64,000 nt of DNA from Chrysoperla carnea (Eukaryota > Arthropoda > Insecta > Neuroptera > Chrysopidae): positions 70,700,368-70,764,367 of the forward strand of contig NC_058337.1 in assembly GCF_905475395.1 (NCBI RefSeq), written 5' to 3'. The translations under genes and the position numbers were made by a program. Numbering within the stretch: the first letter of the stretch is position 1; the number at the start of each line of letters is the position of its first letter. Under the pieces are notes generated by a model. The model saw nothing but the letters and a program-made list of their open reading frames with translations. It ran no database searches and had not been told where the DNA came from. Shown here piece by piece: positions 1 to 64,000 of the stretch.

Positions 1-255
1 ATATAACTATAATGTATGCGCTTTAATCGACCGTAGTTCGAAAACTACAAGTTAAAAAATTTGGTGGTAGTACGGCCTTTTGATCAGAACGATCCGATGG
101 ACATTTTGAGGGGTGGTTTGAAAAGTTTCGCAGAAAGCCATTTTCCTAGTCATATAGGTGCTATAAATAAATGTATGTGTAGCTTTAATCGCCCGTAGCT
201 CGAATACTACACTATGAAAAAATTTCACAAAAAGTCATTTTCTTAGCCGTATACT
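1..255. repeat. Two diverged tandem units of an unclassified repeat
   Basis: A unit containing a TTTAATCG-CCGTAG-TCGAA-ACTAC pattern appears near 11-50 and again near 171-215, about 160 bases apart. Both are followed by a shared AAAGCCATTTTC / AAAGTCATTTTC block. The units are diverged and no coding frame is seen. Confidence 0.5.
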
Positions 256-960
256 TTATCCTTTTCTCTACCCTCCATATTCTTTTACAGATTTTATTTA
301 ACGCAGTCGGTGTTTAGATTTTTTTAATTATTTATTTTATTTTATTAAATACAAGGCTTATTCTAATGACACATAAATCGCGTGCATACCAATTTATATG
401 CAGGTCGATTGAAAACAAATTATTTTAACATTTTCCGAGAAACCAACACCGACTCGCATCGGACTATAAATAATACATTTGCGAAAATACTTTTTAATCA
501 TTAAAACAAAATTTTATGCGTGCTATTATAAGACGTTTTTAATTTTATGGATCATTTCTAGCAATAAAATCAAAAATATTAAAAAACATTTTTTGTTTAT
601 ATAAATTTAAATTTCATAATAAAAAGTATACACAATTATTATCGTACTGTTCGATCCAATGATTTCGAACTATGCTTAGATGTATAAAAAAATTATTAGT
701 AGCTACTGCCTTTAATCCGCACTTACAAAAATAAATTTAAAGTTATAATTAGGAAACTTTTATTGCACTATGAACTTAAAAGAGTAAAATAATATAAAAT
801 TTGATGTTAAAAAACGCGAGATTCTATCCATATTCTTAGTGTGCTTAAAGGAGATGGTGATTAACGCGAGTGCTCATGGGCTGACTATAATTTAACATTA
901 AAAATAAAACCAGAATAATTTTTGCACTTTTAATTCATATTGCATGCATTGTTTTAATTT
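256..960. other. AT-rich intergenic, no gene seen
   Basis: Very AT-rich sequence with stops in all frames and no recognisable motif. Confidence 0.5.
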
Positions 961-961
961 T

Positions 962-1112
962 TTTCAGTTTCAGTTATCGTACTGACGGACGGACAAACGG
1001 AAATGGACTAATTAGGTGATTTTATTAACACCCAATATTTGTTAGTATCAATATTTATAAGCGATACAAACTTGGGAAAAACCTAAACTCTGATATATTT
1101 CATATATATTGG
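962..1112 (+). repeat. Dispersed repeat family A, 3' fragment
   Basis: This carries the 3' hallmark of a family repeated through the window: a GACGGACGGAC tract, CGGAAATGGACTAATTAGGTG, a TCAATATTT-TAAGCG block, ACAAACTTGGG and a TATATTTCATATA end. Only the 3' third of the element is present. The class of the family is not known to me. Confidence 0.7.
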
Positions 1113-1499
1113 CTATAAAAACCAAGAAGTAGACCAATAAATTACACCTTTAATGATTATTTATTTAAAAAAAATAAATTGTCTAATAATTTGTACTGAT
1201 TAATTTCCAACCAATATAGTAATATGAAACACCACTCTCATATGGAAAAAAATTGCATTAGCCCTCATACCTTCTCTACACAAATTTTAATAAACGGTCC
1301 GAAAAATCAGACTTATTATATTATAAAATTGATATTTTATTCTTGTAATATTTTTATTGAAATCTGCCAATTGTAAGAATTATTTAAAAACAAGTAATGA
1401 GGAACAGGCTTAGGTATTTATTGGATTTAATATAATATTTACAAGGATGTAGTTTCTACCAAGCTACAAAAGTTACTTAAAAAGACATTTTTAATACTA

Positions 1500-2110
1500 T
1501 TTGATCAATTTTCGTTAGGGTTGATTTAACCACTTTTGATGAGTTCATCCCCTCCAGCTCCATTGCTCCAGGGGGAGGGATTCCAAAAGGGAGTTATATC
1601 AAACCTAGGACCTTGTTGAAATAAACCCTGATAAGGAGTATCACTACTGTCCCCTCGGCAGCTCTCCCTAGAAAATCCAATTTTCCTGTATTTGGAAAGG
1701 TTTTCCTTAGGATGTGGGCCTTTTCGAATTTTCCCGGATATTTGGCTTCTACCAATCCTAGGAACACCTTAAGGTCTAGCCTTTTGCTCAGTTTAATCGA
1801 AATCGTTAGAGCCATTTTTGACAAAACCCAAAAAATCCTGTTTTGGCCTAGAGGGAAGTACCCTTGAAAAAAGGCCGAGGGAAAAAATGTAAAAATCGTC
1901 TGGAATTATGATCAAACTCAATCTATGTACCGAGTTTGAGAAAAATGGGTTGAAAATTGAAGTCTCCAGCTTGGTAACAGACATACCGACAAACCGACAT
2001 ACTGACATACCGATGGACGCAACATTTTTAAAAACCACTTTTTGAATCAGGGACCCTCAAAACCTGTATTTCCGTTGAAACCCCGATATCGATTTTTTTT
2101 TCGATCGCAA
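1500..2110. repeat. Less AT-rich repeat-like block, probable transposon remnant
   Basis: Base composition is visibly richer in G+C than the flanks. It holds a degenerate ACAGACATACCGACA-type tandem near 1976-2015 and ends in a TCGATTTTTTTTTCGATCG hairpin near 2090. Open frames on the minus strand here look incidental. The texture resembles a retroelement 3' end, but no domain is readable. Confidence 0.4.
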
Positions 2111-2640
2111 TACTTTATTAAATTTATAATATAATTAAGTATAAAAAGTAAAAAGTTTAAATTGTTTGTTATTTTTAATTTAAAATGTAAATTCATTTTC
2201 ACTCAGCATTCATTTTGATCGAAATGATGATTTTCATCGAAACTTTTTTTATTTAAAAGAAGGTGGTCCCTTGAAAATATTTATGCATTTATTTGCATAA
2301 AGTTTTTTGTTAACTTACTTATCTTTATAAAATATTTTAAACAAAATAAATATAAAATTTAAACATTTAAATAAAACATAATATTGTGATAACAATCTCT
2401 GCAGTCGTGATAATTTACAGTTGCTTTTTTTGTAATGTGTTTACAAAAGTAATAATTAAATAAATTTCTTGTTTAAAAATATTTCAAACACCGAAAAATG
2501 TAGAAATGGGACAATTCTAAGAAGCCGCGGTAGACATAGCCTTTGGCAATATCATTTCTGATTCAGTATTCTTTGGGTATGAAAAGGATAATATGCAGTA
2601 GATCGAAGCAAACTCTACATTTGAACCCATATCATAGGAC
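2111..2640. other. AT-rich intergenic, no gene seen
   Basis: No open frame of note, no RNA-like structure and no recognised repeat. Confidence 0.4.
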
Positions 2641-2922
2641 TGCATAAAATATACAAATTGAACGAATTAATTGTTGAAATACCATGTAAAGACAGTGTTG
2701 ATTACTCTGTCACAATACACATACATACATGTCGCACACATATAACTGATATACCCATATAATACATACTATACAATTTGCGCATAATTTGCGCTCTTAC
2801 GAGTAAACAGTGATGTTAACGAAAAAATGTTTCAAACAAAAGTTGTTGAATTTTTTTAAGAAACATTTTTTATCTACATTTAAACTATGATACTCATTTT
2901 CGAACTCGACCTCACTTTTTAC

Positions 2923-3613
2923 CAGGGCCGGATTAACAAGTAGGCAGAATAGGCAGTTGCCTGGGGCCCGCGATTTTAGGGGGCCCCCGAAAAATGAAAA
3001 AGACTTCTAAAATTTTCTTACAAACATAAAATTCTAGAGAGTGAAAGAAAAATATAATCAGAACTGAAAATAAATTTTACTCAAATAAATAAAACTCAAC
3101 AATTGACCGCATTCAAAAGGCGACGACCGACGAACTAGACAAGGTTCCTAAAAAGAACATTTCCGACTCATTTGACAAATTGTATGAGCGTGCAAAGAAG
3201 TGAAAGGAGAGTATATTGAGTATATTCCTAACACAGAAATAGCTCTTCGCATTTTTTTTAACATTAATGATCACAAATTGTTCTGCCGAACGATCCTTCT
3301 CGCAATTAAAAAGAATCAAAGCTGCTGAAAGAGCTACAACGCGACAAGAGCGACTCGAGATGTTAGGTATACTTTGCATTGAGTCAGATTTATTGATGAT
3401 ATAATTGATGAATTTGCCGAAAACAAATGTAGAAAACGACATGTTTAAAATGTAGATAGTAAATTTATTGATATTATTACATTGTGTCAATAAAATTTTT
3501 ATGAAAGATATAAGTTTGTATTTTTTAATCGAAAAAAGAAGGGCACGGACGTGAAAAAAGGGCCCCCAAATTGATGGTTGCCTATAGCCCCGTTGATGGT
3601 TAATCCGGCCCTG
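2923..3613. mobile_element. Non-autonomous hAT element, 691 bp, with 8-bp target-site duplication
   Basis: Perfect 15-bp terminal inverted repeats, CAGGGCCGGATTAAC at 2923-2937 and its complement at 3599-3613, bound the element. It is flanked by an exact 8-bp direct repeat CTTTTTAC (2915-2922 and 3614-3621), the hAT duplication length. The interior keeps a decayed piece of a hAT transposase C-terminus. GGGCCC-rich subterminal sequence is shared between the ends. It landed in a copy of repeat family A, so it is younger than that copy. Confidence 0.93.
3200..3404 (+). pseudogene. hAT transposase C-terminal (dimerisation) remnant, frameshifted
   Basis: Frame 3261-3404 reads TLMITNCSAERSFSQLKRIK and continues through RQERLEMLGILCIESDLL to a stop. 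The NCSAERSFS and RL--L-ILCIE pattern is the signature of the hAT family dimerisation domain. The preceding segment, EYIPNTEIALRIF, lies in a different frame, so there is at least one frameshift just upstream of 3261, with an in-frame stop further left. No DDE catalytic region is left. Only internal remains of the transposase survive, so the element cannot encode its own mobilisation. Confidence 0.85.
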
Positions 3614-3849
3614 CTTTTTACGTCCTTAGCACGCTATAAAAATTTCAGCTCGATATCTCTTTTCGTTTTTGAGTAATCGTGATGACAGACGGACAGACGG
3701 ACAGATGACAGATGACAAACGACAGCCGACAGACAGACAGACAACCGTAAATGGACTAATTAGCTGATTTTATGAACACCCATACCAAAATTTTGTTAAA
3801 ACTTAGTATACCTTAGTATATTTCATATGTATGTAAGTCCCTACGTTTG

Positions 3850-5095
3850 GCGGAAAAAAAAGTTTTTTATTTATATAAGTATTTGAACAACATATTGTAT
3901 TTACTTAATAATAAAATTAATATAAAATAATTTTTAATTTATTTTCATTCCAAAAATACTCAAAAATTAATTGAAAATACCTTTGCATTAGGAAACAAAA
4001 AATAAGAAATATTAATTTTTTTGTTCATTTCTAAATTTGTTTAAGAAAGCAAACCTTGAAATCAGAATTCGTTTTTATAATCCAATTAATTTACGAAACG
4101 GAAGAAAAAACATTTTAATAATACAAAAGTTTAAATGATTTTGAATGATTAAAGAAAAAAAAAATTAACTGCTATTGAATTAATTTCTTTAAATTTTAAG
4201 TTAATTAAGTTCCTGGAACGAAATTTTATTTTACATTTTTGTGGTTTTTCCCTAACATACCAAGTTTTCAAATGATTAAGAAATAAAAATCAAACAATAT
4301 TTCTGTCAAAAAAGTTTCGAATAACTCGAAATTTCAGAAAATGACAAAAACAATTCGTTCCAAGAACGTTTAATCTCATGACTAAACGGACACTAAAAAA
4401 AACTTTTATTCAATAAAATAAAAAATACATGAATATCATAGATTTGATTAAAGTAGTCGATATTTGCCATTAAAAACTTCGATAATCATACTCGAAACTT
4501 TTACAAGTTAATAATTTTAAGAATTTCACAAAATTTTTCCATTTTCTGTTCATTCAAAATTTATAAATTATTTCCCTATGAACGTATACATAGAAAAACA
4601 AGGTGGCACAAGAACATAATGGCATGGGAGAATGTACCTAAAACCTTGTCTAGCTGAACGAAAATAAATGAAAGTATTTACATTTTGTGCATTTTCGCAA
4701 TAAATCAGCAGTTGCGCAGATTGAATAAAAAACAAATAGTCGGTTTCTCTACGGTTCATTATGTTTGGGCTGCTGAATACGAGGTTAAAGTTTTTCAACA
4801 AAATTTCCTGGAGCGTCTTGAGATATTCGCAAAAAAATCGCTCTTATTGCATTTTATCCCCTAAAAATAGATAAACAAAGGTGTAAACTTTTTTAAATCT
4901 CCATGACAACATTCATGTAATTGAAAACTAAATTTTTTTACCACAAAAATGGTGCTTTATCAAAATGAAAATATACGCTTCACTTCAAATCATAGCCATA
5001 ATCAAAAATATTTAAGCATATTTGTGGTTTACCTCTATAAGATAATGTACATTTATGGTGGAAGGTAGTGGAAGATACTTTTATGGTGCAAGCAG
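3850..5095. other. AT-rich intergenic, no gene seen
   Basis: Poly-A and poly-T runs and frequent stops. A minus-strand frame at 4568-4801 has no recognisable domain or splice context and is judged incidental. Confidence 0.4.
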
Positions 5096-5400
5096 AGGGA
5101 AATTATATCAATAGTGAATATTTATGAAACGGTAAGTGGTCAAACGAAAATTGAAATTCGTCAAAAGTCAAAAAGATTCATCAAAAGATTGAGCTCAAAA
5201 TTAAATTAAAATTCGTTCATGGGGACAATGTTATTTTCCCTATGCTGGTCATGGTAGAGGCTATGGAAAATAAAATTTTGAATCGTGAATATTTTTCAAA
5301 CGGAGGATGGTAAAACGAAAATTGAGGTTGATCAAAAGTGGTCCTACGATGGTTAAACGATTGAGCTCAGAATCAACGTAAAATTCTTTCATGGCAGTGC
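5096..5400 (+). repeat. Two diverged tandem copies of a ~150-bp unit
   Basis: Both units share GTGAATATTT-T-AAACGG, GGT-AAACGAAAATTGA, GATTGAGCTCA-AATCAA and AAATTC-TTCATGG in the same order, at about 5117-5222 and 5286-5390. Divergence of roughly a fifth of positions suggests an old duplication. No coding content is apparent. Confidence 0.6.
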
Positions 5401-5448
5401 CAACTTCACAAACCTTCTTTCAAGATACTAATAGAATGATCTAAGGTA

Positions 5449-5484
5449 TACCTCGGGTCATTTGTATACAAATGACCCGAGGTA
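5449..5484. repeat. 36-bp perfect palindrome
   Basis: The left half TACCTCGGGTCATTTGTA is followed directly by its exact reverse complement, centred between 5466 and 5467, with no spacer. It has a higher G+C content than the surroundings. Confidence 0.9.
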
Positions 5485-5489
5485 CTACA

Positions 5490-6105
5490 CCATATTCTAT
5501 TACAATTAATATAATTTATACATATAAAAGGTAGAATATAAAACAAATTCTTTTATAAATTAAATAATTAATAAATTACTAAATATTTTATATTTTATAT
5601 TAATTTTATTTATATTTATATTAATTTTATTGGATAATTTAAATAAACCTATATAAAAATTATACTTTTTATTGAACCATTGTTTAAGGAAATTTATTTT
5701 TTTTAACATAAATGTACCGTGAATCATATAGATGTTAAATGGCGTTCACACCATTTTTTTGTGATATAATTTTTTATTTGTTTTCCCTGCCTTAATCAAA
5801 ATATTGTTTTTGAATGTGAAGTGTTAATTTAAAAAATGTTATTATGAAAATGTTTTTGTTATTAACACCAAAAAAAAAATTTATTTTGACAACATGAAGG
5901 CCAATTTTTTAGAAAATACTCATAGGTTTTGTAAAATGATATTTTTAATTAATACACAAATAATAAATTATACCAAATCCATCATCAAAACTCCTACAAT
6001 TGCGTTTCCAAACCATCATGAACAAAAATGAAAAAGGAATGCAGCTTTATGCTGAATACATTATTATATAAACTTGTATTTCAGGGATGAGAAATTTTAC
6101 TATTA
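5490..6105. other. Extremely AT-rich stretch, no gene seen
   Basis: 5560-5650 is an irregular TTTATATTAA-type low-complexity tract. Nothing coding is supported. Confidence 0.4.
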
Positions 6106-6634
6106 AACAAGTGAAAACAAACAATTGACTGAGTTAATTGTTAAAATAAAATGTAAAGACTGTGTTGATTACATCATTACATATACATACATGGCACACA
6201 TACATGACTGATATTCCCATATACATACTATACAATTTACGCCTAATTTGTGCTCTCACGGTAAGAAACATTTTTTACATTTAAACTTTTGTTCTATCTC
6301 TAACGGTTTACAAGATGGGGCCTACGGACCCAAGACCCAATGGACCTATATAACTCATTTACGAATTCGACCTCACTTTTTACGTCCTGAGTACGCTGTA
6401 AAAATTTCAGCTAGATATCTTTTTTCGTTTTTGAGTTATCGTGTCCACAGACGGACGGATGGACGGACTAACGGATGGACGGACGGACGGACAACCGGAA
6501 ATGAACTAATTAGGTGATTTTATGAACAGCGATGCCAAAATTTTGTTGGTAGCATCTATATTTTTAAGCGTTACAAACTTGGGACTAAACTTAGTAAGCC
6601 TAGTATATTACATATATGCATGGTATAATAGTAA
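6106..6634 (+). repeat. Dispersed repeat family A, near-full-length copy
   Basis: It starts at AACAAGTGAAAACAAACAAT and ends at TATGCATGGTATAA. Between these come the GTTAATTGTT, ATACATACATGGCACAC, TCTAACGGTTTACAAGATGG, CCTCACTTTTTACGTCC, TTATCGTGTCCACAGACGG and GGTGATTTTATGAACA blocks in order. An open frame at 6248-6517 is produced by the repeat, with the GGACGGACGGAC tract giving a RTDGRT-type run, and is not judged a gene. Confidence 0.8.
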
Positions 6635-6639
6635 AATAT

Positions 6640-8035
6640 GGGTTATTATCAACATTAAACTTAAATATTGTTTATATTTATAAAACCTTGATGTATTTTA
6701 GAACAATGAATTACAACATTATATGCCATTGTCTTTTAATTAAAATATCATAATACAGTAACACGACAAATCAAGAAAAATTAATAATAATTGTATATCT
6801 GAAGTTTACCTATGTTAAGTTAGCGGACCACTTATCGCAATGCCACAATATGATGTCACTATCTTAAGCAATGAAAATTTTTCAGCATACGATACTGAGA
6901 GTTGGCACATACTTAATTTTCAGACACACCAGGATAAGTTTTCAAAAACTGTCATCTTAATATTTAATAAGTGGACCAATGCCTGAAACATACCAACTCC
7001 TGAATATTCCTTAATTATAATTTAAGATTATCAATATTTAATGTATTGTAAAATTTTGATATTTAATCAAAAATTGAACCATTATTGAAATTATTCTGAG
7101 ATAAACTAACAATTTTGAACAAATTAACTCATATATTTTTTTTTAATTATAGAGAGCTATCGTTTAAAATATTAGGTGGTGTGTTATCTATGGGTGCCAA
7201 TACATTATTTGCAGTAATATTCGAAAATGTCTTAAATTGGTTTCCTACCTTAATATATGTCCTAAGTTTGGATAAGCTAGTTTAGTCCACATTGTGTTCG
7301 ATTACCTTGGATTAAAAACAAATAGGATTGGAGCCAGACACCATTCACCAAATTTATGATCAGATCCAACTTATTTACTATTATTACATTATTTTATATT
7401 TTATCGAATCGGAATTCCAAACTGATTATTAGGTTAACGAATCAGCCCTATTTTTTTAAAAATAACTGAGCGGCAAAATAAAAAATTTCACCGATAATTT
7501 ACAAATAATTAGCGGCTTATTCTCGGTATGGTTAAGTTGGAAAATTCGAAAAGTGGTTTGCTAACTTAATATTTGTCCTAAGTTTGGATAAGATAGTTTA
7601 GTTCACATTGTGTACTAAACTATCTATTACTATCACCGTACATGTGCCAAACAAATTTTTTTAACATTACATTTCCATTACATTCTCTTATTCCATGGTT
7701 TCAATTTATGTTGCAAACCGGTTGGACTAGTTTGCCACCTGTCGATTACCGTGGTTATTTGAATTGATTTCATTTTATTGAAAAATTGATGGTAAATAAC
7801 TGATTTGCAACCAGTTGCAGACTAGTTTGCAACTAACAGTTGCAATAATGTGAGGAAGCCCCAATTGAAAGCAATGCTAGATTTGAATAATTGATTTAAT
7901 TGGTTAAGTTCAAGTCTATGTTACATTACTTAATCAGTTTTGTAATTTTAAATCGAGCTTGTACCTGTGAGGTATAATAAAATCATTTTTTATCAAACAT
8001 TTATTGATCAGTATAATGCAGTACGATATAGTATC
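6640..8035. other. Intergenic, unclassified internal repeats
   Basis: The segment TCCTAAGTTTGGATAAG-TAGTTTAGT-CACATTGTGT occurs twice (about 7259-7300 and 7571-7612), and CAACCAGTTGCAGACTAGTTTGCAACTAACAGTTGCA-like repeats lie near 7808-7848. No gene is seen. Confidence 0.4.
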
Positions 8036-8044
8036 ACACCTATT

Positions 8045-8480
8045 ATGTATACATTTCTTGTGTGTAGATGTTAATCACTGAATTCCTCCTAAACGGATGG
8101 ATCGATTTTGATGAAATTTTTGTGTGTGTTCAAGTGGATCCGATGATTCAACTATTAAATTCGGCCCACCACAAATGTTTTTGATTCATCCGTACCAAAA
8201 AAATAAAAGTTTATTAATGGTGGGAGCGCATATAAATCATATATAACATTATATTTGAGGTGTTATTATGCATATTTAATAGTAATGAGATATTATTTAT
8301 TATTATTTAGGTATTATAAATAAGTATTTACCAGAGCTATAAGCGAGCGAAGCGAGCTCCACTTTTAAAGGCTTCTGCCATTTAGAAGGCCAGGCCAAAG
8401 GCCTTTAGTGAGGCCGTGGCCTGTCCAATAGATAGGAGTCAAATTTGGGCTTAACGGGAGCGGTTTGAGGGCAGGCTAAG
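8045..8480. repeat. Retroelement-like remnant
   Basis: It contains CTCCTAAACGGATGGATCGA followed by TTTTGATGAAATTTTTGTGTG, a phrase typical of the untranslated tails of insect interspersed repeats. It also contains ATGGTGGGAGCGCATATAAAT, which recurs in variant form near 33200, and a GAGCTATAAGCGAGCGAAGC block. The class is uncertain. Confidence 0.4.
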
Positions 8481-8539
8481 CATAGTATAGGTACTAATGA
8501 ATTGGAGTTACGTTTCCACAGGACAACAATTGTCGGTCC

Positions 8540-9590
8540 ACTAGTTTTAAATAAAATTTTAAGGTATTGTGTTTATTTACAAAAGTGATACAAACTTCTG
8601 TTTACTCAAAATGTATTGATTGATCGTTAATTTTAATGCAACTTCAACCAAAAATTATTAAATTCAAACAAATTATAATTTATAAACTTATAAATTTTAT
8701 TATTCAAAATCATGATTCTGACAAGGTTATCTGTACCTTGTTTATTGATAAATAAAAGTTTAAACTATTTAAAACTTTGTTTATGACCAATTACCAAATT
8801 GTTGTTAGAAAATTACGATTTTCACATATAAAAGACCACTTTGTAAGTATAGACGAATCATTTAAGATCAAAAAAGGCTAAAATGAAGAATTTTTATGTA
8901 CCTCAACCTATCGGGTCAGTTTTTTTTTAAATGTTCAGGAAGGTCCGTATATCAAAATCTACATCTTACTTCTTGGCGCTAGAGAGTTTGGACATTGCTA
9001 TGGGCCAAAAAAGCCCATTATTATAATAGGTGATTTTTGAAAATTTCATAAATCTACTTTTTCGTAAATTCGGGGGTTTTCGGGATCGCTGATCAAAATT
9101 CTGAAGTCAGGATTTCGATATACTCCCCCGCTTCAGAGGTAATAAACCCCTGAGTATACTTTTTTGATCCATTTTGTTGAATATTTACAGAATATTGTAA
9201 TTTTGGACCAGCGAGGTAAATTACCTCATGAGGGGGAGATTATATCGAAATTCTGATTTCGGAATTCAAGATTCAAATTTTTTCGATAATCAGCAGCCTT
9301 TTTACTCTGAATCAATATCTTGCTGTACACAATTATATTAATCAACAAGTTGATTTATGTTCAAAATTACGATATTAACAATTGGCATCTTGACAATTAT
9401 GATTTATAAAAAATTTTCAAAATTCCATTTTCGATAGTATCTAATGTACATATCACAATTACGAAAGAATTTGAAGGCCAACTTAAACGAAGGCCTAAGT
9501 ACATAAGTTAATATTAGTAAATTAAATGCACTCGCTAACAAACAAACCTGAACTTCAACAGCGAGAAAACCAAGTTAATTTCATTAAAAA
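8540..9590. other. Intergenic, no gene seen
   Basis: The segment 9040-9290 is slightly less AT-rich. It repeats variants of GATATACTCCCCCGCTTCAG and its partial complement near 9230 (GAGGGGGAGATTATATCGAAAT), suggesting a degraded inverted-repeat element. Confidence 0.35.
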
Positions 9591-9597
9591 AAATAAA

Positions 9598-10094
9598 AAC
9601 AAGTGAAAACAAACAATTGATAGTGTTAATTGTTGAAATACCATGTATAGACATTGTTGATTGTAGAATCGTATGATTTTTTACGTTATGTAAGCAAAGA
9701 GAAATATCCATGCCATACATACATATCACACACATATATAACTGATATTCCCATATCGTGTTTTCGAAAAAATGCTTCAAAAAAAGTTGCTTATAAGGAA
9801 CATTGCTTACATTTAAACTGTTTTATCTCTAACGGTTTACAAGTTGGGTTCTAGGGACGCAAGTTAACGTACTGCGAACACTGTAAAAATTTCAACTTAA
9901 TGTCTTTTCTCGTTTTGAGTTATCGTGTTGTCAGACGGACAGGCAGACAGGCGGAAATAGATTAATTAGATGATTTTATAAAGAACACCTATACTAAAAT
10001 TTTATATAATTGCATCAATATTTTTAAGCTTTACAAACTTGGGACTAAACTTTGTATACCTTGATATATTCCATATACATGGTATAAAAATAAT
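9598..10094 (+). repeat. Dispersed repeat family A copy
   Basis: Starts AAACAAGTGAAAACAAACAA, carries the family's TAATTGTTGAAATACCATGTA, CTAACGGTTTACAAG, GACGGACAGGCAGACAGGCG and TTTTTAAGC-TTACAAACTTGG blocks, and ends CATATACATGGTATAA. Confidence 0.8.
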
Positions 10095-10381
10095 CGCATC
10101 AAAAATACAATTTTCATAAAATGACTAAAAGTTTAAAATTTTAAAATCTTTTTTTCAAAAATAGCATTAAACTAAGTTAGTTTTTATATTTATTTTCACA
10201 TTTAAAAATGTAACTTTCGAAACCATAATGGACTTAGAAAAATGTTTGCTGTTTACTGGAGCATAAGAAATTTTAAAATCTGTTCCGAAATACCAAAACG
10301 AATGTTACCTACCAAAAAACTATGAATTTCAAGTCGGTTCTCTGTACGGTGTACGATAAGTTAATTATTACAAACAGCCCT

Positions 10382-10680
10382 TTTTATACCATGTACATAT
10401 GAAATATAGCATAGTATGTTAACTATAGTCCCAAGTTTGTAACGCTTAAAAATATTGATGCTACAAACAAAATTTTGGTTTAGGTGTTCATAAAATCATC
10501 TCATTAGTCCATTTCCGGTTGTCTGTCTGTGGTGTGCTTAGGACGAAAAATGTGATATCAAGTTCGTAAATGAGCAACACATTTCCGTAAGACCTATCTT
10601 GAAAACTGTTAGTGATAGAACAAAAGCTTAAATGTAAAAAATGTTCCTTATGAAAAATATATAACTTTTGTTTTGAATCT
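10382..10680 (-). repeat. Dispersed repeat family A fragment, reverse orientation
   Basis: Read on the minus strand it begins mid-element at AAGGAACATTTTTTACATTT and runs to the usual CATGGTATAA end (plus-strand TTATACCATG near 10384). The GACAGACAACCGGAAATGGA block is present. Confidence 0.75.
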
Positions 10681-11410
10681 CTTTCTTTTTACCTACGTGA
10701 CATAAAGAAAAAAATAGTGTCATCTCAAAGACAAAGTGTTTGGAATTTTTGAATAAGCTTACATTTGTTTCAATTTGGCACACAATATGACCTAAAGATC
10801 CTTCATGTTTTTAAGCTACGATCATAAATAACGCCAATTTCTCTTAAACTTATGTTTTAGTTTGAGCATTCGTTATTTATGCCAAAATATATGTGAAATC
10901 TTTTGATTTAATTATCTTTTGTTAAATCGAAATCATAAACTTTATCTATTTCAAGGATTTACCTTACCATGTACCAGAATTTAATTTTTACACAGACTGT
11001 CCCAAGTAAAAACGACCCATCATTATTCGTTTGTATTTTTAAAATTTCACGGTAAATTTTATTCACATCTAAAAAGCCTCAAAAGTGGTTCCACGGTTTA
11101 AAAATAATACCGACTAGGTAATGACTCTCCCATAGACAACTAATAATAATATAGATAAGAAACTTGTACTGTTTTTACCATGTGAGTTCCAAAAACTTAT
11201 CACTCTGTTCAAAAGATTTCACTACTGTAGATCAAGTTCTTAATTTATACAGTATAGGCAATGAATATTACAAAAACGTTGTATGTATCACATAAACTTT
11301 ATAAAATTTCTACAATCATTTTGATCATAGTTGCCTGGTCAAATTTGACAGACTTATACAAAAATTTATCTGAAATAGTGTCAAATAAAATATTAATTAA
11401 AAATTAAATA
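10681..11410. other. Upstream region of the THAP gene, no gene seen
   Basis: Unstructured AT-rich sequence. No convincing TATA box was found just upstream of 11420. Confidence 0.35.
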
Positions 11411-11419
11411 AATATTAAG

Positions 11420-12741
11420 ATGGTTTTTCATTGTTGTGTGAAAAGTTGTGTAAAAACACAGAAGGATATTAGTTTACATGTGATTCCTAAGAATTTTGAG
11501 GTAAGTAAAAAAATTGTTAACTTGGATAGAAATATTCTTGAAAGACTTTTTTTTTCAGAAGTTTAAAAATTGGACAATAGCGATTGGTCGAACGGACATC
11601 GAATACTCGAAACGTGAAAACTATCGTGTCTGCGATTTACATTTCGCCGACAAAACGAAACTCCAGGCTTCAACAGGAAAATTGTGAACTTACTTAAAGC
11701 CTAATGCTTTTCCTAGCCTCCACTTAAGTAGTAAGTTAAAATCCTTATGTAACTAACGTATGTTGAATTTATTCTTGTATGTAGGTCTTATAGAGGAACC
11801 ACGAATGTAGACACAATTTGATTATAAGGTAATTTTTATTTATTTTAGGTTCACAATTTTTACATGCAGAGACCTCGAACATAAATTTGAACAAAACTGC
11901 ATCAAAACGACCTGGTGAGTGAATTTAATTGTTAGATACTAACAATTATAATTTAAAAAGTAAATATAAAAATATAGTTATGAGAATAAAAATAAAACCT
12001 AAAGAGATATTAAATATTCATTAATGCATTTTTTAAATTGTTATGTCTACTGAATAAATCGCCATGAAACACAAGTTTATTTCCTTAAACGCTTGAAAAA
12101 TTTAGCTTTTAGTAGCGTTTATTTTAAAGGAGAACTTTTGATAGCGAACCACCATCCAATTCTGTATGATTTTTCATGAGAAGGCATATTTTGTGCTCAT
12201 TTACAATCTGTTTGAATTCAATTATACTTTATTAAATCACAAAAAATGAAATTGTTATTGAAATTTAGGAGCTTTTGTACTTTTACACTATTTGACACCT
12301 AAAATCATAATATTATGTATATTGAACATAAGTTTTTTAATTGTTGTTCAAAAAATTTTAAATTAATTTTTATCAATAACGGCAAATTTAAATGAAATCA
12401 ATTTTTAGGATCGCCTATGGCTTCTACGAGTCGAAAGATTATGGCCATAAATATCGAAGAAGAACAAATTCGACCTGCGTTTCAAATAGGTTTGTTGCCA
12501 ACCTCGTTTCTTTTTTTTCTATTTTATCAAAAATCTATATTTTATTTTCATAGATTTGAAGAAAAAAATGTATTTACTAAAAGAAGGAAATGTGAGAAGG
12601 GTGAAAGAACTATCAAAATCAGCAAGAAAATATTACCATATTGCGAAAGATATGTTAAAACTTGATCGAAAGTTGAAAGATAAAAATGAAACATATCTTA
12701 AAAGATTGGAAAATGCAAACACGAATGCAAACATTTATTAG
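11420..12741 (+). pseudogene. THAP-domain protein gene, five exons, one in-frame TGA
   Basis: Exons 11420-11500, 11559-11730, 11849-11914, 12409-12489 and 12554-12741 join in phase (0,1,1,1) with GT-AG introns into 195 sense codons plus one internal stop. The N-terminus is a THAP zinc finger: C6-x3-C10, conserved P23 and W32, C52-x2-H55, and LKPNAFPSL as the family's AVPTIF-type end. The C-terminus is a Lys-rich, probably coiled-coil helix (LKEGNVRRVKELSKSARKYY). THAP fingers bind DNA in nuclear factors and P-type transposases. Codon 70 (11685-11687) is TGA where TGG would keep the domain open, so as written the product stops after the C2CH ligands and before LKPNAFPSL. It may be a young pseudogene, a null allele or a sequence error. 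Everything else looks intact, including AATAAA at 12816. Confidence 0.8.
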
Positions 12742-12815
12742 TTTTAATTTTAGTTGTAAGAAACACGATTTAAAATTTTTATTTGTAAATAGAATGTTTT
12801 TAAGATTAGTTGTTT

Positions 12816-12821
12816 AATAAA
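12816..12821 (+). promoter_or_regulatory. Poly(A) signal AATAAA of the THAP gene
   Basis: AATAAA lies 75 bases after the stop codon of the final THAP exon, in T-rich context. Confidence 0.6.
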
Positions 12822-12867
12822 TTTATTTTATAATTTAAAAGCGTTTTTTTTTCTTTAAAATATTTAA

Positions 12868-12985
12868 TTATTTTTTGTTTTACTGTTTTAAGCACATGAT
12901 TTGGAAAAAAGATATTTGATAGCATTTCAAATAAAAATTTGATACCAAAACATGTTCTAAAACAGTAAAACAAAAAAAAAGTAAA
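12868..12985. repeat. Imperfect inverted repeat, ~30-bp arms
   Basis: TTTTTTGTTTTACTGTTTTA plus GCACATGATTTGG on the left pairs with CCAAAACATGTTCTAAAACAGTAAAACAAAAAA on the right, with about 50 bases between. It may be a small foldback element just downstream of the THAP gene. Confidence 0.55.
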
Positions 12986-13606
12986 AATTTAAATTGTATT
13001 TAGAATTTGGCGTTGAGTATTTTAAAAAAGGCGGTCAATTGATTGAAGCGCTATCTGGTGAACAGAGTGAGAACTAAATCTCAAGTTTCCTTGGTGATGA
13101 TAGAGATGCCCATCTATAGTATAATATAAATATTTATTATCTATGGACTCTCCTATAATTGAATTATTTATAGAGGTAAATATATTTATTTACTTTGTGA
13201 ACTAATTCATTTTTCTTTAAATTTCAATTTAAAAATGAGATATAACGCAAATATTTGGAAAAATAATATTGAAGAAAATTTCGTAAAAGTTAAAAAAAAA
13301 CTTGCGCAACCTTGATTTTTTTAAATTCACATAGAAATTTGATTCAAATAGCACATGGATACGGCCCTCAAAGCGATTTCATTAGTTATCAGTTCATGTA
13401 TCACAATTTTTTTTATAAAACAGTCATTCAATGTAAATAATTTTCAGTTAATGCCCAAGTTCCTTTGTGGTAGTGGGTCATTCTTGTGAGAGTTATATAG
13501 TCAAATCGAAATTTATTTTTTGTGTTTTTTGTAATTTCGAAATTGATTTGAATTTTCATCTCTCATATGGTATTTTTTTATTAAGAGAGAGTTTAAAAAA
13601 TTTAAA

Positions 13607-13666
13607 ATGGCGTATAAATATTTAAGTATTTTAGTGCTTGTGTTTGGATTATTTAGTAACAATTTT
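13607..13666 (+). CDS. Exon 1 (signal peptide) of the Thr/Pro secreted protein
   Basis: Twenty codons from AAAATGG to a GTAAGT donor at 13667, phase 0. Hydrophobic core LSILVLVFGLF. Confidence 0.8.
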
Positions 13667-16600
13667 GTAAGTTTCAAATCATTTAATTATTACGTTCAAG
13701 GGATTATTTACCAGATGGGTAGTTTTTAACGCTCCATTCATTTTGTACGGTGTGATATTTAAAAAAAATAAATATTACGTATATTTTAATCATTTTTAAT
13801 TTAGTTTATTTAAATCGGAAACAAAATTGTTTGGTCCATCTTCTTGGAAATACAGCATCCAACTTTTGATTTTAAAATAAACCCCCAAGTATATAATTTT
13901 TTGCAGATTTTGAAAAAAACCAGAGATCTCGTAAACAAAAACAACAAATTTTCAAACACTCTTATAACACTTTTAAATGTGAATACAAATTCTAATCAAC
14001 TCAATTTAATGTCAAAATTACCGTATTTTTTAACAGATATATTAAAATTTATAGTCCCTAAAGTATTAACTTGTAAAATCATTTTTTTAAATATGTTTGG
14101 AGCCCAATAAATACTCAATCAAGCGATTATCGAAAGAAAAAAAAATCAATCGAACGACAGATAGACACGATTGCCAAAGAAATCTATTAGAAATATTTAA
14201 AATATAAAATTTTAATAATTAAAAATTCATTATAGGTAATAATTTTTTTATTGTAAAGTAGAAAAAATTATATTAAAATTTAATTGCCTAAGGGAAATAA
14301 AAAATTACCTATCTTAAGTATAATATTATAAAAATTTTTCATCTACATTAGATAGTTATATATAAAATTGAAAATTGTGGCTAAGTTTACTTCTGGCTCT
14401 TCGCCAAACCAAATTGGTTTTTGTAGTTTTATTACTAAGAAATAAATAATGATATCTAATCAAATAATTTTTTGGAAAACAATTTTTCTTCAAATTCGAG
14501 TTAAAAGCTAAATATTTTTAATTTTTATCAATTTCTGATCAATATCCTCAGATACTTGTCTTTTATTTTATTTCTGATGGTAAAAATGCATATTGAGATA
14601 AAGTTCGAAATTTTATTTCAATTCTCTAAAGTTTTTTCAATCTTCTTTGATAAACAATATGTCGAAATTCGAATATAATCTTTAATCACAGATTAAACTT
14701 TCCTAATACTCATTAGAACTATGGGGCGAATGTTAACTTTAATTCGAATAATTTTTTGATAAAACTTTTCAATTGAAAATACTTTTCTGATCTATTAAAC
14801 AATAGTTTCGATAATAATACAAATTTTCTCTGATGTGTTCGTTTTATTCAAATGAGCGATTATAATTTTTTTCATAAATTATTGTGTTTTGAATCGAAAC
14901 TATACTTGAAGTAGGATATGCTTCTAGTCTGTATAATTGTATCACCATACAATAAATTAGTTTTTAATCCGTATATATCAGAAAATTTTTGTTATGAAAA
15001 TATATAATTTTAATTGTATAATTTCCACCCTGATACAATTTCAAAATTGACTTTTTTATATGGTAGGCATTTTTAAAAGCCTTGAAAAATTTGTTTCAAT
15101 TCAAATACATCCGCAATAAAGTGATAAAAGAAAATCTTTGTTAATTAAATCAAACCAATGTTGCAAAATTCAATATGTAATAAAATATTAAGTATAATTT
15201 AAATTTCAAATAAAAATAAATTGAACTCATTTTTATTGCAATCCAAAATCAGTATAATTTGAAAAATTCTATCTTATGAATTTGAAATTAAAATATTTTC
15301 ATTTGTGGGTATAAGAAATACAGATCAATCAAAAATTTATTAGCAATTTTTATCAAAATATTGCAAAATGTGTACACTATCACATAATTTTTTGATTTAT
15401 GCTATATTTTTCATGATTTAAAAATAATTTGAATTTAAAACGTTTAGAGCGTATCTTTAAGAAATGAATTTAAAGATACGAATTAGTATCTTCATGCACA
15501 GTCGCATACTTATTGTTGGCTTATATAGAATACTTACGTCGTATCTCAAACTGTTTCAAATTATTTATTAGACAAAAAATTCGATGTTTTCTATCAAAAA
15601 ATGAAAATTGTTTTGATATTCGAGCTTGCTATCAAAACATGAAAATTGTTTTTATTTTTCCCATCATTGATATAAATATAAAAGCCAGGAGAACTGTAGA
15701 AGCCTCCACTATCTATTTTTTCATAATTTTCAAAAATTTGACTGAAATGTAAATCCTATGAGAAAAATCTAGAATTCGATCCTAGAAAAAAGTTAGTATA
15801 ATGGAAATTTTTATAGCATAGGTAGTAAATAGCATCACTAATAAGTAGACACAAAATCTCACTATTCGATGTCTAGTTACGAAATTTGAATAAAGAAACA
15901 AGCAATACCGCCCTTATCTCAATTTTTTTACCATTGTAATAATATTGGTAAAATTTATTCATATTTAACTATTTTCACAATCCATTGAATATCAAGATAA
16001 ATCTGACGATCGATTTCAAATTATTTGATATTTGGCAAACAATTAGAATTAAATACTACAATTTACAAAGTAACGATTACAAATACCTCATACTTATTTA
16101 AGAGAAAAAAACTTTTCTGAAGTTTGAAAGTTTGATCAGTTGTATAAATATAAAATCTTTATTTTTGCAGAAATTGGCACAAAGTTCATGTGAAATTACT
16201 CCGGAATGCCGAGAAAACATATTCAGAAATATGTTATTTGCGAGCGACAGTACTGCTGTCTATGCCGACGAAACCACTAGTTCAGGTTAGTTTTATACAT
16301 GGAAAAGAAAATGATTATCACGATTTTCGAAATAAACTTCAAATTTATGATAATTAATTGTTTTTGTTACAGCTTAAACATTTTGCCAAAATTTCAATTT
16401 AATAAATTTGCTAAATGTAACATTTACCCATAATATTTCACCGTTAAGACAATTTTATGAGTTTTCGAAAGTAAAAATTAGTTTAATAGTAACAAAATTA
16501 AACCAAAATAATCTTGTTAAATATAAACTACTATGTTAACTTACTTGGTAATTGAAATACGCATTTTAGTAGAGAGCCGTTAGATTTACACCTCGGAATC

Positions 16601-19600
16601 CAGGCACTGTCAATGAATCTTTATAAAAACTATTCGACTGCATTGTTTAAAGCTTACTCAAAGAAGTTAAAAACAAAAATTTGTGCGATCTTGCTCAGGG
16701 GGTGGGAGCCACTACTTCTCGGAGCTGGAAAAGTTTATGGAGAAAGTGATAACGGGAATCAAAAAAAGAAAACATTCTAAGAAATATTATTGAAACAAGT
16801 GAATGCTTTCCGAGTTATTGGGGATTGAAATTCAGAATATGTAACGTCAAATTACTGAAAAATTTGGCGTTTTGTTTTGACATGGTATTAATAAACAAAC
16901 ACATACATACAATAAGTGTATACTTGATACAATATCTTAATATCTTAATTTGCGCACTCACGGGTAAACGGTCACGTTTACGAAAAAATGTTTCAAACAA
17001 AAGTTTTTAAACTTAAACTAATGGTTCTATCTCTAATGGTTTACAAGATTGGTTCTACGGGCCTAAGACTTAATTATCCTATATTCTACATTTACGAGGT
17101 TTAACTCACTTTTTAAGTCCAGAGGTTAAGAGTACGCTATAAATACGCTATTTTTAGCTTGATATCTCTTTCCGTTTTTGAGATATCGTGTCCACAGTCA
17201 TACAGAAGGAAAACCGAAAATAGAATAATAAGGTGATTTTATGAACCTATACCAAAATTTTGTTCGTTGTATCAATATTTTTAAGCCTTACAAACTTGAG
17301 ACTAAACTCCGTATACCTTAATATATTTCATATATAAATGTGGTATAAAAATTAATAGTCTACAGGAATATTACCGCTAACATACATAAAAATCTAAATA
17401 GGTTCCTCAGAAAAATCGTAAAATTTTGAAAGCAACTTAGAACTAAAAAATTAATTATAATTAAATTTATTTATTTATTTTTGTTTCAGATATATTTTTA
17501 CCAGATTATTTGCTGTCTTCAATAACGGTACCACATTATCCGCTTTATTTAATTCAATTAAAAAATAATTTAATACAATATTTAATGAAACAAAATTTTA
17601 ACTACCCAAAAATATTAGAATCAATCACTCAAACAATGGCGCACAAATCACGTGAAGATATCGTGATTGAAACATTAATCACACTACGTGATCTATTATC
17701 AAGTGATTGTGCCATTCGTAGTGATACAAATGCAATGCTGGTTTACTTGTTACAACGTCATCGGCCGTATGACGCACGAGAAGAACTTCCTAATGAGCCA
17801 ATGGTTCCTCCGACTTTCTCAACAATGCCAACTTCAACGTTTCTAAATATATCACCGGCTGCCAATAATAATAATCTCGTTTTACAAACAGCTCACGAAG
17901 ATAATTTTATGAATATGAATTCTCCATCAGCAGCATCATTGGCAAGTGTTCAAATACCCGATACTGATATTATAAATGGAAATTGTAATAAACTTTCATG
18001 CTCAAAAATTATTCAATTATTAGAAAAAATCATACAAAAAATGGATGAACCCAAACAGTACCAAATATTTATTGATTTTTCAAAATTATCTCAAATTAAT
18101 TTCTCCACTGGAACACCTCAAGTTACATTCGAATCACCAACAAGACAGCCTATAGTCGAACCCGAAAGACCGATTGTTGGTGAAATACAAATGGTATTAT
18201 TACCAATAAGTAATTTATTACAAAAAATTTATGTAAAATTGTATAATTTCAACCACCCAAGTTTAACATTGCGCCAGGGTACTGAAGGCCCACCAATAAC
18301 GGATTATCTAAAAAGTGTGAAATATCATAGTCCAGAATTTGATGGTTTTCAAGATATAACTGTATTCGATATTCGTGCAGCTATTTTACCAACGATTCAT
18401 ATAGTTGGAAAAATTTATAAAGAGTTAGCAATATTAGTTGCGCAATACTATATACCAGGTTATCCAATTGAGGAACCATATTTAGATAACCATAAATATT
18501 TAACAGATATTGCAAGCCGTGAACAAATTACAGCGTATACAATTGTAAAATCATTTCAACCGGTTATGGATTATTTAGATAAAATTTTATTGATCTTAGA
18601 CAATGTAGCACGTTTAAATATTTTATATCCAGGAAAAGTTTCTGATTTCCCGCAATTCCAAGATTTGGTACAAGCACCGAGGCATGGAAGTCTGTATTTA
18701 CAACGGCATGCACTTTCATTGTATGATCTACAAAATGCATTAGTACCAGTAATTGATCGTTTAACAAAAATTTTGGCCACATTATATCGAATTAAACCAG
18801 GATATAAAACCGATACACGATTTGTGGCGCTATTCAATAATTTGAAATTATTCTTAAAACGGAATATGAGCTATTCGGAAGATTTTCGATTAGAAAATGT
18901 AAAACCACTATTAAATCCAATTGTTCAATTATTGCAATATATTTTAGAAAAACTTGATGATTTTAAGCGAACCATTCGAAGTGCTGGGCCATTTTTCAAT
19001 GATATACCAATACAGGCCACTACGACAATTATTGTACCCACCATCCTACCGACAACGACCCCCACTACAACGACTACAACTACTACTACAACCACCACAA
19101 CAACCACAACTCCACCCCCACCCCCGAAATTTGCATATTTAATAGAAAAATTACCAAAACCTGAAACTGAGGAACAGCAAGAATATTATGTAATTATTTC
19201 AGCATTTTTATCACGAGCCGATTTAGAAAGACTTATAGGTAATTCAATTGACATCCATGCATATAAAAATGAACATGATTTATTAAAAGCATTATTTGGG
19301 CGATCAATTACACTTAAATTATCAGCTGCAGAATTAGCTGCAGTTAAGTATTATTTAGAATACGAAGTGAAGTTAGCACGATTAAGTCTTGTAACGCACA
19401 AAGAGATTCATAAACAATTCGATTTATCTGGAATTATTTTAGATACTATTAACTTACAAACATTAACTGATGAACAACGGATAGCGTTTGATGATTTTTT
19501 CCAATTTATATTAAATATTCAAAATGACCAAATGTCTAAATTCGAAACCTGGACAGAGGCAAAAACAAAAGGTGAATTCATGAAAATACTGTTTGACTAC

Positions 19601-19699
19601 TTCTTAACCGCATCATTTGTACCGGAAAATGTGAAACATTCCATCAAAGTTATTGTACCAACTATTCAAATGACTGGGGCAGGCTCACAACCTGTTTGA
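13607..19699 (+). CDS. Secreted ~794-residue protein with Thr/Pro linker, function unknown
   Basis: Three exons (13607-13666, 16171-16285, 17490-19699) join in phases 0 and 1 through canonical GT-AG introns. The first exon encodes a signal peptide (MAYKYLSILVLVFGLFSNNF). The second gives the probable mature N-terminus with two Cys six residues apart (SSCEITPEC). The long third exon encodes about 735 residues: a largely helical-looking region, then a run of about 16 Thr followed by five Pro near residues 580-605, then a ~190-residue charged C-terminal region. Cysteines are few and no transmembrane segment follows the signal. I recognise no domain. The Thr/Pro tract looks like an O-glycosylated spacer between two globular parts. 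The start gives the only ATG that opens with a signal sequence in phase with exon 2. An AATAAA follows at 19776. Gene-model confidence is high; function is unknown. Confidence 0.85.
13907..14110 (+). CDS. Candidate alternative terminal exon in intron 1
   Basis: A good acceptor (T-rich tract then TTTTTTGCAG, ending 13906) opens a 67-codon frame, in phase 0 with exon 1, ending in TAA at 14108-14110. The stop overlaps an AATAAA (CCAATAAATAC), so splicing exon 1 to it would give an 87-residue secreted protein (signal peptide plus ILKKTRDLVN... to ...NMFGAQ) with its own poly(A) signal. In sequence this AT-rich, 67 stop-free codons in the required frame are unlikely by chance. Phase and signals are visible; use of the exon is inferred. 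Confidence 0.45.
   Translation: MLKKTRDLVNKNNKFSNTLITLLNVNTNSNQLNLMSKLPYFLTDILKFIVPKVLTCKIIFLNMFGAQ
14111..16170 (+). other. Rest of intron 1 of the secreted-protein gene
   Basis: AT-rich intron with no further supported exon. A near-duplicate segment, TATCAAAAAATGAAAATTGTT then TATCAAAACATGAAAATTGTT, lies at 15592-15655. The frame 15513-15752 spans it and is judged incidental. Confidence 0.4.
16171..16285 (+). CDS. Exon 2 of the Thr/Pro secreted protein
   Basis: Acceptor TTTTTGCAG at 16170, donor TTCAG|GTTAG at 16286. It encodes KLAQSSCEITPECRENIF and on to DETTSS, ending in phase 1. Confidence 0.8.
16797..17352 (+). repeat. Dispersed repeat family A copy inside intron 2
   Basis: The 5' end (GAAACAAGTGAATGC) is diverged. 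The rest follows the family: GTAAACGGTCACGTTTACGA, TCTAATGGTTTACAAGATTGG, TTATGAACCTATACCAAAAT and TAAATGTGGTATAAA. It is in sense orientation relative to the host gene. Confidence 0.75.
17490..19699 (+). CDS. Exon 3, main body of the Thr/Pro secreted protein
   Basis: Acceptor TTGTTTCAG at 17489. The split codon G|AT completes Asp59, and the frame then stays open for 735 codons to TGA at 19697. The frame contains LITLRDLLSSD, the poly-Thr/poly-Pro tract near 19050-19125 and the end IQMTGAGSQPV. Codon use favours A/T in third positions, as in the neighbouring genes. Confidence 0.9.
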
Positions 19700-19775
19700 A
19701 ATAGTATACGAAACTGTACTGTGGACTAATTTAGGTTTGAGTAATGGAAAGAGACTTCCAAAAAGAGAACTGAGG

Positions 19776-19781
19776 AATAAA
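19776..19781 (+). promoter_or_regulatory. Poly(A) signal AATAAA of the secreted-protein gene
   Basis: AATAAA 77 bases after the TGA stop. The convergent cuticle gene ends only about 125 bases further on. Confidence 0.55.
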
Positions 19782-19904
19782 ATCCTATAAGGAAAATATA
19801 TGGAATAATCAAAATAACAAATCAAAAAACATTTTTTATTATTTTTATTTTAAAAAAATATTAAAATTAAATTATTTAAAAAAAATAGTTAAATTAAGTC
19901 TTAT

Positions 19905-19970
19905 TTATTGATATTGATAAACAATTCGTTGCTTCTGTGATGCTGGAACTTTTCCAATTGGTTGTGAACC
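19905..19970 (-). CDS. Exon 4 (C-terminal) of the cuticle protein
   Basis: The acceptor has a long pyrimidine tract ending TTTTTGTAG at 19971. The frame reads GSQPIGKVPASQKQRIVYQY and Gln, then TAA, in phase 0 with the donor GAA|GTAATA at 20415/20414. AATAAA overlaps the stop, and further AATAAA-like signals follow at 19835-19849 (minus strand). If the intron is retained, the protein instead ends two residues after exon 3. Confidence 0.7.
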   Translation of the reverse strand, partial: GSQPIGKVPASQKQRIVYQYQ

Positions 19971-22900
19971 CTACAAAAATTAATTTAAAATAAGAAAAAA
20001 TAATTAATTAAAAAAGGTTTAGTTATCATGTGTCCCATTTTAAAATATTCAAAATTATTCCTTTTTCGCTTGCAAATAGAATCTCCAGTTACAAATTCGA
20101 GAATAGTCCAACCAAAACTTAATCATTAATGCATCTTCTAAGCTACTATGTGCCAATAGTGAGTTCAGTCTCAGAGGCTGAAGAAACTAAAAGTCGATAC
20201 TGTTTTATATTGTAAACATCCTGCCTCAGATCTGCTAAACCTAATTTTTCATTGAGGGCATAAAAAACTATGAAAAGACCTCACTTATAAAACAAAACCA
20301 ACATCCAAGAGAGCCCAATTTATTCTTATTTAGAGGGCCCAATTTATTCACTATGAAATTATTTGAATAATTTAAGAATTTGAGACACTTAGATATTTTT
20401 GAACTCTATATTACTTCTAAATATTGCTGTGTTTGCTGTTGACGTAATAATCCTTCAGTTTGATATTGAGGTTGAGGTTGTGGAATTTTCACTACAATAT
20501 CAGTCGGTTGTCGATTTACTTCCGCTTTAAAACCTTCTTTTGGATCAGCTGTGTATGTAACAGTACGAATAAATCCATCTGAATCCACAACGGAGTAGGA
20601 TCCAGTAATTTTATCACCATCACGTTGTTCTTTACGATTTTGATAATTTGTGTATAAATCGTCTTTAACATCAAAACCAAATTGATAGGATGGATTTGGC
20701 TGTAAAAAAAATAAAACTTAATTAATTTTTATACCATTATTTCTACTTCAAGTAGCTAATCTTAAATCTAATTAATAATTTATTTTCCATAGCAAATGAA
20801 ATTATATATGGATTAGGCTTTTATTAAATTATTATCATGATTTTAAATCATATGCTGTAAATAATAAAGTTGATTAAATTTTTTTATAAGTTTTAATTTT
20901 TTTTTTTCATAATTTTCCACAGAGTGTAACAGAAATACGGTTTTATATTTTTAAAGTTAAGATGCTTGCTTATATTTAATTGTGTCTTTGAGAATTTTTC
21001 TTCTTAGTAACAAATAAAATTCATATAATACAGTTTATAAAAAAATTTTATAAAAGCCGTGACTGCAAGCTGTTACAGTAAGACTGTACGCAGATGGAAG
21101 TTTAAGTTTCGGGTGTCAAATCCATGCATGTGGTTAAAGTCACGACAGCATATTTGCAATCCGCTTGATAGATATCAAAATTTCATTTTATTTTTTTTTT
21201 TTTGGTGTGTGTATGGTTATCACGTAACATTGCTTCTTCACGACCTTTAATAATAATCCTGCCAAATATCACCAAATTTCACTTGCTTTAATCTTGAAAG
21301 GAGTTAATATGGAAAATACTTTATCAGTCGATGTAAATAAACACCTGATTTTACATTTGACTAGGCGTGTGCAGGGATGGTGATAATGCACATCCAGGCA
21401 TCCTCCTAGAGTGCCTAAATTTGGTGCTATTTGACGTCTGTACATGGTATAGAAATACCTCAAGAGTGTCAAGAATGAAATTGTTATAATATAAGGCGAG
21501 TTTAATGTTACAAAAATGACATGGTCAAGCAAGCCATTGAAATTTTACTCGAATCCAACCGTGTGAGATTGGTGAGATTGGCCGATAGTCCGATCTATTT
21601 TAAAACGGACGAACTCCTTTTAAATTTAGCACACGTAATATATTTTTGAGTAAAAAATTATTTGGGTGTTAAAGTGGTGGTAAAAACTAATCCCGACACT
21701 GACCTTCAGTACATAAACTAAATTCAGTATTCACATTCACCATTTACAGTAATCTGACCACCTACAACCGTTACTAATTACAGTTTTTCTTTCCAAAAAT
21801 AACACCAAGGGTACTATTCGACACCAAGGGTGCCTTGAATTAATGCCAAACGACATACCAGCTTGGCAAAGTACACAAATAAGGACAATGTTGCAAATAA
21901 AGACTATGTTTTAATGAATGATTTTGTAAAAAACCATATATCTCTAGACATAGAAATTCTAAATAATAATTATTTTGTATTCAGTTAGGTTTGGCAATTT
22001 AACGTGGACTTACATAAGAGTTTACTTCCGAAATTAACGTTATGTAGAACTATAGAACATGAATTTTATGAAGATGCTTTTCTGAACACTAATTTTATTG
22101 ACCAAACACGTGCAAACTATTGTAGACGACCCTTGATTTTTTTGCACAATTTTTTATTTAACGGGTTTCATAAATGGATGATGAAATTCCAGTAATAGCC
22201 CATCTAAATACTTAAGATTTCAATTGCTTTCTACAGTGTCTCGGAGTTCTAACTTGAGCGTTTTAATTTTATGTTAAAATTATTTCGTTTCATTAAATCA
22301 CCCTATATTTAATTGGGTGAAAGTAAAATAATAATTACTGATAAATTTCCTGCTATTATTTAAATTACTAAAGGCAATACTTAGTATGCTGTATCATAAT
22401 TAGTCCATCCATCCCCCCCCCCCCCGGGCTTATAAACCCCGTTATAATATCTCGGACTAACAACTGCCGATTAAAGATTAAAAAGTTTCCAAATTGCATT
22501 TATCGAAACGAAAAGTAGTTTTCTTAAATTTTTATTACAAAATTATATAAGTTATATTTAAACTAAAGCCATAAGCTATAGTGGCTATATTTAGCTATAT
22601 AGTTAATAAATTCATTTCATGTTTAAAAATAGAGTAATTAAATTCTATATATATGATAATTAATAATGGGATCAATTTTTTAAATTAAAAATAAATAAAA
22701 TTACATAATTACCTATCCATGTTTTTTGTTTTTGCAAAAATCTAAATACAGAAAGTTGATTCCCACACAATTGATACAATTCCCATATGAGAGAAAACAC
22801 ATGCATCTATCTATACAATCGACATTTTTATGTATTTTATAAATTAATGTATGTATTAGATTTTAAAAAAAGCAATATCTCAAGAGAATATTTTCTATAT

Positions 22901-25900
22901 TATAGGCAGAATAAATAAATAAATAATTTTGTAATTGTCTCTTGCATTCGAATCGTGTTTTATCCAACTTGTATTTATTTATAAAGTCCAATGACTTGTG
23001 TATAATATAATATGTATAAAAGAGAAAGTCATTTTGAATTTATTGTATCTCTACTATAGGTACAAAACAAACACTACGATATTCTGATATATTATTAATC
23101 GATTCAAATAATAATAATATTATTATTTATATTATTATTAAACAAAATTGTGAGAAACACTCATACAACCTCTATACAGAAATCAAATATTAAAAAGTAT
23201 TGACAAGAGACAAGACTAGAATGATATAAGAACATAATATTTCAGTCACCGAAATTTAGAAATAGAGTTACATAAAGACCTTTAAGCCGAAGTTTATTAT
23301 TTTCTTTAAGATTCGCAAAGCGATAAATGACACTGTTCGAATTTTTGTTCGGGTTGTAGGCCGGGAAAAATATTATAAAAATAAAAATTTATTTTCCTTA
23401 AACCTGTTTCTAAAATAGCATCTTTATTCGTTTCTATTTCAATAATTTCAACTAACATGAACGATTCTAGATTTTCTTTCTATACTTTAACTCAGGACTT
23501 TCCCATGAATTGCATCCTTAACGAGTTATAAGGCCTTCTAAAATCTTTTAACATAGTTTTCCAGCGCACAGGATATAAAAGAGACTTTCAAAATTCTATA
23601 AAATCGACAATTTCAAAAGAATTTAAAAGGGATTCAACTAAGAAAAAATTTGCAAAACCCTCCGATGATTTTTTCTTGTGATTAGTTTGTTTCGGTACTT
23701 AAAAAGCGTAGCAAAGCATTTCAATGTCACCCCGTTGCTCAGTATTATCAGACTACACAACAATTAACCCCCTAATTATTAACGTACAACCTAAAAATCG
23801 CTTTGAAGATACGTAAATCTGGTTTAGCATATAGTATTTTACATCTGGTTTTAACATAAATATTATACTAGCTTGATACCCGCCCGTTTCACTGGGCTTA
23901 AAAGTAAAAAACACCGCTTTATAGCCTCCAACTCTCTTGATGTGCACAGTTTTCTATTTTGTTAAATGTAAAATAGTCATAATTTATTGAGTATATCAGA
24001 AAAGTTGTCCATGAATTGTTTGACATTTACTATTTAAATTTTTACAGAATACTTTAATTTATGGTTCAAAATGATGATTATAGATCTATTCCATCTATAA
24101 TCATCGTTTGCACCATGTTTTTTTTTTTTTTAATATTATATCTTTATAAATTATAGCCCATGTGTTATTCTGAGATATGAGCTATATTTCTGTACAGTTT
24201 CATTGAAAAAACATTCGCTAGTTTTAGCGTGAAAGCGTAACAAACAAACAAACAAACAAACATCGTTACTTTCGCATTTATAACATATAGAGATATATTA
24301 TTTTATATTATAAGGAAAGTTGTATAATTAAAAATTTAGCTCGATTTTAAATAGAAAGTAACATGATTATATCTACATACAAGAAACCAAGAATAATTTT
24401 TCCGTTAATAGACTTGAAAAAACTATATCAAAGCTTTTAATATGATAATATACAAACATTATAACTTTAAAAGTTTAACTATCATTTACAATAAATGATA
24501 GCCCAAATAAATTACGAAATTGGTATGTTATGTTTTTTAGATTAATACGAAAAAAAATATGAATTTTCGTCAATATGATGATTAAAACAAAAATATTATC
24601 ACAAATTATGGTTAATAAATATATAATTTGATAAATATTAGATATTGCCCTTATATTTAAAATATAAATTTTCGCATATAATCCAATTCGTTGTGTGTGT
24701 AGTCATGGTAGGGACAATAAAATCGATGCCAGCGCTTCCAGTGAAAAATTTTGGCGATAAAGGAGGCTGTTATGATTAATTTGCAATTCTTTACATGTTA
24801 ATGTTATAGAAAGGGTCAAATTAAAATTATTGAAAAACACTAATTAATTAAAATAAGAAATCAATTTGCACAAATATTATTTTTCATATGTAAATTATCA
24901 TAATTATTTATTTAAATTTGTGAGACAATAATATTAAATTTTCAATATAAGTCATAAATGTAATCCATACAATTATATATGCATCCATACAATTCTATAA
25001 TTAAAGTAGAGTATCGTTACCATGAAAACGCCTCCAATAAAACTCACACACGGTGCGAATACTTGCATATTGATTTTTTTTATATCAATAAATATTACTT
25101 AGATAGTATCAATAATTGCTAATATTGATAGTTCAATATCCATTTTCAATCATCGTAAACATAGAGGTTAAAAGAGTAGAATTAGTATAATAATAATGAA
25201 AGACAAGATTATAATTATTTGCATAATAATTTTATTTAAATTAAATTGGATTTTAAATATGGAATACCTATGTATTATAATCAATAGTTACCTTTCAATT
25301 CTTTTGATTGTTCTTTAAAATTTGTTCGTGATAGATTATTATTATGTATTTCCAAAAACAGGTCATTGAAATAATTATATAAAAAAATTTATAGGTATAT
25401 ATTGATTTTTCACATCTTTGTCGTGATTATAAAAACAATCCCATCTTTAATTTATTTAAACGATTTATTTATTCAACTGATTTAATAAAATAATTGGCAT
25501 TAAAATAACTAACATATTTTTAATGTAAATCTGTCATTAGTGATGCCGCAAGAAAGGAAAAGGAGACATCGAGAAACATGACAAAATAGGATACTGATTT
25601 TTAATAAATATTCGAGAGGCGTAATTTCAACACTACGAAATCACGGTGACAGTAGAGTGTATAGTTTAAATTGAGTAGAGTGTGCTTATTCGAATTTCCG
25701 AGATTACCAAGCCGATATCGGATCCAGCTTTTTTTGCTATAGCCAATTTTATGTAACCAAGTTGAGTCTTTTGAAATTTTTATCTAGAATCAAACTTCCA
25801 ATCTTTAAGAAAATAAACGTCTCCCAATAACTTTTTCCATCAGAGGAATATTTTGACAGATGCAAATAAAAAACCTGACTTTGCCAGTTTATCACATAAA

Positions 25901-27812
25901 ATTAGCCAAAAAAAACCCGAGCCAGATTATAGATAGGTACAGTAGGTACTAAACCCCAAACAAGAAATCATTTCTTTACTGTTTCATATCAATTGACCAA
26001 TAATAATATATGCTATTTTTATTCAAGTAAGAGATATTTTTTTATTTTCGAATTTTTTACGAAAAAAATACAAAACTAAGTCTTCTCAGTACACTACCTC
26101 GACACGATGCGAAACTATTGAAAGTTTTGTATAAGTTGATCTGTTACGGTAGCACATAGTATTGTAATCCTGCCTCATCTCACGGCATCTCTTCCTGACT
26201 TTACACAATATTATTTTATTAAAATTAAAAAATAACACACTGAAAATTAGTGTAAATCAATTTAAAAACGCATGAAAAATAATGGAAAAAGTCGAAATAT
26301 CTGTGGCAAACGAGAAGATATTTTAATAATATGTATTTACAAATTTCTATAGATAAGGCGATAAAATTCAATTTTTCATACATTCTTGTCTATATAAAAA
26401 ATAATCCTCCAAAGTAAATAGATACCGACTATTTGTTAAATTATTAACTACGAGCTTTTTGGTAAAATTTTTTTTTTTTTTGGAACAACACATATAGATC
26501 TAAGGTAAAGCTAGCAAACGAAATTCAGAAGCAAAAATTTGTGAATATTTAAATTCTAAAAGAATATAATTTTTTTAATAAACATAATTTGGGGTATGCA
26601 CAGCCAATTTGTATTAAACATGAGCAATCCAAGTAATGCGGATTTTTCCAAGCAATTCTTTAGGGTAAATAGATAAAGATCCAAAATTCAATATAGACAT
26701 GAAATACTTTAATAAACGACATTATTCTATTTTGTAAATAATGAACACTAAAAAGTTCCCAATTGATTTAAATAAATATTTAAATTCAAACCAAATCGAG
26801 AACTTTCATTTTATTTTAATTAATAAAGTTTTTTCCAAGATATTTTTTTACCCTCGCAAATTCAATGCGGGCATTGTAGAATAAGAACTATTGATAAAAA
26901 TTATAGATTATAATATGCTATCAATATGGATTTATTTCAATTACAATTTGATTTGAGGATTATGAGTATAAGTAACCAAATTATAATAATTAAATTTGGC
27001 GAACAATTGACTCACCTCATAATCTTCTGGTTCTGCAGGTTTTGCTGCATCCAATGATTGTTGTGGCCTTAACAATTGTGGTGCCAATCGTGGAGCCTGT
27101 GCCAATTTTGGTTGAACAATTTGCGCGGATGTTATAGATGGTGCAACATAACGTTGCTGTTGTTGTAATTGCTGTGGAGCAAACTGTACAACACGATATT
27201 GAGGTTGAGCTTGTTGCTGGTAGCGTACCTGTGGTTGTGGATAAAATTGTTGTTGAGCTAATTGTACCTGCAGCATAATTGATGAAAAGCGATATAAAAG
27301 CAATACAAAAGCGATACAAATGAGGAAAAAAGAAATTAGCATTAAATTATACTGATATTGCAAAGAGAATGGAGAAGCTTCAAAATCTGATTATCTGGAA
27401 CTGCAAACAATGATACTATGAAAAATATTAAAAGAAGCTCGATTGCCGTTAGATTCAAATTGCGAACTTCGAACTTATGAAAGCCTTCACCTAAAAATGA
27501 TTTCAAACATACCTGTCGATCAACATTGTTTGGTAAAACTTGTTGTGGTGGCTGCCGTGCAATACCTTGATCCAATTGTGGTTCATTTTGTTCAGGATCC
27601 TTTACCGGCGTTGCTTGAGGTTGTAACGCTCTTTGCTGCGCTTGTAACAAATACTGTTGTAAATATTCAGCAGGAATTTGTTGAAATTGTTGTACTTGTT
27701 GAGGTTGGGGTTGACTTTGATACAAGGGCTGTGATACTGGATAAGCCAAAATTGTTCCAAGCACACAACATGTTATTAAAACTAAATTATTATACATTTT
27801 TATGGATGACAT
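19905..27812 (-). CDS. Cuticle protein with chitin-binding (Rebers-Riddiford) domain, 300 residues
   Basis: Four exons on the minus strand (27812-27513, 27267-27016, 20699-20415, 19970-19905), all phase 0, give 300 residues. Exon 1 has a signal peptide ending near LGTILA and a Gln/Pro-rich stretch. Exon 2 continues the Gln/Pro-rich arm (YQQQAQPQYRVVQFAPQQL). Exon 3 has the R&R consensus: YQFGFDVKDD, then GSYSVVDSDGFIRTVTYTAD, then PKEGFKAEV. Exon 4 ends in RIVYQYQ. Such proteins bind chitin in the extracellular cuticle through the R&R fold. The TNYQNRKEQRDG and PTDIVVKIP segments recall the Drosophila Cpr97E proteins, from memory. Reading straight on from exon 3 hits a stop after YLEVI; the last exon requires the GTAATA donor at 20414. 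A 6.3-kb intron separates exons 2 and 3. Confidence 0.9.
20415..20699 (-). CDS. Exon 3 (R&R chitin-binding domain) of the cuticle protein
   Basis: Acceptor TTTTTTTACAG ends at 20700. The exon opens PNPSYQFGFDVKDDLYTNYQ, holds the aromatic positions of the extended R&R consensus, and ends TQQYLE at a GTAATA donor. In-frame read-through would add only V-I before a stop at 20406. Confidence 0.9.
22412..22426. repeat. Poly-C homopolymer
   Basis: An uninterrupted run of C followed by GGGC, in an otherwise AT-rich intron. It is prone to sequencing-length error. Confidence 0.8.
23868..24296 (+). repeat. Retroelement-like repeat family B copy
   Basis: Starts CTTGATACCCGCCCGTTTCA and ends AGCGTGAAAGCGTAACAAAC plus an (AAAC)n tract and ACTTTCGCATTTATAACATA. 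This head and tail combination marks a widespread kind of insect interspersed repeat. Related copies lie at 36541 and, in part, 38238. No coding content remains. Confidence 0.65.
27016..27267 (-). CDS. Exon 2 (Gln/Pro-rich arm) of the cuticle protein
   Basis: Acceptor ATTATGCTGCAG ends at 27268 and donor GAG|GTGAGT begins at 27015. It encodes 84 residues from VQLAQQQFYPQPQ to AKPAEPEDYE, very rich in Gln, Pro and Ala. Such low-complexity arms are usual outside the R&R domain. Confidence 0.85.
27513..27812 (-). CDS. Exon 1 (signal peptide and Gln-rich arm) of the cuticle protein
   Basis: One hundred codons from MSSIKMYNNLVLITCCVLG, a clear signal peptide, to NNVDRQ at a GTATGT donor (27512). 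The frame is open upstream to an ATG at 27851, but the hydrophobic core is best placed from 27812. The Met at 27797 is a second possible start. Confidence 0.85.
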
Positions 27813-27934
27813 CGTTTTGTTCTTTTTAAAAAAAATTGTCTTCACACTCACAAACCACTATGTATTGTTTATCTTGAATTCGTAAACTTAGTTCATTCTT
27901 TTTTAAGGACTTGTTTTGTGACCTTTCTCGCAAC

Positions 27935-27976
27935 ACTGATTCTGGAATGACAAAGTTATTTGCATCTATTTATATA
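27935..27976 (-). promoter_or_regulatory. Candidate TATA box and initiator of the cuticle gene
   Basis: On the minus strand TATATAAATA (27976-27967) precedes an arthropod-type initiator ATCAGTG (TCAGT at 27939-27935) by about 37 bases, slightly longer than usual. It lies about 125 bases upstream of the start codon. Confidence 0.4.
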
Positions 27977-27999
27977 CTTCACTTTTGCCTCACTTGCAG

Positions 28000-30900
28000 G
28001 AGAGGGTTTTTTTTGAATGCCCATTATGTTTCCCTTTCTCCATGCACTTATACATCTTCAATTCGTATGTGTACTAATGCTGCACATATTAAGAATATGT
28101 ATAAGTACCATGCCACTCTTTTCATTGATATACAGAAAGAACAAGGTATAATTTTTTTATCTTTGAAATTATTTTATGTTCAACTTAAACCAACAATTTC
28201 GTCATACTTGTACAAAATATTTGTTATAATATTTTTAATTTCTGCCATTGTTAATAAAACTATAGAGAAAATTTTTTTATAGAAATTAATTTATTCAATG
28301 ATAATTATTTTGCAAGATATCCTGCCTTAATGTAGTACAAGAATTTCTTTATTGAAAAGAAAATATTATAGACTAAGAGCGTCTCTTTCTTCATTTATGA
28401 AAATATGAGTTGATGCTCCTTAGTCTCTTAATAGGGCATCTTAAACACGTGAGAAACAAAAGAACAAACCGTTTAAAGAAGAATAAAATTTGAAGAAGAC
28501 ACCAGCCAACCTGGGTTTATCAGGTTTATAGGCTGTTTTCTATCTATTTGATACCATTTTTTTTATGACTACACCTAGTTTTTTTATTAATTTTTAGTTT
28601 AATTTTTCATTAATTATTAGCAACTTGCAACCAGTCTGTCACATATTTATTCTCACAGAAACCGCCTGTCATTGATACATCGAACCTTTTGGTTCTTTAT
28701 CTACATAATTTCACTTTTTTTTTTATACATCTAGTTTTTATTTGTTCATAAATTTCTACAACTGTGGATTTTCACTCCATCCTTAAGCTTTCAAATAAAG
28801 TTATCATTTATTTCAATTTATTTAACGAAACGGGCGGCAATCTTTATATCTCTCATTGGAAATCACCCATTTAATGACTTTCAGTGTGAATATTCTGGAC
28901 CATTTATAATTCGTAATATCATTTGTCTAAAGTTGCATGAACTCTATTCACATGCTTAATTCATATAGAAATACAAAACACGGTTTTTGGCTATTTTAAG
29001 GACAAATGTTAAATGGCAGCTTTCTCTATTAATATTAGTCAAATTGAAATTTTTATAATTAATCTGGTGGAAAAAAATAAATTTGCTTACAAATTATGAA
29101 CTTTTCTCTTAATAATTATTGTCTTAAAATTTGAAAAATACAAAATTTTATTCAAATGAAGAAGTTTTTTCATATCAAAAACAAAATACAGAGAGTGAAT
29201 CGGTAAATATTAGTGATGTCATAACACCGTCAACGGTTTTCTTGGAATCAAAAAATTCATCATATATTAATAAATTAATAAATAGTATTAATAAATTGAT
29301 TTTGAAAAAAAATGTGTAGAATATATGTTAAGTTATGATGTAAAATGTGTCACTTTTAGCCAACCGGTACATTTAACCAAAACCAAATATTCCAACTTAA
29401 ATATCTCTTTTAATTGACGAGCAAAAAATTTGAATTAATAGTAGTTCTCAAATGAGTTTAACTATTGAATTCATTTGAATTTTTTAGCATTTCTCATAAA
29501 AAGGAGTTACGAGTTAATATAAAAATTTCAATTTGATTAATATTAATCGAGATATTCTTAAAATTGCAAATGATAATTAAAAACTTTTTGAAAGGAAAGG
29601 ATCTGCAATATAGGACATACTTTATAAGGACTAATTTTCTAATTTTTTATTTGTTGTAGAGTTTTTTTTCAAACGCCTTACAAATTTTAGAAAGTACGTA
29701 CGTATGTAAAAATCAATATAAACAAAATATTCTATAATAAAGGTCTGATAAATGATAAATATCTTTATACAGTTGGTAATTATTTTTTCGCGTGTATATT
29801 AATATAAAGCAAATACAACGAACAACTCACTAAATATCATACATTTATTTAGAGCCGTGCTATTATAAAGACTTTTTAAATCTTATTTTTTGATGAAATA
29901 ATAATATTAATACAACCATAATTTAATAAGAACATTTCAATTTTAGAAGTATAACGCAGGTAAACAGTATTGTATTTAATAACTGAAAGTACAAAAATAC
30001 AGGGTGTTCATAATTTCTCGGCACCATTTTATGTACGTGTTCTCCAGCTTATAATAAGCTAAAATGTTTATATAAACATATTTCCGAAAATATTAGTAAT
30101 TAATTATTATCGAGACTTAGAAAGTTAAATACTTTTTTTACTGAAGTCAGGTGTTTGCGGTCAGATTAACTAATACTCCGTGATTACATGAGTGTAAGAG
30201 TGTTCTATATTTAATAACCATAGCGCACACCACCAATTTTTTCTTGTTTACAGAACAAACTGTCATATTTTTGAACCTGCGGGATGGAAGAATCGTACTG
30301 AAGGTATTTCCAGCACGAATGCACATCTCGACAGTTTTGGAATTTTTTTTTACAAACTTGGAATAATGTTATCTGTGAGATCCCGAGGTTGCAGAATTTT
30401 TTGTCGGTTAAATCGCGACGTAATAAGCTCAAAGTTCGATTTCCAACTTCTAAGCATGTAAAACCTAATATTTTTCCAGCTTTTTTTACGATATTAAAAA
30501 ATTCTCTAGAATTGAAAAAAAAAGTAGGAAAGTTGAAAGGAATGTTTTTAGAATAAAATAATTAATAAATTAAATTAAACTAATTCGTAAGTTAGCTCCT
30601 TAGCGGGCCTACCGACCCTGAGAAGGCAAACAAATGCTTGTGGATAAGATATCCACAAATAAGTCAATATTAATTTTTTTTTAATTTTGGAGTTTTCATT
30701 TAAAAACTAGTAGTTTATTTTCTTTTATCAAACGATTATAAGCATATTAGTTATGTCTGTAATTCATTGCAAGCCGGTAGCTATAGGTACATTTAGAAAA
30801 TTGACAAGCCTGTTAAAGTCATTATAAAAGGTTTTTACTATAAATAAACGCATGGTGATTAATAGTTTAATGACTATTTAATCTGCAATTATTTTACATC

Positions 30901-33900
30901 TCATTAAAAATCTTTGATTGAAACTTATAAATAAATATTTTTAATTAATTAATCACATGTTTTGTTAAATTACATAAAATATTTGATTAAAATCACAAAT
31001 TTATTGTTAGTGATTGATTTTGAGCAGAAATTATGGATTTTTGTTGTTGTTTTCATTTTTATTTAATAAGTTTTTTTTTTATTAACAAATTTCTAAAAGC
31101 CTACTATACTTTGAAACGTTTCTTGAGATAGCTGAATGTGGGTGTAAAATAAATGCATAAATAATCTTATTAGTAGATCTCAAATAGAGCATATTTTTTA
31201 ATAATAAGTTTAAATTAATGATTATTAGATTGTTAAAACAAAAAATGATGAAAAAAACTGAAAACTAAAAGGCGCTTAAAAACGAATCAATATTCTCATT
31301 TTTTAATTTTATAAATACTTAACATATTTTTGGTATTTTCATTAACAATTAAGGTGCCAACTTATTTATAAAGCAGGACGCTAATAAGCTTCATCAAGTC
31401 GTTGTATATTGTTCAAAGGAGCTCGGTTCAACACTCAGAAAATAGAACTCCCGGTACCTAGAATTTTTTGTGTGAAAACACGCATATAAAATCTCAAGAG
31501 TAATTTAATCAAAAAAGAGGCCTTGAAAATATTATTAATGTTCTATTTTACCTTACGGTAAGTTAATAATCATTTTTTAACACTCTGTGGGAAGTTATTC
31601 TTCAAAACCTTGGAAAAATTATCTAGTCAATCCAAAATTCAGCATGAAATCAGAAATATATAATTTAAGCACATGGTTAAATTGTGTTTAATAATAATAC
31701 TTACATTCCTTCAAGGTTATCATACCTTCCTTTGAACACTCTGTATATATTTACAATAATATGAAAAATTTTATAAAATAGCACAATTACAAATTAATTT
31801 GGCAATAATTTAATAATAATCATTTATCTATTGTAATAGTCTAAAAAACAATATTTCTATAGTTATATTTGTTTAAAAATATTTATTAAAACTGTAAATC
31901 ATTATTGCTCAATTTTTTAATTAATCAAATCAAGATTAGTATTAAACTTTTTAAATGTCCAAATAATATCATTTATTAATTGAATTTATATCAGGTTTTT
32001 GGTAGTACATACTATATTACAATAAATAATTAAAATAATAATAAATAATTTTATTATTGGTGTATGACTACAAGTTTTTTTATTTTATCTCAAAATTTTT
32101 GGAACTTGCGTTCATTCTCAAGAGATTTAATTTCAGAAAATTTTCTGAATAAACAATTGTTTATTATATTTTTGAACTTGTTGACTAGGCTTATAAGCTA
32201 AGTTGGAAATATTAACAATTTTAGATAGAATTAGATAGATAGATATTTTTAAATCACAATAGCCTTTAAAACAAAAAAATTTGACAATATTTGAATTTAA
32301 ATTAAATTTTTTTTAAATATTAAAACCTAAATCTTACAGTTAAGTCGTGAATTATTATTTGATAATAATTACATATGCGTACAATTTTTTTCCATTTTTT
32401 AAATGAATTTACCGGCTTTCTAAAAACAAGTTTCAAAAAACACATGAAAACAACTATAAGCAGCGCAGCTGATAAAAGTGAGCTCATAATTTAAGTCATA
32501 AAGTAAGTATTTTGATCTACATTCAAAAACATGTAATACAATAATATAGTTATTATATAATTCACAAAAAAATTACAAATAAATAAATCTAAAAGATAGG
32601 TTTTTAATTTGAATAACACCCACTATTATAAATTAAAAATCATAATATTTCATTATAAAAATACAATAAATACAAATTCGATATTTTTTAATCAAGTAAA
32701 TATTTCATAATTAACTATCACGTAATTTTTATTTTAGTTGTTTTATTTTTATATCATGTACTATCTTAAATGCAATACTATAGTAATAGCTATATTATAA
32801 AAAATAATCGACAGATACCTCCATATATTGCTCCTCCATTTACGGGGGAGTAAAGCAAAGGCAACAGCCAAAAACCGTAATTTATAACAAAATATACTTT
32901 AGTTAATTCTAAGTTATGTTTATAATTGCAAAAAATTGAAACTTAAGTTTGTAAACCTAATCATAATTCTAGAATGAACAAACAAAATAAAATTTAAATA
33001 TATGCTTGGAAATTCGAAGTTGATACTTTCTTTCGAATTTTTTATTGCTCCACCAGCTTAAAACTAATGAATTAATGTAAATATTTTATAGACAGATATT
33101 GAACTTAAGTATATATTTTCTACCTTTTAGTTCAGCAAGTGACCAAAGCGTGTTTTTAATTTTTTAGACTATTATTTATTTATCAAAAATTAGTATGAAT
33201 ATGGTGGGAGCGCAAATAAATGGATATGTTTTCATATATGGAAATAGTTGATCCTGAAAATCCTGGTCAGGATAATCAAATACTAACTTATTAAAATAAA
33301 CTGTAGGTATTGTCATCTTTTCTTGATAAGTTTGCCAAATTTCGAGCTAATCGTTTTGAAGGGGATCAAAATCATGTTCAAAGTTTTTCCGTTACATACT
33401 AGGATACTAAAATATTAACAAACTAACATACTAACATACGTTTGAAGCTAGTAAAAGCGTGATAAAAAAGGTATATAATCATCAATTAAAAGCTGGTGGA
33501 ACACAGTTTGTAAATTTCACTAGCATATAATTTGATTATTTTCTCAGCTATTTTCTGCGTAAAATATATTATTTTCACTCTTTTTGCTTACCTATTTTCC
33601 ATTTTGATTCGATGCTCATAATTGCGATTTAATATTCATAATATGTTAACAGGCAGTGTTATCTTTCCTCATATAACTTATTTATATGGAAGTTATAAAT
33701 GAATAGTTCTCACACCCGTACTCGATTTATATTTCTTATTCAATCATATAACAAACATTATGTGTACACACACGTCGCTGTTAAATTATGAGAAGTCAAC
33801 TTACTTTTTTAACCATTATACTTTTTTTGTTACATATAATATTATTAGCCTGAAGTGAAATTACATTACTCTAAAAAAAATACACATATACATATATTTG

Positions 33901-34280
33901 TATATACCTATGTACATTCGAAAACATTTACTACCATAAAGAAAGTGGTTTAAAAAACAGGAATTTTTTAATACCAACACAGGATATACTCAACATATGT
34001 TCAAAAAAAAAAAAAAAAAAAAAAAAAAAACTACAACATTACTACAATACTACAATAATTAAACAGAAAACAATTACATATTTATTATAATATAATACGT
34101 CATATTAGACCGTGAACCCAAAATGAAAGGAAACGTCTATGATTATTTGTGTCTCATTTAGAGGATTGATAGCAGCTTTTTTAATAGAGAAAAATAGATT
34201 TTTTTGATTATGGGCTTATGAGTCAAATTTATGGACATCGGGTTTTTCGGAATGATTCATTTTTGCTTTTCATATATGTT
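28000..34280. other. Long intergenic region, no supported gene
   Basis: AT-rich throughout. It contains a TACAGGGTGTTCATAATTTC segment at 29999-30018, a phrase common at ends of insect repeats. A 62-codon frame at 29131-29319 has no usable start or splice context. A minus frame at 30211-30432 (LTDKKFCNLGISQITLFQVC) is of unknown origin. ATGGTGGGAGCGCAAATAAA at 33202 matches the remnant near 8218. A run of ~28 A occurs near 34000-34030. Confidence 0.45.
30211..30432 (-). other. Unidentified open frame, possible transposon remnant
   Basis: A 73-codon frame reads LLRRDLTDKKFCNLGISQIT and ends KQEKIGGVRYGY. Its composition is less AT-driven than nearby noise and it has five Cys. It lies about 200 bases from the repeat-end-like TACAGGGTGTTCATAATTTC. 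I cannot assign a family. It may be the end of a decayed transposon or retroelement protein, or chance. Confidence 0.2.
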
Positions 34281-34420
34281 AATAGTATATTACGCATCTA
34301 GGGAGCAAAAGTAAAGAATATCTCAAATCTCATCTTTATTGACGCTTGAGGCGAAGCCGAGGGCGACAAACATGAAATCTCAGACATTCTTTACCTGCTC
34401 TCGTGGTGTGTATACTATTT
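34281..34420. mobile_element. Short inverted-repeat (MITE-like) element, ~140 bp
   Basis: The left 50 bases (AATAGTATATTACGCATCTA, then GTAAAGAATATCTCAAATCTCAT) match, with scattered mismatches, the reverse complement of the right end (AAATAGTATACACACCACGA, then GTAAAGAATGTCTGAGATTTCAT). The GAGGCGAAGCCGAGGGCGAC centre is far more GC-rich than the flanks. No transposase is encoded. Confidence 0.65.
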
Positions 34421-34511
34421 GTTTCCCCGTCGGAGGCAGAAATCGGCAACTCTGTTTTGCACAGCAGGACGAAAGTTGAAAATAATTTATACATCACTGG
34501 AGCAAGTAGTC

Positions 34512-34735
34512 AACCCCTTAGTAGCTCAGTTGGTTAAAGCGTAACCAACTTCGTTTGCGATATGCCTAAGGTAGCGGGATCAATCCCATCACAACTATTA
34601 ATTAAATTAATTTTTGTTGTGACGGGCTAGTGTAGTGCATGGTATATGCCTGAAGGAGTTGCACTCAGTCTCTCAAAATAATTGAGGAGCTGATAAATGA
34701 AATCATCAGCAGAAAAGATAGTAAAACACATATAC
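34512..34735 (+). repeat. tRNA-derived SINE
   Basis: The head has a Pol III A box TAGCTCAGTTGG (34522-34533) and a B box GGGATCAATCCC (34576-34587), spaced about as in a tRNA. The tail (GTGACGGGCTAGTGTAGTGC onward) is unrelated to any tRNA. A related head occurs at 40048. A cloverleaf does not close well, so it is not called a tRNA gene. Confidence 0.75.
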
Positions 34736-35103
34736 GGTATCACAATGGCCTTTATAGCCTAAGTGTAGCCTAAATATCATAGAAATTGCGCTTCATTATG
34801 TGCTCACTGCCTATATCACGTGTTGAATACAATTATGCAAAATATTTATTTCATATTTTATTTATAATAATAATAATTATTTTTATTATTTCCGTTTGTG
34901 AAATTTTATCAATCAAATTTGTTTTTGTTAATTCAGATATTTAAAAGGTTTATGAAAATAATATCTACAAAGTTTGGGTTCTATAAGAAAGTTTGGGTTT
35001 TTAGAATTGCACAAAAGCATAATTTAGAACTGCTCAAACCGGAAGTAGTAACTATAACTCTGTGGAAAATTTCACGTTAAATACACGAAAAATTTATTTA
35101 AAA

Positions 35104-35608
35104 AACAAGTGAAAACAAACAATTGACTTAGTTAATGGCTGAAATACCATGTATAAACTGTGAAACATGAAAGTAAAGAAAGTATAATACATACTATATA
35201 ATGTTCTAACCTAATTTGCGTCCTCACGAGTTAACAGTGAGGCTTACGAAAAAATGTTTCAATCAAAACTTATTTATATTTTTAAAAGGAACATTTTATA
35301 CATTCTATTCGGTTTACAAGATAGAAGGTTTACAAGGCTCAATTGACCTATGTAGCTCATTTACGAACTTGACCTCACTTTTTACTTCCTAAACACACTA
35401 TAAAAATTTCAGCTTGATATCTGTTTTCGTTTTAGGTTATCATGTTTATCTAGGGATAGACAGACAGAAAACCGGAGATAGACTAATTAGGTGATTTTAT
35501 GATCACTTATACCAAAATTTTGATCATAGTATCAATATTTTTAAGCGTTACAAACTTGGGACTAGCTTAGTATACCTTGATACATTTCATATATACATGG
35601 TATAACAA
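35104..35608 (+). repeat. Dispersed repeat family A, near-full-length copy
   Basis: Starts AACAAGTGAAAACAAACAAT and ends TATACATGGTATAA. All internal family blocks are present: AAAAATGTTTCAA, GGTTTACAAGATAG, CTCACTTTTTACTTCC, ACCGGAGATAGACTAATTAG and TTAAGCGTTACAAACTTGGG. Confidence 0.8.
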
Positions 35609-36540
35609 ATAACTTGCTATGTATAATTTGAAAATTAAATTAAATGTAATACCGACGGGTGGGACATCCTTCAAAAAGTAACATTAGTGGATAGAAAAAA
35701 ATAATGATCTTGTATTCACACTTTCAATTTTTTAACTTATCACAAAAAAAGTGTATTCAAGAATAAAAATACTAATAAAGCAATGTGTTACTAGAACGCG
35801 AGACATAAAAAAATACATTAAGAATGTTTTATTTGAATGTTAGTGATTTTGTATGAATTTAGATATTAAAATAAATTAAGTGGTTAATATTTTAATAATT
35901 TAAATATTAAATAATTTTTTTTTTAATATTTTTGTTTAACTAAATATTACATTAAATATTCTTAATTATTTATTTAAAAAATATATATATAACGATTAAG
36001 AGAGAAAGGTTTGGAGAAAATTTCCTGAGAATTAAAATACACGTGACGAATCCCCAGTGACGGATCTATCACGTTATAACTAAAATCTCAAATTAAATGT
36101 AATTATTCCATTAAATGTTATAAGAATATACGTATAGTGAAGTTATAAATGTGAGCGAATATTTCTTAGTAAGAATAAACGAGACCGAAATATAACCGTG
36201 CGCTCTTAAGAAAATAACATATTAATACATTTTATAACCGATACTGTAAGTAATATACCGATACTGTAATGTGTTTACTATTATTGGACGGACGGAAATT
36301 GAACGATGTGTTTACTAATTAGATATAAGGTTTTCAGTTGTTGAAAAATATACTTAAGGAACAACAAAATGGCAGTCAAAGAGTAAAGGAATTATAGAAA
36401 ATTACAAAAGGATATAGAAAGAGGAGGCCTGGGAAATAGATGATATGTTTGAAAAACTTCCAATTTGAAATCTAGTGCAAGTGACACAAACTGACCCGAT
36501 TTATAAAAAAAACTAAGACCTAAGAAAGTTTTATTAAATA

Positions 36541-37020
36541 CTAGAGTGATACCCACCCGCTTCGCTGGGTTAAAAAGTAAAGATTTATAAAGATTGCTCT
36601 CGCTTATCTCTTTTCTATAACACTCAAAATAATGGTAAGGATTGTTTTACACAGGTAAAATATATGTATGGTTTTCTTTTTTTTTTTAAACTTATATAGT
36701 CGTAATTATTTTTTGAGTATATCAGAAAAGATGGTCGTGAAATATTTTATATTGACTATTTTTACAGAAATCTGTAATTTATGGTAATATCAAATGACTA
36801 CTTTTATAGAAGTCTGTAATTCATGGTAATGTCAAATTAAATTAATTTAAAAAATTTTTTTGTTTTTATTATCTTTATAATTTATATCTCATGTGTTATT
36901 CTGAAGTATGAGCTATAATGCTGTACAGTTTCATTAAAAACTATTCCCTAGTTGTAGCGTGAAAGCGTTACAAACAAACAAACATGCTTACTTTCGCATT
37001 TATAATATATAAAGATTTAT
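36541..37020 (+). repeat. Retroelement-like repeat family B copy
   Basis: Begins AGTGATACCCACCCGCTTCG and ends AGCGTGAAAGCGTTACAAAC, then ACTTTCGCATTTATAATATA, matching the element at 23868. An internal near-duplicate, ATTTTTACAGAAATCTGTAATT then CTTTTATAGAAGTCTGTAATTC, lies at 36760-36825. Confidence 0.65.
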
Positions 37021-37539
37021 GTAGGTAGAATTTATTATAAATACGTCTCTGATCTCTATTACACACTAATTAAAATTCTTACATCCGGAGACAATTTATA
37101 TTTATAACAAACCACAAATTGTCATTTGATTTAAAATATTTTTTTCTTTAAAATCAGGAAGTAATTATTAAAAATATTATGAATGTTGGATGGGTGTGGA
37201 GATCTAGTTATTTAAATGATGTCTAGTTTTTTACTTTTTTTTATTAATTCAATCTCATTACTTTATTATAGTGTCGATAACTTTTGATATGTGATAATCA
37301 CTTTACAAAAGTATTTTTTATTTAAAAACATGCTTAAAAGAGTTTGTTTTTACCTCTATATATACAAACTGCTTTTAATGTTAAGATATTCGCTATTCGA
37401 GGTGTAAATCCTAGCGAATTATAAGTCTTGGACCGTGTTTTTAATTATTTTCTACACTATTTATTAATCTATTACTAATCGTGAGCAGCTGAGCTGCATC
37501 ATTAAGGTTATATTGCCCTTACAGTTCGATTCAGATAAC

Positions 37540-37800
37540 TCTACAAAAAAGCAATAATTACGGGCATCCTATATATACTAATGTATACCAATTTAATAAA
37601 GAAACTTGTTAGTTTTTTGTCTGTACAAGGGCCAATGTCTGAAACTAATGGACTGATTTTGATCCAAACTTTTGCCCCAAAAATTTTAAAATTTCTATCT
37701 GGGCTAAATGGGATAAGGCGGGAAAGAAATTGTAGAGGAATTGTCCAACGAAATAAGCGGGTAACGGCTAGGCCTATGGTTTAAAAATATACCAAAATTA
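37540..37800 (+). repeat. Interspersed-repeat remnant
   Basis: ACTTGTTAGTTTTTTGTCTG, then TGTCTGAAACTAATGGACTG, then ATTTTGATCCAAACTTTTGC, is a word order common in insect retroelement tails. The frame 37581-37784 is a by-product. Confidence 0.4.
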
Positions 37801-38237
37801 TTGCTTCAATAACCTTACTAACTACATATGTTTGTAAAATACTGTACTTTTTTAAATTTTCAAAATGCATTAGTGAAATGTCTACAGAAAAATTTGTTTC
37901 TTCTATATTATACCTAGAAGTTAATGCGAGCTATTCAAACCAAATTTTTTATAAATTAATTTGAGTTGCATTTTTCTGATCTATATATTTATGAAGGATA
38001 CCTGTCTTGTTTTTTCACATCGTCTTTGACTTTCACTCTCAATGTTATTATTAAATTGTTATTCAATCCATGAATGTTGATGACATTAGCTGATGACGTC
38101 TTCCTTATTTATACATAAGCCATACAGACGAAGAACATTTTCAAGAAATATAAACAAGCTTTCCAGTGGTTTAATCAAATTTGTTGTAAAATAATTTTTA
38201 AAATTTTGGTACGCTTCTAAACTTTATATAAAACTAT

Positions 38238-39320
38238 AAGCAGATACCCGCCCGCTTTGCTGGGCAATTTTTCCTTTAGACTATCACGTTACGGCCCTCA
38301 CCTATCCACCCTTTTGTTGACAATTTTATGGATTTTGATTTTTTGAAATTGAAGTTGATATCGAACTTTTTTGAAAATGAAGTTTTGCCCATGATACTCG
38401 CTGACATTGTAACTTTCTATAGATCCAATCATTAAATTAACCTGATTTTTATACTTTTTGGATCAGAATTATCCAATCCACCGAGTTACATCAAATTTCA
38501 AAACGAAAATTTCTTTTGGGATTTTCTCGATTTTTTAAAGGGGTACCCCCTTACAAAATTGCAAAAAAATCGAGAAATTTTTTTATTTCCAATTTCTATA
38601 AAACTCAATATATGTGGTAATTTTGACAAAAAAAGTAAAAAAAATCGGGTGCATTTGATGACTGGACCGAATAGTTTTTGAGATACGGACTAAAATCGAT
38701 CCAAATATTGCGATATCTCAGAAACTCTGCAAAAAATCATTAAATTAACCTGATTTTTATACTTTTTGGATCAAAATTACCCCATTCACCGAGTTTCATG
38801 AAATTCCAAAACAAAATTTTTTTTTGCGTTTTTCTCAATTTTTTAAAGGGCCTTAAAAAAAATCGAGAAATTTTTTGTATCTCCAATTTTGATAAAACTC
38901 AGTATGTAAAGTAGTTTTGACCCATAAAGTACAAAAATCGTTTGCATTTGATGACTGGTCGAATAGTTTTTGAGATACGGACTAAAATTGAATCGAACAT
39001 TGCGATATCTCAGAAACACATTTCATTGTAACTTATTATAGGTGAAATAATTTTTAAAATCGATTAAGTAGATAATTCAAAAATGACGAATTTTCATAAA
39101 AACTCATCCCCTTTTTTAAAACCAAAATTACAGAGTTTTATATAAACTTTCATCTCCAATTTGACCCTCTTAAAGAATAACGAAAGTAAAATAAACTTTT
39201 GTCTCAAACCATGAGCTTATATATCAAGTTTTATATGTATTTCTATTTCTTTTATATTTCAGCGGTTTGAGCTGTGCGTTGATCAATCAGTCAGCTTTAA
39301 TTCTTATATATATTGATTTA
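38238..39320 (+). repeat. Composite repeat with an internal ~308-bp tandem duplication
   Basis: It opens like family B (AGATACCCGCCCGCTTTGCT). A unit starting ATTAAATTAACCTGATTTTT occurs at 38431 and 38739; both copies run through ACCGAGTT-CAT, TTTTTAAAGG, ATCGAGAAATTTTTT, TTTGCATTTGATGACTGG and GCGATATCTCAGAAAC. The end (CAGCGGTTTGAGCTGTGCGT, TGATCAATCAGTCAGCTTTA) is another familiar insect repeat tail. Confidence 0.65.
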
Positions 39321-39529
39321 GGGAAAACATTTCAATCCCTTTCAACCCTCCATGCAATGCGGCAACGGACGAAAAATTTTTGACCAATAGATGCCAAAAC
39401 TAGAAAGTACAAGTTTTCAAATGAGCTATTGATGTTCCGAATTGGATTTTTTTTCGATGCGATACACCTGTTTGAAATTTAGATAAAGTTTTGTGTAAAA
39501 ATTTTGTTCCCTTAATAAATTAACGCAGT

Positions 39530-39695
39530 ATATATATATGTTACAGGAAAAGTTGATTGAAAGTTAGAGTTGACTCTTCATAGGCAGAGTAAACTCTTAC
39601 TAAAAACATCAGCAACAGTTGATTCAAAATAAGTAAACTGATTCCTAGAAAGAGTTAACTCCTACTAATGATTAGTAAAAGTTGATCAATGGTAA
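39530..39695. repeat. Cluster of GAGTnnACTC-type near-palindromic motifs
   Basis: Within about 160 bases are GAGTTGACTC, GAGTAAACTC, CAGTTGATTC, GTAAACTGATTC and the perfect palindrome GAGTTAACTC, separated by 20-40 bases. The arrangement is irregular and no coding frame covers it. Confidence 0.45.
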
Positions 39696-40047
39696 GTTCA
39701 AGAGGGAAATATTTTGGATTGTGATTGTAGGTTTTTTTGATTGAAATCTTGTTTGTTGAAAATTGAAATATTACTGAAAATGTAACATTTTAAGCAAAAA
39801 TTACGGTTTGGTATATATATATAAGATTTATATGTCACGATGGATCTCTTATAATATGAACAAAATATATTCATGGAATTTTGCAGATTGTAATACAATT
39901 TAGACACCACACCCTAGGAATTTGTTTATTTCTTTGGTAATAATGACTTTATGTTACTTCAAGAAAATATGTATCCATTCAATATATCAATTATGAGCTC
40001 CAGTAGTTCAATGAAGTTTTAAAATATTCAAATTACATAATCAGGTT

Positions 40048-40130
40048 GTCAACCCTAATAGCTCAGTTAGTTAAAGAGTAAACAATTCCGTTCGCGATAG
40101 GCATAGAGTAGATGGTTCGATTAAAATAAA
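40048..40130 (+). repeat. tRNA-derived SINE head, truncated
   Basis: TAGCTCAGTTAG (40059-40070) and GGTTCGATT (40114-40122) match the A and B boxes. CAACCCTAATAGCTCAGTTA and TTCGCGATAGGCATAGAGTA align to the SINE at 34512. It runs into an A-rich tail and lies about 30 bases beyond the likely poly(A) signal of the peptide gene. Confidence 0.65.
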
Positions 40131-40159
40131 AAAAAAACAAAAGTCTGAAAATTATAACT

Positions 40160-40165
40160 TTTATT
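40160..40165 (-). promoter_or_regulatory. Poly(A) signal AATAAA of the small peptide gene
   Basis: Minus-strand AATAAA 65 bases after the TGA stop at 40230. Confidence 0.5.
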
Positions 40166-40229
40166 AACAAAAATAAATCGTTTCAATAAAAAATTTTATA
40201 ATAAAAAAAATGATAATTGATAATATCCA

Positions 40230-41139
40230 TCAGCCATAATGATGCCCAACATGATGTCGAACACCCCATTTAAAATTGGCATGTTTATCAGTTTTAACAA
40301 AAGTATGAACTGGCCCAGTAACACCACCATGATGCTCTCTTTTATCACGACTTTCAGCACCTTACCAAAAAAAACCAAATAATTACAGAACGAAAATATA
40401 TATTTGAAAATAACAATTGATGTAACAAAACTCAAGTCTCATTAGTAACTAATTACAGACTATTTTTACTAAGATAAAAAAATCCAAAATTTTTTAAAAT
40501 ATCCGGTGTCTCAGATTGTTTTGGTTTGAGACCTTGGATCCAATAATACTGGGAGAGATCCCAGTGGAGAAGCTATTTGCTTTTGCGTGGTGTCTGGCCA
40601 AGACAGAATCCTATAGCTTCATCTGATCAAAACAGCATCTCTCACAGGTTGTTCTCAAGAAGGGCACAGAGGACCCCTCGGTCTAGGTACTAAGGATCCA
40701 TTTGCGGTATCCCTTGTATGTTTTATTAGTATTATTATTGTTATTAATTACTAAATAATAGTTTGTAATTAATTTCTATTACTAATTATTGAATTTTTTT
40801 ATACCTAATTAATTTATTTACGCGAAAAATTCAGTTATCCGAATTTTCAATACCTAACTGCAATTCTATTTTTAACTCGATTACTTTAATTGAATATAGT
40901 TTCAATGAACCTATGTGACGACACACAGATGTGAGCATAGCTATGCGAACATTCGTGAGATATATGAGATGGTAATTATAAAGCATTAAACGTTGATTAA
41001 AATTTCAAATAACAAATTTTTTTAAATAAAAAAAATACATACTTTCTGAGTCATCTAATTGGTATGTTCGTGCATACGTTTGAGTCAATATTGTTAAAAC
41101 AACAACACATAATAACAAAAATACTTTAACTAAATTCAT
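40230..41139 (-). CDS. 75-residue secreted His-rich peptide precursor, two exons
   Basis: Exon 1 (41139-41043) encodes a strong signal peptide, MNLVKVFLLLCVVVLTILTQ plus TYA, and RTYQLDDSE. Donor GTATGT joins in phase 1 to exon 2 (40360-40230), which reads SAESRDKREHHGGVTGPVHT and continues FVKTDKHANFKWGVRHHVGH, then HYG and TGA. After signal removal, Lys39-Arg40 is a dibasic convertase site releasing a 35-residue, cysteine-free, His-rich basic peptide. Its final Gly could donate a C-terminal amide. This is the layout of a secreted regulatory or antimicrobial prepropeptide. I do not recognise the family. A TATAAATA box lies about 100 bases upstream. The competing open frame at 40196-40435 overlaps exon 2 in a different frame and lacks a signal. 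The gene model is convincing; the role is inferred. Confidence 0.8.
40500..40745 (+). repeat. Non-LTR-like 3' end, family C copy 1
   Basis: Lies in the intron of the peptide gene. GACAGAATCCTATAGCTTCA, GGGCACAGAGGACCC and a (TTATTA)-rich tail match the copy at 44985-45375, in the same order. A microsatellite tail is typical of some non-LTR retroelements; the clade is not determinable. Confidence 0.5.
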
Positions 41140-41235
41140 ATTGATTGATTATAAATTATAAAAATTGATTGATTAATCGTTTTATTATATTATAATGTTG
41201 TAACAAAACTATTAAATTATATATTAAAATTCTGA

Positions 41236-41243
41236 TATTTATA
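41236..41243 (-). promoter_or_regulatory. Candidate TATA box of the small peptide gene
   Basis: Minus-strand TATAAATA with its first T 104 bases upstream of the start codon, implying a 5' leader of roughly 70 bases. Confidence 0.5.
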
Positions 41244-41259
41244 GCAGTACTCACTTTAC

Positions 41260-42090
41260 TTAAAAAACGTTATTTGAAATTAAAATCAATTGACCGAAAA
41301 AAGATAATAATTGAAATTTTTTGTTTTTTAATTGGGAAAAAATTGGTTAATTTTTTGTAACCTTTTTGCTTAAATTAATAACTTTCTATTTCAATCACAA
41401 TGGTAGTATTTGATAAAGAAAGATTAATTCGAAATATTTTAATGAAAAACGGAAAATTTTAGATGTAGAAAAGTATAGAAGTGTTAAAGTTGTTTAAATT
41501 TTATTTTAGTTGAATTATTCCTGAGATATTAAATTACATTTTATCTATAAAGATGCTGTTTATTTGATTAATAAGTATCACTTTTTAATTTACTAGACCG
41601 AAACTATATAACTTTTTCTCTTAATTGTTACAAAAAAATATAAATCATTTATGAAGCGTGTATTGAATATCTTTTAACAAACAAAAGATTCTGTAGCACG
41701 ACAATAGTGATTGTTACACGAAATGATTAATCTATTTAATTAAATTTCAATGGATTGATCCTAAATAAATCTATGAAATAGGTCAAATTGTAAAAACCTA
41801 TTCAAAAATCATGTCGCGAATTGCTTTCCAACGACCATCATTATTTTGATAGAACCTACATTTTTTTTATAATATTGTTTGACCTCCTCAACTTATTATT
41901 GAGAAAATAAATTTAAATTCTGAAATTTTAAAATTCAAGTTATCATACAAACTTCAATCACAATGCGAACAATGCGAAGTGAAATTTACAAAATTTTAAA
42001 AAATGCCAATAAATTTGTCTTTTTCCTTGTTACTTTCTTCTATAACTAAACCTATAGGAACACAGCTGAAAACACTAACCATCAAATAAC
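41260..42090. other. Intergenic, no gene seen
   Basis: AT-rich upstream flank of the peptide gene. No recognised motif beyond short A/T runs. Confidence 0.35.
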
Positions 42091-42220
42091 CTTACTAACT
42101 TAAAAAATAATAATTAAATCGGTTCATCCGTTTAGGTGCTTCAAGGAGACAAACACACACATTGCGCTCAATTTTATAACATCACGCATTTTGCGTTGGG
42201 GGTTAAAAATAACATCTTTA
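42090..42220 (+). repeat. Retroelement-tail-like remnant
   Basis: TAAATCGGTTCATCCGTTTA, then GGTGCTTCAAGGAGACAAAC, an ACACAC run, and GCGCTCAATTTTATAACATC. This combination is typical of insect RTE- or SINE-like 3' ends. The overlapping minus frame is not judged a gene. Confidence 0.45.
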
Positions 42221-42796
42221 TTGTTCTTTTGAAGTATAAACAAGTTAGAACACTTGTTTAATACCAAAATAAGCACGAACCTTCTACTGAAATGCCTTTT
42301 TACATAAGTACCTAAATTACGGAAGCCAAAGGTAACGGAAAGTGGCCTACAATGATCCCCTAAAAAAATGTTAATTATAGCCAAATTATTCGACATATTG
42401 TACAATGTCGAAATATTTTTGGTTTCTTTACTCAAGTGTTACAATATTGGCATGTCACTTTCTTTTGATCAGTTCAAATTTTTAGAACTATTCAATATTT
42501 TTCAAAAGGGATCGTTGTAAGAATAGTGGGTAAAATGATCCCATATATATAAAGGCGATAATTTTACCTGTAACGACATATTTCAATATCATCATAAAAA
42601 CTGACCTTAAAATTTATTTCACATTTATAATACATAGGGATGTATCTGGGGCCAAAACTAAACACAAATATAGCAAGGCAAATGGAAGACACATCATTGA
42701 GTTTGCAAGAGAAAATAATGAGCACCCATTTTGACCACAAGGATATTAACAAGACAACCCCAGTGAATGTCACCCTCTGGGAATGCTTCCAATCAG

Positions 42797-43000
42797 TGCT
42801 GGATTTACACTAGGGTCAGTCGGGGCTAGCGCCCAGGGCGGCAAATTTTCTAGGGCGGCAAAATTTGGAAAGTGAGAAAACATTTTCTATACAATATATA
42901 AATAACTAATTCTTTTAAATAAACATTTGATGAAACTTTCAAGAAATATATAATTGCATTATGTATCAAATTAAAATTTTGTATATTATAATATATTAAA
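42797..43000 (+). mobile_element. hAT-like element, left end only
   Basis: CAGTGCTGGATTTACACTAG, then GGGGCTAGCGCCCAGGGCGG and AGGGCGGCAAAA, resembles the terminal and subterminal sequence of another hAT family (CAGTGCTGGATTTACA end). No matching right end (TGTAAATCCAGCACTG) was seen, so it is truncated, possibly by the mariner-derived piece beginning near 43040. Confidence 0.55.
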
Positions 43001-43039
43001 TTTAAGTGAAAACTATATTAAAATTTTTTTTTCTGGAAT

Positions 43040-43366
43040 TGATTTTTTGAAGAATAAAATACTGTTTTCTGAAGGGAAAAAATACAGAGTCCGGAAACTC
43101 ATTATCAAGCCAAGTTTTTGCTTCCACTGTATTTTTTCCCTTCAGAAAACAGTATTTTATCAAATCACGAAATTCCTTTTTTTCCATTTTTTTCACAATA
43201 ACAAAAGTTGCTTCACAAAAGACGCTCTATCTCACAAACTAATTGACTTACAGACGTCAAATTTTGACACGAATCATTTGAAGGTTGGTACTATATAAAA
43301 ATAATATGCATTTAATACTAGCGACGCCATTTATGTGTCAGACCGGGGACTTATCAGCCAACCTAT
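43040..43366 (-). mobile_element. Palindromic mariner-derived element, truncated copy
   Basis: The right arm (43127-43366) ends in a Himar1-type terminal repeat followed by TA. The 39-base loop (43088-43126) is the reverse complement of that in the copy at 48604, so this copy is inserted the other way round. Only about 35-45 bases of the other arm remain. On the minus strand it encodes MEKKEFRDLIKYCFLKGKNT and on to DNEFPDS, the start of an irritans-type transposase. It shares the exact fusion point with the other copy. Confidence 0.85.
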
Positions 43367-43369
43367 TAC

Positions 43370-44690
43370 CTTTGTTACAAAATCAGCAAAGAGAATTTAA
43401 AGATTCTGAATTTTATCTACGAATCTTTAGAATTGAATTTTACTCGTGTTTCCCATAACAAAATAATAATGAAATTTTTTCTTCAAACTGTGATAGTCTA
43501 TTAATTTTTAGCCATTTTTCCCAAAAAAGTAGACTTATGCACTGTATTGAAAGTCAACAGAGAAGGTTGGGATTAGTTATAAATAAATTTCTCCCAGAAC
43601 AATACCCATTTATGGGTTTTTGGAGATGTTTGAGCAATTTGTGAGAGATTCTCAAGGCAAAAACCGCTATTCCCAACGTTTTTATGGATTGAACTACACT
43701 GTACAACCTCATGAATGCCTTTTGAGGTGTCAACTTCGTAGCCACCCTTCCTTCTTTTTTATGTCGAAATATTTGTTTTTCGTTTTTCGTGATAGATACT
43801 TGAAAAATATAAATTGTGCACGCACATATCAGTCTGCAAACCATCACCAAATTAGCAACAAGCAACATTCGCTATTTATAAGTAGGATAGTAAGTAGGAT
43901 TACCATACTGACGATGATGGTAGTCGATGATATTTATATAATACAAAAAGTTCATCTAGGAAACTGAAACAAAAAAATTAAAATTTAATTAGACATTTCA
44001 TATTATCAAAAACATGGAAAGACCAAAATCCTATTTTACAAAAAAATTGTTATATAAAGAGGGAGAAATATGACTTTAGTGATAGAGCTCTTCTGCTGGC
44101 GAATTTTTTATCATTTAAATTTTAAATTCTTAGTGCGGAACTTTTAAATAATAAATAAATATATATTTCTCTGATTTATTCAAATGATCTTTTTTATCAG
44201 ATCAATATCAAAGAAAGTACCAAGATATTATTTAAAAAAACACTTCCGTTTTAGTTCTATCAGTATCTACTTCCAGATTCTTTTATAAAAGCGAAAAATT
44301 GTCTAACAAGCATGCAATTTTGCTCAGTTGCATGTAAAACCATTTTAATCGATTTGGTACATAGCACTATACCATATACGTGTTTGTTTATATTAGGTTC
44401 TTATGTGGTACTGATTTAAAATGAAATAACTTTTTTACTTTTTAATACTTATTACTTTTCTGCTACTAATATGCTACCATACTGTTTGTTTATTCATCGT
44501 GGATCAAAAGTCCTCCAAATGGACTGCCTCCATGTTAAAAATATTAAAGTGTCTCCATATTAAAATATAAAATATTTTGGGTGAAATCCAGATTGAAATT
44601 TACATCTAGAATTTCTCCAAACCAACGTATCCAAAAATTTTAAATGATCACTAGTAGTTTCTATCGGTAATCATTCTGTAAAGTATAAGT
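43370..44690. other. Intergenic, no supported gene
   Basis: Opposed overlapping frames at 43554-43967 show no domain, splice-linked partner or coding bias that favours either one. Otherwise AT-rich. Confidence 0.35.
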
Positions 44691-44984
44691 TAGGGACGAC
44701 AATGGGTTAAGTACAAACGTACTATATTATATTATTTATACGGATTAGCCAAAAATGTCCATGAACAAAAAACTAAAATAATGAATCAAAATTTTATTTT
44801 TTTATTAGATGTGGTAAATGGCGTTGATTGAGTGTTTACCATGTACATTCATCCACGTACCGGCTCTTTTCATCACCTTTTGCATCCATCGCATGTTGAA
44901 GTATGACCGGTGTTATTTACTGTGTATAACCACAGCTTAGCCATTCGAATGTACTCCGCTGAAACTCACTAGAACACAGTTAAG

Positions 44985-45375
44985 TAGGGTGGGGGGCTCT
45001 AGACAGGACACTGTCGACTGAACACTTCATACCTTGGAGATCTCTGATGATCTCACTTGTAGGGACTGTAGGAGATAAACTCTCTACACATGTTATTTGC
45101 ACCTGCAAAGAATGTTTGGGGTCGAAACCTCGAATTTTGGGATCCGAAACATCAATCAGGAAAATAAAATCGGCGGAAAAGCTATGGACTTTCTGTGTAG
45201 CGTCTGGCCTCAACAGAATCCTACAGCTTCATCTGTTTAAAGTAGCACCTATTATCCGAAGATGTCTTGCCTTCGAGTGACAGTTTTTTCTCACAGAGGG
45301 CACAGAGGACCCTTTGATCTTGGTGCTAGGTACCCATTTGCAATACCCCTCTTGTTTATTATTTTTATTATTATT
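44985..45375 (+). repeat. Non-LTR-like 3' end, family C copy 2
   Basis: Less AT-rich than the surroundings. GGCGGAAAAGCTATGGACTT, CAACAGAATCCTACAGCTTC and AGGGCACAGAGGACCC align with 40575-40700. The TTATTATTTTTATTATTATT tail follows. The plus frame 45047-45280 may be the tail of its ORF, but no reverse transcriptase motif is present. Confidence 0.5.
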
Positions 45376-45471
45376 TAATAATATTAGGATTTTAGTAAGA
45401 ACAAATGATTAAATCCCTATACTCTTTTGATAAATGGAAATAATTTTTTTACTCCAGGCGCTTAGCAAAAG

Positions 45472-45753
45472 TTAACAATGTATAATTATCACAGTCAGCT
45501 GATGATTATTTTTATATTCCATATGGCATTCTTGTACAATGTATTGATTTTCAAGCGAAATGGTTTCTATTATTTTTTCAAAGGTTACCATTTTCCAATC
45601 CACAAATGGTGCTGAGGTGACGTTCACACTAGATTTTATTACATCATCATAAGACTTACCTAGAACAAAACTGTCCGGGGTGATTTCGTAAACAAAAATA
45701 TGTTGCTGGCTTCCAGGAATTACTGAAAACGAAAACCAACTAAAGCATGCCAT
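45472..45753 (-). other. Unidentified ORF with internal splice-like signals
   Basis: A 93-codon frame begins MACFSWFSFSVIPGSQQHIF and ends in HQLTVIIIHC. Inside it, TTTTCGTTTTCAG (acceptor-like) and CTAG|GTAAGTC (donor-like) bracket a segment reading IPGSQQHIFVYEITPDSFVL, so a single small exon of an unseen gene is possible. I recognise no family. Chance cannot be excluded. Confidence 0.3.
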
Positions 45754-45861
45754 TCACAACTACTACATGTAATCAAATTGTTGTTTACACGAGGATTTTG
45801 GTGTAGGAATTTATAATTAAACGCAATTACGAATTACTGCCGATACTGGGTGTAATAATAA

Positions 45862-45890
45862 TAAATATATATATATATATATATATTTAA
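45862..45890. repeat. (TA)n microsatellite
   Basis: A run of about eleven TA units. Confidence 0.9.
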
Positions 45891-46681
45891 TTTTGTTTCC
45901 TTTTTAATAGAAAATGTACATTTTTTCGTTTTCATATTATCTGAGGAAAAACAATTACAAATATTGTATTTCATAATATAGAATTTATTTATTTATATAT
46001 CTAAAATATCAATTAAAGGCAATCATTTTCGAGAAATATTTAAATCGGAGTAATCAAACCTAAATATAGAAGGGGAATAAAAAGTTGATAGAAAAATTTA
46101 TCTGTGATTTTTCCTAGGCGACGTAGTAAAATTATTGAGTGTGTTGGGAAGAACAAAGTTCTTAAGTATACTAAATTAAGTAATCTGAATAACTAAGTTT
46201 TCAACTGAGACACTAAACTAGATTAACTTCGTTATCTGTGTTCTTTCTTTTACTTGTCTATATTTTATACTGAGTATCTAATTTTCTAAAGCTGTGGGCA
46301 AGCACAATGATGAGTATCACAACGACGAACATAGGAAAATACCATAGATATATAAAACATATAGATAGAGGATCTCATGTATTGAAATTTTTCTGAATTT
46401 GAAGTTGAATTTGTGATGTATTTGAGATATATACTAGCGCTACCAAATGACTAACTATAACATATAACATATGCGTTGAAAGGTTTTGTTTAGTTCCCAA
46501 CCATTTACAATGAGGCGCTGTTTTACGCCATAAATTTTATTTTGCGCCACATAGATACTCTATCTATATATTATATATCTATGGAAAATACCAAACAATA
46601 CAAAACATCCCAAAATGAACACAATCCATTCATTTTTGACAAATTTAATGGGTATCTATTTGATACTTGCTTTTGTCGTTG

Positions 46682-46904
46682 TTTTGTGATGTTCAAAAAC
46701 ATAGAGAATGGACTGAATGTTCCCTATTCAGCTATAGAGTAAATGCGGGCAAGAAACTATGAGAGAGATAAAGCGAATGTATGGACAGTAGTTGTCTGTT
46801 TCTAGAATTTCGCACTCTCACACTTACTTTGTCTCTTTCTATAGAACGGTCAATTTTGTGCGGGTATTTCTCAGTCCATTCTCTATGTCTTTTGTGATGT
46901 TCAA
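46682..46904. mobile_element. Inverted-repeat element flanked by a 15-bp direct repeat
   Basis: CATAGAGAATGGACTGA (46700-46716) has its exact complement at 46871-46887. Weaker pairing continues inward through GCGGGCAAGAAACT and GAGAGAGATAAAG. Outside both ends lies TTTTGTGATGTTCAA (46682-46696 and 46890-46904). It looks like a MITE, but a 15-bp duplication is longer than for common DNA transposons. Confidence 0.55.
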
Positions 46905-46989
46905 CGTTGAGTATTGCCGCAGCTTTACTAAGAACTTTGTTTGGCCAAACACCAATTATGTGGTAGATACGGATTCAGCTCAATAATAA

Positions 46990-48540
46990 CTACCCTTTTC
47001 GCAGACGCCGAACTAATATAATTTAACAAATTGGTGATTCCTTCAATCATAAATACCAATCTTCTATTTTTCAAATTTAGAAAAAAAATGGTTTATCAAA
47101 ATTAATTGGCTTTTTAAACCACTAATGACGTCTAAATCAACTTGGTTGGAATAATTGAATATAACCTATGGCTCAATATCTTCATTCCCCTTCCATTGGC
47201 AAGATCTTCACGTTGTAGAAACGATGTGATAAACTTCCAACGTAATTCCGTTAAATTAATCAACAATGCGATATCTTTAAAACAATTCGTTCTTAAAATA
47301 ACTTCTACGGTATTGAGACAAATTATTATTAAATGAGTTACAATTAAATCACAAAAAACATTTTTTATGAAAGTACATTTGAAACAGTAATTAATTTTTC
47401 AGTTCGTACCCCTGATATATGAATAATCATAGAGCCGAGTCTGAATTCCGAAAATCCTATGAAAACTTTATGAGGAATCTGGAATATCATAGTATGCTAT
47501 CATTGTATGTTCCCCCGAATGGCCTTATGGTTGACTAATTAATTTCATTTCGTGGTAACTTCGTCGATATTCATTGTATTATATAAATGTGATAGAGCTA
47601 GGTATAAAATAACAATATTTAAATAAATCAAAATTTGACAGATAAAAAGACTTTTCGATGTCGAAAAATTGACGGTTTTCAGAATATTTTCTGATTACGC
47701 TCGACCCACACCTCTAAAGTTGGCAATTTATGGGCAATAATTTTAAAATTCGTTAACCAATTGTTCTAAAATGACTATTATTGGAGGAACATATATTATG
47801 TTATATCAGATCCCTTAAGTTTTCACGATGCTTGCGAAATTCAGGCTGTGCTCTTTGACTATAGGAAATATTAAATAACGTAATTATGTTATTTTTAAAA
47901 ACAACATACAATACTTTTAAATACGAACAATTTTGTTGCTCGTTCTTAAACCTAATATTCCCAAATATAAATTTATAATTTGAAAAAACCACTTATAATT
48001 ACATTAATTATTTATTTACAAAGTAGGAAGACTTGAAACATATTAAAAATTCATTATTGATAAAAAAAAAGGGCAATTAAAAACAAAAATAAAAATCTAG
48101 GAAAAAAATCATAATTATTTTGCACATACAGCACACAGAGGGTTTATAAAAAATATGTCCTAAAATTTAAAAGTGACAAATAGAACTGGTGTCCATATAA
48201 ATGATATATGCATGGATTTTGAAAGACAATATTAAAGGCATCAATATTCACAATCGATACGCTATATGATTTTAATTTATTGTGACTTAAAATTTCCCAT
48301 TCTCACCTATTAAAATATAATTAACTTTATCACTTTTAAAAGCTACTATCGAAAATCACTTGAAAGTTTAGTAGTAAATAATATAATCATATATCACCTG
48401 AATTTAAAACCTTAACAGAGACATTGAGATTTAGACTACTCGTACATGAAGATACTCCGAGACGCAAGCTAAGTTTAGCATTCTCCTAGCCCAGTATTTA
48501 ATAAGGATTTCATGTCGTAATTATTTTGTTTAACTGTATA
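46990..48540. other. Intergenic, no supported gene
   Basis: AT-rich. Frames at 47142-47336 and 47801-47992 lack support. Confidence 0.35.
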
Positions 48541-49161
48541 TACAATATACATTTGTCCAAAATAAAATTGGGTCACATATACATTTGTCCAAATGTATAT
48601 ATAATAGGTTGGCTGATAAGTCCCCGGTCTGACACATAAATGGCGTCGCTAGTATTAAATGCATATTATTTTTATATAGTACCAACCTTCAAATGATTCG
48701 TGTCAAAATTTGACGTCTGTAAGTCAATTAGTTTGTGAGATAGAGCGTCTTTTGTGAAGCAACTTTTGTTATTGTGAAAAAAATGGAAAAAATGGAATTT
48801 CGTGTTTTGATAAAATACTGTTTTCTGAAGGGAAAAAATACAGTGGAAGCAAAAACTTGGCTTGATAATGAGTTTCCGGACTCTGTATTTTTTCCCTTCA
48901 GAAAACAGTATTTTATCAAAACACGAAATTCCATTTTTTCCATTTTTTTCACAATAACAAAAGTTGCTTCACAAAAGACGCTCTATCTCACAAACTAATT
49001 GACTTACAGACGTCAAATTTTGACACGAATCATTTGAAGGTTGGTACTATATAAAAATAATATGCATTTAATACTAGCGACGCCATTTATGTGTCAGACC
49101 GGGGACTTATCAGCCAACCTGTTACAATATACATTTGTCCAAAATAAAATTGGGTCACATA
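48541..49161. repeat. 39-bp direct repeats flanking the palindromic mariner element
   Basis: An identical 39-base sequence starting TACAATATACATTTGTCC occurs at 48541-48579 and 49123-49161. The second copy starts exactly at the TA next to the element. Between the first copy and the element lies a further partial copy that folds back (ACATTTG-TC-CAAATGT). The repeats probably pre-existed the insertion, since mariner duplicates only TA. Confidence 0.8.
48604..49122 (+). mobile_element. Palindromic mariner (Himar1/irritans-type) foldback element, 519 bp
   Basis: Two nearly identical 240-base arms (48604-48843 and 48883-49122) are exact mirror images around a 39-base loop, with the only noted mismatch in the second terminal base. 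Both ends carry the mariner terminal repeat (GGTTGGCTGATAAGTCCCCG) and are flanked by TA (48602-48603 and 49123-49124). Each arm carries the 5' leader and start of an irritans-type transposase; the left-to-right frame reads MEKMEFRVLIKYCFLKGKNT and on to LDNEFPDS, then runs into the inverted arm. There is no catalytic domain, so it depends on transposase from elsewhere. A transcript would fold into a hairpin of about 240 bp. Confidence 0.95.
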
Positions 49162-49164
49162 ATA

Positions 49165-49990
49165 ACAGTCTTTTTTCGATAATTTAAACGGTCGTATTTA
49201 TGAAAAAATAATATTATCTACAACTCAATCGAAAGATTATACTTTCTTTTTAAATCAAAAACTAAGAAATTTTTATCCTCCCTAAAGTTTACAAACGTAT
49301 AAAATACCACCACTCTTGTCAAATAGGACAAACGAATTTACGAGCTTTTATAAAAATACTTATGTTAGCAAATACTAATGGTGGCCGAAAATCGAAAACT
49401 AGAATTTCTCCACGTACATAGACTAAACATTTGAACATTTTCTTTACATAAAATTAGGGTTGCCAAAAGCTTATTTTTTTCATTTGTTTCTTTATTTATT
49501 ACAGATTTCATTTTTTATTATAGCTAGTAGTATTCACGACTCCAAAAAACTGTAGGTGGCACTTTAAAGGCGGTTTAATAAGTTATTTCATATTTAAATC
49601 AGCTCAGAGGTAAGCTCAGTATTTTAGACCCGCAAATAACAATGTACATAATATAAAATTTAAAGAATTTAATCAGAGGTGAAGAGTTTGATTTATATCA
49701 AAACAGATGGAGACTAATAGATATATCATTTCGAAAATTTTGGTACATTAGTCCTAGTAAAATTAAGATCTAGCTAATAAATTTCAAAATGATATTGATG
49801 TCTGCTCGTCACAAATAAGAACAAATTATATGAATCCAAAAGTGAGACAAATTGATAATTATTTTTGACTAATTACTAATGGCAAGAAAAATATGTAACA
49901 AAAATTAGAAAGAGGCAAGTTTTTTTGAATGAATTAAACGCATCATAGAATTCATTTTCGTTGCCTCTGATATAGTATTAATTTTTTACA
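49165..49990. other. Intergenic, no gene seen
   Basis: AT-rich, no frame or repeat of note. Confidence 0.35.
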
Positions 49991-50001
49991 TTAATGGGGG
50001 T

Positions 50002-50187
50002 CAGCGTTGCCAACCCAAAATCTGTCTAGATGGATTTCAAAATTTGGTAGTTTTCAATAAATTCAGCTTAAAATTGGTAGATCTAATTTTAGATCTAATA
50101 ATATATATACTCAAAGTATATATATTGAGTATATATATACTCAAAGTTGGTAAATCTACCTAAAATTTGGTAGAGTTGGTAACGCTG
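50002..50187. mobile_element. Short hAT-like MITE, 186 bp
   Basis: CAGCGTTGCCAAC at the left end pairs with GTTGGTAACGCTG at the right (one mismatch). Pairing continues with AAATTTGGTAG / GGTAGA blocks inward. The centre has a TATATATACTCAAAGTATAT-type repeat. The adjacent 8-mers do not match (ATGGGGGT and GGGGCAAC), so the target duplication has decayed or the ends are imprecise. Confidence 0.65.
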
Positions 50188-50189
50188 GG

Positions 50190-51130
50190 GGCAACCCTTT
50201 TTAAAATTAGATATAAACAACCTCAATATTTAAGGGTTATAAACAACAGAATTTGAGCGCTGAGACAAATTAACTCCCAAATCGATTAACGCTTTCATAC
50301 AACCGGTCTTTTATCTATATAATTGTGATTTAAAATAACATTCCTTGCATAAAATTTGATCTAATTGCTAGGGAGCAAGTGAAAATTTAAGAATCTAATC
50401 GTTTTTAATAGCGATGTGTCTTTTATTTTATTTATACTTTGAAGATATTTAGAAAGGAGATATAATCGATATTAAATTTGAGACAGGATCCTAAATATTA
50501 TCTTGTTTGTAAATGATAACATATTATTTAAATAAACCATGTCGTAAAGATAACGGTAATATATTATTAGAAAATAAAAGAGACAGGCATGTTGTGTTTT
50601 GGGATTGAATTAATTTTAAATTTTTTTATAATTTTTTTTTTTTTTAAAGTCGCTAACGTGAAAAATAAACCACGATAATGATGTTTTTTTGAGCTTTACT
50701 GAGATCTGAGCTGTCGAACGATTAAATTATTAAATTTACCTTCAGAAACTTCCTAGATAAAATATTTAACACCTAAAATACATTTCATAATAAAAATTTC
50801 TAAAAAACATACAAATAAAATTTTACAATTAAATAAAGCTTTTGATTACATTGTGACCGATAATAAACCTTAATAATGCTTAAAAATAATATAATAAATA
50901 TTTGTGACTTTTTAACCACGTTGAGAAACTTTTTTTTTTTCTTAGTTATTTGATAAAAACTGTAGCTTTTTATTTCTATGATGCTGACAGTAAAAAGTTA
51001 GAGTTTGTATACACAAACATAATAAATGTATTTACAAGATAAAATAATCTGTTAAACGAATTTCTAAAAACATTTTAACTTTACAAATTTAAAAATTTTT
51101 AATCACACAAAGAATACAACATTTTTTGAA
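50190..51130. other. Intergenic, no gene seen
   Basis: AT-rich with poly-T runs near 50630 and 50930. Nothing supported. Confidence 0.35.
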
Positions 51131-51137
51131 ACAATTA

Positions 51138-51202
51138 TACAGGATGTTTCCAACAAAATTATTTTAGAGAACAATAGTATACAATTAGAGGCACATCCTG
51201 TA
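51138..51202. repeat. Small inverted-repeat element remnant
   Basis: TACAGGATGT (51138-51147) pairs exactly with ACATCCTGTA (51193-51202). Ends of the CAGG-TGT type are common on insect repeats. At 65 bp it may be an internally deleted relic. Confidence 0.45.
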
Positions 51203-51204
51203 CA

Positions 51205-52749
51205 AAAAGTGTCTAAGTATATACGGAAAGACAGCAAGCAGTAATTCTTTGAATAATTTCATAATAATGTACTCATTTAATGTTTCAAGTTTTATTTTTG
51301 GTCTAAATAAGAAAGAAATTACATTTTCAAATTTTTTTCATTCCTGAAAATCATATTTTTTAGTCTTAAACCATTAAGTTTTTAAATTTCACTAATTAAA
51401 TTCTTTCACTTAAAAAAAAAAAAAAAGTAAGAAAATATTAGAGTAGCAAATTATCATGAAATAAGTCAAAATATTTTGCTTCACACGTTTTTCTTGTATC
51501 TAAAAACAATATATAAAGAAGAATAGATACAAATGCTTCATAAAATATTAAATCTAACAGAAAGTGTAAAAACACCTGTATCCATCCACCCTTGAATAAT
51601 TTTAACTTACTTTGTAGGCCATTATGGCAAATTTAATTTTAATTTTTACAAAAAATTCAAGATAGCTAATACCTTGAGTATCAATCAGTCTTTATAAAAT
51701 TACATAACTTTTTTTGTTTTATGTACAATTTTTAAAAATGTTCACACTCAGGATAACAAATAAAAAACAACTACATATTGTTAAATTGTATGAATTATCA
51801 CTGGGTATTATTAAAAAGTGGCATAAGAATTTTTTACAATCAAAATACTTTAAAACTGATGCAATATCACACTTGTAAAAAGTGAATCTTCTTTAGTTTA
51901 CTTACCTTTCTCGTTATACTATCTATTTATTTTATTCTAATCTACTCTCTTATTTATTCTATTTAAATAATCTTGCAAATTTACTACAGAAGTTTCACTT
52001 TAATTATACTTGAGAACTGATTCATGAATTCTGATTATTAAAAATTTAAATAATCTCAAGGTACAAGGTTGTTCGTCAATTTTCCCTACTTATTGCCAAG
52101 CGAGAACTGAATCGATTTTACTTTGAAGATCGATTTAGATACAAAAACATACCTAGAAATTGGTAGCGATTCTAGAAAAGTTTTAAATTCTCTTAGTTTT
52201 TTCAATGATTCTAATTCTATCTTCACGGTTTTAACACTTCACGGTTAAAAGAGGAGCTAGCCTCGTCTTTAACAGGGGAACAACTTATAAAATTATCGCC
52301 AGATTGATTTGAATAACGGTACAGATTAAAGTCGTTATCAAGAGAAAAAATTACTAATAATTATTCAATCTTTAAATGAAAACATAAAATAATAGTGCAC
52401 TTAATCCCTTTTTCTTATAAATTTTAATCATTATATTCTTCTGATGGTGACGGATTACCTACGTCGGAAGTGGTGGAATACTTTTTAGACAAATTCAAGC
52501 CGCCAAACAAATCAATTATTATTAACCCATGAGTAAAAATTAAAAATCGACCGTGCATCAACTTGAAAAACACACAGTCAATTGTAGAAAAGAAAAATCA
52601 AACCAGTTCTCAATTGAGACAATTCTTCTCGTAAGAATAAACAACAAATATCTGATATTTGTTTAATTTTTTTAAATTCATTTTTTTGAATTATCGTCAA
52701 AAACTTTTGTATAAAATTTACGCCACTTTTTAACAATATACAGTAACCA
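51205..52749 (-). other. cnk 3' flank and probable 3' UTR
   Basis: No coding frame. Minus-strand AATAAA-rich sequence at about 51925-51960 is the first strong cluster of poly(A) signals downstream of the cnk stop at 52750, which would imply an ~800-base 3' UTR. Confidence 0.4.
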
Positions 52750-53052
52750 TCATTTACTGTTCGAATTATTTTGTTTATTATTCATCTGTTTTCTAAGTAA
52801 ACTACAAGCAGGATTTGATAATGAATATGTTTCTGGTTCAAATATTGGTGGATACTCTAAATCTGGATAATCCGGTGGTGGATTTGATTGCGATGATGAT
52901 GATTGATTCAATTGTATAACCGATACCGGTATAACTGTTGACGACGCTGTTGTTGCGGAAGACACTACATACGGAGGATGATGACTGAGTGGTAAAGTAT
53001 GATGGTGATGATGATGATTATGATGACTTAAGTGGGATAAAGATGATGACGC
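52750..53052 (-). CDS. cnk: cnk final exon
   Basis: Acceptor TTGTTTTAG at 53053. One hundred residues follow, with a run of six His broken from an earlier pair by Asn (SHHNHHHHHHT), a Ser/Thr-rich part and the Pro-rich end NPPPDYPDLEYPPIFEPETY, then TAA. The tail motif is what I expect at a CNK C-terminus, from memory. Confidence 0.85.
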   Translation of the reverse strand, partial: ASSSLSHLSHHNHHHHHHTLPLSHHPPYVVSSATTASSTVIPVSVIQLNQSSSSQSNPPPDYPDLEYPPIFEPETYSLSNPACSLLRKQMNNKQNNSNSK

Positions 53053-56000
53053 CTAAAACAATGCATTAAGATCATGTCACCATCACAAATAGCCATACAA
53101 TCCTCAATAGGCACAGAAATTTATAACCGCAGTTGGTGATATATACACGCAGCATATAAGACGATCACGATCAAATATATCGTCCAAATATATCCTGTTC
53201 AATAATAGCCTCATCCTACAATATAGATAAGCAATGATAACCTGACAAATAATATAACGTCGAGTAATATACTGTAAATGTAAAATATAAAAATAAGTGG
53301 GTGTCAGTAACTTAGTATTCGAAAATAACCTTGAAAGAATACAGATATAAACTTTCTCAGCTCAGCATGTGGATCTTTTGGTAGCTCGCATTAGAAGTGG
53401 GATACATATTGTTCCTCGTTCATTTATCTCACAACCATACATTTTCCCAATACAATTTACCAATTTGCTTAAGTTAACACAGGTTGTAAGTACACGCTAG
53501 CCAGATTTCGGTAGATCACATCAGAAGTGTGATACATAATCAAATTATTTATTCCAGCCCTTTTCCTCCCATAGTCATACATTTTCCCCACTTTTAATTG
53601 GGTGCAATTAACAAGGACCAGAGTTTTTTGGTAGCTCATTTTAAAAATGTGACATACAGGCTGGGCCATTTTATTATTGCTAATAACTCGTTTTGTAGTT
53701 AACCAATTAAAAAATAACTTAAGTTGCAGAATTTGATGGGAAGAATGGGGGGTTGTATTCTGACATCACAACACTTTAAATTAGAAAGTAGATTCTCATA
53801 AAATAACTAATATTTTTGATTTAAAACATTTTTCGAAAATCGTTAGCTTTCGAAAAATTATGTCATTATTGCATTTAATCGAAAGAAAACACGCTAGCTA
53901 TGTAAAAAAGCTTTACCCAAAAGTTATCAAGGACAATAGAGGACATTCGACTGTGTGCATGACTTTGAACTGAAATTCTAGTACTTTTATAAACAAAATG
54001 GCAAACATAACAATTGTACATGCTTTTCGTTTCGATAAACTAAATAACTATTCTTAGATTCGAAAATTTTACCATCTTATGGTTCACATTCGTTCTAAAA
54101 ATAATGATTTTGAATGACTATTAGATTTTACAGGAAATTAGCTCTGTAATATACGGACGGACACATCTTAAAAAACAGAATATTTAACAAACCTGTGAAA
54201 AATCTCCTCTCCAATCCGTTTCTCTAGTAGGTGAATGATTTTTTCTAAATATTGCACGGTGCAACCTAGGTGATCCCAACAACGTTTTCTCTTTTGTATG
54301 ATGTTTCTCTGAATCCGACGAAGTTTTATGACTACTTCCACCGCCAAATAAACTTTTAAATTTTGATGATTTCGTACTTTTCTCATCCAAATTCAGTTCA
54401 AATGCTAATTTTGGATTTAATTTTTGATCTGCGCTAAATGAATAATTCATTGGTGTATATTGTGTTGCTGATTTTAATTTAGTTTTTTCTTTGTGTGTGG
54501 GTGTACTGAAAAATACTTTATCATTCCGTCGTAAGGAATTTAGCCAAAATTTTTCGGGTGAATCGCCACGATTAAATATTGATTTTGATTCAGATTTTTT
54601 ATCCGCTGAATTCAAACTATGCTGTCTTATAATTTTATTTTTATGTTTCGGAGTCGGAGGGTGCGGTTTTTTCAGCTTACTTTGCACACTTGTAGTAGCT
54701 TCAATAATAGCTTCATTTGATATCACGTCCCATTCCGAGTCCTGTTGAGAACGATGATCATCAAATACGCTATCAATGCTCATTTTACGAGATTTCACCC
54801 TCGACAAAGGTCGTGAACTTGAAGATTCTTGTGATGATAATCGATTACGTAATTCTGTGTTTTTATCTGCGATTCCATCACTGTATTTACGACATAAAAC
54901 ATTCTTGTCTGCTTGACTATCAGAAGTTTTATAAGGATATGAATGACTTTCTCCCAATTTTTTATGTTCTGTTTGAGTTTCATTTTTCACTTCTTGTATC
55001 GTTTCAGCAATTTCCTCCTCAACTGCATCATTTTGCCGTTGTAAAAAAGCATTTTGTTTACGCTCTTCTTCCTGGCGATTTAACATAAATTGTTCCAAAG
55101 TGATAAATCCAGAAAGATTATCATTACGATGTAAATTTTTCTGTTTTGGAACAAACGCAGGTAATTTATAATCGGTAAAATCGCATAAACTAGGATTCGA
55201 TGCATGTATATAATTGATGGGCTTAGGTTTTGGAATTAATTTTAATGGTTTTGGAGCTAACTTTGGCGGTTCTTCAATGGTAGTTGTAGGCATATTATGC
55301 AATAAATCAGGTTTTTTCTCAACTACAGGGTCAACATTTTTTATGATATTAATAGGTGGTGGAACATTTTGATTGACCACCAACAATGGTGGTATCACTT
55401 TACGATACGATCGAAATTGCGCTGTAGGCACGGGTACATTTTGATTTTTTGAATGTTTTGTACTGGAATGTGAATTAAAGAAACGTAAATATTTTCGATC
55501 TAAACTTGTAGAACCTGGACTATCAGTAGTTGTAGCAGTAGACGATGTAGTCGATGCATCAGAATGTTTACGAGATGTAAATTTTTTCAATGAACCAAAT
55601 TTCCGTGCGGGTGATGATGAGGCTTCACTTTTCTCATGTTTGACTAATTTTTCTTCGTCTTCAGATTCATCTGTTTCTGAATATAAACTTATGTCTGACG
55701 ATTTTGATAAATTTATGTCAGTTGTAAGTGTTGCAGAGGTGATAACATCCACCCACGTTAACATTGTTTCATTATTATCAGCTGATAAATAAAATGCAGT
55801 TCCCGTGTGATAAACTTTAAACGCATTTGTACGCGACTTCACTTCCGTTGCTAATGATACAGTAAAACCTGGTAAAAATACCACACATTCTGCTTTTGAT
55901 GCCTGTAAAAAAATTCAATTGTATTTTACAATGTTTGTAAACAAATAAAATCGAATTAATTTATGATTGCATTATTACAATTCCGTACCATTAAGGTTGT

Positions 56001-59000
56001 AGGCGCATTAAAGCAAAGATTATATAACAAGCTAAATTTTCAATATATTGTTTCGGTATAATAAAAAACGATATTCAATACCTATAGTTCAATTAATTTA
56101 GTATGATATAATGTGAATTTTATGCACAACAGACAAAACTAAAAAGCACAGAATAAAAAACCCTTTAAAGATAATTGAGTTGTTGAACAAAATTTTTTTT
56201 TTTGGCAAAAATGGAAAGATCACATATAAGTTTTATAACAAAACAGTTTTTATTTTTTCATAATTTGAAAGTTACATACAATTTTAAAAAACTTTACAAA
56301 AGAGAAACGAAAACGTCCGAAGAAAAATTTTCGTAAAACATTCGTGTGACGTAATAATTTTAATGGGTAGAAACTTTTTGAAAAAAATCTCTATATGCGT
56401 ATATAAATGTATACCCATTCTGCTTTTGTAATAGCAAAAATATCATAGCTAATCGCGTTAACAGCGCTTATCATTTGGAGATGTGTGTTGTACATAATGT
56501 GTTGTACATAATGTGTGCGTTTGGCAGAAAAAAGCGCTTGAGAGCGCTTACTAGCGCTGAAAAACAAACTGTACAGTTTTCGGCCAGGAAATGTTTGCTA
56601 ACTTCAGTTGTTTGAATTCTGAATTCTTAATAATTTACAAACATATATTTAAATTAGGTTAGGTTCCCCGGTTAAAGCCAACTTAGCGTCCTAGAGGAAT
56701 ATAGCTATTTACTATTTGCTATATATTATAGCTAAAATTTCAAACTGACCCTTCGCTACATTTAAATGTTGTTTTTTATTTAAAAAATGATTATTTTTTG
56801 TTTCGGACAGATGCCAATCAAGTAAAGACATATCATATATATCTCATACCTTTGTCAAAAAGCACTGTTCGATAAAGGTAAAATCTAATATTTTCTTTAC
56901 TTGAATAGTTTATTGACAAATAAAAAGAAAGAGCTCCATTTCATTAATTTTTCTGAATAAAAATGTTCCTCATCATAATTCCATATACACATACAAAGTT
57001 AATTGCAGCCTTTAGACATTTTTTCCATTAGTTCGGCTTTTAACTAGTTTATTTATGTATATATGGTTTTCCAAATTCATACTAGGCAGCGGCAGTGTGA
57101 ACAAAAATAGTTAATGGGGTGGTAAATTGATCACACTGTCGTCGCTTGGGTGAGAACGAAGTAACCGACTCCATCCACATCATAAAAATGTAATTCTGTA
57201 TATTCGAATGTATTTGAAATAAATAAAGATTAAAAGATAATGATGTGGGTGGCCTCTGTTAGAGACTTAAATGTCTGATGAACGGAGGTAAAACCCCATT
57301 ATTATTATTATAAATTCATGTAAACCAACGCGTCTTGTAAACCAAAACTTTTTTTTTTCCAAAAATAGAACCCATTTATACCTCCATACCAAAAACTGTT
57401 GACTTTTTTTAATGTAAATATGATTAATGATCAATAACTCCAAAACGGAAATTTTACTTATTCACAAAGCTATTTAGCCAAAAATGAGTTTTATGCTTTT
57501 TTCTTCAAATAATGAATCTTTTAGAACACAGAAACCCCCACGTTAAACCTCTTTACTTCTCTACAATAAACCCACATGTTCCCAAGTGTAATTGGATTTA
57601 TTAAAAACTTACATCTTTTGATTTGAACCCATACAAAGCGCTTCCATTCAGGATAAACCATCGTTTAATCCAATTTACATTCTGGGTAGTTTTGTTACGG
57701 ATTCGCTGATAAAGATATCCTTGAATTTCTCCAGGACTAACATCTTTTACGGATACTTTCCGACGCTCTAAAAAAGAATTTGATGATGTTAGCTTTTAAA
57801 TGTTATGTAGTAAGCTGTCATCATCATGTTCATAAATGATAACAAGATAATTAGAGAAAATTTTTAACTAATATGATTCCAATATATTCAATGGAAATCG
57901 AATGTAAAAACTTTTCTGAACTTTGAGTAAAATTTGTTTTTTATAAAGGAAAAATTTGAAATTAGTTTTTCTTTATTTCTAATTTTTGATTGAATTCGAT
58001 ATCTGTAGAACATACTCTTTAAACTAAATTTCGAGTGATATGTTATTATCACTCTACTATCACAAACCTTTTTTTGAAGTGTAAACTGCTTGCCAGTCAA
58101 TAAACTAGCTATAGTGAAATGGGTGCCCATGCATATATCTAAGTAGTATCTAAATTAAATATCTGCCGAATTTATTAGATTTTCAAACAAATTTGTAAAA
58201 GTTGTTTTACAAATAATAAATTTCTAACTCAAAAATTACCTCTACCTATTTCATTTATGAACATGGTTGGATTTTAAACGATCCTAGTAGTTGTCAAAAT
58301 TGTGGTTATCGTAAGATGTCCTTCGCCAAGTAGAACAGTATGGCAATTTTTATATGACTGGTAATTTTTTTTCAAGAACGATTTGTTGAAGAAATATTAA
58401 AAAGGAGGGATAAAAAAATCTACCGCTAAGGGGCCACTCATTAATTAAGGATGATTTTGGCGATTTCTGACTGCCCTAACCTCATGTAAGAATGCATAAG
58501 ATTTCTCATATCCTCCCCCCTGCCTCTTCTTACGTTAAGATGCAAAGGCTAAAATCAAAGTTTTTTATTGAACTCACTTGCATATAAAGAATTTTTCTTT
58601 CTCACAGTTTTTCCTTTTGATATAATAGCTTTTACAGGATTCGACGACACTTTCACTTCACATTTGTTATCACGTTTATTATGAGCAGTACTTTCAGGAG
58701 ATTTGAGCTTAGTCGTCTCATCCATGGTTAACTTTGTTTTAGTCGCATGTTGTACATTTGATATTTTTTGTGGTTCTTGATTAAATACAAATCCAAAGGT
58801 ATCAACTTCTTTTTGAGGAAAGACTATTTGTTTAGGTGATTCCGATGTAAAAGTATGTGATGGTCTTGGAGGTGGTAATGGTGCTTCGCTTTGAGAATGT
58901 AAACGTTCCTTTCTTGGATGCAATTGAGGACTCTCTTCAGTTTTAGATAAATTTCTGGGAACAAATGGTTCATATGGTTCTTGAGGTTCACTTTTTTCAC

Positions 59001-62000
59001 GAATACTTTCTTGTTCCCTCTGTCGATACGTAATTAACGATGAATTAATAGTTTCTAGAATCTCACCCATTTTCCCAGTTAATATTTCATCATATACCTC
59101 CACTTTTTCCTCCGTATGTTGTTCATCTTTTTTGTGGTCAATCACTTTTTGTGAAACTTTCTGATGTGTCTCAATTCCATACACGTCGGTTCCATCAGAT
59201 AAATCATACGCTGGAGTACTGTGCGATTTATCTAATCGCCCGCGCAACTGAGCAATTCTATCAAAATTCCTAGGTGGTACTGCAGGTTTTTTTAGTGTAC
59301 TTGGTTTTGGTGGAATTTCAGGTGGTTTTCTAAATTTATGTTCATCTTTTGGAAATACATCAAGCGTTTCCTCTTTGATATCATTTTTTAAGTCTGGTTG
59401 ATACAAAGTTCGAGTTTTTGGCACAGGTCGTGATTTTGGGTCTTGTAAAATATCTTTAAGATCAATGTTATTCTGTGAGATTTTATCTTCAAAAGAGGAG
59501 ACTTTTTGTTTCACATCAATTTGTAAGGTTTCATCAGCTTTAACCTCGTTTATTAAGTTACTACGATCTTGAACTTCATCTTCATTATCGTCAATAAATT
59601 TTAAACTATCCTCATTTTTAACATGAAGTGCGTTATCTTCATATACGCCAGTGTTCTCTTTCGTCTCCTCTTTACTCTCCGCAATATCGTCAACAAAACG
59701 TACACCGGTTTTTTTACGTTCTCTCATTTTGTCATCGCACTTATTATCATCACTTAAATGCCGTTTTCCTTTACTGTTGTTTGAGCTTTTCTTTGAGGCT
59801 AAACCAATTACTGTTGATGGGCGTGGATTCAGTTCCAAGCCATGCCCATATGATACAGATTTATCACGAAGTAATCCTTCTTTATTTGACTCCACGTCGG
59901 TACTTGATTGAATAAATCCTGAGCTTGAATGTTTATAAGATGCTTGTATTTTTAACTCCCTCCAAAACTAAAATATAAAAAAAGCAATTAAAATTTTCAT
60001 ATAAACTCAAATTGTGCAAAAAAAGTGAATCGGAAAAAATAAAATATATTCGATGTATTGGATTCAAATTATCCGAAGGACGAATACACATTACTAGATA
60101 AGATTATTTTTTCTGATCCAATTATAAAAGCTTTCAATTTCTTTTTTTTTTTTTTTTTTGCAAAAGTGAAATCGCTAAGCTAAAATTTAGTGGTCATTTT
60201 TAGCACCACCAAAGTATTCATCATGAAATTATTTTCATATTGGTGAAATAGATTTAGAAAACAATAGTACCCAGAATAACGGCTAACTAAGCATGCAAGA
60301 AATTTCATCAAACTTTTTTTTTATTTAAAAAATTATCTAACGGGTATACAATCAGTGTAATCATAAAATAAGTTGGTTTCTACTCAAAATGTTTATTTTT
60401 GTACACACATAAAGAATAAACAAGAGTATGTTAATTCATCTAATTCGTTCGTCTGTCCGCCTGTCCGTGGACAGACTTTTTTTAATATATTCAAGCGATA
60501 GAAAGTTAATTCAAGTTCGAGAATTAGTAAGATAGGACATTGGGACCCATTGATTTATGATACAATTTTCAAACCATAATAGATAGAAGAAGAGTTTAAA
60601 GTCAAAAAATATTATTTTAGTAAAATCAACTTTCAATTAAAAAATTTTTTCATAAACCTCGGTGAATTCCCGCAATTTTACTTTGAAAATATACAATTGC
60701 TACATGTTTTTTGAGAGAAAATTATATTGTTACGCACTTTTTAAACATGTGGAAAATTTATTATTATCCAAAAATACTTATAAAAATCCTTTTTAGCGTT
60801 TTTAAATTTATTGATATGTACCCTTACCTGTTCAATACTAATACTGGGCGCGCGATAGAAAGGTATTGCCCCGGTGATTGTATTACGTCGTTGTAAAACA
60901 GGACGTGGTTTTAATGGATACACTCGAGGGCATAAACTTTGTGGTGGACTTCCATCTGAATCACTAACACTACTGCAACTATCTGAATCTGAACTGCATG
61001 CTGGTGGTAGTTGTGGCGTTAATCCTCCAGAAGGTACTCTATATGAAAAACATTATTAATTAATCAGTGATGATGATTTCATTTAAAAACAAATAAACAA
61101 ACAAAAAAAAGTTTCTACATTAAATAAATCCTTTTTAAGTAAAACCGGAAGTTTGTCTTATTTTGCTATCAAAATATTTTGATATCAAATTTTAAATTTA
61201 ATATTGGGTGATTTATTATATAGAATGGTCCTTTAATGTATATTTAAAGGATACGATTTGTTAAATGAAATGAATTTATTAAAATAGCCTTTGTATTTAT
61301 TTAACTAAATATACTTTATCACCAGATGTAGTTAAATGAGTCATATTACTTGAAGGGATGAGTCAAGAACACACACAACAATATATTTTTATCATTATAT
61401 TTCTGGCAAACCATGTCTCAATTGAAACCAGAAATAATAAAAAAAGAAAATCGAATTTTAAGCCATCAAAAATTGAATATAAAAGAGTAAGATGTGTACG
61501 TTTAAATATGGATTAATATTCCAGTCATAACTTCCATAGCTTCGCCAAAAGGCTAAACAAATTTTATCATTAAAAATAGATAAAATTTTAAGAATGAATA
61601 TATGACTTCGAGTTGAGACACAGTTATTGAAATAAATATTACGATACTCGAAATAAAATTGTATATTACAAAATTTTATTAAAAAAATACAACATACTAA
61701 CATATCGCTAAATATTAGTATTTTTATTGCAATTCAATCAACGAGAGTATTTAAATGTATTCGCAAACACGATGTGGTGAAATAACAAAAATTTGATCGT
61801 CTTGAAAATTTATTTTTCCCATTTGGTGATAATATTTATATTTTTATTTTTCAAGTGTCATAGTAATTTTGGAAATGCGATACATATTTATTTTTAACTG
61901 GACAAAGATTTTTTTATTATAATAAGTATATAAAACGTACATTAAATTCCATTTAGATAAGGCGAAAAAATGACTTTTCACGTTTTATTCTTAAATATTT

Positions 62001-63924
62001 CGACTCTTTACAAAGCTATGAATTGATTTTTGTTTTAAAAATTGAAAAAAAGAATAATTCAATGTGTTGAGATTTACTTTGTGGAATTCCATATTCAAAT
62101 TAAAACAATAAATGTATAATGTAATATTTTACTGCTTCAAGTCTACGAATAGGGAAGATAATTTTTTTTAAATTTGTATGTGGTGAAAAATGCCATTATT
62201 ACAAATACACTGGGGTTAAATAAAATTTTACAATGCCTATATATAAATCATATTTTTTCTTAGTATGATTTTGTACGGTAGTTATTATTTTTGACACAAA
62301 GAGTATCAGTGAGTATGAAAGTTGTACTGCTACACACATAACAAAATCGTAGAGAAAATAAAACTGTGAAAAAATACAAACATGAGCAACAAATTGGGTA
62401 TTTGCATGTAATTTATTTTTCGAATTTCTTAACAAAATATAAAAAAAACGTAATCGAGATGACAAAAAATGAAATTAAAATTAAAATCGGCCATGAAATA
62501 CGGATGATATAAGTATTTAAAAGACTGGTATTAAACAGAGAGATCTGATAAGAACAATGACGTCAGTGTGTCTATCAGCCAAATGCTATAGCATGGCTAC
62601 ATATGGTATACCATATATATATTCACATGTTAAATTCTGTTTTGCTAGAATGAGATAAAAACAAAACTTTGATGGCTTTTATGTTGGTTGTTTTTATATT
62701 TATTCGAAAAAGATTTCTCGACTGTTTGTTATATGAAAAAGTTTTTAATAAAGCAAAAACAATATTCAAATTTCCAATTCTTTAACAGTTTCTTTTATAC
62801 ATTCCTATTATTCCATAAATTTTTTTATCGGTTATGAACATTGATTTTTAACAGTAGCAAAAATATTTTTTAATCCTATGCCCAATGGTGTGATTTATAC
62901 AAAAATTATAATTACTTGACCATGAGTCTAAAGTAAACTATTTACCACTCCACGGGAAAAAATTGGCCGCGATCGCTTTTTGTCTTTGCCACTCTTATTG
63001 AAAATTATTTTCGCATCGCTAAGATACAGACACCGCAGTCTTGTAAATAAAGTTGTTCAATTGACTTAAATTTCACATAAGAGTTATGCTAAAGGTAAAT
63101 TAATCATTTTAAAATAAAACAAAAATAAAAAAAACTTACCTAGGAAGTGGAATTTCAAAATCAGGGATTGTAAGTAATTCAGGTCTTGGTGATGGTAAAT
63201 TATCATGCCATCGATTATAAGGCAAAGATCGTTTTTTACTAGGTAACCTATACGGTTTCATATAAATTTGTCCATAAATTTTGGTATGTCGCGGTCGTTT
63301 TTTCAACGTTAACAGAACATCTGGCGGTGATTCTTGAAACAACGATAACACTTTTTTTCGTTCCCACCCGACAACAGTTTGATAATTAACTTGTACAATT
63401 TCATCACCTTCTTCAATTTTACCACTCGTATGTGCTGGGGATCCAAATTTAATCTCTGCAATTTGATGTACATTACGAAAGCTCGGTAAAATAAAAAACC
63501 CAAGATCATTTTCACGTTTTTTGAGTGTGGCTAAATCTAATGATGCTGGTTGTAGTAACATTGGATCTGATATATCCTGTATAATTTTATCAGCTAATTC
63601 TGCTAAAGATTCACAATATCCACGTATAGCGGCCACAGGTCGTTCAGCAAATCGATCACGATGAGCGCATGTTGCCATTAATACACTTAATTTTAATAAT
63701 TCTATTTTACGATCATTATACTCTGTTTGTCCACTAAACGGTGATCTATCTAACCAACAGACTAAAGGCTTAATTGTTGATATGATATTTGCGACATCTG
63801 CCATGGTTTGTGTTTCCACTTTATTGTTATCTGCAGTTGACGATAATTCATTATATAACGAATGTGCTGCACATGATAGCCGTAAGGCCAATAATTGTAA
63901 ATTTTCTCTATCCAATTCATAATG
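52750..63924 (-). CDS. cnk: Connector enhancer of KSR (CNK), six 3' exons, 1517 codons, 5' end outside window
   Basis: Exons 63924-63140, 61038-60828, 59967-58578, 57767-57613, 55902-54193 and 53052-52750 join in frame (phases 2,0,1,0,0). CNK is a scaffold that links RAS signalling to RAF activation at the plasma membrane, together with KSR. Visible domains in family order: CRIC (about residues 1-115), PDZ with GFFI as the carboxylate-binding loop (about 130-210), a long low-complexity linker with proline-rich SH3-type motifs, a PH domain split by an intron (about 808-902, invariant Trp897), then Ser-rich, charged and coiled-coil-prone sequence to the C-terminus. The N-terminal SAM domain must lie beyond 64000. 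The length suits the ~1550-residue fly protein. No damage was seen in any exon. Confidence 0.95.
53053..54192 (-). other. cnk: Last intron of cnk
   Basis: GTTTGT donor and TTTTAG acceptor. It contains paired similar segments, TTTTGGTAGCTCGCATTAGAAG (53377), TTCGGTAGATCACATCAGAAG (53507) and TTTGGTAGCTCATTTTAAAAA (53627), spaced about 125 bases apart: a diverged three-unit tandem repeat. The minus frame 53469-53669 falls inside it and is incidental. Confidence 0.55.
54193..55902 (-). CDS. cnk: cnk exon with second half of the PH domain and Ser-rich region
   Basis: 570 codons. It starts in the PH domain (ASKAECVVFLPGFTVSLATE, then NETMLTWVDVI with the conserved Trp). Next come a Ser/Thr-rich stretch, PPKLAPKPLKLIPKPKP, a charged probable coiled coil (LNRQEEERKQNAFLQRQNDA), RQHSLN-type basophilic phosphosites, and a conserved-looking block TPMNYSFSADQKLNPKLAFE. 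It ends at a GTTTGT donor. Confidence 0.92.
55903..57612 (-). other. cnk: cnk intron interrupting the PH domain
   Basis: Contains AGCGCTT-rich sequence near 56460-56570, with a twice-repeated TGTGTTGTACATAATG, and a probable retroelement tail at 57060-57315 ending in (ATT)n. Confidence 0.5.
57060..57315 (+). repeat. Retroelement-like tail with (ATT)n end
   Basis: AGCGGCAGTGTGA and TCACACTGTCGTCGCT form a partial inverted repeat. Then GATGTGGGTGGCCTCTGTTA and GAACGGAGGTAAAACCCCAT are followed by ATTATTATTATTA. A G+C-richer block ending in a short microsatellite suggests a non-LTR 3' end. Confidence 0.4.
57613..57767 (-). CDS. cnk: cnk exon with first half of the PH domain
   Basis: Acceptor TTTTTTAG at 57768, donor GAT|GTAAGT. 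It reads KRRKVSVKDVSPGEIQGYLY, QRIRNKTTQ, then NWIKRWFILNGSALYGFKSK and D. The GYLY and W--RWF-L-G--LY pattern is the start of a PH domain, preceded by a basic cluster (KRRK). Confidence 0.93.
57768..58577 (-). other. cnk: cnk intron
   Basis: No internal feature recognised. The minus frame at 57888-58130 has no support as an exon. Confidence 0.4.
58578..59967 (-). CDS. cnk: cnk linker exon, charged and proline-rich
   Basis: 463 codons from FWRELKIQASYKHSSSGFIQ to NSLYA. It is dominated by Lys, Glu, Asp and Ser (probably disordered), with SH3-ligand-like PPEIPPKPSTLKKPAVPPR and APLPPPRPSH. It joins in phase with both neighbours and fills the long spacer between PDZ and PH typical of arthropod CNK. 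Confidence 0.9.
59968..60827 (-). other. cnk: cnk intron
   Basis: Poly-T run near 60140. TTCGTTCGTCTGTCCGCCTG and TCCGTGGACAGAC near 60446-60475 look like a reversed, heavily diverged piece of repeat family A. Nothing else recognised. Confidence 0.4.
60828..61038 (-). CDS. cnk: cnk small exon
   Basis: Acceptor CATATAG at 61039, donor CAG|GTAAGG. Seventy full codons plus a split Arg: VPSGGLTPQLPPACSSDSDS, then CSSVSDSDGSPP, then VYPLKPRPVLQRRNTITGAI, then PFYRAPSISIEQ. Ser/Asp- and Pro-rich, with a basic RRNTIT phosphosite-like motif. Confidence 0.9.
61039..63139 (-). other. cnk: cnk intron, 2.1 kb
   Basis: AT-rich. Frames at 61458-61703 and 62199-62465 have no start, splice or domain support. 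No repeat family was recognised. Confidence 0.4.
63140..63924 (-). CDS. cnk: cnk exon with CRIC and PDZ domains
   Basis: Acceptor TTTTTTTTTCAG at 63925, donor AG|GTAAGT. It encodes HYELDRENLQLLALRLSCAA, a helical CRIC region with KPLVCWLDRSPF, then a PDZ domain with NDLGFFILPSF, then the basic KKRPRHTKIYGQIYMKPYRL and the CNK-typical RWHDNLPSPRPELLTIPDFE. The frame is open to the acceptor and has no credible start here, so an upstream exon carrying the SAM domain is expected outside the window. Confidence 0.95.
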
Positions 63925-64000
63925 CTGAAAAAAAAAATCATTGAAAAATTGGCTTGATTGAATGTTTGAGGCGTTTTGATTAAGTCTTCTTTGAGATTTT

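Follow-up and report, generated by a model that had tools for sequence, protein, structure and literature searches.

Two short coding stretches on the minus strand of a 64,000-nt piece of Chrysoperla carnea DNA (the window, to which all positions refer) raise the question of whether they form a real gene and, if so, what kind of peptide it makes. A first-pass annotation, made from the letters of the DNA, had joined them into a small secreted His-rich prepropeptide with convertase and amidation signals, and had thought of a regulatory or antimicrobial, possibly metal-binding, peptide of a family that it did not recognise. The two-exon insect gene was confirmed, and the conserved unit of its family is a predicted hairpin and not the His-rich, amidated tail.

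Gene structure

Joining exon 1 (41139-41043, 97 nt) and exon 2 (40360-40230, 131 nt) of the minus strand in phase 1 reproduced the coordinates and lengths of the first-pass annotation, and translation of the joined exons gave a product of 75 residues, MNLVKVFLLLCVVVLTILTQTYARTYQLDDSESAESRDKREHHGGVTGPVHTFVKTDKHANFKWGVRHHVGHHYG*. The gene is indeed missed by single-frame reading, as that annotation had held. Without splicing, the exon 1 frame reads on to a stop within the intron, and the exon 2 frame has a stop just 5' of the acceptor and no Met. Since neither frame alone encodes the protein, splicing is required. One alternative in-frame GT-AG pair was present, which would end exon 1 at 41039 and start exon 2 at 40350; its 73-residue product departs from the 75-residue product only before RDKR, and its splice sites were judged by eye to be weaker than those of the main pair. 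The coordinates of all features are given in Table 1.

Table 1. Features of the gene and of its predicted product, with positions in the window
Feature	Position	Strand	Detail or basis
TATA box TATAAATA	41236..41243	-	Motif scan; 104 bases 5' of the ATG
Exon 1, coding part	41043..41139	-	Encodes the start, the signal peptide and some of the propeptide; residues 1-32 plus first base of codon 33
Signal peptide, residues 1-23	41071..41139	-	14-residue mean hydropathy up to 3.16; helix 2-32 in the AlphaFold2 model
Intron	40361..41042	-	682 nt, GTATGT...TAAG, GT-AG, phase 1
Repeat piece in intron	40644..40739	.	Second copy at 45280-45375, 76% identical
Exon 2, coding part	40230..40360	-	Remaining propeptide, RDKR, mature peptide and stop; tblastn, 148 of 148 relatives (149 alignments, two of them P0132)
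RDKR, furin/convertase-type site, residues 37-40	40338..40349	-	Sequence
Predicted mature peptide, residues 41-75 (35 aa)	40233..40337	-	8 His, no Cys
Conserved core GPVHTFVKTDKHANFKWGVRHHVG, residues 48-71	40245..40316	-	Predicted beta-hairpin; family alignment
Gly75, terminal, possible amide donor	40233..40235	-	Sequence
Poly(A) signal AATAAA	40160..40165	-	Motif scan; 64 bases 3' of the stop

The best match of the joined product in a single-sequence protein search (E 2.2e-21) covered the whole query (100%) and was 56% identical to it, and because the product matches insect proteins at such E-values the gene lies far beyond chance. That the exons are chance open frames or belong to a dead gene is extremely improbable. 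They are short, and exon 1 alone drew no tblastn match from the relatives, but the core is intact, the homology is full-length, the splice sites, TATA box and poly(A) signal are all in place, and exon 2 was matched by 148 of 148 relatives with a worst best E-value of 9.9e-10. Support for exon 1 comes from where it lies, from its splice site, from the signal-peptide character of its product, and from protein alignments that cover the full length. Rfam at gathering thresholds gave no match in window positions 38000-43000. No further copy of the gene was found in the window, where the only other tblastn matches were 19 weak ones (E 0.054-0.96).

The first-pass annotation had singled out conservation of the phase-1 join as a point on which its gene model would stand or fall, and the mayfly protein models, which bear on this indirectly, showed no contradiction. 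Short and long forms of Neocloeon (P0026/P0019) and Cloeon (P0068/P0071) are the same up to LEIDD and from GQEF, with an insert between. Directly behind LEIDD the short forms have Gly and the long forms have Glu or Ala, residues whose codons all begin with G. These protein models break where the window gene has its intron, in a manner that fits phase 1; phase 0 is allowed too. Several unnamed ORFs (e.g., P0006, P0013, P0017, P0018, and P0030) resemble intron read-through into exon 2; in them, a comparable distance ahead of the cleavage site, a residue that an NNA codon can encode stands before a residue whose codon starts with G. These comparisons, read by eye from selected proteins, are suggestive only of a conserved intron. 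Scans of viral and prokaryote contigs for the DNA of the relatives gave 59 and 19 pattern matches, respectively, and tblastn confirmed none of them.

Genomic setting

The same strand carries a gene for CNK (connector enhancer of KSR), recognised by a CRIC/PDZ exon at 63136-63915 whose best PDB match was the CNK of entry 8bw8. By position and look, this gene probably continues through ORFs at 58555-59895 and 54184-55884, neither of which had a Pfam match at E<=0.001. The repeat piece inside the peptide gene's intron overlaps part of the GC-richer middle of that intron. Elsewhere in the window, a near-identical repeat of 240-315 bases occurs at 43054-43368, 48602-48916, and 48883-49125; two of the three copies form an inverted pair, 39 bases apart, and the repeat resembles a foldback or MITE-type element of recent origin. 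The plus strand at 17510-19699 holds an uninterrupted frame of 729 residues with a Thr-rich stretch, and the minus strand at 27342-27851 holds a Gln-rich frame with a signal-peptide-like start, MYNNLVLITCCVLGTILAYP; neither had a Pfam match at E<=0.001. The Gln-rich frame is a candidate for a further small secreted protein.

The precursor

The window precursor has a signal peptide, a basic cleavage site and a Gly amide donor, all as sequence features, and the first-pass annotation had described each of them correctly. The signal-like hydrophobic start spans residues 1-23, with cleavage after Ala23 expected from the -3/-1 rule. The Lys-Arg processing site is part of RDKR at residues 37-40, and the propeptide between it and the signal peptide is acidic. 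The tail counts 35 residues with eight His, zero Cys and a Gly right before the stop. The predicted mature peptide is cationic at neutral pH (computed charge +2, pI 9.5), and its charge would be higher if the His were charged. The proposal of a secreted, processed peptide was, in addition, well supported by homology.

Members of the family

The search of the product against insect proteins that the first-pass annotation had suggested showed that it is not an orphan, with homologues in many orders. The single-sequence search returned 67 proteins at E<=10, and the closest named relatives were those of beetles. A profile of 20 sequences gave 236 matches at E<=10, 120 of them listed, and among the matches listed were new relatives with E-values down to 2.8e-22. 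With 18 more divergent sequences or pieces as the profile, 519 matches were obtained at E<=10, of which 120 were listed. From these searches, 148 distinct relatives were retrieved and every one was used in the family counts (149 sequences with that of the window).

The relatives come from beetles, Lepidoptera, mosquitoes, midges, a planthopper, a psyllid, thrips, a dragonfly, mayflies, and Daphnia. An organism name was attached to 84 of the 148, comprising Lepidoptera (41), Diptera (21), Coleoptera (13), Ephemeroptera (4), Hemiptera (2), Odonata (1), Thysanoptera (1), and Crustacea (1, Daphnia galeata). Orders were assigned from these names, and the counts are of entries, not genes, with isoforms or double models among them (the mayfly pairs and two Dendroctonus entries). 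Many of the unnamed entries are short-contig ORFs whose N-termini are apparently cut or wrong, which lowers the counts of upstream features there. Neither Hymenoptera nor Brachycera were found among the matches listed (120 of 236 and 120 of 519).

The names that some relatives carry ('Attacin C-terminal domain-containing,' 'Cuticle protein,' 'catecholamines up-like,' and 'proline-rich protein 7-like') were taken as automatic labels. The Daphnia galeata model (P0132) contains two copies of the unit, the first truncated inside the core, each behind its own signal-like stretch, and probably represents two tandem genes fused by annotation. Five proteins of unnamed source (P0031, P0032, P0035, P0037, and P0040) end in HHVGH directly after the core and have a different, longer N-terminus containing MDSLWSPHWQS.

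The conserved core and its predicted hairpin

The core of 24 residues is gapless throughout the family. Each of the 148 relatives agrees with the window at 17-24 of the 24 positions (median 22), and 12 representatives, drawn from the window, seven insect orders and Daphnia, had a mean core identity of 80% over 66 pairs, with a minimum of 58%. Five residues (K55, T56, K63, W64, and G71) were identical in 149 of 149 sequences. Only two His are near-invariant, H68 in 148 and H51 in 133 of the 149. Outside the core few columns of the precursor are conserved, and the proteins inspected have one core each, the Daphnia model with two excepted.

With the alignment of 149 sequences, AlphaFold2 predicted a Cys-free beta-hairpin with strands at residues 47-56 and 62-70 of the precursor. 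The pLDDT by block was 61 for residues 41-50, which include the start of the first strand, 90 for residues 51-60, and 85 for residues 61-70. Overall pTM was low, at 0.31, as would be expected of a small hairpin that is loosely tethered. The single-sequence model contained the signal helix only; strands were absent and the tail was unresolved.

The predicted fold and the sequence led to no described structure or domain in the databases searched. Foldseek returned 84 matches to the model at E<=10, and among the best 50 of the 84 none reached E<=0.001 (best E 1.2). The PDB gave no match at E<=10 by sequence or by profile, and Pfam gave no family at E<=10 for the window protein. For the 149 members, 34 Pfam families appeared at E<=10, and among the 25 of these listed the best E-value was 0.004 (Anophelin, one member) and the most frequent family was ZrgA (seven members, best E 0.039). 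These weak matches, whose position inside the protein was seen for ten relatives, were taken as chance or low-complexity matches.

Features that vary among lineages

The His-richness and the amidation Gly on which the first-pass annotation had built are both present in the window product, but both vary across the family. Of the 148 relatives, 44 end in Gly or in Gly followed only by basic residues, and the other 104 do not. Such an ending occurred in all four mayfly entries, the one dragonfly, 7 of 13 beetles, one of two Hemiptera, and 3 of 21 Diptera, and in none of the 41 Lepidoptera, the one thrips or the one crustacean entry. Endings in YAG, or YAG with basic residues, are common to mayflies, the dragonfly and several beetles. 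This taxonomic spread suggests that the terminal Gly is an old trait, and amidation may be ancestral and have been lost later in moths and butterflies. Among relatives that have a basic site, the number of His after the last such site ranged from 1 to 16.

The cleavage site varied as well. Of the 148 relatives, 92 have the motif RX[KR]R anywhere upstream of the core, and 43 have it within 10 residues of the core. By order, the upstream motif was present in 12 of 13 named beetles, 4 of 4 mayfly entries, the dragonfly, and 39 of 41 Lepidoptera, and was absent from 20 of 21 Diptera; the close position was seen in 11 of 13 beetles and 4 of 4 mayfly entries, and in none of the 41 Lepidoptera or 21 Diptera. 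Trimming and amidation would then depend on lineage.

Comparison with described proteins

Four uncharacterised beetle proteins share the layout and the core of the window product, namely those of Ceutorhynchus assimilis (P0001), Tribolium (TcasGA2_TC005971, P0005), Tenebrio (MTP99_007061, P0002), and Aquatica leii (RN001_013079, P0014). Each has a signal-like start, RxKR (RPKT in P0002), and GPVHT..KWGVxHHVGHHY. They end in YAGRK, YAGRR or YSG, whereas the window product ends in HHYG without basic residues. Among the Lepidoptera, 39 of the 41 named entries share the RX[KR]R motif with the window product, mostly in the form RPKR, and the core of both Bombyx P0072 and Manduca P0059 is GPVHTFVKTDKNANYKWGVRHHVG. 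They differ from the window product in a proline-rich propeptide, in an acidic, Asp/His-rich linker between RPKR and the core in most of them, and in ending mostly in YAS.

For decades insect peptide hormones have been searched for, often by homology to known precursors, as was done in PMC9552230. Two described peptides resemble the window product in layout. HanSolin is likewise a single C-terminal peptide with an amidation site; the portion of PMC7179676 consulted reports it from all polyneopteran orders and beetles and as lacking in Drosophila melanogaster, with 8-16 residues and mostly a GQPLRW-amide end in Polyneoptera. The window product, which ends in VGHHYG, has no such GQPLRW-type amide, and identity with HanSolin was rejected. 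The insect parathyroid hormone iPTH shares the signal peptide, the KR site and one conserved peptide with an amidation signal, according to the part of PMC7224569 used here. There, the C-terminus of Tribolium iPTH is given as TMPVGGGRIDPGRI-amide, which contains GGGRIDPGRI, and iPTH is reported absent from Diptera and Lepidoptera (PMC7224569). The window product is without a GGGRIDPGRI-amide end and its family is present in both of these orders, and iPTH was rejected as well.

Searches of open-access papers (without preprints, most subscription journals and supplements) with core strings and with gene identifiers found no paper, and the portions of PMC6585902, PMC12604039, and PMC12194362 examined held no description of a GPVHT-KWGVRH peptide. 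The sources searched yielded neither a descriptive name nor a Pfam entry nor a mention in print for the GPVHT-KWGVRH family.

Possible functions

An antimicrobial role, which the first-pass annotation had considered, would have fat body or epithelium produce the peptide and furin release it, after which it would act on microbes as a cationic, amphipathic hairpin. The cationic, His-rich tail fits such an immune effector, as do the Trp and aromatic residues in the predicted hairpin and the furin-type site, a kind of site also known in antimicrobial and growth-factor precursors. Antimicrobial effectors usually evolve fast, however, and the core is near-invariant from insects to Daphnia; the gene is also single-copy in the window. 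Two Anopheles relatives (P0126 and P0130) are named 'Attacin C-terminal domain-containing' in UniRef, but both, the relatives with source names that were examined one by one in Pfam, gave no match at E<=10, nor did the window protein, and attacin is absent among the 25 of 34 Pfam families listed for the 149 members. Attacins are, moreover, much longer than members of this family, and attacin was rejected. A kB-like site lies 1649 bases upstream, but one site in 2.5 kb against 0.3 expected from mononucleotide shuffles is uninformative. An immune effector is, on this evidence, unlikely. A structural or matrix peptide of cuticle, egg shell or gut lining, in which the hairpin would pack or bind chitin or other proteins, is slightly less likely still. 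It would accord with the Asp/His-rich linkers of Lepidoptera, the UniRef name 'Cuticle protein' of a Bombyx relative, the general lack of processing signals in Diptera, and a weak match of one member to RCR, chitin synthesis regulation (Pfam, E 0.006). Against it, no cuticle or chitin-binding family is among the 25 of 34 Pfam families listed, and inspected proteins other than the Daphnia model hold a single core.

The suggestion of metal binding, with His carrying metal ions outside cells, fared worse, and from the sequences we consider it very improbable. In its favour are the eight His in 35 residues, relatives with up to 16 His, and Xaa-Xaa-His at the predicted mature N terminus, here Glu-His-His, a copper/nickel motif. 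Zinc-uptake families in Pfam also matched weakly, with ZrgA in seven members (best E 0.039) and Zip in two (best E 0.18), but these matches probably arise from the His/Asp-rich linkers. The wide range in the number of His after the last basic site argues against it, as does the lack of a conserved His cluster: only H51 and H68 are near-invariant, and strand register would place these two on opposite faces of the hairpin.

The explanation that we favour, with about an even chance of being right as to function, is that the gene belongs to an undescribed family of small secreted peptides of insects and at least one crustacean that act as hormone-, neuropeptide- or cytokine-like ligands. The signal peptide would be removed, a furin-type convertase would cut after RDKR, and the terminal Gly75 would be converted to an amide on Tyr74, the HHYG ending thereby yielding a tyrosine amide. 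The freed peptide would act outside cells on a receptor, and the hairpin would carry the activity.

Several known insect neuropeptides combine a small, strongly constrained core with freely varying flanks (PMC7179676). Elevenin, NPF-2, and HanSolin vary widely (PMC7179676), so conservation is no mark of neuropeptides as such. In the accessible part of PMC9552230, a table of Tenebrio molitor precursors, compared by name and length and not by sequence, held no match to the Tenebrio relative by name or by its length of 78 residues. This absence would be odd for a neuropeptide and fits better with a non-neural source. The search behind the table began from known precursors (PMC9552230); should the peptide be a signal, its source may lie outside the nervous system, or a search of this kind may have missed it.

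More tentatively, and with somewhat less than even confidence, we propose that the family represents an undescribed peptide signalling system in which a Cys-free beta-hairpin is the ligand of a receptor and which was already present in the ancestor shared by insects and branchiopod crustaceans. Absence from, or strong divergence in, Drosophila and Hymenoptera, neither of which was among the matches listed, may be why such a system has escaped notice. The strong conservation of the core across many orders, crop pests and mosquitoes included, makes the peptide a candidate insect signalling peptide, and one synthetic peptide could be used in many species to seek its receptor and role.
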